From contig NZ_CAMTIG010000008.1 of NCBI RefSeq assembly GCF_947072515.1, positions 1 to 64,000 of the forward strand: a stretch of 64,000 bases of DNA, read 5' to 3'. Position 1 is the first letter of the stretch. Every line of letters begins with the position of its first letter. The DNA comes from an uncultured Clostridium sp. (GTDB taxonomy: Bacteria; Bacillota; Clostridia; Clostridiales; Clostridiaceae). Under the pieces are notes generated by a model. That model searched no databases. It was not told the DNA's origin and saw only the letters and a program-made list of their open reading frames with translations. Below, one piece after another: positions 1-64,000 of this stretch. The position numbers and the translations under genes were made by a program.

Positions 1-24
1 AATCTATTTTATAGTAAAAAAGAA

Positions 25-90
25 AGAGTGTCGACTTTGTCGACACTCTGAAATGTGTGCATAGCTTATACTATGCACACATTTTTTTTA
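25..90 (+). terminator. Two consecutive hairpins, second with T-run
   Basis: Two perfect stems lie side by side. The first pairs AGAGTGTCGAC (25-35) with 39-49 across a 3-nt loop. The second pairs ATGTGTGCATAG (53-64) with 71-82 and is followed by a run of T. The second is a typical intrinsic terminator for a plus-strand gene left of the window, and it also lies just past the end of the leftward mgtA unit. The first has no T-run, so its role is unclear. Confidence 0.7.
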
Positions 91-174
91 TAAGTCTTTT
101 TTTATTAAAATTAATGCTGGTAATCCTAAATAAGCAATAAATCCAGCAACAAATCCAAGGATAGTTAATATCAT
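88..174 (-). CDS. 28-residue hydrophobic membrane peptide downstream of mgtA
   Basis: This short reading frame starts at ATG 174-172 after a GGAGG-type site and ends with TAA at 90-88. The predicted peptide begins MILTILGFVAGF and ends LILIKKDL: one transmembrane helix with a basic tail. It lies 22 nt after the mgtA stop and before the hairpins, so it is probably the last gene of the mgtA transcript. Small membrane peptides accompany other ion pumps (KdpF with KdpABC) and Mg2+ genes (MgtR in the Salmonella mgtCBR operon). By analogy it may stabilise or regulate MgtA. I do not recognise a named family, and its translation is inferred from start, ribosome site and position only. Confidence 0.5.
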   Translation of the reverse strand: MILTILGFVAGFIAYLGLPALILIKKDL

Positions 175-196
175 TATAGGGACACCTCCAAATTTA

Positions 197-2842
197 TTAT
201 AAAAGGGCATTGAATCTTTTGATATAAAGTTTTTTTACGAATTGAACTAATACACATAGGATAATCATTAATACAAAAATGTATAATAAATACCATGGTG
301 TTATATATACCATTCCCATAGCGTGTCCAATAGAAGTATAAGGAAGACCCCAACCAATTACAAGAGCACCAATTATAGAAAGGTTAAATATCCAAGATGG
401 ATTACTTTGTATAAATGGAATCTTTTCTGTTCTTAAAGTATATAGAACAAAAATAGAATTTGCTACACCTTCAATAAACCAACCAGTTTGGAATAAAGGT
501 GCTGTTGCATTTGTTGTACATCTAAATATAAACCACATAGTAAGGAATGTAAGAATATCAAATAATGAGTTAGTTGGTCCAAAGACAATCATCATTTTTC
601 CTATTTCTCGAGCATCCCATTTTCTTGGCTTAGCTATTAATTCAGGGTCTACATTATCCCAAGGAATAAACAATTGAGTAATGTCGTACACTAAATTTTG
701 AACTAATAATTCAAGAGGTAACATTGGAACAAATGGTAAGAAAATACTTGCCATAAGAACACTAATTGAGTTACCATAATTTGAACTTGCAGTGATTTTT
801 AAATATTTAGTAGTATTTGCAAAAACTTTTCTTCCTTCGATAATACCTTCTTTAAGAACCATAAGATCTTTTTCAAGTAAGATAATATCAGCAGCTTCCT
901 TAGCGATATCAACAGCGGAATCTACAGAGATTCCAACGTCAGATTCTTTTAAAGCTATGGAGTCGTTTATTCCATCCCCCATAAAAGCAACAACTTTATC
1001 AGCATTTTTTAATACTCTTACAATTCTTGCTTTTTGAAGTGGATTTAATTTAGCAAAAATATTAGTTTTTAAAGCAACATTTCTTAGTTCATTGTCAGTC
1101 ATTTTTTCAATTTCTGAACCAAGTAAAATACCTGTTATTTTAAATCCAACTTGATTACAAATTTTTTGAGTAACAATTTCATTATCACCAGTTAATATTT
1201 TTACGTCTACACCGTAGTATGCAAGGGCATCTAAAGCTTCTTTAGTACTTTCCTTAGGTGGATCTAAGAAACCTAGGAACCCGATTAAAGTCATTTCAGA
1301 TTCGTCATCTAATGTTAAGGTATCTTTAGATACTTTTTTTGTTGAAAGACCAATAACTCTCATACCTTCGGAGTTAAGGTAATCTACTTTTTTCTTAAGA
1401 TTAGAAATGATTTTATCATTTATTTCTAATAATTGGCCATTTAACTCAACGTATTTAGATACTTGTAGCATTTCTTCAAATGCTCCTTTAGTTATTAGAG
1501 TATGGCACTCATCTTCGTTTATAAGAACCGACATTCTTCTTCTGCTGAAGTCGAAGGCTAATTCATCTAATTTTTGAATATTTTCTTTTATAGTGTTGTG
1601 GAAGTTCTTTTCTTTAGCAGCATCCATTATTGCAAAATCAATTACATTTTGTAATCCATTTTGACTTACACTATTGATATAGGCATATTTAAGAACTGTA
1701 TCAGATGTATTACCTGAAATATCAATACATTCTTCAACTTTTATATGGTCATCTGTTAATGTACCAGTCTTATCGGTACAAAGTATTTCAAGAGAACCAA
1801 AGTTTTGAATAGAACTGATTTTTTTTACAACAGTTTTTTTCTTTGCCATCTTGACTGCACCTTTAGCAAGGTTTTCAGATACAATGGCAGGTAACATTTC
1901 TGGAGTTAAACCTACGGCAAGTGATGCTGCGAACATTAAAGAATCTAAGAAGCTCTTAGTTTGATACCAATCAATAATTAGAACTAATGGAACCATTACA
2001 GCCATAAATTTTAAAAGCATTTTTGAAACTTTTCGAACACTTTTATCAAAACTTGTTTCAGGATCAGCCTCTTGAAGAGAAGTTTGCATTGCACCAAAAT
2101 ATGTATTTACACCAGTTCCGATAACTAATGCAATGGCAGTACCACTTACAACATTAGTTCCAAGAAGACAAATATTTGTATAGTCACCTATTTCAGAACT
2201 ATTAGAATTGTTTACTATGCATTTTTCAACGGGTGCAGATTCACCAGTTAAAGCAGATTGGCTAACAAAAAAATCTTTACACTCTAAAATTTTTAAATCA
2301 GCAGGAATAATATCTCCAGTTTGCAATTTAACGATATCTCCTAAAGTTAAATTTTTTATATCTATTTTGTTAAAGGAATTCCCATCTCTTTTAACAAAAC
2401 AAGTGGTTTTAATATAACTTTTTAAAGCGTTTGCAGCTTTTTCAGATCTGTATTCTTGTGTAAATTGAATTGTTCCACCAAGTAAAATTAAGAAAATAAT
2501 AATATAGATTTGAGACCAACTTTGTTGTGATGCTGGAACAAAAACCACATTTGTTAAATAAGTAATAATAGCGATAATTAATAATACGGCTACAAAAGGA
2601 TTTATAAAAGACTTTATAAACTGCAGTATTACAGGATCTTGTCTATTGGGATGAGTATCATTATCACCAAAAATGTGTGTATTTTTTTGTGCTTGAGAAT
2701 TAGTTAAACCCTCAGAAGAACTATTGAATTTTTGAAACAGGTCTTTATTAGAGGTTTCACTATTGCGATGAATCTCAGCAGTTATAGTGTTAAAGTATTC
2801 TTGATTGAATTCTTTAGCAGAATTTTGTTTTCTTTTAAACAT
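197..2842 (-). CDS. mgtA: Magnesium-translocating P-type ATPase
   Basis: 881-residue P-type ATPase, the expected length for the MgtA/MgtB (P3B) group that imports Mg2+ across the cytoplasmic membrane at the cost of ATP. The phosphorylation motif DKTGTLTDD is near residue 356, the hinge motif GDGINDS near 640, and the actuator-domain TGES is present. Membrane segments occur near residues 70-125, 275-315 and in the C-terminal third. The N-terminal cation-ATPase domain includes SSSEGLTNSQA. The ATG is preceded by AAAGGAG. It is divergent from the urease operon across about 700 bp. No M-box Mg2+ riboswitch was recognised upstream, so control of expression is unknown. The 28-residue membrane peptide follows in the same direction. 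Confidence 0.93.
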   Translation of the reverse strand: MFKRKQNSAKEFNQEYFNTITAEIHRNSETSNKDLFQKFNSSSEGLTNSQAQKNTHIFGDNDTHPNRQDPVILQFIKSFINPFVAVLLIIAIITYLTNVVFVPASQQSWSQIYIIIFLILLGGTIQFTQEYRSEKAANALKSYIKTTCFVKRDGNSFNKIDIKNLTLGDIVKLQTGDIIPADLKILECKDFFVSQSALTGESAPVEKCIVNNSNSSEIGDYTNICLLGTNVVSGTAIALVIGTGVNTYFGAMQTSLQEADPETSFDKSVRKVSKMLLKFMAVMVPLVLIIDWYQTKSFLDSLMFAASLAVGLTPEMLPAIVSENLAKGAVKMAKKKTVVKKISSIQNFGSLEILCTDKTGTLTDDHIKVEECIDISGNTSDTVLKYAYINSVSQNGLQNVIDFAIMDAAKEKNFHNTIKENIQKLDELAFDFSRRRMSVLINEDECHTLITKGAFEEMLQVSKYVELNGQLLEINDKIISNLKKKVDYLNSEGMRVIGLSTKKVSKDTLTLDDESEMTLIGFLGFLDPPKESTKEALDALAYYGVDVKILTGDNEIVTQKICNQVGFKITGILLGSEIEKMTDNELRNVALKTNIFAKLNPLQKARIVRVLKNADKVVAFMGDGINDSIALKESDVGISVDSAVDIAKEAADIILLEKDLMVLKEGIIEGRKVFANTTKYLKITASSNYGNSISVLMASIFLPFVPMLPLELLVQNLVYDITQLFIPWDNVDPELIAKPRKWDAREIGKMMIVFGPTNSLFDILTFLTMWFIFRCTTNATAPLFQTGWFIEGVANSIFVLYTLRTEKIPFIQSNPSWIFNLSIIGALVIGWGLPYTSIGHAMGMVYITPWYLLYIFVLMIILCVLVQFVKKLYIKRFNALL

Positions 2843-3556
2843 TAGAAATCTCCTTTATATTTTCTAGAAAAAAGTATAATTTTCAGGAAGATTATACTAA
2901 TAAAATACGACTAAAAGAAAAACAATAATAAAAACACATATAAACCTGTTAACGTAAAGGTTTGATGAGTATATAAAAAATAAAAAAATACTAATTAATT
3001 AATAAATGATTAATTGAAAACGTTATCTTAATAAGAAATTAATATAATGAAAAGTAAAGTAAAAATGTACTTTGTATCTAAAATACAAACAAATAAAAAA
3101 TAAAAATATTTAGTGTATAAAATTAATAAATAGTAAATTAGATGAAAGAGAAATATTGATGAAAAACAAGAAAAAGAGGTGAAAAAACTTTACTTGAACA
3201 TGAAAAAGTGATTAAAAAACAAAAATGTAGTATAAATCACAATGAATATTTATGTAGTAATTATTAATAAATATAACTTAAAGAAAATAAAATGTAATTT
3301 AATCGTGGAAAGTTGGTGGAGAAATATAAAAATAAAAAGGAATATTTATGAAGAAAATTAATGTGATTAAAAGAACGATATTAGAGTTAAATAAAAAAGT
3401 ATAGAATGTAAATAAAATATCGATTTGGTTAAATATGAACTTAGATTATAAAATATTATAAAATTTATAATATTTATAATTAAGGGCTATATTTAAAAAA
3501 GTAGCAGTTTATAATATAATGTTGTAATCAAATAGAAATTTAGGAGGCGATTTTTT
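2843..3556. other. 714-bp AT-rich divergent intergenic region
   Basis: This separates leftward mgtA from rightward ureA and contains no convincing gene; the longest frames are under 30 codons. A short inverted repeat, AAACCT and AGGTTT, lies at about 2943-2964 upstream of mgtA. A TATAAT-like element near 3515 probably belongs to the urease promoter. No metal or nitrogen operator could be named with confidence. Confidence 0.6.
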
Positions 3557-3859
3557 TTGAGAATTACAATGCGTGAACAAGAGAAGCTTATGATTGTAGT
3601 TGCAGCAGAAGTTGCAAGAAGAAGAATGAAAAAAGGTCTTAAATTAAATTATCCAGAAGCTGTTGCAATGATAACAGATGAAATTATGGAAGGCGCTAGA
3701 GAAGGTAAGTCAGTAGCGGATTTAATGGATGAAGGAAGAAATATCTTATCTAGAGATCAAGTAATGGAAGGAATTCCAGAGATGATTCATACTGTACAAG
3801 TTGAAGCTACATTTCCAGATGGAACAAAATTAGTTACTGTACACGATCCAATACAATAA
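3557..3859 (+). CDS. ureA: Urease subunit gamma
   Basis: 100-residue protein, the standard size of urease gamma, a structural subunit of the Ni enzyme that hydrolyses urea to ammonia and carbamate. The family signatures [18 protein letters not shown] and [12 protein letters not shown] are near the N-terminus and [21 protein letters not shown] closes it. A TTG start is chosen because it gives the usual MR-x-T-x-REQEK beginning and sits 8 nt after AGGAGG; the next ATG would remove four family-conserved residues. It is the first gene of ureABCEFGD. The subunit is separate from beta, the common bacterial arrangement, not the fused Helicobacter one. Confidence 0.96.
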
Positions 3860-3886
3860 CATATTAAAACAAAGGAGGAGAATTTA

Positions 3887-4210
3887 ATGATACCAGGTGA
3901 AGTAATTGTAAAAGAAGGCGTTATAGTTTGTAACGAAGGAAAAGAAGCAATTAAGGTAAAAGTTAAAAATATAGCAGATAGACCTGTTCAAGTAGGGTCT
4001 CACTTTCATTTTTATGAAGTAAATTCTGGACTTGAGTTTGATAGAGAAAAAGCTTACGGAAAAAGATTGGACATACCATCAGGGACAGCTGTAAGATTTG
4101 AGCCAGGGGATGAAAAAGAAATTAACTTAATAGATATTGCTGGAGTAAGAAAAGTATTTGGACTAAACAATATGGTTGATGGATGCTTAGATGAGGGGGT
4201 TAGAAAATAA
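3887..4210 (+). CDS. ureB: Urease subunit beta
   Basis: 107-residue urease beta subunit, which packs on the alpha subunit in the (alpha-beta-gamma)3 enzyme. It begins [11 protein letters not shown], a near-universal UreB start, and contains [13 protein letters not shown] and [16 protein letters not shown], both strongly conserved. The ATG follows AAAGGAGGAG. The stop overlaps the ureC start by one base (TAATG), suggesting translational coupling and equal subunit supply. It contains no catalytic residues. Identification is from direct family recognition and operon position. Confidence 0.96.
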
Positions 4211-5928
4211 TGAGTTTTGAATTAGAAAGACAACGTTATGCAGAATTATTTGGACCTACTAAAGGCGACAGAATAAGACTTGGAGATACTGAGATTTTCA
4301 TTGAAATCGAAGATGATAAAACTGTTTATGGTGATGAATGTAAATTTGGTGGAGGAAAAACACTAAGAGATGGGATGGGATTAAATCCTATTGAAACAAG
4401 AGAAAACAATCCTAAGGTTGTTGACTTAATAATTACAGGAGTAACTATTCTAGATTATACAGGAATATATAAAGCTGATATCGGAATTAGAGATGGAAAA
4501 ATAGCTGCAATTGGTAAAGGCGGAAATCCATTAGGAATGGATAATGTAGACTTTATAGTTGGAGCAAGCACAGAAGCTTTAGCTGGAGAAGGATTAATAG
4601 TGACAGCTGGAGGAATAGATACTCATGTACATTATATAAGTCCAGATTTCGTAAGAGTTGCGACAGAAGGCGGAATAACTACTGTTGTAGGTGGTGGTAC
4701 AGGACCAAATGATGGGACTAACGCGGTTACATCAACACCAGGACCATGGAATATAGAAAGAATGATAGAGGCTTCAGAAGGATTACCAATAAATATTGGA
4801 TTCTTAGGAAAAGGTTGTGGAGCTAATGTAGAAGTAAATGCAGAGCAAATAAAAGCTGGTGCTTGTGGATTAAAAGTTCATGAAGACTGGGGAGCTACAA
4901 AATCAGCAATAGATTACTCACTAAAAGCTGCAGATGAATATGATGTTCAAGTTGCAATCCATACAGATACTTTAAATGAAGGTGGATTCGTTGAACATAC
5001 AATAGAAGCTATAAACGGAAGATGTATACATACATTCCATACAGAAGGTGCTGGAGGTGGACATGCTCCAGATATTATGAAAATGGCACAATATCCAAAT
5101 GTGTTACCAGCTTCAACAAACCCAACAAATCCATATACAATAAACACAATAGCTGAACATTTAGATATGTTAATGGTTTGTCATCATTTAGATAGAAAAG
5201 TTCCTGAAGATGTAGCTTTTGCTGATTCAAGAATTAGAAAACAAACTATAGCAGCTGAAGATATACTTCATGATATGGGAGTTTTCAGCATAATGAGTTC
5301 AGATACAATGGCTATGGGAAGAATCGGTGAAGTTGTAACTAGAACTTGGCAAATAGCTAGTAAAATGAAAATGCAAAGAGGAGCTTTAGAAGGGGATGCT
5401 GAATTATCAGATAACAATAGAGCTAAAAGATATGTTGCAAAATACACTATCAATCCAGCTATTGCACAAGGGATGTCTGATTATATAGGTTCTATAGAAA
5501 TTGGAAAATTAGCTGATTTAGTTATTTATGAACCAGCATTCTTTGGAGTACAACCTAAAATGGTACTTAAAGGTGGAATGATTGTTAATGCAATTATGGG
5601 AGAAGCAAATGCTTCAATTCCAACTTGTCAACCAGAACTTCCAAGAGAAATGTTTGCAGCTAAAGGAAAAGCTATTGGAAAAACTTGTGTAACTTTCGTT
5701 TCACAATATGCATATGACAACGGAATAAAAGAAAAGTTAGGATTAGATAAGATAATCTTACCAGTTCATGGAATAAGAGATTTAACTAAAAAGGATATGA
5801 TTTTAAATGATCAAATGCCTCAATTAGATGTAGATCCTCAAACTTATGAAGTTAGAGTAGATGGAGAAATAATAACTTGTGAACCAGCTACAGAGTTACC
5901 ATTAGCTCAAAGATATTATTTATTCTAA
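4210..5928 (+). CDS. ureC: Urease subunit alpha, nickel catalytic subunit
   Basis: 572-residue catalytic subunit of urease, full length for the family. All residues expected of the binuclear Ni centre can be placed: the His pair in [12 protein letters not shown], the Lys to be carbamylated in [10 protein letters not shown], His in [12 protein letters not shown], His in [14 protein letters not shown], and Asp in [13 protein letters not shown]. The mobile-flap region [20 protein letters not shown] is intact, so the enzyme is predicted active once nickel is inserted by the UreEFGD proteins encoded downstream. The cytoplasmic enzyme releases ammonia, which could serve nitrogen supply or buffer acid. 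The start overlaps the ureB stop. Confidence 0.97.
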
Positions 5929-5981
5929 GAAGAATAAATAATTTTAAACTTAAAAGTATTTTAAGAATGGAGGGAAGTTAA

Positions 5982-6431
5982 ATGATACTAGAAAAGATTT
6001 TAGGAAATATCAAAGATGTTAAATTAGAAGGATGTCACATAGAGACAATATATCTAAATAATGAAGAAATGCTAAAAAGAATTATTAAGGCAGAGTCTGA
6101 CCATGGAAATGATTATGGAATAATTGTTCCAGATGGAATGAAACTTAAAGATGGAGATATCGTATTTAATGATGGATACAATGTAGTTGTTGTAAAGTTT
6201 GCTAAAGAAGATGTTTTAATAATAAAGCCAAAAGATATAACTGAAATGGGAAGAATAGCACATTATATTGGAAACAAGCATTTCCCAGCTCAATTTGAAG
6301 ATGGAAAAATGTTTATACAATATGACCGTGTAATTGAAGAAGATTTAAAAATAAGACATATAGATTATTCTAGAGAAAATATAGGGTTAAAAGAGGCATT
6401 TAGACATGTTGATTTCACACATAGACACTAA
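5982..6431 (+). CDS. ureE: Urease accessory protein, nickel metallochaperone
   Basis: 149-residue UreE, which delivers Ni2+ during maturation of urease. The N-terminal peptide-binding domain is followed by the metal-binding domain with HYIGNKHFPAQ and MFIQYDRVIEEDL. The His in the GNKHFPA segment is the conserved interfacial nickel ligand. The C-terminus ends DFTHRH, a modest His tail compared with the long His-rich tails of some enterobacterial UreE. The ATG follows GGAGGGA. The last 26 bp overlap the start of ureF, a tight translational coupling. Confidence 0.93.
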   Translation: MILEKILGNIKDVKLEGCHIETIYLNNEEMLKRIIKAESDHGNDYGIIVPDGMKLKDGDIVFNDGYNVVVVKFAKEDVLIIKPKDITEMGRIAHYIGNKHFPAQFEDGKMFIQYDRVIEEDLKIRHIDYSRENIGLKEAFRHVDFTHRH

Positions 6432-7110
6432 AAAATTTTTAGAGATAATGCAAATATGTGATTCTAATTTCCCTATAGGATCATTTAACCATTCCTATGG
6501 AATGGAAACATATCTTAGAGATGATAGAATACATGATGCAAAAACATTTGAGGATTGGATGATGTCTTTTTTCAGTAGCCAATTTGTTTATAGTGATGGA
6601 TTTGCAATCAGACTATTATATTCTTATTTAGAAGATAATAATTTTGAAAAAATATTAGAACTAGACAGGAAGATAACAGTTCAATGTATAGCAATTGAAA
6701 CACGAAACGGAAATAAAATGGTCGCAAGAAGAATGGCAGAACTATTTTTAGATTTATATGATTCAGAAAACTTGAATACATATAAAGAAAAAATGAAATC
6801 TAAAGAGATGTTTGGGCATCCTGCAATAGTATTTGGGATGTTGATGTTTGAACTAGGAATAGATATGAAAAGTGCAATCCAGTTTTATATGTATAGCACA
6901 GCATCAACATTATCACAAAATGCAGTAAGAACTATTCCATTAGGTCAAAAATCTGGACAAATTCTATTGAAAAATTGTTCAGAAAAATTTGAAGACCTTG
7001 TAGAGAAGATAGTAACTTTAGATGAAGATATGTTTGGGGCAAATGTTCCAGGGATAGAACTTTCACAAATACAGCATGAGACCTTAGTATTTAGGTTATT
7101 TATGTCATAG
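6406..7110 (+). CDS. ureF: Urease accessory protein UreF
   Basis: 234-residue all-helical UreF, which with UreD and UreG forms the preactivation complex on apo-urease and acts on the UreG GTPase cycle. The signatures [20 protein letters not shown] near the N-terminus and [13 protein letters not shown] near residue 178 are typical. The ATG at 6406 lies inside the ureE 3' end, 9 nt after an AGAGG site. Length is normal for the family, and no catalytic residues are expected. Confidence 0.93.
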
Positions 7111-7127
7111 AAAAGGAGGAAATACTT

Positions 7128-7736
7128 ATGAAACCAGTAATAATAGGTGTTGGAGGTCCAGTAGGAAGTGGAAAAACACACTTAATTGAGAGAATAACAA
7201 GAATGATGGGTCAAAACTATGAATGTGCAGTTATAACTAATGATATTTATACAAAAGAAGATGCTAAATTCTTAGTTACGAATTCTATATTACCAGAAGA
7301 CAGAGTAATTGGAGTAGAAACAGGTGGATGTCCACATACGGCAATAAGAGAAGATGCATCAATGAATTTTGCAGCAATTGAAGAAATGAAAAGCAGATTC
7401 AATAATTTAGATATTATTTTCTTAGAAAGTGGTGGAGACAATTTAGCAGCTACTTTCAGTCCAGATTTAGTGGATTTTTCAATGTATATAATAGACGTTG
7501 CACAAGGTGAAAAAATTCCGAGAAAAGCAGGACAAGGAATGATCAAAAGTGATTTATTTATCATAAATAAAATTGATTTAGCACCTTATGTAGGAGCAAA
7601 CTTAGATGTTATGAGAGCTGATACATTACATTTCAGAAAAGAAGGAACATTTATGTTTACTAACCTAAAGACACAAGAAGGTTTAAATTCTGTTATAGAT
7701 TGGATTAAGTCAAACTGTCTTTTAGAAGGAATGTAG
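7128..7736 (+). CDS. ureG: Urease accessory GTPase UreG
   Basis: 202-residue SIMIBI-class GTPase that powers nickel insertion into urease. The P-loop [13 protein letters not shown] is at residues 6-18, [13 protein letters not shown] carries the conserved Cys-Pro-His nickel motif, and FLESGGDN and [11 protein letters not shown] are the downstream switch and base-specificity motifs. It is cytoplasmic and acts with UreE, UreF and UreD. Start follows AAAAGGAGG. It lies 17 nt after ureF and 4 nt before ureD, consistent with one transcript. Confidence 0.96.
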
Positions 7737-7740
7737 AGAT

Positions 7741-8604
7741 ATGCAAAAAGATGGAATTAATTCATACGAAAACTATGATGCATATATAGATATAGTTTTT
7801 GAGAATAGGAATGAAAAAACTATAACAACAAAAAGAAAATGCGATGGAGCTATGAGGATTTCTTCCACACTTTACTTAGATAAAGAAAAAATTCCAGCAT
7901 ATTTTTTAGTTCAAATAGGTGGAGGATATGTAGAGGGTGAAAAATTCCACTATGAGATAGAAGCAAAGGAGAATACTAGAGCCATGCTTCTGACTCAATC
8001 TTCTACTAAAATTTATAAGTGTGAAAACGGAGAAGAAACAACTCAAAATACATATATCAAATTAGAGAAAAATTCAGTTTTAGAATATATAAATGATCCT
8101 ATTATTCTTTATAAAGATGCAAAGTATAGACAAGAAAATAATGTTTATATGGATGAAGATTCAACGTTTATTTATACTGATGGAATAACAGCAGGATGGT
8201 CTCCAGATGGTGAAAATTTCAGATATAATAGGGCAAAGTTAAAAACAAATTTATATGTTAATGATACACTTATGTTTTTAGATAATCTTGTATTAGAACC
8301 TAGTGAATCTAATTTACGAGGAGTAGGATATTTAGAGGGATATCTGAATTTTGGTACATTATTAATAATAGATAAAAAGGTAAATGATAAATTTATTGAT
8401 TCTCTAAGAGAAAACTTAGAAGAAAAATTAAAAGAATATGATTTTAATATAAGCTATGGAATATCTAAATTAGAAGTAAATGGCTTTGTTTTAAGAATAT
8501 TAGGAAATTTGACACAGGACATAGAAAAAGTAATATCTATTTGTCATGATTTCTCTAGAGAAAAAATATTAAATTCAATACCTTTAGTTATAAGAAAGTA
8601 TTAG
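7741..8604 (+). CDS. ureD: Urease accessory protein UreD/UreH
   Basis: 287-residue UreD (UreH), the scaffold that binds apo-urease and recruits UreF and UreG. Recognisable stretches are YFLVQIGGGYVEGEKFHYEI, LLTQSSTKIYKCENG and TDGITAGWSP. It comes last in the operon, an order seen in many Gram-positive ureABCEFGD clusters. The ATG lies 4 nt after the ureG stop with only a weak AGAG site, so it may depend on coupling to ureG. No nickel transporter follows in this window, so Ni2+ uptake must be encoded elsewhere. Confidence 0.9.
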   Translation: MQKDGINSYENYDAYIDIVFENRNEKTITTKRKCDGAMRISSTLYLDKEKIPAYFLVQIGGGYVEGEKFHYEIEAKENTRAMLLTQSSTKIYKCENGEETTQNTYIKLEKNSVLEYINDPIILYKDAKYRQENNVYMDEDSTFIYTDGITAGWSPDGENFRYNRAKLKTNLYVNDTLMFLDNLVLEPSESNLRGVGYLEGYLNFGTLLIIDKKVNDKFIDSLRENLEEKLKEYDFNISYGISKLEVNGFVLRILGNLTQDIEKVISICHDFSREKILNSIPLVIRKY

Positions 8605-8652
8605 AGGGAATGAGAAAAAGTAAGAGGCTATAAAAGAAAAAATAATAATGAA

Positions 8653-8695
8653 TTAATTAAATTACTTTATAGAAACTATAATGTAATTTAATTAA
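8653..8695. promoter_or_regulatory. Perfect 13-bp inverted repeat around the amt1 -10 element
   Basis: TTAATTAAATTAC at 8653-8665 is exactly mirrored by GTAATTTAATTAA at 8683-8695, with 17 bp between. A TATAAT at 8677-8682 lies inside the spacer against the right arm, as expected for a repressor site overlapping a promoter. It is upstream of the first ammonium channel gene. The arms are AT-only apart from one base, which lowers certainty in such AT-rich DNA. No regulator can be named from sequence. Confidence 0.45.
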
Positions 8696-8763
8696 ACTTA
8701 AACTTTAACTTGCAATACAGATTTTATTAAGGATAAGAAATTATCGCAAGAAAGGAAGATTTT

Positions 8764-9975
8764 ATGTTTAATGGCGTTATACACGGAAATGAAACATTTA
8801 TGGTCATTTCCACATTATTAGTATTTATAATGACACCAGGACTAGCATTTTTTTATGGAGGATTAGTAGAAAAGAAAAATTCTCTTACAATAATGATGCA
8901 AGTATTTTTAGCTATAGGAGTTGTAGGACTTTTATGGATATTTGGAGGATTTAGTTTAGTTTTTGGTAAGGATGTTCACGGAATTATAGGTAATCCACTT
9001 CAATATTTTGGATTTAAGAATATAACATTTGCTGTTAATTCACAATACGGATCAACAGTTCCATTTTTATTATTCTTCTTATACCAATTAATGTTTGCTA
9101 TCATTACACTACCATTAATGACTGGTGCAATGGCAAACAGAATAACAATCGGTGGATGGATTGCATTCTTAGTAGTATGGATGATATTAGTTTACTTCCC
9201 AGTAGCACACTGGATTTGGGGTGGCGGATTCCTAGCTAAGATGGGATTTGTGGACTTTGCAGGGGGAACTGTAATCCATGCGACAGCGGGATTCTCAGGA
9301 CTTGCAGCGATTTTAGTTCTTGGAAAAAGAAAACATATTTCAGGAAAAGGGCCTTTCAACTTAGGATTAGTTGCAATTGGTTCAGCTTTATTACTATTTG
9401 GATGGTTTGGATTTAACTCAGGTGGAGTTTTAGCTGCTAATGGATTAGCATCAATAGCTTTCACTAACACAGGAGTTGCGGCAATAGTTGCAATGATGGT
9501 ATGGACTGTTATAGTTTATATAGAAAGAAGAAAATTCTCTTTCCTTGAGTTATTTATTGGAGCTATTGCTGGTCTTGCAGCAATTACACCAGCATCAGGA
9601 TATGTAACACCAACATCAGCAATGATTATTGGAGCTGCAGCAGCAATATTCTGTTTCTTATGCGTTAAATTCGCTAAGAAAATGGGATGGGATGATGCTT
9701 TAGATGTTTGGGGAACTCACGGAATGGGTGGAGTTTTAGGAACATTAGCAATCGGTGTATTTGCAAATAGTTTAGTAAATGGAGTACATGCAGGAATGCA
9801 TCAATTCCTAATACAATTATTTGGAGTAGTTTTAGTATCAGCATACGCATTTGTCGTAGCATTCATAATAATGAAAGTGTTAGATAAAGTATTCAAAATT
9901 AGAACTACAGAAGAACAACAAAGAATCGGATTAGACAAAACATTACTTGGTGAAAGCTATAGTATAGATGACTAA
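8764..9975 (+). CDS. amt: Ammonium channel Amt (first copy)
   Basis: 403-residue Amt/MEP/Rh channel with about eleven membrane helices. The signature TPGLAFFYGGLVEKKN is near residue 25. The twin pore histidines are in GGTVIHATAGFSG and WGTHGMGGVLG. The cytoplasmic tail contains the RTTEEQQRIGLDKT segment typical of Amt proteins. Start follows AAAGGAAG. It lies downstream of urease behind its own promoter region, so it may take up ammonium or balance ammonia made by urease. No glnK follows, although most bacterial amt genes are paired with one. A strong terminator follows. Confidence 0.95.
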   Translation: MFNGVIHGNETFMVISTLLVFIMTPGLAFFYGGLVEKKNSLTIMMQVFLAIGVVGLLWIFGGFSLVFGKDVHGIIGNPLQYFGFKNITFAVNSQYGSTVPFLLFFLYQLMFAIITLPLMTGAMANRITIGGWIAFLVVWMILVYFPVAHWIWGGGFLAKMGFVDFAGGTVIHATAGFSGLAAILVLGKRKHISGKGPFNLGLVAIGSALLLFGWFGFNSGGVLAANGLASIAFTNTGVAAIVAMMVWTVIVYIERRKFSFLELFIGAIAGLAAITPASGYVTPTSAMIIGAAAAIFCFLCVKFAKKMGWDDALDVWGTHGMGGVLGTLAIGVFANSLVNGVHAGMHQFLIQLFGVVLVSAYAFVVAFIIMKVLDKVFKIRTTEEQQRIGLDKTLLGESYSIDD

Positions 9976-9983
9976 TTAATATA

Positions 9984-10016
9984 AAAAGGAGTGTCTTGAA
10001 AAAGACACTCCTTTTA
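9984..10016 (+). terminator. Intrinsic terminator after first amt
   Basis: AAAAGGAGTGTCTT (9984-9997) pairs perfectly with AAGACACTCCTTTT (10002-10015) around a GAAA loop, 8 nt after the gene. The A- and T-rich ends make it usable in both directions. Confidence 0.9.
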
Positions 10017-10031
10017 AAATGTTTAAATAAG

Positions 10032-10068
10032 CTTAGAGAAAGATGGTGATTTCTCTAAGGTTATTTTA
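10032..10068 (+). terminator. Second hairpin between the amt genes
   Basis: CTTAGAGAAA (10032-10041) pairs with TTTCTCTAAG (10050-10059) and is followed by a T-rich stretch with interruptions. It is either a backup terminator for the first amt or a structured leader element for the second. Confidence 0.5.
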
Positions 10069-10158
10069 TTTAGAGCAAGTGAAATAAAATTTTGTAGCAA
10101 ATGACAAAAGTTTTAATAAATATATTTATAAATAGTAATACGAGAGAGGATGAAGTTT

Positions 10159-11370
10159 ATGTTTAATGGAGTTGTATATGAAAATGAAACTTTTATGGCA
10201 ATTTCTACATTGCTAGTATTTATAATGACACCAGGACTTGCATTTTTTTATGGAGGATTAGTAGAAAAGAAAAATTCACTTACAATAATGTTACAGATAT
10301 TTTTAGCTATAGGGGTGGTAGGACTTTTGTGGATATTTGGTGGATTCAGTTTAGTATTTGGGAAAGATATTCATGGAATTATAGGAAATCCGTTAGAGTA
10401 TTTTGGATTTAAAAATATTATGTTTAGTATGAATTCAGAGTATGGAGCAACTATACCATTTATATTATTCTTTTTATATCAATTAATGTTTGCAATTATA
10501 ACACTACCATTAATGACTGGGGCAATGGCAAATAGAATGAATATTGGTGGATGGATTATATTTTTAATAGTTTGGATGATAGTAGTTTATTTCCCAGTAG
10601 CCCATTGGGTGTGGGGAGGTGGATTTTTATCAAAAATGGGGTTTGTTGATTTTGCAGGTGGTTCAGTAATTCATGTAACCGCGGGGTTTTCAGGACTGGC
10701 AGCAGTAATAGTTCTTGGTAAAAGGAAGCATATTTCAGGGAAAACACCGTTTAATTTAGGGTTAGTAGCAATTGGATCAGCTTTATTATTATTTGGGTGG
10801 TTTGGATTTAATTCGGGAGGAGTTTTAGCAGCTAATGGATTGGCATCTATTGCTTTTGCTAATACAGGTGTTGCAGCAATAGTTGCAATGGTAGTGTGGA
10901 CAATCATTTCTTATATAAATAAAAAAAGATTTTCATTATTAGAATTATTTATTGGAGGAATAGCTGGTCTTGCGGCAATTACACCAGCATCAGGGTATGT
11001 AACCCCTACAGCAGCTATGATTATTGGGGGGATAGCAGCAATATTTTGTTTTCTATGTGTTAGATTTGCAAAGAAAATGGGCTGGGATGATGTTTTAGAT
11101 GTATGGGGAACTCATGGAATGGGAGGAGTTTTAGGAACTTTATCAATTGGTATTTTTTCAAATAGTATGGTTAATGGAATACACGGAAGCTTAAATCAGT
11201 TCTTGATACAATTATTTGGAGCGACTCTAGTCGCAGCATATTCATTAATATTAACTTTAGTAATTTTGAAGCTTTTAGATAGAGTATTTAATATTAGAAC
11301 TACTGAGGAACAACAAAGGATTGGATTAGATAAAACATTGCTTGATGAAACTTATAATGCAGGTGATTAA
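10159..11370 (+). CDS. amt: Ammonium channel Amt (second copy)
   Basis: 403-residue paralogue of the preceding gene, nearly colinear along its whole length and with the same pore histidines (GGSVIHVTAGFSG, WGTHGMGGVLG) and tail motif. Start is set at ATG 10159, which aligns with the first copy (MFNGV) and lies 9 nt after GAGAGAGG. An ATG at 10150 abuts that site and is less likely. The two proteins differ mainly at conservative positions and near the C-terminus (DETYNAGD against GESYSIDD), so this is a tandem duplication that has diverged. Again no glnK is adjacent. Confidence 0.94.
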   Translation: MFNGVVYENETFMAISTLLVFIMTPGLAFFYGGLVEKKNSLTIMLQIFLAIGVVGLLWIFGGFSLVFGKDIHGIIGNPLEYFGFKNIMFSMNSEYGATIPFILFFLYQLMFAIITLPLMTGAMANRMNIGGWIIFLIVWMIVVYFPVAHWVWGGGFLSKMGFVDFAGGSVIHVTAGFSGLAAVIVLGKRKHISGKTPFNLGLVAIGSALLLFGWFGFNSGGVLAANGLASIAFANTGVAAIVAMVVWTIISYINKKRFSLLELFIGGIAGLAAITPASGYVTPTAAMIIGGIAAIFCFLCVRFAKKMGWDDVLDVWGTHGMGGVLGTLSIGIFSNSMVNGIHGSLNQFLIQLFGATLVAAYSLILTLVILKLLDRVFNIRTTEEQQRIGLDKTLLDETYNAGD

Positions 11371-11376
11371 GATAAT

Positions 11377-11415
11377 AAAATGGTCTTGATAAAAAAATAT
11401 TATCAAGACCATTTT
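11377..11415. terminator. Bidirectional terminator between amt and folA
   Basis: AAAATGGTCTTGATA (11377-11391) pairs with TATCAAGACCATTTT (11401-11415). It separates the rightward second amt from leftward folA and can serve both. Confidence 0.88.
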
Positions 11416-11416
11416 T

Positions 11417-11907
11417 CTATTTTAATTTTAAATCCACAAATTCAAAAATTAATCCACTTTTTTCATCAGCTAATTCACCGGATATGTGGATAGTTTCCCA
11501 ATTTGAGTAATCAATCTGTGGAAAAAATGTATCAGCTTCAAAATCTTTTTTTACAACTGTTAGATACATCTTAGAACAGTGAGGTTGAAGTAAGTTATAA
11601 ATTTCACCGCCACCAATAACAAAAGTTTCTTCATCAGAATTCTTGAACTTTTCAATACACTCATCTAGTGAATGTATAACAGTTACATTTGTAGAATCTA
11701 CAGTGAAGTTTTTGTCTCTAGTTAATATATAATGATGTCTATTTGGTAAAACACCAGGTAATGATTCAAATGTTTTTCTGCCCATAAGAATATTGTGGCC
11801 AGAAGTAATTTCTTTGAATCTTTTTAAGTCTTCTGATATATGCCAAAGAAGTTTATTATTAAGACCAATAGCATCATTAGAAGCCTTAGCTACAATAATT
11901 GAAAGCA

Positions 11908-11908
<1 letters not shown>
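11417..11908 (-). CDS. folA: Dihydrofolate reductase
   Basis: 163-residue DHFR, which reduces dihydrofolate to tetrahydrofolate with NADPH. It begins MLSIIVAKASNDAIG and contains LLWHISEDLKRFKEIT, where Asp of SEDL is the active-site acid, then MGRKTFESLP and VIGGGEIYN of the cofactor site. The start codon overlaps the thyA stop (TAATG), so it is translationally coupled to thyA. That link is functional: thymidylate synthase consumes methylene-tetrahydrofolate and yields dihydrofolate. Because thyA is intron-split, folA would also depend on the intron-bearing transcript unless it has its own promoter. Confidence 0.95.
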
Positions 11909-13089
<1,181 letters not shown>

Positions 13090-13172
13090 AAGGTAACACC
13101 CCTTTCTAAATATTCAAATCTAATTTTATCATAAATTTATAATAAAAACTTTGAAATTTATAATAAAAAGAA

Positions 13173-13214
13173 CCCTATCAAAACAAGAATTGTTCTTACT
13201 TTGATAGAGTTTTT
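13173..13214. terminator. Terminator between thyA and the membrane protein gene
   Basis: CTATCAAA at about 13174 pairs with TTTGATAG ending at 13207, with an inner AAGAA/TTCTT stem. T-runs on either strand make it usable for the leftward gene at 13230-13841. Confidence 0.7.
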
Positions 13215-13229
13215 TACAATAAAGAAATT

Positions 13230-13841
13230 TTAGTTAAATAATATATGTAAAATCATTACAATTATGAAAAGTATCCCTAAATACTTGTGATTTTTTAAGC
13301 CTTTATTAAAGATTCTAAGTAATCCAGACAGAATAAGAATTATTAATATAATTCCATCTAAAGCTCCAAGAATATAGCCTAATTTCCATTTGAATCCTAA
13401 ATGAAGGAATATGTATACATGAATAGAAATAACGGCGAATCCAATCATTGCTAAAGGTATATGGAACTTTTGTATGAGTCTGCTAAGAAAAATTAAAAGT
13501 TGTTTTATTGGTTTAGTTAAAAATGACATTATATTATGTTTACTAGAATCTTTTAATTTTAGCTTAGTTTTATCTAATTTACCCCAAATAAAATCAAATG
13601 TTTTAGGATTTAAGTATCTAATAATGAGTCTTAAAGCCCAAAGTGCGACAGCAATACCAAAACATACTGCACAGGCAATGGCAATATCTTCACTTAAATT
13701 TTTTAACCCATGATAGCTAAAGTTAAATAAAAAATTACTACTCATTGAAAATAAAATAAAAATTACAGATATTATTGCTAAAATAATTCCTAAAAAAAAG
13801 ATTTTAAGATTTCTTTTTTGGAATTTTGATAGTTTTTTCAA
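13230..13841 (-). CDS. Polytopic membrane protein with four-His heme-type pattern
   Basis: About 203 residues with five or six predicted membrane helices. I do not recognise a named family. Two helices near the C-terminus each carry two histidines exactly 14 residues apart: FHIPLAMIGFAVISIHV and NHKYLGILFIIVMILHI. This spacing places one His pair on each side of the bilayer and is the pattern of bis-heme ferric-reductase and cytochrome b transmembrane domains. A heme-b membrane protein is therefore inferred, not shown. No flavin or NAD domain is attached. The TTG at 13841 is preferred because AAGGAG lies 7 nt upstream; a GTG at 13850 overlaps that site. Confidence 0.55.
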   Translation of the reverse strand: MKKLSKFQKRNLKIFFLGIILAIISVIFILFSMSSNFLFNFSYHGLKNLSEDIAIACAVCFGIAVALWALRLIIRYLNPKTFDFIWGKLDKTKLKLKDSSKHNIMSFLTKPIKQLLIFLSRLIQKFHIPLAMIGFAVISIHVYIFLHLGFKWKLGYILGALDGIILIILILSGLLRIFNKGLKNHKYLGILFIIVMILHILFN

Positions 13842-14090
13842 ATCAATCACTCCTTAAGCATATTAAATGAAATTATACAACAATAAATGAAAGAAAAAAA
13901 TATAAAAAGCTTAAATTTTAAAAAAAGAAGAACATTTTAACAGTTTACCATTTAAAAGGAAAAATATTCAAGAGAATTTAAAGATTAAAATAAAACTATA
14001 AGGATATGATTTTAAATAAAGCTAGAACATAAATTCTTTTATAGTATAATGTAAGTAGATAATTTTAAGGAAAAGGGTGGTGCAGATACC

Positions 14091-15707
14091 TTGGCATATA
14101 CTGCTTTATATAGAGAATGGAGACCTAAAACATTTGAAGATGTAATAGGTCAAGAACATATAACAACAACATTAAAAAACCAAATATTAAATGATAGAAT
14201 AGCACATGCTTATCTTTTTTGTGGAACAAGAGGAACAGGAAAAACATCTACAGCAAAAGTTTTTGCAAAGGCATTAAATTGTCTTAATTTAAAAGATGGT
14301 GAACCTTGTAATGAATGTGAAAATTGTAAAAGAATAAATGAAGGCTTATTAATGGATGTTACAGAACTTGATGCTGCTTCTAATAATGGGGTAGATAAAA
14401 TTCGTGATATCATCGATGATGCGAAATATCCGCCACAAGAAGCAAAGTTTAAAATATATATTATGGATGAGGTTCATATGCTTTCAACAGGAGCTGTAAA
14501 TGCTTTTTTAAAGACTTTAGAAGAACCTCCAAAGAACGTAATATTTATTCTAGCAACAACAGATCCACAAAAGCTTCCTATAACAATTCTTTCAAGATGT
14601 CAAAGATTTGATTTTAAGAGAATAGGAAATGAAACTATAGTAAATAGATTAAGAACTATAGTAGATGCTAAAGGTGTTTTAGCAGAGGATAAAAGTTTAG
14701 AGCTTATAGCAAGAGTATCTGATGGAGCAATGAGAGACTCTTTAAGTATTCTAGATCAAGCTATAGCTATGGGAAATGGAGAAGTAGACTATAATGAGTT
14801 AGTTAGTATGCTAGGACTTGTAACAAATGAATATTTATTTCAAATTGTTGCAGCATGTATAGAACGAGATGTAGAAAAATCAATGCAAATAATTGACCAT
14901 ATTGTTTATGCAGGAAAAGATATTTACTTATTTATAAAAGATTTAATAACACATTATAGAAATCTTCTTATGGTAAAAGTGACGAACAATCCAGAAGAAG
15001 TCTTAGATATGGCTCTTGAAAATATAGCTCTATTAAAGAATCAAGCTGAAAGAATAAGAGTAGAAGAAATAATGCGTTGTATAAGAATTTTTCAAGAATG
15101 TGAAAGTGATGCAAAGGCAACTAAACAAGCAAGACTTTATTTAGAACTTTCTGTTATTAAGGTATGTAAAATACAGTATGATACATCAAATGAAGTGATT
15201 TTAGCTAGAATTAACAAACTTGAAAGTGCATTAAAATCAGGAAAAATTGGAGTTATACAATCAAAAGGAACAGATGAGATAGCAACAACTACAACAAAAG
15301 AAGTTAAAAAAGCTCCAGTTGAGCAAAAAAAAGCTATAGATACAACACCGATTGATGAAAATAGTAATTTAACTTTAGATGATATAAAGAGATCATGGAA
15401 AGATATATTAGAAAACTTTAGAAATAGAAGATTAATGATTCTATATGCATCAGTAAGTACTGGAAGACCAATTGCATGTAGTGGTGGAATTATTACTATA
15501 AATTATGATAGTCAATATTCCTTTAATAAGGATAGATTAGAAAAACCAGAAAACAATAAACTAGTAAATGAAGTTTTTAGTGAGATATTAAAATCTAGAG
15601 TAAGAATACAGTTTACAGTAGATGCTGGAGAAGAAAAAATACAGACACCAGAAGAAAAATTGGTGGATGTAATCGGCGAAGAATTTTTAGAGATTATAGA
15701 TGAGTAG
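14091..15707 (+). CDS. dnaX: DNA polymerase III subunits gamma and tau
   Basis: 538-residue clamp-loader ATPase of the replicative polymerase. It begins with the family-typical YTALYREWRPKTFEDVIGQE. Walker A is CGTRGTGKTSTAK, the zinc module CLNLKDGEPCNECENCKR follows, Walker B is IMDEVHML, and sensor 1 is ILSRCQRFDFK. The C-terminal half is the tau-type domain. A TTG start follows AAGGGTGGTG. Next comes ybaB, the order found across Firmicutes, but recR, normally third, is about 27 kb away. No gamma-producing frameshift site was identified. Confidence 0.95.
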   Translation: MAYTALYREWRPKTFEDVIGQEHITTTLKNQILNDRIAHAYLFCGTRGTGKTSTAKVFAKALNCLNLKDGEPCNECENCKRINEGLLMDVTELDAASNNGVDKIRDIIDDAKYPPQEAKFKIYIMDEVHMLSTGAVNAFLKTLEEPPKNVIFILATTDPQKLPITILSRCQRFDFKRIGNETIVNRLRTIVDAKGVLAEDKSLELIARVSDGAMRDSLSILDQAIAMGNGEVDYNELVSMLGLVTNEYLFQIVAACIERDVEKSMQIIDHIVYAGKDIYLFIKDLITHYRNLLMVKVTNNPEEVLDMALENIALLKNQAERIRVEEIMRCIRIFQECESDAKATKQARLYLELSVIKVCKIQYDTSNEVILARINKLESALKSGKIGVIQSKGTDEIATTTTKEVKKAPVEQKKAIDTTPIDENSNLTLDDIKRSWKDILENFRNRRLMILYASVSTGRPIACSGGIITINYDSQYSFNKDRLEKPENNKLVNEVFSEILKSRVRIQFTVDAGEEKIQTPEEKLVDVIGEEFLEIIDE

Positions 15708-15808
15708 TATCAAAAAAAATGCAGAAGCATAAAATAAAGCAATGGTAATGTTAAAATAAATACTATATAATATTATTATATTTTGTTATGAACAAGGAGG
15801 AGTTATAT

Positions 15809-16144
15809 ATGGCAAAAGGTGGATTCCCAGGAATGGGTAATATGAACAACCTAATGAAGCAAGCTCAACAAATGCAAAAGAAAATGGAGCAAATGCAAAA
15901 AGACTTAGAAGAGAAAGAATTCGAAGCATCAGTAGGTGGCGGTGCTGTTACTGTTAAAGCTAACGGTAAAAAAGAAGTCTTAGCTATAAACATAAAGCCA
16001 GAAGTTGTTGATGAAGATGACGTTGAAATGTTAGAAGATTTAGTTTTAAGTGCTGTTAATGAAGCATTAAGAAAAGCTGATGAAGAAACTTCAAGCCAAA
16101 TGGGAAAAGTAACTGGTGGAATGAATATACCAGGATTATTCTAA
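15809..16144 (+). CDS. YbaB/EbfC family nucleoid-associated protein
   Basis: 111-residue DNA-binding protein of the YbaB/EbfC family, a small dimeric nucleoid-associated factor encoded next to dnaX in most bacteria. It begins [20 protein letters not shown] and contains the conserved [16 protein letters not shown] and [20 protein letters not shown] 15809 follows AAGGAGG; an upstream ATG would add a non-conserved tail. A terminator with stem ATGAAAG/CTTTCAT and a T-run follows at about 16165-16193. Confidence 0.93.
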
Positions 16145-16481
16145 TATAAATTAAAAGTTAAAGAATGAAAGTCTTAAAGGCTTTCATTTTTTTTAATTTC
16201 TAGTTAAACATTTACATTGAAAATTTATCCTTATAAAAGTTAAATCTAAATTTCATTAAAAGAAGTATTAAAGGATATTTTAAAAAGCTAAAATATTAAA
16301 AAAAAATATGGATAAAATTACTAAAATGATATTTTGATAATTTGATAATAAATTTATAATGATATATCATTTCAATATAGTAAAAGGTTTTCAAATAATA
16401 ATTAAATAAATTTGGAATATTTTATTGTGTACTAAAATAGTATACTTTATAAGGGAGTTTAAATTTAAGGAGGGAATTAAT
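16145..16481 (+). promoter_or_regulatory. Terminator and promoter region ahead of the ACAD fusion
   Basis: The 337-bp gap holds the ybaB terminator (about 16165-16193) and AT-rich DNA. TATAAT at 16355-16360 is a candidate -10, with TTGATA at 16334-16339 as a -35 at a short 15-bp spacing. The segment TTATAATGATATATC overlapping it half resembles a PerR box (TTATAATNATTATAA), with a poor right half. That would suit an oxygen-related operon but is weak evidence. Confidence 0.45.
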
Positions 16482-18395
16482 ATGATATTTAAGATTAATG
16501 ACAAGCAAGAGGAATTAAGACAAAAGATAAGAGCTTTTGCAGAAGAACAAGTAAAGCCTATAGCTTTTATGTTAGATCAACAAAATGAGTTCCCAACAGA
16601 AGCTGTAAAGAAGCTTGGAGAAATGGGAGTTTTGGGAATTCCGTTTCCTAAAAAATATGGTGGAGTAGGGCTTGATAATATAAGCTATGCTATTGCTGTA
16701 GAAGAACTTTCAAGAGTTGATGGAGGAACTGGTGTTATATTATCAGCCCATACTTCATTAGGTTCTTATCCTATTTATGCATTTGGAACAGAAAAACAAA
16801 AAGAAAAATATTTAGTGCCTTTAGCAAAAGGAGAAAAGCTTGGAGCTTTTGGACTTACAGAGACTAATGCAGGAAGTGATGCAGGAGGAACAGAAACTGT
16901 AGCAGAATTAAAAGGCGATTATTATATATTAAATGGTGGAAAAATATTTATAACAAATGCACCAAAGGCAGATACTTATGTAGTGTTTGCAGTTACAACA
17001 CCTAGAATAGGTACAAGAGGAATAAGTGCATTTATAGTTGAAAAAGGTTATGAAGGTTTTGAATTTGGAGACCATTATGACAAGATGGGAATAAGATCAT
17101 CATCTACAGCAGAATTAATTTTTAATGATGTTAAAGTGCCAAAGGAAAATCTTCTAGGAAAAGAAGGGCAAGGATTTAAAATTGCAATGGCAACTTTAGA
17201 TGGTGGAAGAATTGGTATTGCAGCACAAGCTTTAGGAATTGCACAAGGAGCTTATGAACATGCAGTAGAATATGCAAAAGAAAGAGAACAATTTGGAATG
17301 CCAATTGCATTTCAACAAATAAATTCATTTAAAATAGCAGATATGGCAACAAAATTAAGAGCAGCAAGATTTTTAGTTTATAGTTCAGCAGAGTTAAAAG
17401 ATAATCATGAACCATATGGAGTAGAATCAGCTATGGCAAAACAATATGCTTCAGATATTTGTCTTGAAATAGTTAATGATGCACTACAAATTTTTGGTGG
17501 AACTGGTTACTTAAAAGGAATGGAAGTAGAAAGAGCGTATAGAGATGCAAAGATTTGTACTATATATGAAGGAACTAATGAAATTCAAAGAGTTGTAATT
17601 GCAGCACATATTTTAGGAAAAGCACCAAAAACAAAAACAGTTAAGTCAAAAGCAAAAGGACCCATTACAGGAGATAGAAAGAAAAAATTCTTTAATGAAG
17701 GTTCTTCTAAGGAAAATGTTAAGGCTTTAGTAGAAACTTTAAAAAATGATGGATATGACTTTACTATTGGTATTCCATTAGATACGCCTATTGGATTATC
17801 AGACCGTGTAGTTAGTGCTGGTAAAGGTATTGGAAGCAAAGAAAACATGAAGCTAATTGAAGAACTTGCAACTCAGGCAGGAGCATCAATTGGTTCATCA
17901 AGACCAGTTGCAGAAACTTTAAAATATGTACCTTTAAATAGATATGTAGGAATGTCAGGTCAAAAGTTTAATGGAAATCTTTACTTTGCATGTGGAATAT
18001 CAGGTGCAGGGCAACATTTAAAAGGAATAAAAGATGCGACAACTATAGTTGCAATAAATAAAAATAAAAATGCTCCAATATTTAAAAATGCTGATTATGG
18101 TATCGTTGGAGATTTAAATGAAATATTACCTTTATTAATTAAAGAATTAAATAATGGTGAAGCTAAAAAACCAGCACCACCAATGGAAAAAATGAGAAAA
18201 CCTACAGTTAAAAAAGCACCATCTCCATGGACAACTTATGTATGTGATGGTTGTGGATATGAATATGATCCAGAAGTTGGAGATGCAGAAAATGAAATAA
18301 GCGCAGGAACAACATTTGAGTCACTTCCAGAAGAGTGGATTTGCCCATATTGTGGTGAAGAAAAAACTAAATTTACAGTAGTGGGGAAGGAGTAG
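16482..18395 (+). CDS. Acyl-CoA dehydrogenase-EtfA C-domain-rubredoxin fusion
   Basis: 637-residue three-domain redox protein. Residues about 1-380 are an acyl-CoA dehydrogenase ([47 protein letters not shown], whose Glu is the catalytic-base position). Residues about 395-570 resemble the FAD-binding C-terminal domain of EtfA ([40 protein letters not shown]). The C-terminal 50 residues are a rubredoxin with CDGCGY and CPYCG iron ligands. Electrons could pass from acyl-CoA FAD through the EtfA FAD to the Fe(Cys)4 site. No EtfB is adjacent. The ATG follows AAGGAGGG. The flavodiiron gene begins 6 nt downstream, so the rubredoxin domain probably feeds that enzyme. Substrate chain length is unknown. 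Confidence 0.9.
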
Positions 18396-18401
18396 ATAGT
18401 T

Positions 18402-19604
18402 ATGGAATGTGTAAGAGAAGTTACTAAGGATTTATATTGGGTTGGAGGAAATGATAGAAGATTAGAATTGTTTGAAAATATTCATCCTATTCAAAGAGGA
18501 GTATCTTATAACGCATATCTTTTATTAGATGAAAAAACAGTTCTTTTTGATACAGTAGATTGGTCTATAGGACGTCAATTTTTAGAAAATGTAGAATATG
18601 TTTTAAATGGAAGAAAGCTAGATTACCTTGTTATTAATCATATAGAACCAGATCACGGAGCATCACTTGAAGAAGTACTTCTTCGTTATCCAGATGTTAT
18701 AGTTATAAGTACTGAAAAAGCTTATATGATAATGAGACAATTTAACTTCACAGTAAATGATAATGCTATAACAGTAAAAGAAGGAGATACTCAATGTTTT
18801 GGTAAGCATACAATTACTTTTGTAGAAGCACCAATGGTACACTGGCCAGAAGCTATGGTTAGTTTTGATATAACTAATGGAGTATTATTCTCAGCAGATG
18901 CATTTGGTTCATTTGGAGCATTAGATGGAAAACTATTTAACGATGAAGTTAATTTTGATAGAGACTGGATTGATGACGCTAGAAGATACTATACAAATAT
19001 AGTTGGAAAATATGGACCTCACGTTCAAAAGCTATTAAAAAAAGCTGCAACTATTGATATAAAATATATCTGTCCACTTCATGGACCAGTTTGGAGAAAT
19101 GATTTTGGATATTTATTAGATAAATATGATAAATGGAGCAGATATGAACCAGAGGAAAAGGGCGTAATGGTTGCGTATGCATCAATGTATGGAAATACAG
19201 AAAATACAGCTAATATTATAGCAACAAGATTAGTTGAAAAAGGTGTGAAAAACGTTTGGGTATATGATGTTTCAAAAACTCATGTATCAGAATTAATTTC
19301 TGAAAGCTTTAGATTAAGTCATCTTGTATTAGCATCAGTAACTTATAACCTTGGAATTTTCCCAGTTATGCATAATTTCTTGATGGATATGAAGGCTTTA
19401 AATCTTCAAAAAAGAACAGTGGCAGTTGTAGAAAATGGTTCTTGGTCTCCACAAGCAGGTTCAAAAATGATAGAGTTACTTGATGAAATGAAGGAAATGA
19501 CAGTACTTAATGAACAAGTATCAGTACTATCTTCATTAAATGATATAACTTCAGGAGAATTAGATTTATTAATTGATGGAATAGTTGAATCATTAAACGA
19601 GTAG
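18402..19604 (+). CDS. fprA: Flavodiiron protein, O2/NO reductase
   Basis: 400-residue A-type flavodiiron protein. The metallo-beta-lactamase-like domain (residues 1-250) has the diiron ligands in NHIEPDHGAS (H-x-E-x-D-H), a His in APMVHWPEAM, Asp in FSADAFGSFG and His in CPLHGPVWR. The flavodoxin domain (about 255-400) has the FMN loop ASMYGNTENTA. Such enzymes reduce O2 to water or NO to N2O with electrons from rubredoxin and protect anaerobes. The preceding gene encodes a rubredoxin domain and lies only 6 nt upstream, so this pair looks like a complete electron route. Cytoplasmic. Confidence 0.94.
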   Translation: MECVREVTKDLYWVGGNDRRLELFENIHPIQRGVSYNAYLLLDEKTVLFDTVDWSIGRQFLENVEYVLNGRKLDYLVINHIEPDHGASLEEVLLRYPDVIVISTEKAYMIMRQFNFTVNDNAITVKEGDTQCFGKHTITFVEAPMVHWPEAMVSFDITNGVLFSADAFGSFGALDGKLFNDEVNFDRDWIDDARRYYTNIVGKYGPHVQKLLKKAATIDIKYICPLHGPVWRNDFGYLLDKYDKWSRYEPEEKGVMVAYASMYGNTENTANIIATRLVEKGVKNVWVYDVSKTHVSELISESFRLSHLVLASVTYNLGIFPVMHNFLMDMKALNLQKRTVAVVENGSWSPQAGSKMIELLDEMKEMTVLNEQVSVLSSLNDITSGELDLLIDGIVESLNE

Positions 19605-19780
19605 AGATAGTGATTTAAAGATAAATTAAAATGATGGAAAAGAAGAGTGATACAAAATATAAAATTATTGCGAATTTCTTTTCCATCTTTCCTTATAAAA
19701 ACTATACTAAAAAAGTCTAGTTTAATTAGGGGAATGAAAGTAAATATATTTTATAAAGTATAACTTAAGGAGGTAATCGT

Positions 19781-21076
19781 ATGAAATATTTAGATTCTTA
19801 TCATAAAAAATTAATATCAGTAGAAGAGGCACTTGAATTGGTAAAAACAGATGATGAAATTGTTTGTTCTTTAGGACCTTGTGAACCACAAAAATTTTTA
19901 GGGGAACTTCATAAAATAAAGGATAGAGTTGAAAATGTTACGGTTATAACTATTCTTAGTTTAAATGAATATAAATATAATACTGATAAAAGCATGAAGG
20001 GACACTTTTTTAATGAATCTTTATTTATGGGTGGATATAGCAGGGTAGCTCAAAAAAATGGATTATGCTCATATATTCCAACTCATTTAAAATTTACAGC
20101 AACTAAAAGATTAAAATATAGAAAGCCTAATATATTTATTGGAGCAGTTTCTCCAATGGATAAGCATGGATATTTTTCTTTATCATTATCTCTTGTACAT
20201 GAAAGAGAAAATTTAGAAAATGCAGATATAGTAATATTAGAAGTAAATCCTAATTTGCCAAGAGTTCATGGAGATACACAAGTTCATGTAAATGAAGTCG
20301 ATTACTTAATTGAAACTGACTATCCTATACCAGAATTGTCTAATAAAGAACCTTCAGATAAGGAAAAAATAATAGGACAATATATAGCTGATTTAGTGGA
20401 AGATGAGTCAACACTTCAACTTGGAATAGGTGGAATTCCTAACGCTGTTGCAATGTCGTTAAAAGGAAAGAAAAATTTGGGGATTCACACAGAAATGATT
20501 ACAGATGGTATGGCAGAATTATTTTATGAAGGAGTAATAACTAATAGTGAAAAAACTATTCATAAAAATAAACTTGTAGGAACTTTTGCATTAGGTTCAA
20601 AAAAGTTATATGAATTTTTAGATGATAATCCTTCTATAGAAATGAAAAAATGCTCATATGTAAATGATCAAACTATAATAGCAAAGAATAAAAAGATGAT
20701 ATCTATAAATACAGCTTTAGCAGTTGATTTATCAGGGCAATGTGCATCAGAAAGTTTTGGACTTAGTCAATACAGTGGAACAGGTGGACAAAGTGATACT
20801 GGAACAGGAGCCTTTTTATCAGAAGATGGAAAATCTATAATAGCTTTGAAATCTACAGCGAAAAATGATACAGTTTCTACTATTTGCCCATATCATAAAC
20901 AGGGATCAGTAGTTTCATTTTCAAGAAATGATGTAGATTATATTGTAACTGAATATGGGGTTGCTAATTTAACAGGAAAAAGCGTAAGAGAAAGAGTGGA
21001 AAGTTTAATTAAAATAGCACATCCAAAATTTAGAGATGAATTAAGAAACTTTGCAATTGAGAATAATTTAATTTAA
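19781..21076 (+). CDS. Acetyl-CoA hydrolase/CoA-transferase family protein
   Basis: 431-residue CoA-transferase of the Cat1/AbfT (4-hydroxybutyrate or butyrate:acetate CoA-transferase) type. LQLGIGGIPNAVA and HTEMITDGMAELF are at residues 205-250, and ASESFGLSQYSGTGGQSD near 325 carries the family GTGGQ loop with a nearby candidate catalytic Glu. It would exchange CoA between acyl-CoA and a free acid such as acetate. A separate unit from the flavodiiron gene (176-bp gap with a hairpin), but its acyl-CoA chemistry fits the upstream dehydrogenase. Exact substrate cannot be read. Start follows TAAGGAGG. A terminator (ACAGTTAGTT/AACTAACTGT plus T-run) follows at about 21098-21135. Confidence 0.88.
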   Translation: MKYLDSYHKKLISVEEALELVKTDDEIVCSLGPCEPQKFLGELHKIKDRVENVTVITILSLNEYKYNTDKSMKGHFFNESLFMGGYSRVAQKNGLCSYIPTHLKFTATKRLKYRKPNIFIGAVSPMDKHGYFSLSLSLVHERENLENADIVILEVNPNLPRVHGDTQVHVNEVDYLIETDYPIPELSNKEPSDKEKIIGQYIADLVEDESTLQLGIGGIPNAVAMSLKGKKNLGIHTEMITDGMAELFYEGVITNSEKTIHKNKLVGTFALGSKKLYEFLDDNPSIEMKKCSYVNDQTIIAKNKKMISINTALAVDLSGQCASESFGLSQYSGTGGQSDTGTGAFLSEDGKSIIALKSTAKNDTVSTICPYHKQGSVVSFSRNDVDYIVTEYGVANLTGKSVRERVESLIKIAHPKFRDELRNFAIENNLI

Positions 21077-21274
21077 ATAAACTTAAAAATATGTGGAACA
21101 GTTAGTTAAAGGCTTTTTAAACTAACTGTTTTTTTATTTAACTAACTTCAGAGTAAGAGATAAGTTTAAAAAGTTAGGAGAGATAAAAGGTTTTGTAAAA
21201 GAACTAGTTTGATAATCAAAGTAAAAAAATGGTATTATGCTAGTGAATGTAGAAATATCAAGGAGGAAAATTTC

Positions 21275-21454
21275 ATGAAAATGAAAATAGCATTAGAAGT
21301 GTTGTTTTTTGTAATATTTTTTGTAATAACATTTATAGAAACATACATATTTAAAATGAAATTTAGTATTTTATTAGCAGGTATAAATGGAGGCGTAACT
21401 GCCGGTATTCATCTGCTTATAAAAAATAAAATTCTTAAAGGAACATACAAATAA
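21275..21454 (+). CDS. Small two-helix membrane protein
   Basis: 59 residues beginning MKMKIALEVLFFVIFF, with two hydrophobic helices split by FKMKFS and a basic C-terminus. The ATG is chosen because AAGGAGG lies 8 nt upstream; longer forms add a polar stretch with no ribosome site. No family recognised. It precedes another small membrane gene and an ABC-2 exporter, and the three probably share a transcript. Confidence 0.65.
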   Translation: MKMKIALEVLFFVIFFVITFIETYIFKMKFSILLAGINGGVTAGIHLLIKNKILKGTYK

Positions 21455-21465
21455 ACAGGTGATTT

Positions 21466-21615
21466 ATGAAAAATAAAAGAAAAAAAGTTAAGGCAATAAT
21501 AGTATTAATAGCACTTATAGCAGTGATTGTTATAAGTAATTGGAATGAATCAGGATGGAATCGTGCGACAACATGGGGAGCACTTCTATTGGGGATATTT
21601 TCTGCAAATTATTAA
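21466..21615 (+). CDS. Small single-helix membrane protein
   Basis: 49 residues: a basic start MKNKRKKVKA, one helix IIVLIALIAVIVI, then a Trp- and Asn-rich tail (NWNESGWNRATTWGALLLG). The ATG follows a weak AGGTGAT site 12 nt after the preceding gene and ends 15 nt before the ABC ATPase. No family recognised; position suggests an accessory of the exporter. Confidence 0.55.
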   Translation: MKNKRKKVKAIIVLIALIAVIVISNWNESGWNRATTWGALLLGIFSANY

Positions 21616-21630
21616 AAAGGAAGTGAATAG

Positions 21631-22551
21631 ATGAATAAAGTATTGGAACTTAAAAATGTAAATAAAGTTATAGGTAAAAAAGAAATTGTGAAAGATTTAA
21701 GTTTCACTATTGAAGAAGGTGAAATTTTTGGTTTTTTAGGACCAAATGGAGCAGGAAAAACTACTACTATAAAAATGATAACGGGACTTATTTCCATAAC
21801 TAGTGGGGAAATATTTATTAATGGAATAAGTATAAAAAATAACTTTGAAGAAGCTTTAAGCAATGTAGGTGGAATCATTGAAAATCCAGAGATGTATGGA
21901 TACTTATCAGGATTAGACAACTTAAAGTTATATGGAAGGATGCAAGGAAGCTTAGATAAAAATAGAATAAGTGAAGTTGTATCTTTAGTAAAACTTGAAA
22001 ATAGAATAAATGATAAGGTAAAGGGATATTCACTAGGAATGAGACAGAGGTTAGGACTTGCTCAAGCATTGATTCATAAACCAAAGCTTATAATTTTAGA
22101 TGAACCTACAAATGGATTAGATCCAGTAGGGATAAAGGAACTTAGAGAAACGCTTAAAAGCTTAACAGCTACAGGAACATCCGTATTAGTATCAAGCCAT
22201 TTATTAAGTGAAATGGAACTTATGTGTGATAGATTTTGCATAATAGATTCAGGTATTTTAAAAGATATTAAAACTATGAATGGAATAAAAGCTAGCAAAG
22301 AAGCAGCTGTGAAAAGTTATGTATTAGAAACTTCAAATAATAAATTAGCAAAAAATATAATAGAAAAAGAGACTAATAAAGAAGTGAAAGAAATTACAGA
22401 AAAGATTACAGTTCAAAGCACAAGAGAAGAAATAGGAAAGATAAATAAACTTCTTGTTCTTAAGGATATTGAGGTATATGAAATATCTATTTATTCTAAA
22501 TCTTTAGAGGATGAATTTATAGAAATAACTGGCTCAAAGCAGTTAAGATAA
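21631..22551 (+). CDS. ABC-2 type exporter, ATP-binding protein
   Basis: 306-residue ATPase of the bacitracin/lantibiotic-immunity (BcrA-like, DrrA) group. Walker A is GPNGAGKTTT, the signature is YSLGMRQRLGLAQA, Walker B is LIILDEPTNGLDP, and the H-loop follows in SSHLLSE. The C-terminal 80 residues are a variable regulatory tail. It pairs with the permease 10 nt downstream. The neighbourhood gives no two-component system, so the exported compound is unknown; antibiotic-peptide or lipid export is typical of the family. Confidence 0.88.
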   Translation: MNKVLELKNVNKVIGKKEIVKDLSFTIEEGEIFGFLGPNGAGKTTTIKMITGLISITSGEIFINGISIKNNFEEALSNVGGIIENPEMYGYLSGLDNLKLYGRMQGSLDKNRISEVVSLVKLENRINDKVKGYSLGMRQRLGLAQALIHKPKLIILDEPTNGLDPVGIKELRETLKSLTATGTSVLVSSHLLSEMELMCDRFCIIDSGILKDIKTMNGIKASKEAAVKSYVLETSNNKLAKNIIEKETNKEVKEITEKITVQSTREEIGKINKLLVLKDIEVYEISIYSKSLEDEFIEITGSKQLR

Positions 22552-22561
22552 GGAGGACAGT

Positions 22562-24202
22562 ATGATAAAGCAAGTATATAGTTTAACATTAAACGAAATT
22601 TTGAAAAAATATAAAAAGAAAAGCTTAATAATAATAACAGTAATAATATTTTTAGTTGGAATTGGTTATCCCATATTAGTTAGAAAAATGACTAGAAATA
22701 TTAATGCTGTATATGAAATTTCTTATGGATTTAATATTGGACAATTACAAGACCAATTAAAAGCAGTAAATGATAAAACAGATTTAGGGAAAATTCAAAA
22801 ATCATTTTTAAAATCTCAGTTAGAAGTTCAAAATTTATTGTTAGAAGTTAAGGCAAATCCAACGGGATGGAAAGAAGAAGAAGGAAATAAGTATTTAACA
22901 GGACTTATAGAAATGGATTCATTAAAATTAATACAACAAGGTGTAAATGAAGCTATAATTCTTGGGGAGATTCCAAAGGGAGTAAATGAAAAAGATATAC
23001 AAACTGTCTTAGGAACAAATAAAGGCGAAATCGATGGAAAGATAAGTGAAATAAATAAAAGCAATAATGAAATTAAAACAAGAATACAAAATGACGATTA
23101 TCTAGGATATTTAAAAGATGATATTAAGAGTAAAAATAAAGAGATAACTGATTTAAATAAAACCTTAGATGCTTTAAATAAGGAAGAGAAAAAAGATGGT
23201 AATGTTGTTTTAATTCAAAATCAAATAAAAGGAATAAATGCACAAATTATAAATTTAAAAAATGATGTAAAAGTAGAGCAATATAGATATGATAACAAGA
23301 TTCCTTATACATTTAATAACTGGAAAAGTATCGCCTTACTTGAAATACAAAGTAATACTAGAATCGTAAATGAAAAGATTATGACAAAGGGAGAATACTT
23401 AAGTACAGTAAATGATGGAATAAGTTATGAGAACTATGAAAAAGTATTTAATCATAACAAGGAAAAGGCAGAGAATACTGTAAAGATAAATTGGTACAGT
23501 TTAAATCATAATGTTCCACCAATAAATTCTGCAACAGGAACAAGATATTCAATAGATGCAGGGGTGGCTATATTTGTAATAATCATTGCAGTTTTTGGAG
23601 CTGTTATAGCTGGGGGAACCGTATCAAATGAATTCTCAAAAGGAACTATAAGATTATTGTTAATAAGACCAATCAAAAGATGGAAAATATTAATTTCAAA
23701 ATTATTAGCATTGCTTATAATAAGTTATATAATTTTGATTATATCAATGATTATATCAATGATAAGTAGTGGAGTGATATTTGGATTTAAAGATATGTTA
23801 GAACCGGTACTTAAAGTGGTAAATGGAAATGTAGTTGAAGAGAGTTACTTAATTAGTTTATGTGGGCACTTATTCTTTAATAGCATAACAATAATATTTA
23901 CTATATGTGTATCATTCTGTTTATCAACAGTTGCAAGAAGTTCGGCAGCAGCAGTTGCGATAAGTATAATTTTATTTATAGGATCTTTCCCAGCAACATT
24001 AGTGTTACTAACAAAAAAATGTTTTTGGGTAATAAGCTCACCTATACCATATATAAACTTACCAGCAGTTCCTGCAATAAACGGAATAGACGCTCAGGTG
24101 CTGTTTAAAAGCAATTTAGGAGCAATTGAATTATTGATTATAAGTGTAATATTAATAGCTATTTCATTAGTAGTATTTTGTAAAAGGGATATAACTAATT
24201 AA
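22562..24202 (+). CDS. ABC-2 type exporter, permease with large external domain
   Basis: 546 residues. One N-terminal membrane helix (about 20-42) is followed by some 280 hydrophilic residues rich in Lys, Asn and Glu with coiled-coil character (IKSKNKEITDLNKTLDALNK). A cluster of five or six helices follows (about 335-545), including AVIAGGTVSNEFSKGTIRLL, a signature of ABC-2 permeases. The large loop probably lies outside the membrane and may bind substrate or cell wall. Partner of the preceding ATPase (10-nt gap, GGAGG site). Confidence 0.85.
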   Translation: MIKQVYSLTLNEILKKYKKKSLIIITVIIFLVGIGYPILVRKMTRNINAVYEISYGFNIGQLQDQLKAVNDKTDLGKIQKSFLKSQLEVQNLLLEVKANPTGWKEEEGNKYLTGLIEMDSLKLIQQGVNEAIILGEIPKGVNEKDIQTVLGTNKGEIDGKISEINKSNNEIKTRIQNDDYLGYLKDDIKSKNKEITDLNKTLDALNKEEKKDGNVVLIQNQIKGINAQIINLKNDVKVEQYRYDNKIPYTFNNWKSIALLEIQSNTRIVNEKIMTKGEYLSTVNDGISYENYEKVFNHNKEKAENTVKINWYSLNHNVPPINSATGTRYSIDAGVAIFVIIIAVFGAVIAGGTVSNEFSKGTIRLLLIRPIKRWKILISKLLALLIISYIILIISMIISMISSGVIFGFKDMLEPVLKVVNGNVVEESYLISLCGHLFFNSITIIFTICVSFCLSTVARSSAAAVAISIILFIGSFPATLVLLTKKCFWVISSPIPYINLPAVPAINGIDAQVLFKSNLGAIELLIISVILIAISLVVFCKRDITN

Positions 24203-24220
24203 AAAAGTTACAAGATATAA

Positions 24221-24254
24221 AAATAAGGAGTTACGAAAGTAACTCCTTATTTTG
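24221..24254. terminator. Bidirectional terminator
   Basis: AATAAGGAGTTAC pairs with GTAACTCCTTATT around a GAAA loop. It ends both the rightward permease unit and the leftward AraC gene, whose stop codon lies inside it. Confidence 0.9.
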
Positions 24255-25116
24255 CTTTAGAAAGGGCTTTGGTTTTATACTCTTTTGGGGAAGAACCAGT
24301 TATTTTTTTAAACATATGGCTAAAGTAAGAAGAGTTTGAAAAGCCTACTATACTTGAAATATCACGTATAGAAAAGTTAGTTGTTGTTAAAAGGCTTTTA
24401 GACTCTTCAATTCTTTTGTTTATCAGATAGTTAATTGGAGATGTTCCAATTTGTTTAGTGAAAGTATGGACAAGATGAAATTTATTTAAGTAAGAAAGTT
24501 CAGCTAAAAAATCTAAAGTTATATTTTGCGTATAATTAGAATCTAAATAATTTTTTATTTTCATACATTCTAAATTTAGTAGTTTAGAATCCTTTGTAAT
24601 CTTTAAATCATTTTTAGCACTTCTTAAAATATAGACAATAAAAAGTGTAAGTAAACTTTTACAGGAAATTTCATAATGAGCTTCCTTCTCATCAAGTTCT
24701 TTAATTAAAGAATTCAAGAATCTATCAACACATTCATCATTCTTATAATTAAGGACTTTAAACAGTCTACTAGTATTTTGCGAATCAATATTACGTGGTT
24801 TAGAATCTAAATCGTTTAAAGAAATATTATCTATACCAAGAACAACATATTCTAAAGGGTTATTAGAAATAGTTGATTTTTCTGTATGAAGACAATTAGG
24901 ATTTATAATTATTAAATCTCCAGTAGAGACGTTTACCCATTCATCATCTAGTTGAAAGCTACCTTTACCCTCAGTTATATAAAATATTTCTGTGAAAGGA
25001 TGAAAGTGTGCAGTACTATGCCAGTCACTGTCGCATTTAGATTTGCTTATATAAAGTAGTTCGTAATTCATATTGATAATAGAATTTTCTTTCATTGAAT
25101 ATCGCTTGCTTCCCAT
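24247..25116 (-). CDS. AraC family transcriptional regulator
   Basis: 289 residues. An N-terminal cupin domain (HFHPFTEIFYITEGKGSFQL, then a DLIIINPNCLH stretch) probably senses a sugar. The C-terminal double helix-turn-helix of about 100 residues has SIRDISSIVGFSNSSYFSHM and the family-typical KKITGSSPKEYK. It is divergent from the galacto-N-biose type uptake operon and so probably controls it. The 176-bp intergenic region carries a 20-bp palindrome (25235-25254) and two GCAACA direct repeats near 25200 and 25224. The ligand is inferred from the neighbours. Confidence 0.9.
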   Translation of the reverse strand: MGSKRYSMKENSIINMNYELLYISKSKCDSDWHSTAHFHPFTEIFYITEGKGSFQLDDEWVNVSTGDLIIINPNCLHTEKSTISNNPLEYVVLGIDNISLNDLDSKPRNIDSQNTSRLFKVLNYKNDECVDRFLNSLIKELDEKEAHYEISCKSLLTLFIVYILRSAKNDLKITKDSKLLNLECMKIKNYLDSNYTQNITLDFLAELSYLNKFHLVHTFTKQIGTSPINYLINKRIEESKSLLTTTNFSIRDISSIVGFSNSSYFSHMFKKITGSSPKEYKTKALSKAK

Positions 25117-25234
25117 AAAATATCACCTCTTAACTAACAAAATATTGTTTAATTTATCTAATTATACCATTAAAAGGGATATAATTATATTGTTTTGGGC
25201 AACAACATAGTTATAAAAAGAAGCAACATTCGTA

Positions 25235-25254
25235 TTGTGTAAAAGATTACACAA
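25235..25254. promoter_or_regulatory. Perfect 20-bp palindrome upstream of the sugar operon
   Basis: TTGTGTAA and TTACACAA flank AAGA, giving an exact inverted repeat between the divergent AraC gene and the sugar operon. AraC proteins usually bind direct repeats, so a second regulator may use this site. Confidence 0.5.
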
Positions 25255-25301
25255 ATGTATAATAATTACAAAAGGGGAATTATTTTGAAGGGGTGAAATT
25301 T

Positions 25302-26195
25302 GTGAAGGACAAGATTATGTCAAAAAAGTTTTTTGTTTGTGCATCAGTGTTACCAGCGGTTATATTGTTTGTATTATTTATGGTTATTCCAACTATTAAT
25401 GTTTTTTGGATGTCTCTGTTTAAATGGGGAGGGTTATCTAATAATAAGCAATTTGTTGGATTAGATAATTTCAAGATATTGATAAAAGATGAAAGATTCT
25501 TAAAGTCTTTTCAGAATACATTATTGTTATTAGTTGTAGTTACAGTTGTAACTATGGTATTAGCTATTTTATCAGCAGCAATATTATCAAGAGAAGATAT
25601 TAAGTTTAAAAATTTCTTTAGAATAGTATTTTATTTACCAAACATTTTATCAGTAGTTGTAATTTCAGCTATATTTGCAGCGATATTAGATCCACAAAGA
25701 GGAATAATAAATGAAACGTTAGGACTTATTGGGCTGGACTCTTTAAAAAGGATGTGGCTTGGAGATCAGAAAGTTGTTATTTGGTGTATAGCAATTGCAA
25801 TGATATGGCAAGCTATTGGATATTACATGGTTATGTATATGGCAAGTATGTGTAGTATTCCAGAAAGTCTTTATGAAGCGGCTGATCTTGAAGGAGCTTC
25901 GAAAATAAAGCAATTCTTCCAAATAACATTACCACTTGTTTGGAATGTTGTAAGAACAACATTAACCTTCTTCATTATAAGTACCATGAATTTAAGTTTC
26001 TTGTTTGTAAAGGTAATGACAGGCGGAGGACCTGATGGATCATCGGAAGTTCTTTTAAGTTATATGTATGGACAAGCTTATACTAATTCATCTTATGGAT
26101 ATGGAATGGCAATTGGAGTTACAATATTTGTTTTCTCATTTATATTATCATTCATAATAAATAAAGCTACTAAACGTGATGTTATAGAATTCTAA
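25302..26195 (+). CDS. Sugar ABC transporter permease (MalF type)
   Basis: About 297 residues with six membrane helices. The permease-ATPase contact motif is in YEAADLEGASKIKQFFQITLP (EAA loop, near residue 190). A GTG at 25302 follows GAAGGGGTG by 6 nt and is preferred; ATG 25317 is possible. First gene of a carbohydrate importer, followed 15 nt later by the second permease. With the phosphorylase, binding protein and ATPase downstream, the cargo is inferred to be galacto-N-biose or lacto-N-biose. Confidence 0.88.
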   Translation: MKDKIMSKKFFVCASVLPAVILFVLFMVIPTINVFWMSLFKWGGLSNNKQFVGLDNFKILIKDERFLKSFQNTLLLLVVVTVVTMVLAILSAAILSREDIKFKNFFRIVFYLPNILSVVVISAIFAAILDPQRGIINETLGLIGLDSLKRMWLGDQKVVIWCIAIAMIWQAIGYYMVMYMASMCSIPESLYEAADLEGASKIKQFFQITLPLVWNVVRTTLTFFIISTMNLSFLFVKVMTGGGPDGSSEVLLSYMYGQAYTNSSYGYGMAIGVTIFVFSFILSFIINKATKRDVIEF

Positions 26196-26210
26196 AAGGA
26201 GTAGAGGGGT

Positions 26211-27104
26211 ATGAAGAAAATAAAAGCAATGTCAGCAGAAAAATTATATAAGTTTTTTATATATTTTTGTTTAACTATTTTTGCACTTAGTATATTAATT
26301 CCTATTGGATGGGCTATAATGTCAGCATTTAAGCATAAATCAGAGTTTTATGGTAATCCATGGGCACTTCCAGAAGGATTATATTTTGAGAATTTTGTAA
26401 AAGCATTTACAGAAGCTCATATGGGAGAATATTTTTTAAACTCACTAATAATAACAGGACTTTCTTTAGTGATACTTTTAATAGTTGCAGTACCAGCAGC
26501 TTATGTACTTGCAAGATTTGAATTTAAATCAAATAAATTTTTAAATGGATTATTTTCATTAGGATTATTTATAAATGTTAATTATATTGTTGTTCCAATA
26601 TTTCTCTTAGTGTTAGATGGAGAAAAAGTGGTAAGAGAAATATTTTCAATAGCAGCAAATATTTCAGTGTTTCTAGATAGTAGGATTGTTGTAAGTATTA
26701 TATATGCATCTACGGCACTACCATTTACTATATATCTTTTAACTACCTATTTAAAATCAATTTCAAAAGCATATGAAGAAGCAGCTTATATGGATGGAGC
26801 TTCTTATTTGAAAACTTTAATACATGTAATAATACCAATGGCTAAGCCTAGTATAATTACGGTTATATTATTTAACTTTTTAGCATTTTGGAATGAATAT
26901 ATAATTGCATTAACCTTACTTCCAAATGGTTCAAAAACATTACCATTAGGGCTAGTAAATTTAATGCAAGTTCAAAAAACAGCAACAGATTATGGAGCAA
27001 TGTATGCAGGGCTTGTTATAGTAATGGTTCCTACAATAATACTTTATATGTTAGTTCAAAAGAAACTTACAGAGGGAATGAGTGTTGGAGGAATAAAGGA
27101 ATAA
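26211..27104 (+). CDS. Sugar ABC transporter permease (MalG type)
   Basis: 297 residues with six predicted helices and the EAA loop AYEEAAYMDGASYLKTLIHV followed by IIPMAKPSIITV, typical of CUT1-family inner-membrane subunits. ATG after AGGAGTAGAGG. Forms the heterodimeric channel with the upstream permease. Ends 26 nt before the phosphorylase start. Confidence 0.9.
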   Translation: MKKIKAMSAEKLYKFFIYFCLTIFALSILIPIGWAIMSAFKHKSEFYGNPWALPEGLYFENFVKAFTEAHMGEYFLNSLIITGLSLVILLIVAVPAAYVLARFEFKSNKFLNGLFSLGLFINVNYIVVPIFLLVLDGEKVVREIFSIAANISVFLDSRIVVSIIYASTALPFTIYLLTTYLKSISKAYEEAAYMDGASYLKTLIHVIIPMAKPSIITVILFNFLAFWNEYIIALTLLPNGSKTLPLGLVNLMQVQKTATDYGAMYAGLVIVMVPTIILYMLVQKKLTEGMSVGGIKE

Positions 27105-27130
27105 AAAGAATTTAATTGAGGAGAGAAGTT

Positions 27131-29290
27131 ATGAAAAATAAAGGGAGAGTTACCATACCTACTGATGATAATTTTATAAAGGAAACTATGGAGATTGTTG
27201 AAGCATGGGGAGCAGATGCAATAAGAGATTGTGATGGATTTAAATTACCAAAAGAAATTAAAGGAATAGCAGAAAAAATATACTCAACTTATTTTGTGGC
27301 AAGAGGAGATAATGAGTGGGCAAAGAAAAATAGAGAAGAACTTCAGCAGACATATCTTATGACAAAACACATTTTAGCTACAGAAGAAAGCCTTGAAATA
27401 GAGATAATGGATGGATATTTTAGTGAACAAGTAACACCAGATACAACACACGATATAAAGAAGTTTTGGGAGGTTATAGATAGAACTACAGAACAGGTTA
27501 TAAAAAATGATGAGTGGGAATATAATAATAATACAAAAAGAGTTACAATAAACAATACAATACCATGGCATGAATATACAGTTTCTTTTTTAGCATACTG
27601 TATTTGGGACCCAACACAAATGTATAATCATATAACGAATAATTGGGGAGATAAACCTCATGATATTCCTTTTGATGTAAGAGGAAAAAAGACAAATGAA
27701 TATGTTTTAGAAGCTATGCATAATTGGCTTGATGAGCATCCAGATACAAATGTAATTAGATTTACAACTTTCTTCTATCATTTTACTCTAGTATTTAATG
27801 ATGTAGCTAAAGAGAAATTTGTAGATTGGTTTGGATATAGTTCAAGTGTTAGTGCAGAAGCATTAGATACTTTTGAAAAGGAGAAGGGGTATAGATTAAG
27901 ACCAGAAGATATCATAGATAAGGGATATTATAATAGTACATTTAGAGTTCCGAGTAAATCGTATTTAGAATTTATAGATTTTCAACAAAAGTTTGTAGCT
28001 GAAAATGTAAAAAAACTAGTGAATATAGTTCATGAAGATGGAAGAGAAGCAATGATGTTTCTTGGAGATAACTGGATTGGAACAGAACCTTATGGAAAAT
28101 ATTTTGAAAGTATAGGATTAGATTCTGTAGTAGGTTCTGTAGGGAACGGAACAACTCTTAGAATGATTTCAGAGATACCAGGAGTTAAATATACAGAAGG
28201 AAGATTCCTTCCATACTTTTTCCCAGATACTTTTTATGAAGGAAATGATCCAACTGTTGAAGCTAGAGAAAATTGGGTAACAGCAAGAAGAGCGATTATG
28301 AGAAAGCCTGTAGATAGAATAGGATATGGAGGATATCTTTCTCTTGCATATAAGTTCCCGAATTTTATTCAATATGTAGGTCAAGTTTGTGATGAATTTA
28401 GAACAATATATGACAATATAAATAATACAAAACCTTATTGTGGTTTAAAAGTTGCAATTTTAAATTCATGGGGAAAACTTAGAAGTTGGCAGACTCATAT
28501 GGTTGCACATGCTTTATGGTATAAGCAAATTTATACTTATGCAGGAGTTGTAGAAGCTTTAAGTGGAATGAGTGTAGACGTAAACTTTATTAGTTTTGAT
28601 GATGTTAAAGAGAATGGAATAGCACAAGATATAGATGTAATTTTAAATATTGGAGATGCAGGAACCGCCTTTAGTGGTGGAGCGAATTGGAAAGATGAAA
28701 AACTTATCTCTACAATTAGAAAATGGATTTATAATGGTGGAGGTTTTGTTGGGATTGGTGAACCAACAGCAGAATTATATGGAGGGCACTTCTTCCAATT
28801 ATCAGATGCATTAGGAGTAGATAAAGAATTAGGATTCTCGTTAAGTACAGATAAATATTTTAAGGATGAAGTTAAAGAACATTTTATAACAGAAGATATA
28901 AAGAAAGATATTGATTTTGGAGAAGGGATGAAAAATGTTTATGCAACTAAAAAATCAACTGAAATTATCTGTAATAGAAGTGGGGACTTAATGCTTAGTT
29001 CAAATGAATATGGAAAAGGAAGAGCTGTTTATATGGCGGGACTTCCGTATTCTATAGAAAATACAAGGATTCTTCATAGAAGTCTTTATTATTCAAGTCA
29101 TAAAGAAAAGGAAATGAAGAAATGGTATTGCGATAATTTAAACTGTGAAATATCAGCTTATTTAGAAGAAAATAAATATGCAATAATAAATAATTCAAAT
29201 GAATCGCAAGAAACTTATGTGTACGATGGAAATGGAAATAGAGAATTGATAGTAATGAAACCAGCTGAAATTAAGTGGAAAGAAATTTAA
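27131..29290 (+). CDS. Galacto-N-biose/lacto-N-biose phosphorylase (GH112)
   Basis: 719 residues, the usual size of GH112 1,3-beta-galactosyl-N-acetylhexosamine phosphorylases. The N-terminal TIM barrel begins GRVTIPTDDNFIKETMEIVE, a family hallmark. DNWIGTEPYGKYFESIGLD and VGSVGNGTTLRMIS come from the barrel, and GGGFVGIGEPTA from the glutamine-amidotransferase-like domain. It cleaves Gal-beta-1,3-GlcNAc or -GalNAc with phosphate to Gal-1-P plus the N-acetylhexosamine in the cytoplasm, saving one ATP. ATG 27131 follows GAGGAGAG; a TTG at 27116 has no good site. Which of the two disaccharides it prefers cannot be judged by eye. Confidence 0.93.
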   Translation: MKNKGRVTIPTDDNFIKETMEIVEAWGADAIRDCDGFKLPKEIKGIAEKIYSTYFVARGDNEWAKKNREELQQTYLMTKHILATEESLEIEIMDGYFSEQVTPDTTHDIKKFWEVIDRTTEQVIKNDEWEYNNNTKRVTINNTIPWHEYTVSFLAYCIWDPTQMYNHITNNWGDKPHDIPFDVRGKKTNEYVLEAMHNWLDEHPDTNVIRFTTFFYHFTLVFNDVAKEKFVDWFGYSSSVSAEALDTFEKEKGYRLRPEDIIDKGYYNSTFRVPSKSYLEFIDFQQKFVAENVKKLVNIVHEDGREAMMFLGDNWIGTEPYGKYFESIGLDSVVGSVGNGTTLRMISEIPGVKYTEGRFLPYFFPDTFYEGNDPTVEARENWVTARRAIMRKPVDRIGYGGYLSLAYKFPNFIQYVGQVCDEFRTIYDNINNTKPYCGLKVAILNSWGKLRSWQTHMVAHALWYKQIYTYAGVVEALSGMSVDVNFISFDDVKENGIAQDIDVILNIGDAGTAFSGGANWKDEKLISTIRKWIYNGGGFVGIGEPTAELYGGHFFQLSDALGVDKELGFSLSTDKYFKDEVKEHFITEDIKKDIDFGEGMKNVYATKKSTEIICNRSGDLMLSSNEYGKGRAVYMAGLPYSIENTRILHRSLYYSSHKEKEMKKWYCDNLNCEISAYLEENKYAIINNSNESQETYVYDGNGNRELIVMKPAEIKWKEI

Positions 29291-29304
29291 TTGAGGTGAT
29301 AAAT

Positions 29305-29463
29305 ATGTTGAAAAATGTAGTGAAATTAATACTTTTCGTAATAGCAATAATATTAGTAATAAAGGGAGCAACAATTATAGGATATACAGGATTAGGCATG
29401 ATGTTTTTAGGAATAGCAATAATCTTGGGAGAGTTATATATTTATAACAAACAATACACATAG
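29305..29463 (+). CDS. Small membrane protein in the sugar operon
   Basis: 52 residues with two hydrophobic stretches (LILFVIAIILVIKG and GLGMMFLGIAIILGELYIY). ATG 29305 follows GAGGTGAT. It lies 14 nt after the phosphorylase gene and before the binding protein gene, an unusual insertion into an importer operon. No family recognised. Confidence 0.6.
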   Translation: MLKNVVKLILFVIAIILVIKGATIIGYTGLGMMFLGIAIILGELYIYNKQYT

Positions 29464-29575
29464 CAAGATAGTTATATAAATAGACAAGTTATCTATATAA
29501 AAACCGTTTACAAAGATTTAATATAAAAGTAAGGGAAATAATACTTTAACTAATAATTATTTTGGAGGGGAATTT

Positions 29576-30925
29576 ATGAGAAAGAGAAGAATAGTAGGGT
29601 TATTAGGTGCCATGATAATGGGATTTTCACTAGTTGCATGTGGCGGAGATGCAGGATCGAAAGATACAGGAGCAGGAGAAGCTAAAACATTAAAAATTGC
29701 AGCATTTAAAGGTGGATATGGTAAAGAATATTGGGAAGAACTTAAAAAGAATTTTGAAGAGAAACATGAAGGTGTAACAGTAGAATTAACTGTTGAGGAG
29801 AATTTAGAAGAAGTTATAAGACCGCAAATTCAAGCTGGAAATGTACCAGATTTAGTATATTTAGCAACAAATAGAAAAGATGCATTAACAGAAACATTTA
29901 TAAAGGAAGAAGCATTAACAGACTTATCAGGAGTATTAGATAAAACAGTACCAGGAGAAAGTGTAAAAGTTAAAGATAAAATTTTACCAGGATTTTTAGA
30001 TACATCAGCAACAAATCCATATCCTGATGGAAAAACTTATTTAGCACCACTTTTCTATAGTCCAACAGGATTATTCTTTAATAAAGCATTATTTGAAGAA
30101 AAGGGATATAAAGTTCCACAAACTTGGGATGAAATGTTTGCGTTAGGAGATAAAGCAAAGAAAGATGGAATTTCATTATTTGCTTACCCAACTTCAGGAT
30201 ATTTTGATGGAGTTATGGCTTCATTATTAGCTGGATCAGGTGGAATTGAAGGATTTAATAAAGCTATGGCATATGAGAAAGATTTCTGGAAATCGCCAGA
30301 AGCTAAAAAAGCTTTAGAGATAGTTGGGAAAATGAAAAACTACTTAGAGCCAACAGTAGTAGCAAATGCAAATCCACAAGGATTTAAAAATAATCAACAA
30401 TTAGTTTTAGATAACAAAGCATTATTTATACCAAATGGAAGTTGGTTACCAGATGAAATGAAAGATGCACCAAGAGCGAAAGGATTTGAATGGGGATTCA
30501 CAGCATATCCTGCATTTGAAAAAGGTGGAACTTCTTATTCTTACAACTTCTTAGAGCAAATGTATATTCCTAAAGAAGCTGGAAATAAAGATTTAGCTGA
30601 AGAGTTTATGGCTTATATGTATAGTGATGAAGCTGTAAAAATTATTGGTGAAAATGCAAAAGCTGTTGTTCCTGTTAAAGGTTCTATAGAACTTGCTAAA
30701 GGTGGATTAAGTGATTTACAAGTTGAACTTTTAGGTATCTTTGATAAAGGTGCAGAACCGGTTATGGGTACTTTTGTAGCAACTAAACCAGTTGAAGGTG
30801 TAAACTTTACTGACGTTTACATGGGAACAATTGATTCAATTATGACTGGAAATAAAACAGTAGAAGATTGGCAAAAAGCATTAACTGAAGCAAGCGACAA
30901 GCTAAGAGATGCAATAATAAAATAA
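29576..30925 (+). CDS. Sugar ABC transporter substrate-binding lipoprotein
   Basis: 449 residues. A type II signal peptide MRKRRIVGLLGAMIMGFSL ends in a lipobox VACG with Cys at about residue 22, so the protein is membrane-anchored outside the cell. The mature part is a CUT1-type binding protein (LKIAAFKGGYGKEYWEEL, YLAPLFYSPTGLFFNKALF). It should capture the disaccharide for the two permeases. Start after GGAGGGG. A separate 112-bp gap ahead may hold its own promoter. A terminator follows, which may raise binding-protein output relative to the ATPase. Confidence 0.92.
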   Translation: MRKRRIVGLLGAMIMGFSLVACGGDAGSKDTGAGEAKTLKIAAFKGGYGKEYWEELKKNFEEKHEGVTVELTVEENLEEVIRPQIQAGNVPDLVYLATNRKDALTETFIKEEALTDLSGVLDKTVPGESVKVKDKILPGFLDTSATNPYPDGKTYLAPLFYSPTGLFFNKALFEEKGYKVPQTWDEMFALGDKAKKDGISLFAYPTSGYFDGVMASLLAGSGGIEGFNKAMAYEKDFWKSPEAKKALEIVGKMKNYLEPTVVANANPQGFKNNQQLVLDNKALFIPNGSWLPDEMKDAPRAKGFEWGFTAYPAFEKGGTSYSYNFLEQMYIPKEAGNKDLAEEFMAYMYSDEAVKIIGENAKAVVPVKGSIELAKGGLSDLQVELLGIFDKGAEPVMGTFVATKPVEGVNFTDVYMGTIDSIMTGNKTVEDWQKALTEASDKLRDAIIK

Positions 30926-30933
30926 TTAAAATT

Positions 30934-30968
30934 AAATAAGAGGCTGTGTTTATACAGTCTCTTATTTT
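30934..30968 (+). terminator. Terminator after the binding-protein gene
   Basis: AAATAAGAG...CTGT pairs with ACAG...CTCTTATTT at 30934-30967. It lies within the sugar locus, so it is likely a partial terminator before the ATPase gene. Confidence 0.8.
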
Positions 30969-31075
30969 AAATTAAATGAATAGTTAAGAGGAGATAAAAA
31001 GCTGTCTATTGATAACTTTTCATTTGAGAGAAGGGGTTAAATTTATAAATATAGGGGTTAAGGAGAGAGGAAGGT

Positions 31076-32158
31076 ATGGCAAACTTATCATTAAAGGGAA
31101 TTAAAAAGGTGTATGACAATGGATTTGAAGCGGTTAAAGACTTTGATTTAGAAATAGAGGATAAAGAGTTTATTGTTTTTGTAGGTCCATCGGGATGTGG
31201 GAAATCTACAACATTAAGAATGGTTGCAGGACTTGAGGAAATATCAGATGGTGAACTTTATATTGGAGATAGAAAAGTAAATGATGTAGCACCAAAGGAT
31301 AGAGATATAGCAATGGTATTTCAAAACTATGCATTATATCCACATATGAGCGTATATGACAATATGGCTTTTGGACTAAAATTAAGAAAGATAAGTAAAG
31401 AAGAGATAGATAAAAAGGTAAGGGAAGCTGCAAGGATTTTAGATTTAGAGAAATTATTAGAAAGAAAACCAAAAGCTTTATCAGGTGGACAAAGGCAGAG
31501 AGTTGCTATGGGAAGAGCAATAGTTAGACATCCAAAGGTATTTTTAATGGATGAACCTTTATCAAATCTTGATGCAAAATTAAGAGTTCAAATGAGAACG
31601 GAAATATCAAAGCTTTCAAAGCAATTACAAACAACATTTATATATGTAACACATGATCAAACTGAAGCGATGACATTAGGAAGTAGAATAGTTGTAATGA
31701 AAGATGGTGTAGTTCAACAAGTAGATACACCAAAGGAAATATATAATAATCCAAGCAATATATTTGTAGCTGGATTTATAGGAAGTCCTCAAATGAATTT
31801 TCTAAAAGGTAATGTTGTTGAGGAGATGGGCAAAGTAAAAGTAAAACTAATGGAAACTGAAATTGAGTTTAATGGAGAAAAGGAAACTAAGTTAAAAGAA
31901 GTAATAGGAAAAGAAATACTGTTAGGAATAAGACCAGAAAATATAAAGTGTTCAGAACATGGAGCATTTAAAGCAGATTTAGAGATTTCAGAAAACTTAG
32001 GAGCAGAAATTTATATTCATGCATCTGTTGATAATCAAAAAATAATAATTAAAGAGACAAATACAAACTATTTATGTGTTGATGGAAAGATTAAATTTGA
32101 CTTTGATATAAATAAAATTCATGCATTTAATAAAGAAACAGAAAACACAATATTTTAA
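31076..32158 (+). CDS. Sugar ABC transporter ATPase (MsmK/UgpC type)
   Basis: 360 residues. Walker A GPSGCGKSTTLR, Q-loop MVFQNYALYPHMSVYDNMAF, signature LSGGQRQRVAMGRAIVR, Walker B FLMDEPLSNLDAKLR, then a C-terminal TOBE regulatory domain (LLGIRPENIK). This is the CUT1 multisugar ATPase that drives the permeases encoded upstream. Ends 16 nt before the kinase gene. Confidence 0.93.
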   Translation: MANLSLKGIKKVYDNGFEAVKDFDLEIEDKEFIVFVGPSGCGKSTTLRMVAGLEEISDGELYIGDRKVNDVAPKDRDIAMVFQNYALYPHMSVYDNMAFGLKLRKISKEEIDKKVREAARILDLEKLLERKPKALSGGQRQRVAMGRAIVRHPKVFLMDEPLSNLDAKLRVQMRTEISKLSKQLQTTFIYVTHDQTEAMTLGSRIVVMKDGVVQQVDTPKEIYNNPSNIFVAGFIGSPQMNFLKGNVVEEMGKVKVKLMETEIEFNGEKETKLKEVIGKEILLGIRPENIKCSEHGAFKADLEISENLGAEIYIHASVDNQKIIIKETNTNYLCVDGKIKFDFDINKIHAFNKETENTIF

Positions 32159-32174
32159 TAAGAGGGGATTGAAA

Positions 32175-33113
32175 ATGTATTATATAGGGGTAGATGGTGG
32201 AGGAACAAAAACAAAATTCGTACTAGTGGATGAGAAGTTAGAAGTGGTAGCAGAGACAGAGAGAGGAACAACTCACTTACATCAAATAGGAATTGAGAAA
32301 TTAAAAGAAGAAGTTTCTGTAGGGGTAAATGAGGTTTGTAATAAAGGAAATGTAAGAGAAGAAGATATTGGGTTTATATTTTTGGGGATACCAGGATATG
32401 GGGAAAGTATCGAAGATAAAAAGCTTATTGAAAATGCTGTAGAAGTAGCATTAAAAGGATATAAATATAAAATTGATAATGACTGTGTTTCAGGATGGGC
32501 AGCAGGAACGAGATGCGAAGAAGGAATAAATATTATTGCAGGAACAGGAAGTATGGTCTTTGGAATGAATGATGAAGGAAAACAAGCTAGAGTTGGTGGA
32601 TGGGGACCTGTTATTGGAGATGATGGAAGTGCTCATTGGATAGGAATTAAAGTTATAAATGAATATACAAAACAGAAAGATAGAAGACATAAAGAAACCA
32701 TTTTAACTAAGATTTTAGAAGAAGAAAAAGAAATTAATAGTTATTTTGGAATTGTTGATTTAGTTTTTAATAAATACAATTTATCTAGAACTGAATTAGC
32801 TAAGTTTAGTATTATAGGAAGCAAAGCAGCAAAAGAAGGCTGCGTAGCTTGTGAGAAAATATTTGAAGAGGCTGCTTATGAATTATATCTTCAAGTAAAA
32901 GCATTGAAAGAAGAATTAGATTTAAAAGATAATTTTGTGCTTTCGTATAGCGGAGGAGTATTTAATATAGGAGATTCAATTTTAAAACCTTTGGAGAAAT
33001 ATTTAATTGTGGAGGGGATAAAATGTATTATTAAAAAGCCGAGTATTTCACCAGCAGAAGGTTCTGCTTTAATGGCGTATAAATTAAGTGGGAAAAGCTG
33101 TATTGTAAGCTAA
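32175..33113 (+). CDS. BadF/BadG-type N-acetylglucosamine kinase
   Basis: 312 residues of the ASKHA kinase fold: MYYIGVDGGGTKTKFVLVD at the N-terminus (phosphate 1), IIAGTGSMVFGMN (phosphate 2) and SYSGGVFN near the C-terminus (adenosine). The group includes N-acetylglucosamine kinases, so it probably phosphorylates the hexosamine released by the phosphorylase. ATG 32175 follows AGAGGGG; an earlier in-frame start would overlap the ATPase gene. A terminator follows near 33150-33184. Confidence 0.85.
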   Translation: MYYIGVDGGGTKTKFVLVDEKLEVVAETERGTTHLHQIGIEKLKEEVSVGVNEVCNKGNVREEDIGFIFLGIPGYGESIEDKKLIENAVEVALKGYKYKIDNDCVSGWAAGTRCEEGINIIAGTGSMVFGMNDEGKQARVGGWGPVIGDDGSAHWIGIKVINEYTKQKDRRHKETILTKILEEEKEINSYFGIVDLVFNKYNLSRTELAKFSIIGSKAAKEGCVACEKIFEEAAYELYLQVKALKEELDLKDNFVLSYSGGVFNIGDSILKPLEKYLIVEGIKCIIKKPSISPAEGSALMAYKLSGKSCIVS

Positions 33114-33149
33114 AAATATAATAAAATTATTTCTCATATAGGAAAATTT

Positions 33150-33184
33150 GAAAATAGTAGTTTAGAATAACTACTATTTTTTTA
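33150..33184. terminator. Terminator between kinase and TetR genes
   Basis: AAATAGTAGTT pairs with AACTACTATTT, followed by a T-run. It ends the sugar operon and may also serve the leftward TetR gene. Confidence 0.8.
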
Positions 33185-33200
33185 TAAAGAATTTTTATAA

Positions 33201-33764
33201 TTAATTTAAAAAATTTTTAAAAGCTTTTATGAGTATATCTGACATTTCTGTTGGGGGTTTTCGATAAGGATCATCAATCCATTTTGAGAGGATAATCCAA
33301 AGACCACCGATGGAGTAAAGGGTCATATATTGTGCATCAATATAGTCATCATAGTTATGCCAATTAGATTTAAATTTCAAGATATTCACAGTTATATTTT
33401 CTATCAAATTATTATGCTGTTCTACAAAAGTAAAAAACAATCCATTTTCCTTTAGACATTTTAAAATTTCAATATTTTTATTCCAAAAAGAAAAATAAAT
33501 AGTTATAACATCTTTAAAGGAAGTTGGATTATTTTTAAGCACAATTTCAAAATAATCATTAAAAAGAAGTAGTGTATATTCTTTAAGCAATTCATTTTTA
33601 TTTTTAAAATGTCTGTAGAAAGTTCTTCTAGATAATAATGCTTTTTCAGAAATTTCTTTTACTGTTATAGTAGTATAAGACTTTCCTTCTGACATCAAAT
33701 TCATTAAAGCCTCACATAACCATCTTTTGGATTGTTGAACTATTTTTTCTTTTGATTTATTCAT
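33201..33764 (-). CDS. TetR/AcrR family regulator
   Basis: 187 residues. N-terminal helix-turn-helix ITVKEISEKALLSRRTFYRHFKNKNELL (shown in part: EISEKALLSRRTFYRHF) at about residues 40-60, and a helical ligand domain after it. Divergent from the drug-type MFS exporter gene. A perfect 15-bp palindrome is centred 20 bp upstream of its start. The usual logic is a repressor relieved by an exported toxic compound. The ligand is unknown. Confidence 0.88.
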   Translation of the reverse strand: MNKSKEKIVQQSKRWLCEALMNLMSEGKSYTTITVKEISEKALLSRRTFYRHFKNKNELLKEYTLLLFNDYFEIVLKNNPTSFKDVITIYFSFWNKNIEILKCLKENGLFFTFVEQHNNLIENITVNILKFKSNWHNYDDYIDAQYMTLYSIGGLWIILSKWIDDPYRKPPTEMSDILIKAFKNFLN

Positions 33765-33776
33765 AATTCTCCTCCG

Positions 33777-33891
33777 AATGTGTCACACATTTAAATTAGA
33801 TGTAGCACTTATAGCCATTTCATTGACTGTCTTTATATGGATAATTATACTAATAATTAAGTTAACTGTCACTTTTGTGAAAAGGTGTTAA
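33777..33891. promoter_or_regulatory. TetR operator candidates and MFS promoter
   Basis: AATGTGTCACACATT at 33777-33791 is a perfect palindrome just upstream of the TetR gene. TTGACT (33823-33828) and TATACT (33846-33851) at 17-bp spacing make a strong rightward promoter for the MFS gene. Downstream of that promoter, TTAAC...TCAC and GTG...GTTAA form a looser inverted repeat at about 33860-33890 that could be a second operator. Confidence 0.6.
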
Positions 33892-33929
33892 TCATGATTA
33901 GCCTAATAGTTTTTATTATGAGGTGAAAT

Positions 33930-35540
33930 ATGGAGAGTATAAAGCAAAAATTAGTAATTATTATAATGTGTGTAGGTAGTTTTTTATGTATGATAGATAC
34001 GACAATTATGGTTGTATCTTTACCTAAGATAGAAACGTATATGAATGTTCAATTGTCTAAGTTATCATGGGCTTTAAATCTATATACTATAATTTTTGCT
34101 GTATTTACAATATTACTTAGTAGAATAGCAGAGATTAAAGGTAAAAATAAAATCTTTATTTTAGGATTAGTTATTTTTACTATAGGCTCTTGTTTAAGTG
34201 GAAGTGCAACTAATTGTAATTTTTTGATTGTCTCAAGAGGAATCCAAGGATTTGGAGCAGCGATTATTATTCCACTTAGTATGACTATAGCTATTTCACT
34301 AATAGATGTAGAAAAAAGGCATAAGGTTATAGGAGTACTTGGAGGAGTTCAAGGATTAGGAGCAGCAGTAGGACCAGTACTTGGAGGTTCTATATCTCAA
34401 TATTTAGGGTGGAGATGGAGTTTCTTTGTAAATGTTCCATTCTTAATAGTTATGATAATTTGTTCTTTCTTCGTATTAAATTTAAAGAAGGAAGAAAGAA
34501 TAGTAGCTAAGTTGGATATAATTGGAGCCTTTTTAAGTATGGTGTTTTTATTTTCTTTAACACTTGGAATAATAAAAGGAAATGATTGGGGATGGACTTC
34601 TGATGAGACTGTTAGTTTATTTGTAATAGCAGGAATAGCATTTGTAGTATTTATAATTTGTGAGAAAAAAGTATCTATGCCCATGATTAATCTTAATTTA
34701 TTTAAAAATCTAGAGTTTAATGGAGCAGCAATAGTATTTATTTTAGTAAATTTCTTTTTAGTAGGAGTAACAGTAGTAATTCCAACTTATTTAACTAAAT
34801 TACAGAATACATCAGAGTTTACGGCAGCTTTATTAATAACTCCAATCTCTTTAGTAATAGCATTTACAATTCCAATTGGTTCATTATATATAAAAAAAAT
34901 AAGTCCTAAATACTTTATATTTATTGGATTTATATCTATTGGAATAGGATATTATTTTTTATCAAGATTAAATGTATCTCAAAATTATAATGAACTAATA
35001 TTTATAGATATACTTTTAGGTTTTGGAGCAGGATTATTGATGGCTGCATCTAATATAGCAATAGCTTCAGACTTTAGAGGAGAGTTGTTAACTGCATCTC
35101 AAAGTGTAGCTAACGTTTTAAGACAGTTTGGGATAATTTTAGTGGTTTCTATATTTTTATCTGTACTAACAATAAATATAAACAATTCAAAACAAAAAAT
35201 TATATTTTATGCAAAGGGACAAGTGATGGGACTTTCAATACCGAATAAAGAAAAAACTACTATAATTAATGGGATGGAAGAGAAGTTCCAAGGTAACAAT
35301 ATACAACAAGCATCAACTCCACAAGTTTCTACAAGTAGCAAAGAAAAAGTAGATGCAAATATACAGCAAGTACAAAGTATGTCTAACGATGTTAAAATAT
35401 TTGCAAAGAACGAATTAAAAAATTCGTTTTTAGATTTATATAAATATACTTATCCATTTGTATTTGTAGCTTCTTTAAGTTTTATAATGTTTGCAATAGT
35501 AGAAAAGAAGAAAAAGGTAGCAAAATCTAATTTAAAATAG
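33930..35540 (+). CDS. MFS multidrug exporter, DHA2 (EmrB/QacA) type
   Basis: 536 residues with 14 predicted helices. Motif D1 is in SFLCMIDTTIMVVSLP (residues 17-32), motif C in GAAVGPVLGGSISQYLGWRW near 150. A Gln- and Ser-rich loop of about 90 residues lies before the last helix. It would export drugs or metabolites by proton antiport. Divergent from tetR. Start after GAGGTG. A bidirectional terminator follows at 35588-35618 (AAAAAGAGGTTTC/GAAACCTCTTTTT). Confidence 0.9.
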   Translation: MESIKQKLVIIIMCVGSFLCMIDTTIMVVSLPKIETYMNVQLSKLSWALNLYTIIFAVFTILLSRIAEIKGKNKIFILGLVIFTIGSCLSGSATNCNFLIVSRGIQGFGAAIIIPLSMTIAISLIDVEKRHKVIGVLGGVQGLGAAVGPVLGGSISQYLGWRWSFFVNVPFLIVMIICSFFVLNLKKEERIVAKLDIIGAFLSMVFLFSLTLGIIKGNDWGWTSDETVSLFVIAGIAFVVFIICEKKVSMPMINLNLFKNLEFNGAAIVFILVNFFLVGVTVVIPTYLTKLQNTSEFTAALLITPISLVIAFTIPIGSLYIKKISPKYFIFIGFISIGIGYYFLSRLNVSQNYNELIFIDILLGFGAGLLMAASNIAIASDFRGELLTASQSVANVLRQFGIILVVSIFLSVLTININNSKQKIIFYAKGQVMGLSIPNKEKTTIINGMEEKFQGNNIQQASTPQVSTSSKEKVDANIQQVQSMSNDVKIFAKNELKNSFLDLYKYTYPFVFVASLSFIMFAIVEKKKKVAKSNLK

Positions 35541-35587
35541 AGAGAATAAGTATGTTAAAATTTTTTATGTTTGATAAAAATTAAAAC

Positions 35588-35618
35588 AAAAAGAGGTTTC
35601 AAAATGAAACCTCTTTTT
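35588..35618. terminator. Bidirectional terminator after MFS gene
   Basis: AAAAAGAGGTTTC and GAAACCTCTTTTT form a perfect stem with a 5-nt loop. It would also stop leftward transcription leaving the riboswitch before it reaches the MFS gene. Confidence 0.92.
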
Positions 35619-35674
35619 GCTTAAAAATTCATCACATTAACCAAATAAATAAGTAAAGGTAGTATTTTATACGC

Positions 35675-35866
35675 AAAAAAACTGTACTTATAGGTACAGC
35701 TTATACAATCACGGCGAAAGATGAAAAACATCTTCTGGATGCAACTGGCTGGTATAGTTAAAAAACCTTAACCCCTATAGCTTTGCGTCCCTAAATTTCT
35801 TTAGGTTTGCCTATAAAATTGTTAATTACTTACAAGCTAATGATAAACCTTTTAAAAGAAAAATGC
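35675..35866 (-). ncRNA. Orphan cyclic di-GMP-I riboswitch RNA with own terminator
   Basis: On the minus strand the conserved GEMM-I features appear in order: GGCAAACC (35811-35804), a P2 stem closed by a GAAA tetraloop (CCUAAA-GAAA-UUUAGG), GGGACGCAAAGC, a P3 stem, then CCAGCCAGUUGC ending the aptamer near 35739. A small hairpin (GAAGAUG/CAUCUUUC) and an intrinsic terminator CUGUAC/GUACAG with seven U (35699-35675) follow. A promoter TTAACA-17-TATAAT lies at 35901-35873. No minus-strand gene follows: the next element is the MFS terminator. So the RNA is about 190 nt and apparently stand-alone. P1 looks weak by eye. Confidence 0.85.
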
Positions 35867-35872
35867 AAGAGA

Positions 35873-35901
35873 ATTATAGTTTTTTTTTCAAATAATGTTA
35901 A
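35873..35901 (-). promoter_or_regulatory. Promoter of the c-di-GMP riboswitch RNA
   Basis: TTAACA and TATAAT are separated by exactly 17 bp on the minus strand, about 60 nt upstream of the aptamer core. It is divergent from the VanZ-like gene, whose ATG is at 35926. Confidence 0.65.
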
Positions 35902-35925
35902 AATAAGTATAAATGGGAGGGGAAT

Positions 35926-37032
35926 ATGAGAATATATAATGAGTTAATTTTAATTATGGGAATGGTAGGAGTAGCTTTTATATGGGGAAAAGCTATTTTA
36001 AAAGTGAGAAATGGTGAAAAGATAAGTAAAACTAGAGAGTTTATAAAATCAATGTTTTTAATTTATTTTGTATCAGTTTTATGGTTAACATTTGGGTTTA
36101 AATATGGATTTAGTTTAGAGTTTTATATGAATTTAAATCCTTTTGTAGAAAGTATTAAGATGTTACAGGTTAACACACAAAATGGGTTATATCAAATCAT
36201 AGGAAATTTAATAATGCTTGTACCCTTAGGGGTATTCTTACCTTTGTTATATAAGAGTTGTAGAAAAGCTTATATAACAACATTTATAGGGTTTTTATTT
36301 TCTTTTTTTATTGAAATTTCACAAGGAATATTAGGAAGAACAGCAGATATAGATGATTTAATATTTAATACAGTTGGAGTAATAATAGGATATTTTACAT
36401 ATAAACTATTAAGTAAGATAACAAAGAAAATAGGTAATGATATGCTAGAAAATATGGTATTAGAAAAGGGCATAAGAAAGAGAGTAGTACCTATATTTGT
36501 ATTGTTTTTTGTAATTATATATATGACGGGAATAAATGATATATATTCACTTATTAAAACGAATGGTGTGGAGGTTGCATCTATTCCATATAAGATAGAA
36601 GATGATGGCTATAAAATAGTAAAACAAAATAAGGATGAATATGGAGTAGAAAGATTTTTAGCAGTTAATGAAGAAGGAAATTTAAAATTAGGAGCGTATG
36701 ATGCTCGTGATAAATATTTATATGGGTTAGGAAAAAAGAAATATACTTTTACATTTGATGAATCTATATTAACAGAGAATATTGGAGAAATCAGTAATGT
36801 ATATAAAGATGGAGAAAATTTTATAAAATATGAGACTAGTTATAATGATAAGTACGATAAAATTAAAAGTGTTTTGTTATATGGAAAAGTGAAAAAAGGA
36901 GACACTATAAAATTAAAATCAAAGTATGGGGAATTTGAATATAAAGCAAAGGAAGAATATATAATGGAAGATGTGGATGTTGAACATTTAAATATAGATT
37001 CTCTAGCTTGGTTTGAAATTAGTGTAAAATAA
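35926..37032 (+). CDS. VanZ-like membrane protein with C-terminal extension
   Basis: 368 residues. The first 170 form a VanZ-like domain with four or five helices (GNLIMLVPLGVFLPLLY, then SFFIEISQGILGRTADIDDLIFNTVG, shown here as FFIEISQGILGRTADIDDL). A further helix near 190 leads to about 170 polar residues predicted outside the membrane, rich in Lys, Asp and Tyr. VanZ proteins are linked to glycopeptide tolerance, but most relatives have no known role. The extension is not part of the usual domain. Start after GGGAGGGG. Confidence 0.78.
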   Translation: MRIYNELILIMGMVGVAFIWGKAILKVRNGEKISKTREFIKSMFLIYFVSVLWLTFGFKYGFSLEFYMNLNPFVESIKMLQVNTQNGLYQIIGNLIMLVPLGVFLPLLYKSCRKAYITTFIGFLFSFFIEISQGILGRTADIDDLIFNTVGVIIGYFTYKLLSKITKKIGNDMLENMVLEKGIRKRVVPIFVLFFVIIYMTGINDIYSLIKTNGVEVASIPYKIEDDGYKIVKQNKDEYGVERFLAVNEEGNLKLGAYDARDKYLYGLGKKKYTFTFDESILTENIGEISNVYKDGENFIKYETSYNDKYDKIKSVLLYGKVKKGDTIKLKSKYGEFEYKAKEEYIMEDVDVEHLNIDSLAWFEISVK

Positions 37033-37078
37033 AAGAAAGAATTAAAATAGAACATATGAAAAGGGCAAGGTGAATAGA

Positions 37079-37522
37079 ATGAAGTGGAATATTAAAAAGT
37101 TTAACCAACTTACATTAGAAGAATTGTACGAAATAATGAAATCTAGATATGAAGTTTTTGCTTGTGAGCAGAAAATATTTCAAGAGAATGATTTAGACAA
37201 TCTAGATAAGAAAGTAAAGCATTTATTTTTAGAAGATAAAGGTAGAGTTGTAGCTTATGCAAGAGTTATAAATTCAGGAATAAAGAGTGAATATGCAACA
37301 GTTGGAAGAGTTCTTGTTTTAAAAGAATATAGAAGAAAAGGGCTTGCAACAGAGCTAATGGAGAAGGCTATAGAGATTTTAAAGGAAGATGGAGAAAAGA
37401 AGATAATAATATCTGCTCAAGCTTATGCAAAAGGCTTGTATGAAGAAATAGGATTTAAACAAATTTCAGAAGAGTATAGTGAAGTAAATATACCTCATAT
37501 TGAAATGGAGTATATAAGATAA
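37079..37522 (+). CDS. GNAT family acetyltransferase (ElaA-like)
   Basis: 147 residues. The acetyl-CoA motif is VGRVLVLKEYRRKGLATELM (about residues 80-100), with the N-terminal FNQLTLEELYEIMKSRYEVF and VFACEQKIFQE typical of the ElaA-like branch. Substrate unknown. ATG 37079 lies 7 nt after AAGG; a GTG nine bases earlier is possible. A terminator with AATGTACT/AGTACATT follows near 37532-37570. Confidence 0.85.
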   Translation: MKWNIKKFNQLTLEELYEIMKSRYEVFACEQKIFQENDLDNLDKKVKHLFLEDKGRVVAYARVINSGIKSEYATVGRVLVLKEYRRKGLATELMEKAIEILKEDGEKKIIISAQAYAKGLYEEIGFKQISEEYSEVNIPHIEMEYIR

Positions 37523-37662
37523 AAGAGAATTAAAATGTACTGAAACTTAAAAGTTTTAGTACATTTTTTTATGGATATATCATAGGAATATATAAGGATA
37601 ATATTCACTTTTAACTTTTTAAATGGTAAAATTTAACTATAAAAGAGTTTTGGGAGGTTGGC

Positions 37663-38950
37663 ATGAGTAAAAGTTTAGATCTAACAGTAACCTTACTTAA
37701 GAGAAGCGGTCAAGAAACTAAATTATTTGTGATAATTACAACTTTAATTTCAGCATTGATTTTTAATTTTCTTAATCTTATGGAAGCAGATCAATTCATG
37801 GTACGAGAATCTATAATAGAAAATTTAGCTGAAAGGGGCATGATTGTATATTATTTAATAATTGTTCTATGTGTTGCATTTTTTTGTTCTTTTAAAAGCT
37901 AATAACTATTTAATTAAAGTTAAAGGAAATGAAATTGGAATAGAAGCTCTTAGCGGTATTTCAACTTTTTCTTTAGGGTTTTTATTAACAGTTCAAACTT
38001 CAATATTAAATTTTTTAGGATATCTATTTGGGATTATCTTAGGAGTAATTATTTCTCCTATATTTAATTATATTGCATTTAAAGAGATTGTTTTTCAGAT
38101 AGATGTAAGTAGTTTTCTATATATGATAGCATTTCTGCTATTACAATCCTTTACTTTAGGGCTTATAAATCAAGGGTTTGGATATAGAAATGAAATAACG
38201 GTTCTTTTAGGAATTAATGATAAGAGTCAATTTGTGGCAGAGGTTTATGATAAAAAATTAAGGTTTAAAAATTTATTGTCTATTCCAATTATGTTATCAA
38301 TGTTTGCAGTTATTTTTATTCCTTATGAGTTTGTTAAGGAATCTGTAGAGATAGGAGTATTTTTATTTTATATACCAGTTTTAGGATGTATAGCTTTTTT
38401 CAATAATTTTCTTCCTTTATATTTAGATAGATTAAAGGAGCAAAAGTTTTTAAATCATAAATATCATTTGATAATTATAAGTAATTTAAAGACATCAATT
38501 AAAAAGAATCAAATTATATTTCCGTTTTTATTAGGAGTTGGAACGGCTTTTCCAGTAGTTATGATTTTAAGGGAGTATACATCAGCTAGTATGTTTTTTA
38601 ATGCATTAGCATTTGTATTAAGTATTATTTTTATAACTTTTTTAATGGTGTTTAATGGTCTATCTACTAGCTTAGATGAAATTAAAGCCTTAAAGCAATT
38701 AAGAGTTTTAGGATATTCTAAAAAAGATATAATGTATATATTAAAGACAAAAATAAATATATTTTATTTTATTCTAGTTACTATTCCTCTTATATTTAAT
38801 ATAACTTTGATGACTTATTTAGTTAAAAATCTAAACTTTGATATAGGATATGGATGTCTTTATATAGGAATGTATGTAGTAGTATTTTTTATAACTACAC
38901 TTATTACTTATATTTATAGTGTAAAAGAGCTAGAAAAGAATTTATTGTAA
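37663..38950 (+). pseudogene. FtsX-like ABC permease split by a frameshift
   Basis: The first 78 codons (MSKSLDLTVTLLKRSGQETK to CSFKS) end at a stop at 37900-37902. The protein continues in the +1 frame from KANNYLIKVKGNEIG to 38950 (ending KELEKNLL). Removing one A from the AAAA at 37894-37897 joins them as CSFKANNYLIK, giving about 427 residues and a normal membrane-helix pattern (eight to ten helices). So either a single-base insertion or sequencing error in a homopolymer, or a +1 slip at AAA-A. The gene otherwise looks intact and pairs with the ATPase 12 nt downstream. Confidence 0.75.
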
Positions 38951-38962
38951 AGGGGATTTTTT

Positions 38963-39766
38963 ATGAGTAAAATAATTGAATGTATAGATTTATGTAAAGT
39001 ATATGAAAGAAAACTAGGAATGAGATTTGCAGCTACAGCAAAAACTTTTGAAGAAATAAAAACTATTGCATTAGATAAAATTTCCTTAGGAATTGAAGAG
39101 GGAGAGTTTGTAGTTATTATGGGACCATCAGGTTCAGGAAAATCAACACTTTTAAATACAATTTCAACATTAGATATACCAACTAGCGGTAAATTATTTT
39201 TTAATGGAATAAGTATAAATAAGATAATTCATGCAGATGTAGATAAATTTAGAGGAGAAAAACTTGGGTTTATATTTCAGAATTTTAATGTGTTACCTAA
39301 TTTAACTGTATTAGAAAATATTGCAGTTCCTTTAAATCTTAATTCAAAGAAAACTGTAGAAGAGGTACAAGATGCTTGTGAAAAAATTGCAAGAAAAGTA
39401 GGTATTGAAGATATTTTGAAAAAATATCCTGTAGAGTGTTCAGGAGGACAAATACAGAGAATATCTATAGCAAGAGCATTAGTAACTAATCCAAATTTAA
39501 TACTAGCAGATGAGCCAACAGGAAACTTGGATTCTAAAAACTCACATGAAGTATTATCTATACTGAAAGAGTTTAATGATAAAGATAAAAAGACTATTGT
39601 TATGGTTACACATGACAATATGATAGCTAGTTACGGGCATAGAGTTATATTTTTGAGAGATGGAAAGATTGAAAGAGAGTTAATTCGTGGCGAAATGAGT
39701 CAAAGTGAATTCTTTTATAAGATTGTAGAAATAAATTCAAAAGAAGCAAGAATGTTGTTTAAATAG
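38963..39766 (+). CDS. ABC transporter ATPase (MacB/BceA type)
   Basis: 267 residues. Walker A GPSGSGKSTLLN, Q-loop FIFQNFNVLPNLTVLENIAV, signature ECSGGQIQRISIARAL, Walker B LILADEPTGNLDS. These are the features of ATPases that work with FtsX-like permeases in antimicrobial-peptide detoxification or lipoprotein handling. Residues 10-30 carry a small extra insertion (KLGMRFAATAKTFEEIKT) before the first beta strand. Its partner permease gene is frameshifted, so function of the pair is uncertain. A terminator follows near 39773-39808. Confidence 0.9.
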   Translation: MSKIIECIDLCKVYERKLGMRFAATAKTFEEIKTIALDKISLGIEEGEFVVIMGPSGSGKSTLLNTISTLDIPTSGKLFFNGISINKIIHADVDKFRGEKLGFIFQNFNVLPNLTVLENIAVPLNLNSKKTVEEVQDACEKIARKVGIEDILKKYPVECSGGQIQRISIARALVTNPNLILADEPTGNLDSKNSHEVLSILKEFNDKDKKTIVMVTHDNMIASYGHRVIFLRDGKIERELIRGEMSQSEFFYKIVEINSKEARMLFK

Positions 39767-39910
39767 AAGCATAGAAAGTAAGGGAGATAAAATATCTCTT
39801 ACTTTTTTTATTAAAGAGAAACATATTTTAAACTTACAAGAATAATTTTCTAATAATTTTAGATTTAATTGGGAATTAATAAACTAAAGAAAAATAGAGG
39901 AGGAAACTTT

Positions 39911-41437
39911 ATGAGAAAAATAAGAGTTCTATTTTTAGGGCTTATTTTTATTAGTTTATTTTCATTTAAAGCTTATGGAAGTGATGAATTAGGGATAATT
40001 CCAAAACCTTTAGAATGTGAAAAAGGAGTGGGTGAATTTATAGTTAATGAAGAAACTTCTATATATGTGCAAGGAAAAAATAAAGAAGAGACAGACGAAC
40101 TTTATAATATTGGAGTATTACTTCAGGAGAAAATTTATAAAGGGACAGGATATAATTTAAATATTATAAAATGGGCGAAACCATCAAGTGGAAGTATATT
40201 TTTAACTACGTTAGATGGAAGAATTGGATTAGGATATGAAGGGTATAATTTAAAAGTTTTAGAAGATTCAGTACATATAAATGGATTAAAACCAGAAGGT
40301 GTTTATAGAGGAATTCAAACTTTGATTCAGCTGTTACCACCAGAAATAGAAGGAATAAAGGAAAGTAAAAATATAAAATGGAATATTCCAGTTCTATCAA
40401 TTATGGATAAACCAGAATATGAATATAGAGGTTTTATGATAGATGTGGCAAGACATTTTTTCTCTGTAGAAGAAATAAAGAGGCAAATTGATATTGCATC
40501 TAGTTATAAGATAAATAAACTACACTTACATCTTAGTGATGATCGGGGATTTAGATTACAAATTAAAAAATGGCCTAAACTAGCTTCTATAGGAGGGCAG
40601 ACAGAAGTAGGTGGAGGTAAGGGAGGATATTATACGCAAGAGCAGTTTAGAGATATAGTCCTATATGCAAAGGAAAGATATGTTGAAATAATACCAGAGT
40701 TTGATATGCCCGGACATACAAATGCTATGCTTGCCTCATATGAATTTTTAAATCCAAATGGAAGAAGGAAAGAATCGTATACAGGAACTAAAGTTGGATT
40801 TAGTAGTTTAATGTGCAGAAGTGAAGCTACATATACAATTATTGAGGATATTATAAAAGAAGTAGCAGAAATATCTCCATCAAAATATATTCATATAGGT
40901 GGCGATGAAGCAAATGCAACATCTAAAGAAGACTATAGCTATTTTATAGATAGAGTTTCTAAGATAGTATTAAAATATGGAAAGATACCTATTGGCTGGG
41001 ATCCAGTTGATACTGTAACACAATTAAAAACACCAATCATATTACAAAATTGGAAAGATTCAAATGAAGATGCAAAGAAAAAAGGTATGAAAATGATAAT
41101 TTCAAGAGCGAATAAAGCTTATTTAGATATGAAATATGATAGAGAAACACCTTATGGTACGGAGTGGGCAGGATATAACTCAATAGAGAATGCATATAAT
41201 TGGGATCCAACTGACTTTGGACCTAAGACTTTATTATTAGGATTAGAAGCACCACTATGGACAGAAACTATAACTAATTTTGAAGAACTAGATTACATGA
41301 TATATCCAAGACTTTTAGGTTATGCAGAAATAGGATGGACACCTAAAGAAATGAGAAGTTTTGGTGAGTATAAAAAAAGACTTGAAATTCATAAAAGAAG
41401 ATTGGATTTAAAGGGTGTAAATTATTATAAAGGATAA
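39911..41437 (+). CDS. Secreted beta-N-acetylhexosaminidase (GH20)
   Basis: 508 residues. Signal peptide MRKIRVLFLGLIFISLFSF, then a GH20b N-terminal domain (to about residue 150) and the catalytic barrel: YRGFMIDVARHFF, HLHLSDDRGFRLQIKKWP, EFDMPGHTNAM, and HIGGDEANA carrying the Asp-Glu pair that acts in substrate-assisted catalysis. It would remove terminal GlcNAc or GalNAc from glycans outside the cell. GH20 also includes lacto-N-biosidases, which would feed the GH112 operon about 7 kb upstream; the exact specificity is not readable. ATG after GAGGAGG. Confidence 0.9.
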   Translation: MRKIRVLFLGLIFISLFSFKAYGSDELGIIPKPLECEKGVGEFIVNEETSIYVQGKNKEETDELYNIGVLLQEKIYKGTGYNLNIIKWAKPSSGSIFLTTLDGRIGLGYEGYNLKVLEDSVHINGLKPEGVYRGIQTLIQLLPPEIEGIKESKNIKWNIPVLSIMDKPEYEYRGFMIDVARHFFSVEEIKRQIDIASSYKINKLHLHLSDDRGFRLQIKKWPKLASIGGQTEVGGGKGGYYTQEQFRDIVLYAKERYVEIIPEFDMPGHTNAMLASYEFLNPNGRRKESYTGTKVGFSSLMCRSEATYTIIEDIIKEVAEISPSKYIHIGGDEANATSKEDYSYFIDRVSKIVLKYGKIPIGWDPVDTVTQLKTPIILQNWKDSNEDAKKKGMKMIISRANKAYLDMKYDRETPYGTEWAGYNSIENAYNWDPTDFGPKTLLLGLEAPLWTETITNFEELDYMIYPRLLGYAEIGWTPKEMRSFGEYKKRLEIHKRRLDLKGVNYYKG

Positions 41438-41448
41438 AAATAAGTAAA

Positions 41449-41477
41449 GAAGCTGCTTTTTAGCAGCTTCTTTACTT
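41449..41477. terminator. Bidirectional terminator between GH20 and marR
   Basis: AAAGAAGCTGC pairs with GCAGCTTCTTT, with flanking TAAG/CTTA bases extending the stem. The marR stop codon lies in it. Confidence 0.88.
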
Positions 41478-41903
41478 AGGATGATTTTCATTTAATTCTG
41501 TAAATAAAGAAATAAATAGTTCTACTTTTTCTTCACCTACAGCAGTAGTTAAAGCTAAATACCATCCTTGAAGAATATTATTGATAACAGGTACAAGTTC
41601 CTTACCTTCACTAGTTAGAAAAACTTTTAAACTGCGTTTATCTGTTTCATTTTTTACTCGAATAATTAAGCTTTTTTGTTCTAGAGATTTGATTATTCTA
41701 CTAGTTGCAGCTTTATCGACACAAGTGTTTTGAACTAAAACCTCTTGTATAACCCCATCAGTATGGATAAGTTCTTTTAAAAAGCCAAATTCGGCAGAAC
41801 TTATATTTAAATTAGAATCTTTAATTGCATTAGAGACATAAACATGATACTGCTTTCTAAAAAGAGCAGCATTTCTTAATAAATCTAGTGATGGAATATT
41901 CAA
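41472..41903 (-). CDS. MarR family regulator
   Basis: 143 residues with a winged helix (CVDKAATSRIIKSLEQKSLI as recognition part, and VKNETDKRSLKVFLTSEGKEL as wing, near residues 58-100). A TTG start is used, 8 nt after AAAGGAG. It is second in an operon with the MFS transporter. Three matching inverted repeats upstream of that operon (43136-43222) are its likely operators, giving autorepression relieved by an unknown ligand. Confidence 0.9.
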   Translation of the reverse strand: MNIPSLDLLRNAALFRKQYHVYVSNAIKDSNLNISSAEFGFLKELIHTDGVIQEVLVQNTCVDKAATSRIIKSLEQKSLIIRVKNETDKRSLKVFLTSEGKELVPVINNILQGWYLALTTAVGEEKVELFISLFTELNENHPK

Positions 41904-41921
41904 TGTAAAAACTCCTTTATT

Positions 41922-43112
41922 CTATATTAAAATTTTCTTATCACTTATTATAACATAAATGGATACGAAAATTGCTAGTATGCAGACTATAGAAGCTCCA
42001 AACAAACAGCCTGTAACATTATTTATATTTAATAGATTTGAGAAGAATTGTAATACTATTGGAGATAAAAATTCTCCAAGATATAAAGCTGTAGTAACGA
42101 TTAATATAGCAAGTCCAGTATGAGTTTTATGAACTATGTTAGAAGCAAAAAGCATTCCAAAAGGAACAATGCTTCCAAAACCAAAACCAACTAAGACAGC
42201 ACCAACAATAACTAGTAAAAGAGTTGTTGAAGCTCCAAGTATTGCAAATCCTAAAGTCATTGAAACAAAAATCACTATAACATATGAAGACTTAAGTAAC
42301 TTCATAAGTTTAGGGAAAAGTGTTGCAGAAACTAAAGATACTAATGTACTTATAGAAACCATATTGGCAGCTGTAGATGATGTTCCAAGATCTTTATATT
42401 TAATTAAGAAATCCATATTTGTAGGAACAGCATAAAAAGCAATAAGTGCAAGCATAGTTAATATTGCATACTTAAAAATACCTTTATTAAGTTTAATTTC
42501 TTCCTCAATCTTTTCAAGATGTATTGGCGATGTATTTTTATGTAAGTTTTTTTCAATATGTTCAGTTGGTATTCTAGGTAAAAATAAAGCAATTAAAATA
42601 AAAACAATAATAGCAACTGCATAAACTAAAAATGAATATCTCCAACCAAAACTAGCAAGAAAACCAACTAGAAGAGTTGCTAAAATACCACCTAAGTTTG
42701 TAGTAGCAGTAGAAAGTCCCATAAATTTAGCTCTATCTTTTCCGTGGAAAAAATCTCCGATTAAAACTAAAGAAAGTGGAGCAGTGATTCCAAGACCAAG
42801 CCCTAAAATAACTTTAGTAAATAAAAGCGTATAAATATTAGAAGCCAAACTAGAAGATAAACCGCCAATAGTAAAAAGTATTAGTCCAATTAAAATAAGT
42901 CGTTTCTTAGAAATAAATTTTATGAAAGTCGTATTTAAAAGACCTACAGGAATACAAATTAATGCAGGTAAAGTAACAACATATTTGATTAATGTTGGTG
43001 ATGCATCAACAAAGTGAGTTTGTATTCCATTAAGTGCAGGAGCCATAGCGGCAGTTGCAATAAGTGAAATAAATGATAATGATAGTATAGTTAATTTTTG
43101 AATTATATTCAT
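41922..43112 (-). CDS. MFS transporter (DHA1-like)
   Basis: 396 residues with 12 predicted helices. Motif A-like KFISKKRLILIGLILFTIGG is near residue 65 and ITAPLSLVLIGDFFHGKDRAK near 115-130. Likely an efflux pump for a small compound that also inactivates the MarR repressor encoded 18 nt downstream. Start after AAAGGAG. Substrate unknown. Confidence 0.88.
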   Translation of the reverse strand: MNIIQKLTILSLSFISLIATAAMAPALNGIQTHFVDASPTLIKYVVTLPALICIPVGLLNTTFIKFISKKRLILIGLILFTIGGLSSSLASNIYTLLFTKVILGLGLGITAPLSLVLIGDFFHGKDRAKFMGLSTATTNLGGILATLLVGFLASFGWRYSFLVYAVAIIVFILIALFLPRIPTEHIEKNLHKNTSPIHLEKIEEEIKLNKGIFKYAILTMLALIAFYAVPTNMDFLIKYKDLGTSSTAANMVSISTLVSLVSATLFPKLMKLLKSSYVIVIFVSMTLGFAILGASTTLLLVIVGAVLVGFGFGSIVPFGMLFASNIVHKTHTGLAILIVTTALYLGEFLSPIVLQFFSNLLNINNVTGCLFGASIVCILAIFVSIYVIISDKKILI

Positions 43113-43135
43113 ATGTAAAATCTCCTTTCAAAATT

Positions 43136-43222
43136 GTTGCTTTAGCAACTAAATAAAATTTAAAATAAAAGTTGCTTTGGCAACTAAAGAAAGTTTATCA
43201 CCAAATAGTTGCTATGTCAACT
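43136..43222. promoter_or_regulatory. Three MarR-type operators
   Basis: GTTGCTTTAGCAAC (43136-43149), GTTGCTTTGGCAAC (43171-43184) and AGTTGCTATGTCAACT (43207-43222) are three inverted repeats of the same half-site GTTGC. Centres are about 35 and 37 bp apart, just upstream of the MFS-marR operon. Repetition with conserved arms and changing centres is strong evidence of a real regulator site. Confidence 0.85.
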
Positions 43223-43317
43223 AATTATTAGGAATAAATAAAATACAGTAAGGAAAACTTAGTGTATAATATATAATGATTATTATTGAAATAAATTTAT
43301 ATAAAAGGAGATTGATT

Positions 43318-43914
43318 ATGGAATTTTATCCAGTTGCAATAGAAAAACTTATAGGGGAATTTGCGAAATTACCAAGTATAGGACAAAAGACAGCACAAAG
43401 ACTGACCCTACATATATTAAATCTTCCTGATGAGGAAGTTAAAGAGTTTGCAGAAGCTTTAGTTAAAGCTAGAGGAACTATAAAGTATTGTTCAGTTTGT
43501 GGAAACTTTACTGATTCAGATCCATGTGCAATTTGTGGAAATCCTAATAGGGACAAGAGTACAATTTGTGTTGTGGAACAGCCAAAGGATATAATGACAA
43601 TGGAAAAAGTAAAGGAGTTTAATGGAGTTTATCATGTACTTCATGGAAATCTTTCACCAATGCAAGGAAGAGGTCCACAGGATATAAGAATAAGAGAGTT
43701 AGTAGCTAGAATGAGTGATCAAATTAAGGAAGTTATTATAGCTACAAATCCTAATATAGAAGGTGAAGCAACAGCTATGTATATAGCTAAAATTTTAAAA
43801 CCATTAGATGTTAAAGTAACAAGAATAGCTGCAGGTATTCCAGTTGGTGGAGATTTAGAATATGCAGATGAAGTTACATTATCAAAAGCACTACAAGGAA
43901 GAACACAAATATAA
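43318..43914 (+). CDS. recR: Recombination protein RecR
   Basis: 198-residue RecR, which acts with RecO and RecF in loading RecA at gaps. It begins [26 protein letters not shown] (helix-hairpin-helix part: [12 protein letters not shown]), then a C4 zinc finger [17 protein letters not shown], and a Toprim domain ([32 protein letters not shown]). ATG 43318 after AAAAGGAG. In most Firmicutes recR directly follows dnaX-ybaB; here about 27 kb of other genes lie between. Confidence 0.96.
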
Positions 43915-43957
43915 AAAAATAGGTATAAACAAAATTAAAATCCTTAAAATAAAGAAA

Positions 43958-43977
43958 GGGCTCAATAAATTGAGCCC
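43958..43977 (+). terminator. GC-rich hairpin after recR
   Basis: GGGCTCAAT pairs with ATTGAGCCC around two bases. No T-run follows, so it may be a processing or mRNA-end structure rather than a standard terminator. Confidence 0.45.
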
Positions 43978-44144
43978 TAGTATAGATGGGAGTTAGAAGT
44001 TTTGTTTTGAGAATGAGTGAAAAGCTTCTTATAGTGATATAGTATGGAAGATAGAAAAAAGTGTTCCTTAAAAATAAATTATTTGAATAAATTTTAGAAA
44101 AAGAGGCAAGCATTCAAATAAGATAAATTTTAAGGGGGCAAACT

Positions 44145-44426
44145 ATGAAAAAAATTAGCATAAAAGAGTATCTTAATAATATATTAGGAAATAAGAGGGA
44201 AAAAGAGTATATACTAGAGCAAATTGAAGCTACTAAAGCTGAAATGCAAATTGCAAGTAGTGTATTTGATAATGTGGAAGATCCATTCCTTATTGAAGCT
44301 GCTATATACACAGAAAAGGCAGCTATGAAAAGATACTCATATTATATGAATATTGCAAAGAAAAAAGGATTAGAGGCATCTAACGAATACGTCATTGAGA
44401 AATGTACAAGACTTGCAAGTTACTAA
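44145..44426 (+). CDS. DUF2508 (YaaL-like) protein
   Basis: 93-residue helical protein matching the YaaL/DUF2508 family by position between recR and bofA and by its pattern LEQIEATKAEMQIASSVFDNV and YYMNIAKKKGL. No known biochemical role. The ATG follows AAGGGGG. The order recR-yaaL-bofA is as in Bacillus subtilis. Confidence 0.82.
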   Translation: MKKISIKEYLNNILGNKREKEYILEQIEATKAEMQIASSVFDNVEDPFLIEAAIYTEKAAMKRYSYYMNIAKKKGLEASNEYVIEKCTRLASY

Positions 44427-44461
44427 ATCTTATAAAAATAAGAAAAAAGTGAGGTGAGTTT

Positions 44462-44701
44462 ATGGATGGAATAATTTACATGTTGATAGGATTAGCAGTG
44501 TTATATGTAATAATAAAGCTTTTAAAATGGCCAATAAAATTATTATTACACGGAATTGCAGGAGTTATATTACTATATGTAGTTAACTTTATTGGTGTAG
44601 GATTTGGAATTCATATAGGAATAAATATAATAACAGCTCTTATAGCCGGTATTTTTGGAATACCTGGAGTAATAGTGCTCTTAATATTTACATTTTTATA
44701 A
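44462..44701 (+). CDS. bofA: BofA-like pro-sigma-K processing inhibitor
   Basis: 79-residue membrane protein with two or three helices. KLLLHGIAGVILLYVVNFIG and IALIAGIFGIPGVIVLL-type sequence (here ITALIAGIFGIPGVIVLL) are the BofA hallmarks. In Bacillus it holds the sigma-K protease SpoIVFB inactive until the right sporulation stage. This supports a spore-forming host. A terminator (AGGCTTCTTAGA/TCTAAGGAGTCTT) follows at about 44710-44746. Confidence 0.88.
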   Translation: MDGIIYMLIGLAVLYVIIKLLKWPIKLLLHGIAGVILLYVVNFIGVGFGIHIGINIITALIAGIFGIPGVIVLLIFTFL

Positions 44702-44767
44702 GTGAACATAAAAGGCTTCTTAGAAAAACTCTAAGGAGTCTTATTTTATTATAAAGGAGGAAATTTA

Positions 44768-45391
44768 ATGAAGATTATAGATTTAACACATAGACTTGAA
44801 AATGGAATGACAGTATATTCAGAAGAAGAAAATATAAATATAAGAAAAGCAGCCATTTTTGAAAAAGATAAATTTAGAACAACAAACTTTAATATATTTA
44901 CTCATAATGGAACGCACATAGATGCTCCATATCATCTATTAAAAGATGGGAAGAAGCTAGAGAATTACGAACTAGAGAGATTTTTATTAAAGGTTTCAGT
45001 AGTTTATATCCCCGATAAAGAATATATTGAATGTGATGACTTAAAAATATTTGATGAACTTATTTCTAAAAATAAAGGATTAATCATAAAAACAGATCAT
45101 TATAAGAAATGGAATACAGAAGGATATAATACAGGCTATCCAACGTTAACTAAAGATGCTGCAAATTATTTGAAGGATAAAGGAATAGAGCTTCTAGGTG
45201 TAGATACACTATCTCCAGATTTATATAATTCTATCGAAATTCATAAAATTTTATTAGGAAATGATATTTTAATATTAGAAAATTTAAATTTAGAGGGGGT
45301 AGAGGTAGAAGAAGGAATGTTAAGTACATTACCTCTTAAATACAAGGATGCAGATGGGTCGTTTGTAAGAGCAGTTATGACAGTTGAATAA
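44768..45391 (+). CDS. Cyclase/kynurenine formamidase family hydrolase
   Basis: 207 residues of the PF04199 fold. It begins KIIDLTHRLENGMTVY and carries the metal motif HNGTHIDAPYHL (HxGTHxDxPxH) near residue 57. Later GVDTLSPDL and ILENLNLEGV are also typical. Members hydrolyse N-formylkynurenine or isatin-like amides; the substrate here is unknown. ATG after AAAGGAGGAA. A terminator with GCTCCCTATAG/CTATAGGGAG follows at about 45406-45443. Confidence 0.87.
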   Translation: MKIIDLTHRLENGMTVYSEEENINIRKAAIFEKDKFRTTNFNIFTHNGTHIDAPYHLLKDGKKLENYELERFLLKVSVVYIPDKEYIECDDLKIFDELISKNKGLIIKTDHYKKWNTEGYNTGYPTLTKDAANYLKDKGIELLGVDTLSPDLYNSIEIHKILLGNDILILENLNLEGVEVEEGMLSTLPLKYKDADGSFVRAVMTVE

Positions 45392-45538
45392 GTAAAATTA
45401 TATATAAAGCTCCCTATAGTTTTAATAGCTATAGGGAGTTTTATTTTTATAAATATAAAAGAAGGTAGACCAGTTAGAATTAAAAAAAATAAATTACGAA
45501 TAATAAAAAAGATACTATAAATAAATGGTGGTGAAAGT

Positions 45539-46438
45539 ATGAAAAAAAGTAAATTATTATTCTTAGGTGTTATTTTAATAATTCTTAATGTAGGCGCAAG
45601 TACTTTAGATGAAAGTTGCGAGAGTAGTTATAGAAATATTGATATGCAAAATATTAATGTAAGCTTAGATGAAAATGAAGAATTAATATGTGAAGCAAAA
45701 AATGATGAGGAAAAAGAAGTTTATAAAAAAGGAAAAAAGGTTTTAGAAAAAGCTATAAAAGAAAATGAAGAGTTAAAAAAATATATAAAAGAAACTGTTA
45801 GAAAGGGAGAAAGAATAGAAGGAATATCTTATACAGAATGTTACTTTCAAGAGGAGGAAAATTTAGAGGAAGTTAATTCAAAAGAAAAAGATGCAATTGA
45901 TGAAGGAAAAAGTATATATCAAGGTAAAAAAGCAAAGGAAAGAAAACTAACTTTAATTTCAAGTTTAATTACAAAAAGTGAGATAGTAGGAACAGAAGCA
46001 TATGCATTATCAAGTGTAGCAATATGGAATAGTAAAGATATTGAGAAAAGAGATATAAAAGATTGTATAAGTTTATGTTGGCCAAACACATATAAATATA
46101 ATGGAGTTAATGTAATTAAAGGATATTACGATAATAGAAAAGAAGTTAATTTTAATAATGAGGATAAAAGAGATGATTCAGGAATAGTTTGGAGCTTTAA
46201 GAGAACTTTAAAGGATAAGGAAAATACTTATAATCCAGATAATATAACAGCAGCAGTTCAGATTATACCAAAAGGAGAAAAGGGAGAAACTAAAATATTT
46301 TCATCAGAATACATATTTGACACTGAGAAATTAAATATTAAATTAAAAAAATCTAGTTCTAAAAGATATGGTGGGGTAAAAATAATAAAGGGAAAAACAT
46401 TAAAAATATCATCACCAATAAAAATTGTTGTAAAATAA
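45539..46438 (+). CDS. Exported protein of unknown function
   Basis: 299 residues. An N-terminal hydrophobic signal (KLLFLGVILIILNVGAS) is followed by a Lys- and Glu-rich helical part (about 45-135) and a probable beta-rich C-terminal half (NTYKYNGVNVIKGYYDN, GIVWSFKRTL). Four Cys, at about residues 26, 100, 177 and 181, could form disulfides outside the cell. No family recognised. Start after GGTGG. It lies upstream of the ABC permeases but without clear operon linkage. Confidence 0.6.
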   Translation: MKKSKLLFLGVILIILNVGASTLDESCESSYRNIDMQNINVSLDENEELICEAKNDEEKEVYKKGKKVLEKAIKENEELKKYIKETVRKGERIEGISYTECYFQEEENLEEVNSKEKDAIDEGKSIYQGKKAKERKLTLISSLITKSEIVGTEAYALSSVAIWNSKDIEKRDIKDCISLCWPNTYKYNGVNVIKGYYDNRKEVNFNNEDKRDDSGIVWSFKRTLKDKENTYNPDNITAAVQIIPKGEKGETKIFSSEYIFDTEKLNIKLKKSSSKRYGGVKIIKGKTLKISSPIKIVVK

Positions 46439-46449
46439 AAAATTCAAGA

Positions 46450-46500
46450 TTAAGGAAATTTTAAGAAAAATAAAAGGAGATATTAAGATATTTAAGATAA
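46450..46500. promoter_or_regulatory. Phased TTAAG boxes before first permease
   Basis: TTAAGGAAA begins at 46450 and TTAAGAAAA at 46461 (11-bp period), then TATTAAGAT with TTAAG at 46483, 22 bp further on. The same architecture occurs before the ATPase gene at 47832. Direct repeats of one helical turn are typical of OmpR/PhoB-type response regulators. No such regulator gene is in the window. Confidence 0.6.
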
Positions 46501-46548
46501 TATAAATGGGTAAAGAAATGGGGAAAAATGGGGAGGGGGAATAATTGA

Positions 46549-47805
46549 GTGTTCCAATTAGTAAAAAATGAATATATTAAGCTATTTAAGAAACCAAAAA
46601 ATATAATGGTATTGGTTTTACTAATAGTATGTACATGTATATTAATAGTAATGGGTTATATAGATGAGAAAAATACTAAAAAGTACATGGGAACAGAAAG
46701 GCAAATTAATTCATATGAAGAAATAATTAAAAACAATAAAATTGAATTAGGGAATATTGAGAAAGAATTAAATAAAGCTAGTAATGAAGAAAAAATAAGC
46801 TTAGAAGAGAGTAAATCAAGATTAAATGAGGATAACCTCTATTATAAAGAAGAGATTAAAAAATTAAATAAAATCTTAGAACATCCAGTTGAATGGAAAG
46901 GGATTTTAGAACAGGAACTAGTACAAAGTAGAAAAAGCATAGAGGAATTAACTGAAATAAATAAAGGAATAAGAAATGAAGATGCTAAATTAGATGAAAT
47001 ATTTTTAATAAAAGATAGAATAGCATTTAATGAATATTATTTAGAAAATAACATAAAACCAGTTTATACATGGGAGATGTATCCGAGCTTTACATTACTT
47101 AATTTAAGTAACTTTTTTGCACTTATGATTCCGATTTTTATAGTTATGCTAGGAAGTGATATAGTTTCAGATGAAGGAACAAACGAGACTTTTAAATTTT
47201 TGCTTATTCAGCCAGAAAAAAGAGGTAGGATTTTAGTTTCTAAACTTCTAACATTAATAAGTATAGCATTAATAAGTATATTTGGAATTCAATTGATTAT
47301 ATTTGTAGGAACAGGAATAGTGCGAGGATTTTCAGATTTAGAAATGCTAGTTAGAATTGGACTAAAGTATGAAATGAATAGTGAGAGCTTAATAAAAGAA
47401 GGATACAGCTTAGTAAAACTTATAGTAGGTTCAGGAGAAATAACGAATTATGGAGTATTTTTAGGACAGATGTTAATTTTACAAGCAATCTATATAATAG
47501 GATGTTGTTTTGTCACGTTTATGTTCTCAACAATATTTAAAAATAATTTAGTATCTTTAATTTTTTCTACAATAGTAGTAATTGGAGGGGCAGTCGTACC
47601 AATGTTTGAAATGGGAGTGCCTGGAAGTGTTCATTTATCATTTTTCATATATGGATGGACAAGAGAGATTATTTCAGGAGAGATGCAGTGGATACTTAAA
47701 AATCCTAATATATTAGCAAGTGTAGGTGCTACAGTAATTATAATTACTAGCGGAATAGTATATTTAATAGCACATAATAATTTTAAAAGAAAAGACATCT
47801 TATAA
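46549..47805 (+). CDS. ABC-2 type permease (first paralogue)
   Basis: 418 residues. Helix 1 is at about 20-37, then a coiled-coil external region (about 45-180, QINSYEEIIKNNKIELGNIE), then five or six helices from about 190 including GSDIVSDEGTNETFKFLLIQ, the ABC-2 hallmark. GTG start after GGGAGGGGG. It is paralogous to the permease at 48840 along its length. No ATPase immediately follows it, so it probably shares the one encoded at 47926. A short hairpin (AAAAGACA/TGTCTTTT) spans its stop codon. Confidence 0.83.
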   Translation: MFQLVKNEYIKLFKKPKNIMVLVLLIVCTCILIVMGYIDEKNTKKYMGTERQINSYEEIIKNNKIELGNIEKELNKASNEEKISLEESKSRLNEDNLYYKEEIKKLNKILEHPVEWKGILEQELVQSRKSIEELTEINKGIRNEDAKLDEIFLIKDRIAFNEYYLENNIKPVYTWEMYPSFTLLNLSNFFALMIPIFIVMLGSDIVSDEGTNETFKFLLIQPEKRGRILVSKLLTLISIALISIFGIQLIIFVGTGIVRGFSDLEMLVRIGLKYEMNSESLIKEGYSLVKLIVGSGEITNYGVFLGQMLILQAIYIIGCCFVTFMFSTIFKNNLVSLIFSTIVVIGGAVVPMFEMGVPGSVHLSFFIYGWTREIISGEMQWILKNPNILASVGATVIIITSGIVYLIAHNNFKRKDIL

Positions 47806-47831
47806 GGTGTCTTTTTGCGTTAAAAGGGAAG

Positions 47832-47880
47832 TTAAGGAAAACTTAAGGAAATGTTAAGTTTTTACAAAGATGATATTAAG
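47832..47880. promoter_or_regulatory. Phased TTAAG boxes before ABC ATPase
   Basis: TTAAG starts at 47832, 47843 and 47854 (exact 11-bp period, in the context TTAAGGAAA), then at 47876 in TATTAAGAT, again 22 bp after the last box. This matches the array at 46450-46487 and implies one shared response regulator. Confidence 0.65.
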
Positions 47881-47925
47881 ATGTTTTGGTTAGTATTTAA
47901 ACATAGAAAGTTTTAGGAGGAGAAT

Positions 47926-48840
47926 ATGAGAGTTTTAGAGGTCAAGAGCTTAAAAAAGAAACTAGGAAAAAGAGAGATAATTAAAGATATAACTTTTAGT
48001 GTGGAAGAAGGAGAAGTTTATGGTTTCTTAGGACCAAATGGTTCAGGAAAGACAACAACTATAAGAATGATAGTTGGATTAATTAAACAGAATGAAGGCA
48101 CTGTAGAGATTTGTGGAAAAGACTTAGATAGAAGAAGAGAAGAAGCTTTAGCAAATGTAGGAGCAGTAGTTGAAAATCCTGCTATATATAAATTCTTATC
48201 AGGTAGAGAAAACTTAATGCAAATTGCAAGAGTAAGAAAAGTTTCAAAAGAAGAGGTTCAAGAGTTAATTGGGCTTGTGGGATTAAAAGATAGAATAGAT
48301 GATAAAGCAAAAAGATACTCCCTAGGAATGAAACAAAGACTTGGAATTGCAGCAGCACTTTTAGGAAACCCTAAACTTTTAATATTGGACGAGCCAACTA
48401 ATGGATTAGATCCATCAGGAATAATAGAGTTTAGAGAACTTATAAAGAAGATAGCAAAGGAAAAGAAAGTTGCAGTATTTGTTTCTTCTCATATATTAAG
48501 TGAAATAGAGCAAATGTGTGATAAAGTGGCATTTTTAAAGGATGGAGTAATAAAATCAGTTGAGACTATGGGACAATCTGTTTATGGAACAAATAAAGAA
48601 AATTTTGTTCTTCACCATAATTCAAATGAAGAAGAGGTTTTAAATATATTAAAAATACAACCATTCATTGATAATGTCAGTGTAGCTCATGGAAAGACTC
48701 ATTTAATAATTCATGAAAAAACTTCATCAAAGCTTTTACGAGTTCTAGTTGAAAAGGGAATAGAGGTAGATGAACTTTATAGAAGTAAAGATGGATTAGA
48801 GCAAAGATATATGGAGCTTGTGGAAGGGGTTGAGAAGTAG
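47926..48840 (+). CDS. ABC-2 type exporter ATPase
   Basis: 304 residues. Walker A GPNGSGKTTTIR, signature YSLGMKQRLGIAAA, Walker B LLILDEPTNGLDPSG, H-loop SSHILSE: the BcrA/lantibiotic-immunity group. The permease gene at 48840 overlaps its stop codon by one base (TAGTG). With two similar permeases around it, it may energise both or a heterodimer. Start after AGGAGGAG. Confidence 0.9.
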   Translation: MRVLEVKSLKKKLGKREIIKDITFSVEEGEVYGFLGPNGSGKTTTIRMIVGLIKQNEGTVEICGKDLDRRREEALANVGAVVENPAIYKFLSGRENLMQIARVRKVSKEEVQELIGLVGLKDRIDDKAKRYSLGMKQRLGIAAALLGNPKLLILDEPTNGLDPSGIIEFRELIKKIAKEKKVAVFVSSHILSEIEQMCDKVAFLKDGVIKSVETMGQSVYGTNKENFVLHHNSNEEEVLNILKIQPFIDNVSVAHGKTHLIIHEKTSSKLLRVLVEKGIEVDELYRSKDGLEQRYMELVEGVEK

Positions 48841-50096
48841 TGTTTACACTAATTAAAAATGAATATATAAAGTTATTTAAAAGAACAAAAACTTTAGTAA
48901 TAATAGGGCTTTTACTATTAGGAGCAGCTGGACTTACTTTTATGTTATATAAGTCAGAACAACAAAGTTTAGAATGGCGAAGTCCTGAAAAAAGAATAGA
49001 AATAGAAAAACAACAAATAGAATATGAAAAAAAGTATATAAATGATTTAAAAACAGAACAAAAGAATTTAAAAACACAAGCAGAGAAAGATAATTCTAAT
49101 ATAAATATAGAACAATCGAAACAATATATTAAAGATAGAGAAGCGGAAATAAAAAGATTAGAAGATGAAATAAAAAATCCAATAGATTGGAGAGTAACAA
49201 CAAAGGAAGAAATAAAAGACATCAAAGGTGAAATTGCAAAGATTAAAGAAGATATTGCAAGTGGAGAAATAGAAAGACAATCGCAACTAACATATTATAC
49301 TGAAAGGTTAGAAGAGCTAGAGTACTATAGTAAAAAAGATTTAAAACCTATAGAATCATGGGAGTTTTATCCGGGATTCTCATTAATTCAAGTAAGCTCT
49401 ATGTTATGCTTTTTAATTCCATTATTCATAGCGATATTTGGTAATGATATAGTATCAGATGAAGCAACAAATGAAACATTTAAGTTTTTACTTATTCAAC
49501 CAGTAAAGAGAGGGAAAATTCTTTTAGCAAAATTTATTACATTGATAACTTCGGTATTTTTATTATTATTTGGAGTACAGGGAATAATATTTACAGGAAT
49601 AGGAGCTGTTAGAGGGTTTGCAGATTTAGATCAGCTTGTAAAGGTTGGACAAAGGTATGAAATTAATCAAGAAATACTAATAAAGCAAGGAAATAAAATT
49701 TTAGATGTAATCCCAGGAACAGGTGAGTTTATAACATATGGTGATCTTGTACTTAGAAGCTTAGCTATGCAAGCTATATTTATATTTGCATGTTGTACAG
49801 TAGTATTTTTATTCTCAACAATATGTAAAAGTAATATGATTTCAGCAGCAGCTTCAGTAGTTGTTATAGTTGGAGGAGCAGTAGCGCCATATATGATATC
49901 TCAACTAGGTGAACTAGCTCATTTATCATTCTTATCATATGGAGCAACAGCACAACTATTGATGGGAGATTTAAATAATAATTTTACTAATCCGGATATA
50001 AATTATATGTTAGGTATTGGACTAATGTTAGGCGTAACTATAATTGCATATATAATATCTCATATTAATTTTTCAAAAAAAGATATATTAGTTTAA
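48840..50096 (+). CDS. ABC-2 type permease (second paralogue)
   Basis: 418 residues, the same length and layout as the permease at 46549: N-terminal MFTLIKNEYIKLFKR, one helix, a strongly coiled-coil segment (about 45-165, KRIEIEKQQIEYEKKYINDL), and GNDIVSDEATNETFKFLLIQ before the C-terminal helices. GTG start overlapping the ATPase stop indicates coupling. Terminator GGAGAGC/GCTCTC plus T-run follows at about 50102-50131. Confidence 0.85.
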   Translation: MFTLIKNEYIKLFKRTKTLVIIGLLLLGAAGLTFMLYKSEQQSLEWRSPEKRIEIEKQQIEYEKKYINDLKTEQKNLKTQAEKDNSNINIEQSKQYIKDREAEIKRLEDEIKNPIDWRVTTKEEIKDIKGEIAKIKEDIASGEIERQSQLTYYTERLEELEYYSKKDLKPIESWEFYPGFSLIQVSSMLCFLIPLFIAIFGNDIVSDEATNETFKFLLIQPVKRGKILLAKFITLITSVFLLLFGVQGIIFTGIGAVRGFADLDQLVKVGQRYEINQEILIKQGNKILDVIPGTGEFITYGDLVLRSLAMQAIFIFACCTVVFLFSTICKSNMISAAASVVVIVGGAVAPYMISQLGELAHLSFLSYGATAQLLMGDLNNNFTNPDINYMLGIGLMLGVTIIAYIISHINFSKKDILV

Positions 50097-50247
50097 TTTA
50101 AAATGGAGAGCTTTAGGGCTCTCTTTTTTTAGAAAAAATTATAATTTTAGAAGAAGAGGCATCTTAAAACATTAGAAAATTAGATTTATAATAAATATTT
50201 GATATAATATATAAATATAAAGTTGAAATGAGTAGGAGGCGAAAAAA

Positions 50248-50424
50248 ATGGCTGCTGGTATAGGCGTAAACTGTGAGGAATGTCCCGAGAAAAAAACAGG
50301 GAATTGCGATGGAAAAGATTTAGGCTGTGTATGCTTTAAATGTCCAAGAAAGTTAAGTGAATGTATGATTACAAAATATTGTAGAGAAACAGAATCAGTA
50401 TTATATTTTGGACCAGAATGGTAA
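50248..50424 (+). CDS. 58-residue cysteine-rich protein
   Basis: Eight cysteines in 58 residues, at 9, 12, 20, 27, 29, 32, 39 and 45 (NCEECPEK, GCVCFKCPRK, YCRE). The ATG has GTAGGAGGC upstream. This density and the CxxC/CxCxxC spacing suggest metal (Zn or Fe-S) binding in the cytoplasm; no signal peptide is present. It recalls small Cys-rich families such as DUF2769, but I am not sure of that match. It stands alone, with terminator-bounded neighbours on the left. Confidence 0.7.
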   Translation: MAAGIGVNCEECPEKKTGNCDGKDLGCVCFKCPRKLSECMITKYCRETESVLYFGPEW

Positions 50425-50735
50425 ATAACAAAATATGAGAAGTTTTTTATATTAGTTATTTTAAAATATTGGTTTAAAAGAGTTTGATGAGGGAATAAAT
50501 AAAGTATATTGAAATATTATAAATTTTAAAAAAATACTTATAAAAAATCTTGGAATTTATAATAAAATGGTTATTTTCTTATGAAAACTGGATATGTTAA
50601 TAAAATGTCAAAAAAATAGATTTTTTTTAGACATAGACTTAAAAATTATTGTGATATAATCTTTAAGTAACAGTTAAACAATTTTAAAAATTGCTTGGCT
50701 GTTTTTCTTTACAAAAACAATAAAAGGAGCAAAAG
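50425..50735 (+). promoter_or_regulatory. kup upstream region with terminator-like leader hairpin
   Basis: The 311-bp gap holds the kup promoter: TATAAT at 50655-50660 with a poor -35. Right after the expected start site is a hairpin, AACAG (50669-50673) with CTGTT (50699-50703) outside and CAATTTT/AAAATTG (50679-50693) inside, followed by TTTTTC. It resembles an attenuator in the leader. It is too short for a ydaO-type c-di-AMP riboswitch. Confidence 0.5.
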
Positions 50736-52688
50736 ATGATGAAGAAAAAAGTGGTTACTATGGGTTCATTGCTTGTTGCACTTGGAATAGTATATGGAGA
50801 TATAGGAACATCGCCATTATACGTAATGCAAGCAATCCTGTCCACAAATAATAATTACTCTTCAAGAGGGCTGATTTTAGGTGGTGTATCATTAGTATTC
50901 TGGACTTTAACACTACAGACTACAATAAAGTACATAATATTCACCTTAAGGGCTGACAATAATGGAGAAGGAGGAATCTTTGCACTATATACGTTAGTAA
51001 AAAAATATGCTAAATGGCTGATAGTACCTGCAATAATAGGTGGTGGAGCATTGCTAGCAGATGGTATACTAACACCTCCCGTTTCAGTAAGTTCAGCAAT
51101 TGAGGGATTAAATGTTATTTTCCCAATAAAAGAGGAAGTAACAATTATAATTGTAATAGTAATAATTTTAGGACTATTTTTAGCTCAAAGGTTTGGAACA
51201 GAAAAGATTGGTCGAATATTTGGACCAATAATGCTTATTTGGTTCTTAATGATAGGAATTTTAGGATTTTCTCAAATCACTAAAAATCCAGGAATATTAC
51301 AAGCAGTAAATCCTTATTATGCATTGAAATTAATCATGCATGGAAATAGTGCTGTATATATATTAGGAGCAGTCTTCCTTTGTACAACAGGAGCAGAAGC
51401 GCTATATTCAGATTTAGGGCACTGTGGAAGGTCAAATATTTATTACACATGGGTATTAGTTAAAATATGCTTATTATTAAGTTATTTTGGGCAGGGGGCA
51501 TACCTTCTAGCAAGAACAGGACAACAGTTTACAGAGAGTCCATTCTTCTTAGTAATGCCAAAGTGGTTTATAATTCCTGGAGTTATAATAGCAACACTTG
51601 CAACAATAATTGCCAGTCAAGCACTAATATCAGGATCATTTACACTTGTTTCAGAAGCAATTAAACTTAATATTTTCCCAAGGTTACATATAAGATATCC
51701 AAATGGCGAAAAAGGTCAGTTATATATAGGAGCTGTAAACACAGCTTTATGTATAGGTTGTATTGGGATAGTATTAATATTTAAAAAATCAGAAAATATG
51801 GAAGCAGCATATGGATTAGCAATTACAATAACAATGCTTATGACAACAATATTGTTATCACAATATATAAGATACAAGAAAAAGAAAAAAGTGTTATGGG
51901 TATTCATATTAGTTATATTTGGAACTATAGAAACAAGCTTCTTATATGCAAATAGTTTCAAAATTTTAAGTGGTGGATATATTACATTACTAATAACTGC
52001 AGGATTAATTTTCTTAATGTATATTTGGTCATACAGTTCTCAAATCAAAAAGAAATACAGAAGATTTGTTAACCTTTTTGATTACAAAGAAAAGTTTAAA
52101 CTTATACAGGCAGATAAAGAATTGCCACTTTATGCAAATAACATTGTTTATTTAACAAAATCAAAAAGATGGAACGAAGTAGAAAATAAAATAGTTTATT
52201 CAATATTTAATAAAGATCCTAAGAAAGCAGAAAATTATTGGTTTATAAATATCACAGTAACAGATGAACCATATACAAAAGAATATAAATTCAATACAAT
52301 ACAAGAAAATAGAGTATTTAGTATAGAATTTAAATTAGGATTTAGGTTATCACAAGGAGTAAATACACTTTTAGCTGAAGTTGTACAACAATTAATGGAA
52401 AGTGGAGAAGTTCAATTTACACCAAAAGAATATATGATAACATCAGGAAATAGAAAAGCTATAGGAAACTTTAAATTTATATTACTTGAAGAAGTACTTC
52501 ATAGTGAAAGCACATTTTCAGGATGGGATAAATTTATTCTTTCAGCAAAACTACTTATTAAGAAACTTACAGTTTCACCACAAAAATGGTATGGAATGGA
52601 CACGAGCGTAGTTGAAGTAGAAAAAGTTCCAATACTATTTGGTCAAAATCGTTCAGCAGGAACATTAAAAAGAATATATGATAAATAA
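50736..52688 (+). CDS. kup: Low-affinity potassium uptake protein Kup
   Basis: 650-residue KUP/HAK/KT K+ transporter with 12 membrane helices. It contains LGIVYGDIGTSPLYVMQAIL, a diagnostic start, then NGEGGIFALYTL and LADGILTPPVSVSSAIEGL. The C-terminal 200 residues form the cytoplasmic domain. It probably works as an H+-coupled importer. ATG after AAAGGAGC. A bidirectional terminator (GAAAGCATCTC/GAGATGCTTTC) at about 52693-52725 separates it from the phage-tail locus and marks its left edge. Confidence 0.95.
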   Translation: MMKKKVVTMGSLLVALGIVYGDIGTSPLYVMQAILSTNNNYSSRGLILGGVSLVFWTLTLQTTIKYIIFTLRADNNGEGGIFALYTLVKKYAKWLIVPAIIGGGALLADGILTPPVSVSSAIEGLNVIFPIKEEVTIIIVIVIILGLFLAQRFGTEKIGRIFGPIMLIWFLMIGILGFSQITKNPGILQAVNPYYALKLIMHGNSAVYILGAVFLCTTGAEALYSDLGHCGRSNIYYTWVLVKICLLLSYFGQGAYLLARTGQQFTESPFFLVMPKWFIIPGVIIATLATIIASQALISGSFTLVSEAIKLNIFPRLHIRYPNGEKGQLYIGAVNTALCIGCIGIVLIFKKSENMEAAYGLAITITMLMTTILLSQYIRYKKKKKVLWVFILVIFGTIETSFLYANSFKILSGGYITLLITAGLIFLMYIWSYSSQIKKKYRRFVNLFDYKEKFKLIQADKELPLYANNIVYLTKSKRWNEVENKIVYSIFNKDPKKAENYWFINITVTDEPYTKEYKFNTIQENRVFSIEFKLGFRLSQGVNTLLAEVVQQLMESGEVQFTPKEYMITSGNRKAIGNFKFILLEEVLHSESTFSGWDKFILSAKLLIKKLTVSPQKWYGMDTSVVEVEKVPILFGQNRSAGTLKRIYDK

Positions 52689-52692
52689 AAAG

Positions 52693-52725
52693 AAAGCATC
52701 TCGGCTTAGAGATGCTTTCTTTTTT
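52693..52725. terminator. Bidirectional terminator at the left edge of the tail locus
   Basis: GAAAGCATCTC and GAGATGCTTTC form a perfect stem with GGCTTA loop and T-runs. It ends kup and the leftward immA-like gene. Confidence 0.9.
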
Positions 52726-53185
52726 ATGAAAAAGATTTACCTATCTGTAAATTAGGAAGAAAATTTATAATATAGCAATCTACTGTATAGCATGAACCAT
52801 ACTTGTTAACATAATGATGAAGTGCCTCATCTAGATAAGCTTCAGTAATATTAAAATATTCAGCAAGCTCGTATTTGAATTTACAACCAGCATTAAAAGC
52901 ATTAATTAGGCCAGATAAGCCAATAAGCTTATCATACCCCCAAGCTCGAGCTAGAAGTTCTTGTTTCCTATTGGAGATATTAAATCTTTGCTCTTTAATA
53001 TCTCCTACAGTTAAAATATAGTGGCCTAATTCTTCAGCTAAAACACAATTTTTTTCACGCTCAGTAAGATTGTGCTTTATAGCGATTCTATTCCCATAGC
53101 AAAGGCCTTTTTTAGTTATTAAATCAACTTCCTTTACAATTGCACCTAGAGTTTCAGATTCTATTAATAATTCCTCATATTGCAA
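52724..53185 (-). CDS. ImmA/IrrE-type metallopeptidase
   Basis: About 153 residues. AEELGHYILTVGDI is the zinc-protease region of the ImmA/IrrE (DUF955) family; here the first zinc-motif residue is Glu (EELGH) rather than the usual His, a variant I recall from other clostridial phage proteins. ImmA proteins cleave the cognate repressor to induce the element. It follows the repressor gene by 6-18 nt, the expected pairing. A TTG start (MQYEELLIES) 8 nt after AAAGGTGG gives the family-typical beginning; GTG codons 9-12 nt earlier are possible. Confidence 0.82.
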   Translation of the reverse strand: MQYEELLIESETLGAIVKEVDLITKKGLCYGNRIAIKHNLTEREKNCVLAEELGHYILTVGDIKEQRFNISNRKQELLARAWGYDKLIGLSGLINAFNAGCKFKYELAEYFNITEAYLDEALHHYVNKYGSCYTVDCYIINFLPNLQIGKSFS

Positions 53186-53203
53186 TGAAAACACCACCTT
53201 TAG

Positions 53204-53767
53204 TTAACTATTCCAAAAATCATAATCTTCCATAATAGTTCTATCATGGTTGTAATCATCTTCCGAAAAATCGCCATCTAGTTCACAAGCTGCATTAGGA
53301 ATTAAGTGTTGTTCATCACTAAATTCTTCAGTAAATGGCTTTTTGTTTAAAGTAGTAATTAATTTTGAATTAGAACTATAATTATATTCTGTAGTAACAG
53401 TTGTTGTGTCATGTGAATATTTTTCACTATCAATTAAATCAGAAGTATAAGAAATAACTTTACTTTGCCCCAATGAATTTAATTTTCTAAAATTATTCAA
53501 ATATTCTTGTTCTTCTAAAGAAAGCTCAATAGAAGATGGAGTAAATCCTAAAAGCCATATGGGATCAATATTTAAAGCTTTTGCAATTATACCTAGTTTA
53601 TCAATAGGAATATTTTTTATAGAACCAGTTTCATATCTTTGCAGTGTAGATTTACTCATATTAGTTTTTTCAGCTAAGTCTTGATAAGACAAATTTAATT
53701 CTAAACGTCTAGATTTAACTCGTTCCATAATAGCAGTTAAATTTTGAGAATTAGTTACATTATCCAT
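53204..53767 (-). CDS. XRE family repressor of the tail locus
   Basis: 187 residues. Helix-turn-helix YQDLAEKTNMSKSTLQRYET at about 25-45, then a region ending DPIWLLGF, common in phage repressors, and a long variable C-terminal part without a recognised LexA-type peptidase. That fits induction by the ImmA-like protease rather than self-cleavage. ATG 53767 is chosen because GAGGTGAG lies just upstream; extending further upstream adds an unlikely hydrophobic tail. Divergent from the Cro-like gene. Confidence 0.87.
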   Translation of the reverse strand: MDNVTNSQNLTAIMERVKSRRLELNLSYQDLAEKTNMSKSTLQRYETGSIKNIPIDKLGIIAKALNIDPIWLLGFTPSSIELSLEEQEYLNNFRKLNSLGQSKVISYTSDLIDSEKYSHDTTTVTTEYNYSSNSKLITTLNKKPFTEEFSDEQHLIPNAACELDGDFSEDDYNHDRTIMEDYDFWNS

Positions 53768-53803
53768 TACCTCACCTCTAATATAATTATAAAACAAAAT
53801 TTC

Positions 53804-53904
53804 AAAAATGCAACGAAAAAGTTTTAAACCTAGTAAAAAGTTGCAAATTTGGGTTGACATAGAGAAAAATGGATTGTATTATTTAATTATCCTAAATATG
53901 CAAC
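53804..53904. promoter_or_regulatory. Switch region: promoter with three operator half-sites
   Basis: AAAAATGCAAC (53804-53814), its reverse GTTGCAAATTT (53840-53850) and AAATATGCAAC (53894-53904) lie between the repressor and cro genes. TTGACA (53854-53859) and TATTAT (53877-53882) at 17 bp form a near-ideal rightward promoter. A fourth site lies at 54118-54128. Confidence 0.8.
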
Positions 53905-53915
53905 AGAGGTGAAAT

Positions 53916-54113
53916 ATGAAATATAATGAACTAAAGAAATTAATGAAAGATAAAAATTACTCTCAGAAAAAATTAGCCGATAGACTGAAGATTTCTAAGC
54001 AAACATTAAATTTGAAAATGAATGGAAAAGCCCCATTCCTAATCTTGGAAGCAGTAGAAATAATAAATATATTGAAAATTGAGAATCCAAAGGAAATTTT
54101 TTTTGAAGAATAG
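53916..54113 (+). CDS. Cro-like XRE regulator
   Basis: 65 residues, essentially one helix-turn-helix domain: YSQKKLADRLKISKQTLNLKMNG at about 19-40 (recognition part KISKQTLNLKMNG). Divergent from the repressor and under the strong promoter at 53854. Size and position are those of phage Cro or early regulators. ATG after AGAGGTG. A further operator copy follows its stop codon. Confidence 0.85.
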   Translation: MKYNELKKLMKDKNYSQKKLADRLKISKQTLNLKMNGKAPFLILEAVEIINILKIENPKEIFFEE

Positions 54114-54117
54114 TCCC

Positions 54118-54128
54118 AAATATGCAAC
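54118..54128. promoter_or_regulatory. Fourth operator copy, AAATATGCAAC
   Basis: Exact copy of the site at 53894-53904, between cro and the late regulator gene. It may let the same repressor or Cro control the late regulator. Confidence 0.65.
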
Positions 54129-54217
54129 GGGAAAGGAGAAGTATATAAGTGGAACATAAAAAAGTTGTAAAGTTAGAATATGAGATTAATTTATCTGATA
54201 AAAACAAAGGAGAAAAA

Positions 54218-54661
54218 ATGAATAAAGAAAGAGTACAAGCAGCGATAAGAGCATTAAATAAGTTAAATATATTAAAGGAAAAAATTGAAGTTTTAGATGA
54301 TGAAATTGAAATAATAAAAACTGAGTATAATAGTATTAAAAGTATTAATTATAGTGGAATAAGTGCTAAGCAAAATAAAGTTAGTGTAATAGAAAAAATT
54401 GTAATAAATAAAGAAGAGCAATTATTAGAATTATATACTAAAAAGGCAGAACTAGAGCTTGAAGCAAAAGATATAGAGAGAAAATTAAAAAAGCTTAATG
54501 AAAAATATAGAATTGTAATTGAAGGAAGATATGGTGAACATAAAAAAACATGGAGACAACTTGCGAATGAGTTGATGTATAGTGAAAGTTATTGCAGAAA
54601 TAAACTAATTTATTCAGCACTATTAAATTTTGAAGAAATGCTAGAAACATCAAATATTTAA
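54218..54661 (+). CDS. Phage late transcription regulator, sigma-70 region 4-like (ArpU/RinA-like)
   Basis: 147 residues. A coiled-coil N-terminal part (about 1-100) is followed by a sigma region 4-like segment YRIVIEGRYGEHKKTWRQLA and ELMYSESYCRNKLIYSALL. Small proteins of this design (ArpU, RinA, PBSX Xpf) turn on late genes of Gram-positive phages. It ends just before a terminator and the duplicated late promoter region, so it is the likely activator. ATG 54218 follows AAAGGAG; a GTG at 54149, also with AAAGGAG, would add 23 residues. Exact family is uncertain. Confidence 0.72.
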   Translation: MNKERVQAAIRALNKLNILKEKIEVLDDEIEIIKTEYNSIKSINYSGISAKQNKVSVIEKIVINKEEQLLELYTKKAELELEAKDIERKLKKLNEKYRIVIEGRYGEHKKTWRQLANELMYSESYCRNKLIYSALLNFEEMLETSNI

Positions 54662-54672
54662 ATTAAAGAAAG

Positions 54673-54720
54673 CTATAACTAGGTTTATTATAATTAGAAA
54701 TTTAGTTATAGTTTTTTTTT
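54673..54720 (+). terminator. Terminator after the late regulator
   Basis: CTATAACTA (54673-54681) pairs with TAGTTATAG (54703-54711), followed by nine or more T. It separates the control genes from the tail operon. Confidence 0.85.
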
Positions 54721-54798
54721 GTATAGAAATAAAATAGATAAATTATAAAATAATATTAAAAAGGACAAAAGGGGTATAAAAGAATTACTTTAGTGAGC

Positions 54799-54944
54799 AA
54801 ATGGAGTGAACACAAGATAAAAAATACATGTTATTCTAATATCATCATAAAAGGTTAAACACAGAGCAAGAGAACTTGAAAACATTCAAGTTCTTTTTTA
54901 TATAACTTTTTATAGAAAATAACAAAATTTTAGGAGGATTTATT
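54799..54944 (+). promoter_or_regulatory. Late promoter region, copy A, with early terminator
   Basis: Copy A of a 150-bp repeat (B at 57801-57953). It has a GTGAACA block, 19 bp, TATTCT (54832-54837), and a 27-bp stretch identical in both copies (54832-54858). About 15 nt later, AGAACTTGA (54871-54879) pairs with TCAAGTTCT (54886-54894) and is followed by T6. A terminator right after the promoter suggests antitermination or attenuation of tail genes. The element does not match a normal sigma-A promoter. Confidence 0.7.
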
Positions 54945-55634
54945 ATGAATCAACAAGTAGAACAAAATAAAATTATAGAAGGGAGATTTGTAGGACTAAA
55001 AGATTTCTTTGTAGCTGAAGTTTTAGAAAATACAATGGATACTTACTCAGCAGATGAGCCAATTATGTTATCAAGAGCTATTAATGCAAAAATTGCACCA
55101 AAGTACAACAGTACAGCAGTATATTCAAACAATACAACAGAATATGCAAGTTCATTATTTGAAAGTGGAACAATAACACTTAGTGCAAATGATTTATCAC
55201 CAGAAATGAAATCAATATTATTTGGACACAAATATAATTCAGAAACAGGACTTTTAGATTTAAGTGTAGATGATGTAAGTAATCCAGTAGCAATTGGATT
55301 TAGAGCAACTAGAAGTAATGGATGTAAACAACAATTAAGATGGTACTATGTATGTGTATTCTCACCATCAACAGAAAGTTTTGCAACATTAAGTACAAAA
55401 GAAACAGTTCAAGACTTCCAACTTACAGGACAATTCGTAGGAAGAGCAAAAGATGGGAAATATGGAGTTGAACTAGATGAAGAGTATATTTCAGCAACAG
55501 CAGATGTAGGGAATTTATTAACTAATTGGTTCTCAGCAGTTATAGATGATAGTAATGTAGAAACTTATATTGGAACAGGAATAGCAAAACCAACTGAAGC
55601 ATTTGAAACATCAAGAGAAGCATTTAGAAGATAG
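54945..55634 (+). CDS. Major tail (tube) protein
   Basis: 229 residues resembling phi13-type major tail proteins: IIEGRFVGLKDFFVAEVLEN at the N-terminus, AEYASSLFESGTITLSAND-like core (here SSLFESGTITLSANDLSPEM), and FVGRAKDGKYGVELDEEYI near 180. Such proteins stack as rings to form the non-contractile tail tube. First gene after late promoter A, preceded by AGGAGGA. In complete prophages connector and tail-terminator genes would come before it; none is here. Confidence 0.83.
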   Translation: MNQQVEQNKIIEGRFVGLKDFFVAEVLENTMDTYSADEPIMLSRAINAKIAPKYNSTAVYSNNTTEYASSLFESGTITLSANDLSPEMKSILFGHKYNSETGLLDLSVDDVSNPVAIGFRATRSNGCKQQLRWYYVCVFSPSTESFATLSTKETVQDFQLTGQFVGRAKDGKYGVELDEEYISATADVGNLLTNWFSAVIDDSNVETYIGTGIAKPTEAFETSREAFRR

Positions 55635-55671
55635 AAATTATTAAAATAAAAAGTTAGATAGGAGAAATATT

Positions 55672-55977
55672 ATGTTAGAATTAGAATTTAATAATACGCG
55701 ATATGAATCAAAAGGAATTACAGGAAGAGTAAAGCTTGAACATGCTAGATTAGTAGATAAATTAGCAAAGAAGAATATAGATAAAATGGAAGGCTCATCA
55801 GCGGACTTCATATTAGAAGAATGTAAATTTATATGCAAGGCATTTAATGATCAATTTACTTTAGATGAATTTTTAGACTATGTTCCAGCAGAAAATATAG
55901 ATATTATATTTTTTAGAATTGGAGATTATATAAATAAAAAAGTAGAGTCTAACATAAGAAATATCATAAAAAACTAG
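55672..55977 (+). CDS. Tail assembly chaperone gpG
   Basis: 101 residues by normal termination. It occupies the lambda gpG position between the major tail protein and tape-measure genes. Helical, with LEFNNTRYESKGITGRVKLE at the N-terminus, and KLAKKNIDKMEGSSADFILE. Its last sense codons read ATA AAA AAC TAG, a canonical -1 slippery heptamer immediately before the stop. It probably coats the tape measure protein during tail assembly and is absent from the final tail. ATG after ATAGGAG. Confidence 0.82.
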   Translation: MLELEFNNTRYESKGITGRVKLEHARLVDKLAKKNIDKMEGSSADFILEECKFICKAFNDQFTLDEFLDYVPAENIDIIFFRIGDYINKKVESNIRNIIKN

Positions 55978-56210
55978 GATTGGAGCCGAAGGAAAGTTCA
56001 GGCTCCATTTTTGATGAATGGGATAAACAAGATATATATCAAAAAAACAAAAAGTCAGTAGAAAAAAAATCTACTGACTTTTATTATTATCTGTTTCATT
56101 ATGCACAACAAAAATGCAATATGGGATTAGAGGAATGTTTAGATATGAATATATATGAGTTTGTAGATTATTTAGAGTTTATAACAAGATTAAACTCTAA
56201 AAATAAATAG
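55672..56210 (+). CDS. Tail assembly chaperone gpGT by -1 frameshift
   Basis: A -1 slip at A AAA AAC (55968-55974) bypasses the TAG at 55975-55977 and continues as LGLEPKESSGSIFDEWDKQD to the stop at 56208-56210, giving about 179 residues. The T part is acidic then aromatic (YYYLFHYAQQKCNMGLEECL), typical of the second domain of these chaperones, and lacks its own ribosome site or ATG. In lambda and most long-tailed phages the G:GT ratio is set this way. The length and reading frame are exactly those needed. Confidence 0.85.
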
Positions 56211-56245
56211 TATGCCAATATTTAGAAAATTAATAAAATGAAAAT

Positions 56246-56298
56246 TAAAAGCCTATAGCTAGATTTAGAAAAATTTAAATCTAGTTATAGGCTTTTTT
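56246..56298. terminator. Bidirectional terminator between gpGT and inverted cassette
   Basis: AAAAGCCTATAGCTAGATTTA pairs with TAAATCTAGTTATAGGCTTTT, shown here by its inner parts TAGCTAGATTTA and TAAATCTAGTTA, with one mismatch and a T-run. It ends the first half of the tail operon and the leftward cassette. Confidence 0.9.
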
Positions 56299-56683
56299 AG
56301 TTAGTGGTAAACGCAACAATCCCCGTTCCGATAAAAGCACAGAAAATAAGAATAATTATTAGGATAACTGTAGTTTTATGTGGTTTAGGAAAAGTTGAAG
56401 AACCGATATTTTCCAAAAATTGTTTATCTTCTAGAATAATCATGTCCTTAGGTATAGCTATATTTTTATTTGTTAAGAAGAATCTATATGATTGTGAAGA
56501 AGGTGATAAACCTAAGAAGTTTTTTTGTGATGTAGTAAAAACTTCACGTTTAGTATCTAAAGAAGTATAAACAACCATTTCTTCGGAAGTTGTAGAATTT
56601 TCTACAAGACCATTTACAAAATAAATATTACCTTTATAATCTTCAATTATTTGTCCTTTAAAATTTTTTAAATCTCGTTCCAT
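56297..56683 (-). CDS. Membrane-anchored single DUF1653-like repeat protein
   Basis: 128 residues. Residues about 6-75 resemble DUF1653-type domains: FKGQIIEDYKGNIYFVNGLV, then EEMVVYTSLDTKREVF. A C-terminal helix VILIIILIFCAFIGTGIVAF anchors it. No signal peptide, so the soluble part is probably in the cytoplasm (tail-anchored). It is paralogous to the larger gene just upstream on the same strand and lies opposite to all tail genes around it. I do not know its function; a lysogenic-conversion, immunity or regulatory role is inferred only from location. Confidence 0.7.
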   Translation of the reverse strand: MERDLKNFKGQIIEDYKGNIYFVNGLVENSTTSEEMVVYTSLDTKREVFTTSQKNFLGLSPSSQSYRFFLTNKNIAIPKDMIILEDKQFLENIGSSTFPKPHKTTVILIIILIFCAFIGTGIVAFTTN

Positions 56684-56694
56684 AAGAAACCTCC

Positions 56695-57612
56695 TTAACT
56701 TTTAAGTATTAAAAATACAAAAAGAAAAACATAAGAAATTATTAAAATTGAACCCCAAAACATATTATATTGAAAACGAATAGAACGTTCTTTAATAAAC
56801 CAATTATGAAAAGAGGGTTTACTAGGAACTTTATCAGGTTCAACTAGGTTATAAATATATTTTTCTTTATATTTTGAACTACGTTTACTTTCTAGTTCAG
56901 ATAAAAAATATGAGCGTGGAAGGAGTTTAAGATCATATTTCCCAAAAAGACCTTTCATTAAAACAAAATCAGTGCCTGTAATAGGGTCATGTGGCTGATC
57001 AATTACAACATAATATAACTTATTAAAACGTCTAATAACATGACCTTTAAGAGGAATTAAATCCTTTTGTTTTGGAAATAGATGAAGTGCTGTATTAGAA
57101 TCAACAACTTCATAAATGTGTGGTTGTATTGCATCAGGATGTTTCTCTAAATTAACAGTTCCTAAAAATATTTTTTTAGGAGCAACAAAGGGCAATAAAT
57201 TTATTTCTCCATACAAAACAAAGGGTTCATTAGAAAATCCGTCATAAACTAAATCATGAACAAAGCAAAAAGTACCTTTATAACCTTGAACAAATTTTTT
57301 ATAAAAATCAACAGAGTCCCTAATTATAGACTTAGATTGTTTAGGTTTAATAAAAGGTGGCACAGAATCAGCTTTATCTACAGTTTGAAATAGAAATTTT
57401 TGTGTTGAATTTGGGAAAAATTTTTTATCATTAATATCTAAAAATATATTTTTAGGTAAAATGAATAGATTATTTTCATTATAAAAATCTCTATATAAAA
57501 CCATCTTTTTTTGTGAGTTAGCAACGTCAGAAGTAATACGAAGAACTAGGTAAAAATATCCATCAGGATCTCTAACAATTTTTCCTTTTAAATCTTCAAA
57601 ATTTTGTGGCAT
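56695..57612 (-). CDS. Membrane-anchored protein with three DUF1653-like repeats
   Basis: 305 residues. Three related segments: about 5-80 (FEDLKGKIVRDPDGYFYLVL), 105-172 (FVQGYKGTFCFVHDLV) and 187-265 (LKGHVIRRFNKLYYVVI). Each has the pattern KG-x(5-7)-G/F-x-Y/F-V, then a VLY/VLM core and a K/R-x-FL-containing end. The C-terminal helix (FWGSILIISYVFLFVFLIL) anchors it. Likely co-transcribed with the smaller paralogue 11 nt downstream. A candidate TATAAT lies about 25 nt upstream. The pair interrupts the tail operon in the opposite direction, like a phage moron. Confidence 0.72.
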   Translation of the reverse strand: MPQNFEDLKGKIVRDPDGYFYLVLRITSDVANSQKKMVLYRDFYNENNLFILPKNIFLDINDKKFFPNSTQKFLFQTVDKADSVPPFIKPKQSKSIIRDSVDFYKKFVQGYKGTFCFVHDLVYDGFSNEPFVLYGEINLLPFVAPKKIFLGTVNLEKHPDAIQPHIYEVVDSNTALHLFPKQKDLIPLKGHVIRRFNKLYYVVIDQPHDPITGTDFVLMKGLFGKYDLKLLPRSYFLSELESKRSSKYKEKYIYNLVEPDKVPSKPSFHNWFIKERSIRFQYNMFWGSILIISYVFLFVFLILKS

Positions 57613-57800
57613 AAATTCAACTCCATTCAGTATAGAATATTATAGTAAGCATATAAAGTATAAAAATAGAAAAATATTCTTATAAATCATAAACTTTCCT
57701 TTGAGTATATAGTGGATATATGTATTGTGGGTTAAGAGAGTGTAAATAAAAATATAAAATTAAAATGCCGTAGAATGCAAAAAGAGATGAGTTAGTAGTT
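57613..57800 (-). promoter_or_regulatory. Promoter side of the inverted cassette
   Basis: On the minus strand, TATAAT occurs in the sequence CTTACTATAATATTC at about 57645, upstream of the 305-residue protein gene, with GGAG just before its ATG. The rest is AT-rich with no gene. Confidence 0.5.
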
Positions 57801-57953
57801 AAATAGAGTAAACAAAGAATGAAAAATTCATGGTATTCTAATATCATCATAAAAGGTTAAGCAATATAGAAAGAGAGAATTTGAAGAAATCAAGTTCTTT
57901 TTTTATACCTTTTATAGAAATAATGAAAGTTTTAGGAGGAATTAATATGAAGA
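57801..57953 (+). promoter_or_regulatory. Late promoter region, copy B, with early terminator
   Basis: Second copy of the late region: GTAAACA, 19 bp, TATTCT (57834-57839), the same 27-bp block (57834-57860), and AGAATTTGA (57876-57884) with TCAAGTTCT (57890-57898) plus a T-run. The stem is kept through a G.U pair although the sequence changed, a sign of selection on structure. The copied part includes the ribosome site and ATG, now opening a four-codon frame (MKKL, 57947-57961). Confidence 0.7.
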
Positions 57954-58024
57954 AATTGTAGATAGAAAAAGATGATAGCAATGAAAAAAGTTTATAGAAA
58001 ATTAAATGGAAGGAGGTAATTTAA
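57954..58024 (+). other. Short remnant between copy B and tape measure gene
   Basis: About 70 bp with several stop codons in all frames. It follows the vestigial ATG and ends in AGGAGGT, the tape measure ribosome site. It may be scar sequence from the cassette insertion or duplication. Confidence 0.5.
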
Positions 58025-59845
58025 ATGGATATGAATGAAGAGGTAGATGAGATTCTTACAGAGGAAACTGAAGAACTAAATGAAGAAGAAACTATAATGA
58101 CAGCGTATGATAATACATTGCAAAATTTATATAATCAATATCAAAGGATAAATAAAATAGCTACACAAACAATTGCTGAATTTAATACAATAGAAGCAAT
58201 TTTTACGAAGAGTATAGCATTATTGCAAGAAAATATTAGTGAATATAGTAAATTTGATTTAGGTTTAAAAAAGACTACTACAGAAGAAAATACTTTAAAT
58301 AAAGAATTAATACAAAGAGAGAAGTTATTAAAAGTTTTAAATACATTGACTAAGAACTTATATTCAAATGAAACAAAGTACAATGAAAGTCTTCTTAAAA
58401 GAGAAAATATATTAAAAGAATTAAATAATCTTTTAAAGACTATGAATGTAGAAGAAATGAATTTAAATAAAGAATTTAAAGAAAGTGAAGTTATATTAAA
58501 TAAATTAAATGAACTTTCAAAAGTTTTAAGTAATAATTTTAAAGCAGTTGCTCAAAGTGTAGCTAAAATTTCAACTATATTTCCTATACTTAGTAAAGAA
58601 ACAATGGGGTTAGGTTCTGATATACAGAAGTTAAATAAATTATTAGAAAATCAACAAAAAAATATAGAAACTGTTGGTGAAGCTTTTTCGGAAATGAATG
58701 ATAAAATAAATTCAAATAAAATAAATGATTATTCAAAGGCAGTAAAAAAAGCTAATAAAAATTCAAGTGAATTATTTGAAAATATTCAAAAAAATGCATC
58801 TAAAACATCAGAGTCTATGAAGGCAAATATTGAAAGATGGATAAATGATATTGTAACAGCAATAAAGGCAATAACTGGAGTTATAACGATTATTAAAACA
58901 CTTAAAGATGTAATGAACTTTTTCACTAAGAATGATGTAGATGATAATACTGAACTTAAAAATTCAATAAAAGAATTAACACAAGCTATACAAGAATCAA
59001 ATCAGAAAACAAGAGATGAAATTGAAAAGACGCAAGAAGCTAAGAATGAAGAAACTGAAGATGTTGATTCAGATAATCAAAAACAAGAACATTCAGGAAA
59101 TAATTTGGAAAATGAATTTGAAAATGATAATGCGGAAGAGCAAAATGAGGAAAGCACAACTGGTGGAGTTATAAATTCTGTAGACAATAATATAGAACAG
59201 GATTCAGAAACAGTAGGAGAAGACATAAGCACAGCAGCTAATGAGGGTGAGGAATCAGAAGAAACACTTGAGACAGTTACTGAAACAAGTGCAACAGGTA
59301 TAGAAGTAGCAGATGAAGCTGTTGAAGTTTCAACAGATGCCATGGAAGGGCCTTTTGGACTTGTAAGTTTGGCAATACAAGAAATGATAGAACATTTTGC
59401 AGCTTTAGAAAACTTGGTCAATGATGCTAAAGGAGCATTAGAAGATGCAGGGAAAGAGATAGAAAATGTATTTCATGACTTTATAGCATTACCAGAAAAG
59501 CATGGAGCTAGTGAAAAAAATATACATCATATGATGGTATCAGAATTTGCAGTTACACCATTAGATCATAAGGTTACAAGTGTACCAATAGTTGCAAATG
59601 AAGGCTTCATGTCAGATTTTTCTTTTAATATGCCAGAATTAAATAACTTTGATTTTGAAGGTGTTACTGATGCATTAGTTGAAAAAATGATGACTGCTAT
59701 AGATAAAGTATCTGAAAGACCTATAGTTACAAAAGTTCAAATGAATAATAAGACTATTGTTGAAGCTACTCATAAACAATTTAACAATCTAAATGGACAA
59801 GAAGCAGAATTAGAAGCAAGAATGAGAGGTGTATTAGTTGGATAA
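58025..59845 (+). CDS. Tape measure protein
   Basis: 606 residues, mostly alpha-helical coiled coil in the first half (LKKTTTEENTLNKELIQREK), one hydrophobic segment at about 275-300 (DIVTAIKAITGVITIIKTL), an acidic Asn/Glu/Asp-rich stretch at about 330-430, and a C-terminal part typical of clostridial phage tape measures. The length of this protein fixes tail length at about 0.15 nm per residue, so a tail near 90 nm is predicted. It follows late promoter B and overlaps the next gene by 8 bp. Identification rests on position, size and architecture. Confidence 0.78.
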   Translation: MDMNEEVDEILTEETEELNEEETIMTAYDNTLQNLYNQYQRINKIATQTIAEFNTIEAIFTKSIALLQENISEYSKFDLGLKKTTTEENTLNKELIQREKLLKVLNTLTKNLYSNETKYNESLLKRENILKELNNLLKTMNVEEMNLNKEFKESEVILNKLNELSKVLSNNFKAVAQSVAKISTIFPILSKETMGLGSDIQKLNKLLENQQKNIETVGEAFSEMNDKINSNKINDYSKAVKKANKNSSELFENIQKNASKTSESMKANIERWINDIVTAIKAITGVITIIKTLKDVMNFFTKNDVDDNTELKNSIKELTQAIQESNQKTRDEIEKTQEAKNEETEDVDSDNQKQEHSGNNLENEFENDNAEEQNEESTTGGVINSVDNNIEQDSETVGEDISTAANEGEESEETLETVTETSATGIEVADEAVEVSTDAMEGPFGLVSLAIQEMIEHFAALENLVNDAKGALEDAGKEIENVFHDFIALPEKHGASEKNIHHMMVSEFAVTPLDHKVTSVPIVANEGFMSDFSFNMPELNNFDFEGVTDALVEKMMTAIDKVSERPIVTKVQMNNKTIVEATHKQFNNLNGQEAELEARMRGVLVG

Positions 59846-60521
59846 TTATATAATTTTTAATAATCAAAATTCAATGACAGAAGGATTTAGAATTGAATCA
59901 TATAATTTAGGAGCACCTACACCTAAGGTTGTTGTGGAGAATGTACCGTATATGAATGGTGGGTATAATTTTTCCATGCTAAATGGAAAGCAATATTATA
60001 ATAGTAGAACTATACAAATTACATTTAGTTTTGGACGCTTTGTTAAGTTCAGTAGAGAGATGAATATCAAGAGTATTTATCAAAAATATTTTGAGTTTAA
60101 AAACTTCTTATTATCTAGTGGAAAGAGAGAACTTGATATATCAGGTCTATTAAATTTTGAGGGGAAGTTAAAGGCTGTATGTACTAATGTTTCTGGATTA
60201 GCACAAGGAAGTGAAGGTGGTAGCTTTGTTGCTACATTTACATGTGATCCACTTATTTATATCGGAGAATATGGAGAACAACCATGGAATACATTTAGCT
60301 TCGTTGATGGAATATCAGAGTTTAGTGAGTTAAATATAAATGGAAGCATGACAATTCCAATTTATAATCCAGGACAACCAGCAAGTTGTACAATAACTAC
60401 AACTGGAACAGTAGAGTTAGAAAATTTACAAAATAATTTTATGATTCAAACAGGAATAACAAATTTAGAAGTTACAGGAATGGGAACTATAACAATAAAC
60501 TTTAAGAAAGAGGTGATTTAA
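59838..60521 (+). CDS. Distal tail protein (Dit)
   Basis: 227 residues of the siphovirus tail-family type: IIFNNQNSMTEGFRIESYNL at the N-terminus, QITFSFGRFVKFSREMNIKS, a KNFLLSSGKRELDISG stretch and EGKLKAVCTNV. The C-terminal galectin-like domain carries PLIYIGEYG. Dit forms the hub joining the tube to the tip and receptor-binding parts. Its start overlaps the tape measure gene and its stop touches the next ATG. Confidence 0.83.
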   Translation: MDNYIIFNNQNSMTEGFRIESYNLGAPTPKVVVENVPYMNGGYNFSMLNGKQYYNSRTIQITFSFGRFVKFSREMNIKSIYQKYFEFKNFLLSSGKRELDISGLLNFEGKLKAVCTNVSGLAQGSEGGSFVATFTCDPLIYIGEYGEQPWNTFSFVDGISEFSELNINGSMTIPIYNPGQPASCTITTTGTVELENLQNNFMIQTGITNLEVTGMGTITINFKKEVI

Positions 60522-61723
60522 TGGCTAATATACAAAATCAAATAGATGAAATTTCAACTGCCTTTTATGGTAGTCAAGTAAGAGGAGCCATTGTAGAAGG
60601 ACTTGAATCAATTAATGATGAGGTTAATGAATTATATACAAACTTAAATGATCTAATGGTTAAAGCAAATACAGCATTAACTAATGCGAATAATTTAAAA
60701 AATGAAGTAGGAGAAGCAAGTGAGGGATTTCAACAAGCACAGGCTGAATATATAAATTTAAAAAATCAAATAGAAGTGATACTTCAAAAGTTGGAAAAAG
60801 AAAAAACAGCTTTAATGTTAAATCATACAATAATGAACAATAGTTTTTTAAATGATTTTGATAAAGCAGTAGAACCAGGATATTACTCATATGCAGCAAC
60901 AGAAGGAACTAAAAATATACCTCCAAATTGTGGATATGGAGTTTTAGAAGTAATTTTAGGGGTAACAGCTAATGATCAAACTGAATATAATCCAAATGAT
61001 AATAATTGGATTTGGCAAATAGTTTATGATACATCAGGAATAATAGCATATAGAAATGCTGAAAATCAAAGTGGATGGCAACAATGGAATACACTTGCAA
61101 CAACTTCCAATGAAACATTTGAAAATTGTACGCTTAACACACCAACAATATCTAATGCTAGCTTAGATGGAAGTGTAACGCTTATTGGAGGAACAGGAAT
61201 ACAAGGTGGAGCAATTACGAATACTACATTATCTGGAACTATAACGAATATTGCTCAAATTAATGGTGGAACTTATGATAATCCAAGATTTATTGGGGCA
61301 AGTATAGAAAATCAAGGAACTTTTAATGGGGGAACATATTCAAATCCTACTATAGAAGCATTTGGTAATAATATTATTCAATATAATAAATTGCCTTACT
61401 CAGTAATTATTTCACCAGGAATAACAGCTACTGGAGCAGTTGAATTCTTTTTAATTAATGCTCCACAGTTAGGTGGAGAGAATATTACTGGAAGTATTGG
61501 AATAGTAACAGTAACGACAACTTTAGATGAATGGTATACTTGGCCTAAAGATAATAATATAGTGGTTGATATAACTGGTATTCCGAATGCTACGGCAAGA
61601 ACAATAAGTCCATTTAATAATCTTAATATAGGTATAGATGGAGGACAACTTTATATGTCGGGAGTTGGAACAGCATTGAATAATGGACAAACATATACAA
61701 ATCAAGCGTTATTATGGCAATAG
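60521..61723 (+). CDS. Baseplate/receptor-binding protein with pyocin-knob-like domain
   Basis: 400 residues. The N-terminus IDEISTAFYGSQVRGAIVEG resembles baseplate upper proteins, followed by a coiled coil (about 35-95), a pyocin-knob-like domain (about 110-185: AVEPGYYSYAATEGTKNIPP, GWQQWNTLATT), then Gly/Thr/Asn-rich repeats suggesting a beta-helix, and a C-terminal globular end. Likely binds a cell-surface polymer and sets target range. It sits between Dit and the tail-tip gene, whereas such proteins usually follow the tip gene. Stop and start overlap Dit by one base. Confidence 0.78.
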   Translation: MANIQNQIDEISTAFYGSQVRGAIVEGLESINDEVNELYTNLNDLMVKANTALTNANNLKNEVGEASEGFQQAQAEYINLKNQIEVILQKLEKEKTALMLNHTIMNNSFLNDFDKAVEPGYYSYAATEGTKNIPPNCGYGVLEVILGVTANDQTEYNPNDNNWIWQIVYDTSGIIAYRNAENQSGWQQWNTLATTSNETFENCTLNTPTISNASLDGSVTLIGGTGIQGGAITNTTLSGTITNIAQINGGTYDNPRFIGASIENQGTFNGGTYSNPTIEAFGNNIIQYNKLPYSVIISPGITATGAVEFFLINAPQLGGENITGSIGIVTVTTTLDEWYTWPKDNNIVVDITGIPNATARTISPFNNLNIGIDGGQLYMSGVGTALNNGQTYTNQALLWQ

Positions 61724-61736
61724 AGAGGAGAAAAGA

Positions 61737-62201
61737 ATGGATAATATGAGAAAAGAAGAATATGGAGATTTTAATTTATTATTGATTTTTAATAAAAAAT
61801 TAGAAGTGATAGAGTTAGTTAACTTTTCTAATAGATGTTTAAAAGATAATATTTTTAATAAAGATTTATTTTATGTGGAATTAGAAGAAGCATTGTTCTT
61901 TGAGATTAAGAAATTACTTTTAACTAATACATTAAGACTAACAAAAGATCCTATTAAAGAAAAAATAACAATAAAGGATATAGAGAAAACACCACTACCA
62001 CCAAAACCACCAACACCAGAAGAAGCCATGAATAATGGACTTTTAGCTGTAACTATGGGGGTTGGAGAACTTAATATGAAAATTCATGCTATTTCAGATG
62101 GTATGTTAAATCAAGTTGAAGAAAGATCAGAATTAAAGAAACAAATAGAAGCACTAAATGGTGCAGTATTAATGTTAACAATGAAATTAGGAGGAAAATA
62201 A
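61737..62201 (+). CDS. Tail-associated protein of unknown function
   Basis: 154 residues. A globular N-terminal part (DFNLLLIFNKKLEVIELVNF) leads to a proline linker (TPLPPKPPTPEE) and a C-terminal helical, Met-rich segment. Likely a structural or regulatory accessory of the tail tip. ATG 61737 follows GAGAGGAG; an upstream start inside the previous gene is unlikely. No family recognised. Confidence 0.65.
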   Translation: MDNMRKEEYGDFNLLLIFNKKLEVIELVNFSNRCLKDNIFNKDLFYVELEEALFFEIKKLLLTNTLRLTKDPIKEKITIKDIEKTPLPPKPPTPEEAMNNGLLAVTMGVGELNMKIHAISDGMLNQVEERSELKKQIEALNGAVLMLTMKLGGK

Positions 62202-62203
62202 TT

Positions 62204-62383
62204 ATGGAAAGTATAGTATTAGAAATGTATCAAGCAGGGAATTGGAGTTTAGCACAGGTAAGGGAGCTAGTTCCAACAGTAATAACAGCAACACAGTTTC
62301 AACAAATAACAGGACAATCTTATATAGAAAAAACTCCAATGCATTCATCTACTCAACCAGTAAATAACATGTTCGTAGATTAA
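62204..62383 (+). CDS. XkdX-like small phage protein
   Basis: 59 residues. LEMYQAGNWSLAQVRELV followed by VITATQFQQITGQSY matches the XkdX pattern (a Y-x-x-G-x-W/Y start and I-T-x-x-x-[FY]-x-x-I-T-G end). XkdX proteins are encoded near tail fibre genes of PBSX and many prophages; their role is unknown. ATG after AGGAGG; the last base is shared with the next start (TAATG). Confidence 0.7.
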   Translation: MESIVLEMYQAGNWSLAQVRELVPTVITATQFQQITGQSYIEKTPMHSSTQPVNNMFVD

Positions 62384-64000
62384 TGCTTTTTTTAATTAAT
62401 GTAAAGGATCGTGGCACTATTGATAATTACAATAGTGCTACTATTGATTATAAAGAAAATTCAGCTTCTATTTTAACTTTTACAATATTGAAAAATAGTT
62501 CTTTTTTTAATGATTTAAATAAATATATAGATAAAATAGAAGTTATAAATTTTAATAATGAAATAATATTTACTGGAAGAGTATTAGATATTCAAAAATC
62601 TATGAATGAGCAAGGAGAGTTTATAAATACAGTTACTTGTGAATCAGTTCTTAATTATTTAGTTGATGTAACAGTTCCAGTTTGGAATTTATATGGAGGT
62701 ACAGTTCCTAAAAAAGCTCCTGTAGGAGCAGAAGGAAATATCACCGTAAAGGATTTACTAAATAAGGTACTAAATGAATATAATTCAGGAGCTATATTTC
62801 CGATAAAGTTAGGAAATGTAACTGTGGATGGAAATGTAACTTTAAAAACTAATAGACAAACTTGTTTAGAAGTTATTATGAATAGTCTTGTTGAAGTGTT
62901 TGGTGGGATTGTTCAAATTAGGAATGAAAATGGAGTGTACTATTTAGATTATTTAGAAGCACCACCTATATCAGAAGAAATTATAGCTTTTGATATAGGA
63001 GTAAATATACAAAGTATCACAATTCAAGATAAATTAAATAATCTATGTACTAGATTAATAGCCGTAGGAAAAACACAGTCTATGCAAGCAATTGCAATAA
63101 ATGAGGATTTAAGAAAGATTTACGGCGTTATAGACAAAGTTGTACAATTTGATAATGTAACTAATATAGATGAACTACAAGAAAAAGCGGATTTGGAAAT
63201 AAAAAGTATAAATAATTATGTATTAAATGCAAATATAGGGGCGTTAGATTTAAGTTATATAAATAATGACTTTAATAGTTTAGAGTTATATAAAAGTGTT
63301 CAGGTTACTTGTGAGGAACTTGGATATAATAAGCTTCATTATGTGGTTTCTATAACATTAAATTTATTGCAGCCTTTTTTAAGTACTTTTAGTTTAAACA
63401 CAAATAAAGTAACACAAATAGATCAAATAACTCAGTTAATACAGCAAAATAATGTAACAAATCGTGAGATGACAGAAATTCATGGGACTTTGGAAGAAAA
63501 AACATCAAATGTAGAATTTACAGCTTATCAAGAGCAAATAGAAAAAGAACTTAGTAATACTGTGGCTAACGAAAATATATTAGAGCTTGAAGAGGCTATT
63601 CAAAGAGAATTAAATGGTAAAGTTTCAAATACTGAGTTTATAGAATATAAAGAAGAAATAGCAACAGATTTATCTAATAAAACGTCAAATTTAAAATTTG
63701 GATTATATCAAGAAGAAGTAAATAAAGAATTAGATGCTAAAGTTTCAATTACGGATGCTAGAGGCTATAAAGAAAATATAGCATCACAAATAGAAGGAAA
63801 AGTATCAAACTCAGAATTTGGATTATATCAAGAAAAAATTCAAGGAGAGTTAAATGAGAGAGTAACTTCTGTAGAACTTGAAGAAGTGAGGGAAGAAGCT
63901 TTAAGTAATGGAAAAAACAAATCTATAGTTTGTGGCGGAGTTATAACAAATTTGAAAAGTGGAGATACAGAAACTATAACATTACCTGATATTTTTAAAA
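62383..64000 (+). CDS. Tail-tip protein with endopeptidase-type N-domain (Tal), partial
   Basis: At least 539 residues, cut by the window end. The N-terminal 340 residues resemble the prophage tail endopeptidase family (INVKDRGTIDNYNSATIDYK, IVQIRNENGVYYLDYLEAPP, LNNLCTRLIAVGK). From residue 373 come seven 20-residue repeats (e.g. KVSNTEFIEYKEEIATDLSN), then the start of a new domain (NKSIVCGGVITNLKSGDTET). Tal proteins close the tail tip and often carry cell-wall hydrolase or binding parts. The start overlaps the XkdX-like stop. Function of the missing C-terminus is unknown. Confidence 0.78.
   Translation, partial: MLFLINVKDRGTIDNYNSATIDYKENSASILTFTILKNSSFFNDLNKYIDKIEVINFNNEIIFTGRVLDIQKSMNEQGEFINTVTCESVLNYLVDVTVPVWNLYGGTVPKKAPVGAEGNITVKDLLNKVLNEYNSGAIFPIKLGNVTVDGNVTLKTNRQTCLEVIMNSLVEVFGGIVQIRNENGVYYLDYLEAPPISEEIIAFDIGVNIQSITIQDKLNNLCTRLIAVGKTQSMQAIAINEDLRKIYGVIDKVVQFDNVTNIDELQEKADLEIKSINNYVLNANIGALDLSYINNDFNSLELYKSVQVTCEELGYNKLHYVVSITLNLLQPFLSTFSLNTNKVTQIDQITQLIQQNNVTNREMTEIHGTLEEKTSNVEFTAYQEQIEKELSNTVANENILELEEAIQRELNGKVSNTEFIEYKEEIATDLSNKTSNLKFGLYQEEVNKELDAKVSITDARGYKENIASQIEGKVSNSEFGLYQEKIQGELNERVTSVELEEVREEALSNGKNKSIVCGGVITNLKSGDTETITLPDIFK
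63499..63912 (+). repeat. Seven tandem 20-residue repeats in the tail-tip protein
   Basis: Residues 373-510 are units of 20 residues, 60 bp each, beginning K-[VT]-S-N-x-E-F and ending E-L. The first six fill 63499-63858 exactly and the seventh is degenerate. Fixed length and no gaps suggest a rod with repeating geometry. Confidence 0.85.

Follow-up and report, generated by a model that had tools for sequence, protein, structure and literature searches.

A headless siphovirus-type tail locus of about 13 kb, which spans positions 52724-65838 of contig C8 (100,998 bases) in a Clostridium chromosome, is probably an F-type tailocin element with a monocin-like plan, in which a siphovirus tail has been domesticated together with a switch and lysis genes. 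The window, the whole stretch of 64,000 nucleotides that was analysed, ends inside the tail tip gene, and the locus was followed beyond it. From left to right, the locus encodes an M78/IrrE protease and a CI-like repressor, then, divergently, an HTH protein and an ArpU-type late regulator, and then a major tail protein, a chaperone, a tape measure protein, Dit, a fibre-like protein, XkdX, a tip protein, XhlA, a holin-like protein and a GH25 lysin. ORF reading confirmed this order and showed unbroken frames throughout, and host genes bound the locus directly, with kup on one side and serC-serA after the lysin. We prefer the tailocin reading because the regulator, tail and lysis genes form an unbroken set without a recognised head, terminase or integrase gene, because the insertion between kup and serC is clean relative to the nearest species, because the module plan matches that described for the Listeria monocin, and because headless loci sharing this plan occur elsewhere (G145/G146, G044:C36 and G153:C14).

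Switch genes and late regulator

The leftmost gene (52724..53197, minus strand) encodes an IrrE/ImmA-type M78 metallopeptidase with an AEELGH motif, a putative anti-repressor (PF06114, 41.3 bits; phrog_87, 2.1e-32). Its identity to the M78 protein of other headless loci is 55% (L227, across 145 aa; G044:C36), but the M78 proteins of the nearest intact phages reach 48-50%, and M78 similarity was rejected as a tailocin marker. Next to it lies the CI-like HTH repressor (53204..53767, minus strand; HTH_3, 3.3e-14), 187 aa long from an internal ATG picked by eye, whose C-terminal acidic tail resembles those of the M78-partnered repressors of L227, phiCD27, Jekyll and DO134P1. The divergent intergenic region holds a promoter-like TTGACA-17-TATTAT (53854..53882, plus strand; 11/12 match), although promoter-like sites overall were not above chance there (70 found versus 86 in shuffles). 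On the plus strand follow a small Cro-like HTH regulator (53916..54113; HTH_26, phrog_3) and the ArpU-type late transcriptional regulator (54149..54661; phrog_36, 6.3e-21), which also gave weak matches to sigma region 4. A LexA-type box (GAAC-N4-GTTC) was absent from the 20-kb stretch searched, which counts against the tailocin reading.

The first-pass annotation had the control genes running directly into the tail genes. This order holds, with the ArpU-type regulator preceding the tube gene, but two minus-strand genes that split the tail module were not part of that description.

Tail genes and the DUF1653 genes between them

The major tail tube protein of the phi13 family (54945..55634, plus strand; TIGR01603, 97.4 bits, cut-off 35.2; phrog_88, 1.4e-31) is followed by a tail assembly chaperone (55672..55977, plus strand; PF23857, Phage_TAC_19). 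Directly before the chaperone stop lies the −1 frameshift heptamer A AAA AAC (55968..55974, plus strand), and from it the −1 frame is open into a 76-aa ORF (55980..56210, plus strand), an extension of the chaperone; in L029, L031 and L034, homologues of this extension lie 3′ of the chaperone gene. Among 13,297 codons from 33 host ORFs, the heptamer occurs in frame just once. The intact frames and kept frameshift site noticed at first reading are thus both borne out.

Two minus-strand genes (56297-57612) then divide the tail module between two late blocks. One encodes a 128-aa protein (56297..56683) with a DUF1653 domain (PF07866, 31.9 bits); the other encodes a 305-aa protein (56695..57612) with three DUF1653-like modules by eye, of which Pfam finds one (PF07866, 30.3 bits), and a homologue at G000:C27 that is 41% identical over residues 1-82. 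By eye, both end in a C-terminal membrane-spanning segment. The embedding of two membrane genes that match no tail family between tail blocks, like the presence of lysis genes, would suit a domesticated tail with another job, such as altruistic lysis, protein delivery to neighbours or a phage or receptor trap, with kin killing secondary or absent. We consider this very unlikely: PADLOC gave no match for either DUF1653 protein, no cargo-like gene was recognised between the tail and lysis genes, and where the available parts of two reports describe siphovirus tails without heads, these are bacteriocins (PMC10811719, PMC7076858).

The tail genes on which the tailocin reading draws continue, all on the plus strand, with a 606-aa tape measure protein (58025..59845), assigned by its place before Dit, its size and a weak C-terminal similarity to the pre-Dit ORFs of L074 and L076, with no match to PHROG or other families, a point against the tailocin reading. 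Dit itself (59838..60521; phrog_33, 5.5e-11) precedes a baseplate/fibre-like protein (60521..61723) whose N-terminus is shared with phages (54% identity across 37 aa and 41% across 87 aa to the N-termini of the same-place proteins of L074/L075) and whose C-terminus has no match. A small protein (61737..62201; start set by eye, the listed ORF opening at 61683 inside the preceding gene; phrog match at E 0.047 only), an XkdX-like small tail protein (62204..62383; PF09693, 34.4 bits) and a 607-aa tail tip protein (62383..64206, past the window end at 64000; phrog_3558, 7.2e-57) complete the series. Tube, chaperone, tape measure, Dit and tip make up a noncontractile tail set, and no scanned protein matched a sheath family.

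The Dit-fibre-XkdX-tip order and the tube-protein family are those of Clostridiaceae HK97/phi13-type siphoprophages (for example C. thermobutyricum DSM 4928, L043/L143; XkdX in L043 by reading), with tips 39-40% identical to that of the window locus and a Dit, in L043, 34% identical. These prophages differ in that terminase, portal, protease, capsid and connector genes immediately precede the tube gene. Tape measures are 550, 606, 624, 635 and 720 aa long in the headless loci versus 645-1332 aa in the 18 prophage loci measured (L028, L029, L030, L032, L033, L035, L036, L043, L075, L076, L077, L079, L086, L092, L220, L221, L222 and L226; the broken locus L224, with 613, was left out). We rejected a shorter tape measure as a tailocin signature, the ranges overlapping and the assignment being by place; the difference is suggestive only.

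We recognised neither a tail terminator nor a completion gene in the window locus, which counts against the tailocin reading and favours a defective, recently reduced prophage, in which deletions would have stripped a siphophage of its integrase, early and head genes and left it drifting, the losses being too recent to have broken its frames. Such a gene is present in G044:C36 (phrog_3266), with a homologue of it in G153:C14. The G145/G146 locus, however, likewise has no terminator-gene-sized ORF between late regulator and tube protein, so that the missing gene alone does not indicate decay.

Lysis genes and the right flank

Right of the window, downstream of the tip, we found XhlA (64216-64446; PF10779, 52.7 bits), a holin-like protein (64459-64848; phrog_9492, no function given, 1e-22; phrog_608, holin, 0.0024) without a Pfam or NCBIfam family match, and a lysin with GH25 and PG_binding domains (64864-65838; PF01183, 128 bits; PF01471, 59 bits). 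The locus therefore holds both its own regulatory switch and a lysis cassette. Visual reading of the ORFs as far as contig position ~81,000 turned up no head, terminase or integrase gene. Likewise, tblastn with 18 head proteins (E 1e-3) against C8:52001-92000, and with 14 of them against C8:52001-72000, gave no match. ORF reading and family searches recognised no integrase, excision or replication genes in the locus or right flank. The claim of a headless siphovirus-type tail locus with no terminase, portal, capsid, connector, integrase or sheath seen is confirmed by the family matches, the intact frames and a flank without recognised head genes.

Head genes might instead belong here and have been lost or misplaced in assembly, given a draft of 130 contigs in which the terminases sit on other contigs. 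This is extremely improbable, as the entire locus and both host flanks lie inside one contig and the flanks match the sister species.

A duplicated late control region

A control region of ~210 nt occurs twice, ahead of each late gene block. P1 (54739..54949, plus strand) comprises a 27-nt core (54832-54858), a leader hairpin (~54868-54897), an RBS and the start of the tail protein gene; its copy P2 (57743..57951, plus strand) has the core (57834-57860), the leader hairpin, an RBS and a vestigial 4-codon ORF. Their similarity score is 155 versus a shuffle maximum of 41; the cores are identical, two longer stretches are 78-79% identical and the leader hairpins fold with z of −5.9 (P1) and −5.0 (P2). 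A 24-nt piece of the core has only 2 occurrences in the genome at ≤3 mismatches. A conserved core and leader hairpin at the second block are as expected if both blocks must switch on together, and favour the tailocin reading. Three terminator-like hairpins also match one another: T1 (54667..54720, plus strand; fold z −6.6), T2 (56247..56295, between convergent genes; z −9.1) and T3 (65858-65904, right of the window; z −8.1). The likeness of the three terminators and the duplication of a control region whose core is conserved argue against a defective prophage, as do the retention of switch, late regulator, tail and lysis genes and the absence of gene remnants and broken frames.

Elsewhere in the genus, 3-mismatch matches to the core in G035 and G062 lay in ordinary chromosomal surroundings and were rejected as chance level, because the reversed control pattern also matched once (G022). 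In the headless loci G145, G044 and G153, searches for the duplication scored like shuffles; it is therefore no shared hallmark, which counts against the tailocin reading.

Insertion site and relatives

In C. thermobutyricum, the nearest species, kup and serC are adjacent, so that the element fills an otherwise empty site. In the stretches upstream of serC in 20 relatives, no locus protein had a match at 1e-6, a search that a tail of a different kind would escape. The locus is thus lineage-specific and not ancient at this site, and, being absent there from the relatives, it may be young and untested by time. GC content is 27.5% in the locus versus 28.8% in the left and 27.4% in the right flank; composition was rejected as an age clue, since the locus resembles its surroundings and is uninformative in this respect. 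No long direct flanking repeats or att sites stood out at its ends.

In a sample of one genome per species, we found neither a close relative nor a second copy of the window locus (nearest tube protein ≤35%, nearest tip 40%). Pattern scans for tip or tube protein singly also gave no close relative; the tip-alignment scan matched five loci in genomes and one viral locus, each belonging to an already covered genome or to the same prophage. Lineage specificity without an orthologous copy, and nearest readable tail relatives that are full siphoprophages, speak for a defective prophage, and partial deletion does occur in the family: a prophage of G004 (L184) has integrase, neck and tail genes and no recognised terminase, portal or capsid. 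Judging from the usual phage map, however, at least three separate losses would be needed (the integrase side, the early genes, and terminase to tail terminator), and a parallel locus in G145/G146 is under purifying selection. On balance we regard decay as unlikely.

Other headless loci in Clostridiaceae

A set of 200 Clostridiaceae genomes contains 118 phi13-type tail genes, and 100 of these are preceded by a terminase at a distance of 5.8-10.7 kb, counting a listed TerL within 20 kb upstream of the tube gene. The window tube gene has no listed TerL in that range, and no terminase, portal or capsid gene was recognised before it, unlike in an intact siphoprophage. Following the remaining tail genes and some Dit relatives revealed headless tail loci in three further genomes and probably a fourth (G153:C14), which is cut by a contig end. 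One, G044:C36, combines CI, M78 and ArpU genes with tail genes, a BhlA holin and an amidase. Another is intact and conserved in two species (G145/G146), with dN/dS ranging from 0.04 to 0.37 (tube protein 0.085, Dit 0.104 and repressor 0.078; two neighbouring host genes, 0.123 and 0.131); its fibre is ~77% identical over the first 600 columns and then diverged. The G145/G146 locus, an analogue of that of the window, is under purifying selection and has a diversified receptor-binding end.

With lysis genes present, no head, terminase or integrase gene recognised rightward and headless loci that share the plan recurring in the family, the initial proposal of a clostridial F-type tailocin is supported. 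Shared ancestry of the headless loci was rejected: the tube-protein tree, mostly unresolved, fails to join the window and G145/G146, and the M78 likeness is not specific.

Discussion

For the window locus, we infer the following course, from induction and the regulator's action at both control regions to the assembly and release of particles, killing and immunity. In growing cells, the CI-like repressor would keep the late regulator off. Upon DNA damage or other stress, the IrrE/ImmA-type protease would inactivate the repressor, perhaps through a cut close to the acidic tail, and the ArpU-type regulator would then be made and act at both control-region copies, with P1 driving tube protein and chaperones and P2 driving tape measure, Dit, fibre, tip and lysis genes. 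At 1.5 Å per tape-measure residue, 606 aa predict a flexible tail of ~90 nm, which would assemble without a head. Holin and GH25 lysin would burst the producer cell, and the tails would bind related cells and kill them, probably via membrane depolarisation. The DUF1653 membrane proteins, antiparallel to the late genes, may be produced under repression, self-protection being one possible role.

The comparison with the Listeria monocin, suggested at the outset, stands up by gene plan. In the available parts of the reports, a CI-like repressor and a DUF955/M78 protease diverge from early genes, followed by tail and holin-lysin genes (PMC6872733); the monocin is described there as lacking a capsid and an early-lytic module and as not being excised, and its ftb cluster as having 17-18 genes and measuring 10.7 kb in L. 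innocua (PMC6872733, PMC7076858). Both systems are compact, pairing a CI-like repressor and M78 anti-repressor with tube, tape measure, receptor-binding and holin-lysin genes. The window locus has an ArpU-type regulator directly before the tube, and DUF1653 genes and two late control copies splitting its tail module, which may set it apart. Killing has been demonstrated for the monocin; for the window locus it is predicted.

F-pyocins of Pseudomonas aeruginosa and rhizoviticin of Allorhizobium, in the consulted portion of one report, are noncontractile headless tails serving as bacteriocins, F-pyocin and monocin being named besides rhizoviticin as exceptions to R-type tailocins (PMC10811719). 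Likened here by description, they come from Gram-negative producers, and rhizoviticin retains early-phage-region genes. Clostridia have phage-tail bacteriocins, namely diffocins and R-type tailocins (clostocins, C. beijerinckii), according to the accessible text of two papers (PMC10538166, PMC11329794). These are contractile, and the prophages of solvent producers are said to keep a full structural gene set; the window locus has no recognised sheath or capsid. The survey of solvent-producing clostridia, in the portion available, reports R-type tailocins and no prophage classifiable as a siphovirus (PMC10538166).

More tentatively, and with considerable doubt, the headless loci might form a recurrent Clostridiaceae class of F-type tailocins, with at least three independent domestications of siphovirus tails (window; G145/G146; G044 and G153), a window late regulator firing two units through the duplicated control region, in parallel with PrtN and its P boxes in pyocins, and DUF1653 proteins as an immunity device; literature searches did not find such a class in print. 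If the tailocin reading is true, a clostridial F-type tailocin would be a second Gram-positive case and would offer narrow-range killers for anaerobes. If several arose independently in one family, the rules of domestication (which genes are lost, which are kept and how late expression is rewired) would become testable.

Gene content and site of the tail locus

The genome carrying the window is a 3.9-Mb draft of 130 contigs, 99.97% complete, in which contig C8 measures 100,998 bases; the window covers its positions 1–64000. On C8, a single unit of about 13 kb fills the interval between the host genes kup on the left (50736–52688; PF02705) and serC on the right (from 66076; Aminotran_5, named serC by reading). 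An M78/IrrE metallopeptidase and a CI-like repressor are encoded on the minus strand. The plus strand encodes a small HTH protein, an ArpU-type regulator (phrog_36), the major tail protein (54945–55634; phrog_88; 97.4 bits to TIGR01603, for which the cut-off is 35.2), a tail chaperone with a −1 extension, the tape measure, Dit, a fibre-like protein, a small protein without assignment, XkdX and a tip protein of 607 aa ending at 64206. As the first-pass annotation had stated, the frames are intact, every gene of the unit being unbroken. Right of the window, where it had proposed to look for holin and lysin, there are genes for XhlA, a holin-like protein and a GH25 lysin, the last of which ends at 65838; beyond the lysin, serC, serA and then ordinary host genes were recognized by reading.

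The same annotation had asked for confirmation that no head genes follow, and inspection of the ORFs by eye as far as contig position ~81,000 showed none. Consistent with this, tblastn with a set of 18 head proteins from six related prophage loci, comprising terminases, portals, proteases and capsids, gave zero matches in C8:52001–92000 at 1e-3. Terminase matches were found elsewhere in the genome, on C58, C41, C26, C64 and C90 (phrog_2) and on C23 (PF03354), indicating that other prophages or remnants are present in this genome, not at the window locus. These results confirm that the locus (52724–65838) is a headless siphovirus-tail locus. Its best interpretation is an F-type tailocin, a function predicted from its gene content. 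In the literature on tailocins and noncontractile tail-like bacteriocins, the titles and abstract openings among the matches listed mention no F-type tailocin in Clostridium. Contig C41 (stretch L180, positions 1–20000) carries an M78 gene as well as its terminase match, which has 15 internal stop codons; this stretch is a decayed prophage.

The same site was then compared in related genomes. The nearest species by SerC among the 68 searched was Clostridium thermobutyricum (G064; 89% identity), in which kup (86%) and serC are adjacent, an arrangement found in 1 of 20 relatives, this one only. The stretches upstream of serC in the 20 relatives gave no match to any window-locus protein at 1e-6. 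Taken together, these observations indicate that the element is a lineage-specific insertion.

A frameshift site and two late units

The kept frameshift site noted earlier was borne out. The chaperone gene terminates in ATA AAA AAC TAG, with A AAA AAC, a classic slippery heptamer, at 55968–55974, and its −1 frame is open for 76 codons further. In the 33 host ORFs of the window, this heptamer occurs in frame once in 13,297 codons. Three other loci (L029, L031 and L034) contain relatives of the chaperone and of its −1 extension in the same order.

About 210 nt ahead of the tail protein gene (P1, 54739–54949) are repeated ahead of the tape measure gene (P2, 57743–57951). The two copies share an 84-nt stretch at 79% identity, a 54-nt stretch at 78% and a core of 27 consecutive identical nucleotides (54832–54858 and 57834–57860), and their local alignment scored 155, whereas none of 200 shuffles scored above 41. 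With up to 3 mismatches allowed, a 24-nt piece of the core occurs at P1 and P2 only in the whole genome. A search for this piece in the 67 other genomes of the genus returned 2 matches, in ordinary chromosomal surroundings, and the reversed control returned 1; these were rejected as being at chance level. Downstream of its core, each copy has a T-tract hairpin (z −5.9 and −5.0) and a ribosome-binding site, and three similar terminator-like hairpins lie 3′ of the ArpU gene, of the chaperone gene and of the lysin gene. The locus is thus divided into two late units that have the same leader. Between the units, the minus strand encodes two DUF1653 proteins, each with a membrane segment at the C-terminus, recognized by eye; the first module shares 41% identity over 82 aa with a DUF1653-like stretch on C27. 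Three siphoprophages (L030, L033 and L035) carry extra genes between tube protein and chaperone, near the site of this pair.

By eye, a terminator-like hairpin also separates chaperone from tape measure in the headless loci of G145 and G146 (described below), so the window is not alone in having a break at this point. A search for the duplicated control region in the headless loci of G145, G044 and G153 did not find it. The layout of two late units is unusual.

Proposed control of the late genes

In streptococcal phages, the small terminase gene is preceded by an ArpU-like gene, and genes of this kind are regarded as regulators of late expression (PMC5601072). At the window locus, the ArpU-type gene directly precedes the tube protein gene with zero genes between them, which suggests that a late switch that once served head, tail and lysis genes together would here drive tail and lysis alone.

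In the Listeria monocin, which has been expressed in Bacillus subtilis (PMC7076858), cleavage of a CI-like repressor is mediated by an M78/DUF955 protease and increases under mitomycin C (PMC6872733). The protease motif is AEELGH in the window and EELMH in the monocin (PMC6872733). The window repressor (53204–53767) ends in an acidic tail, as do the M78-paired repressors of L227 (another headless locus), phiCD27, Jekyll and DO134P1; it has 16 of 31 C-terminal residues in common with the L227 repressor (L227:13841–14521), and the bodies of the two differ. Possibly, this tail serves M78-paired repressors as a protease recognition tail. The conserved region holding the monocin repressor cut is placed downstream of the HTH domain (PMC6872733); its motif, sought by eye, was not found in the window repressor. 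We infer a protease-relieved switch at the window locus.

Relatives of the tail genes

Tube-protein matches were obtained in 22 of 68 genus genomes (window included; 23–34% identity outside it) and tip matches in 19 of 206 family genomes (window included). Of the places outside the window, we opened 20 of the 22 for the tube protein and 20 of the 24 for the tip. The remaining tube places were G027:C49, later opened as L194, and one in G025 with a listed terminase; the remaining tip places were that of G064, already opened as L043, and G134:C1:3573213, G148:C1:359293 and G027:C40, which were left out. All 20 tube-protein loci had at least one head gene, and 19 had a terminase. A head-protein match was found by tblastn in 13 of the 20 tip loci. 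By reading, L079 and L086 contain head genes and L092 has neck-like genes at the start of the stretch; L075 has neck-like genes as far as the contig end, L076 an apparent capsid end at the contig start, and L073 and L074 are short contigs starting just ahead of Dit. The head genes of these loci indicate that the parents were ordinary siphophages.

A census of the phi13-type tube protein (TIGR01603, E ≤ 1e-8) in 200 Clostridiaceae genomes yielded 118 places in 85 genomes, and at 100 of these a PF03354 terminase was listed 5.8–10.7 kb upstream on the same strand. The 18 places lacking such a terminase comprised the window, 8 at which tblastn found other head proteins (G205:C63, G150:C51, G044:C12, G148:C1, G105:C1, G058:C196, G027:C49 and G041:C31), 6 truncated at contig ends (G142, G205:C114, G114, G039 and, twice, G199), and G004, G145:C21 and G146:C16. 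By reading, the G004 place (L184; G004:C1:4016500–4031000) is a prophage with integrase, neck and tail genes; terminase, portal and capsid were all unrecognized in it, and it is possibly an intermediate of head loss. G145:C21 and G146:C16 are headless, and a repeat head-protein search of both gave no match.

Other headless loci

A Dit search gave matches at 27 places in 21 of 224 genomes. Ten further places were opened, with G201 (twice), G054, G039:C136 and G039:C182 left out. Head-protein matches were found in L222, L223 and L226, and portal- and capsid-like genes by reading in L220 and L221; L228 and L229 are cut near Dit. L224 (G158:C1:1522500–1542499), with tape measure, Dit and tip genes, no recognized tube protein and adjoining transposase-like genes, is a decayed tail remnant. 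The other two, L227 and L225, are headless and gave no match to the 18 head proteins. L227 (G044:C36:9000–28999), with host genes on both sides by reading, encodes CI, M78, a divergent ArpU, a tail completion protein, a tube protein of another family than the window's (phrog_3099, assigned by place), a tape measure of 624 aa, Dit, tip, a BhlA holin and an amidase. In L225 (G153:C14:100000–114552; tail locus 6374–13954), which the contig end cuts after Dit, a sigma-like gene and a BhlA holin gene lie ahead of ArpU; the best NCBIfam match of the sigma-like gene was far under the cut-off, and it was therefore left without a family name.

The G145 and G146 loci (L196, G145:C21:56000–75999; L197, G146:C16:1–20000) belong to two species of one genus, which is not that of the window, and the tube protein did not group them with the window locus. 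Each encodes a repressor, two ArpU-type regulators, tube protein, chaperone, tape measure (635 and 550 aa), Dit, two small proteins, a long tip-fibre (1324 and 1589 aa), a BhlA holin and a GH25 lysin; the family scan covered G145, whose fibre has a Peptidase_S74 domain. The left flanks carry the same genes, presumably for lysine fermentation by our reading, and the right flanks are unlike.

Nei-Gojobori dN/dS for 10 genes, tape measure and fibre being left out, ranged from 0.04 to 0.37 (repressor 0.078, regulators 0.150 and 0.097, tube 0.085, chaperone 0.166, Dit 0.104, small proteins 0.103 and 0.369, holin 0.039, lysin 0.205); two adjoining host genes gave 0.123 and 0.131. Because dS is high and uneven along the locus (0.43–1.99; above 1 in 5 of the 10 genes), these ratios are rough and recombination is possible. 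They place the locus under purifying selection. The two fibres are about 77% identical over the first 600 alignment columns and 0–60% identical, with large gaps, beyond. From the ratios and the fibre alignment, the locus has the look of kept machinery with a changing adhesin.
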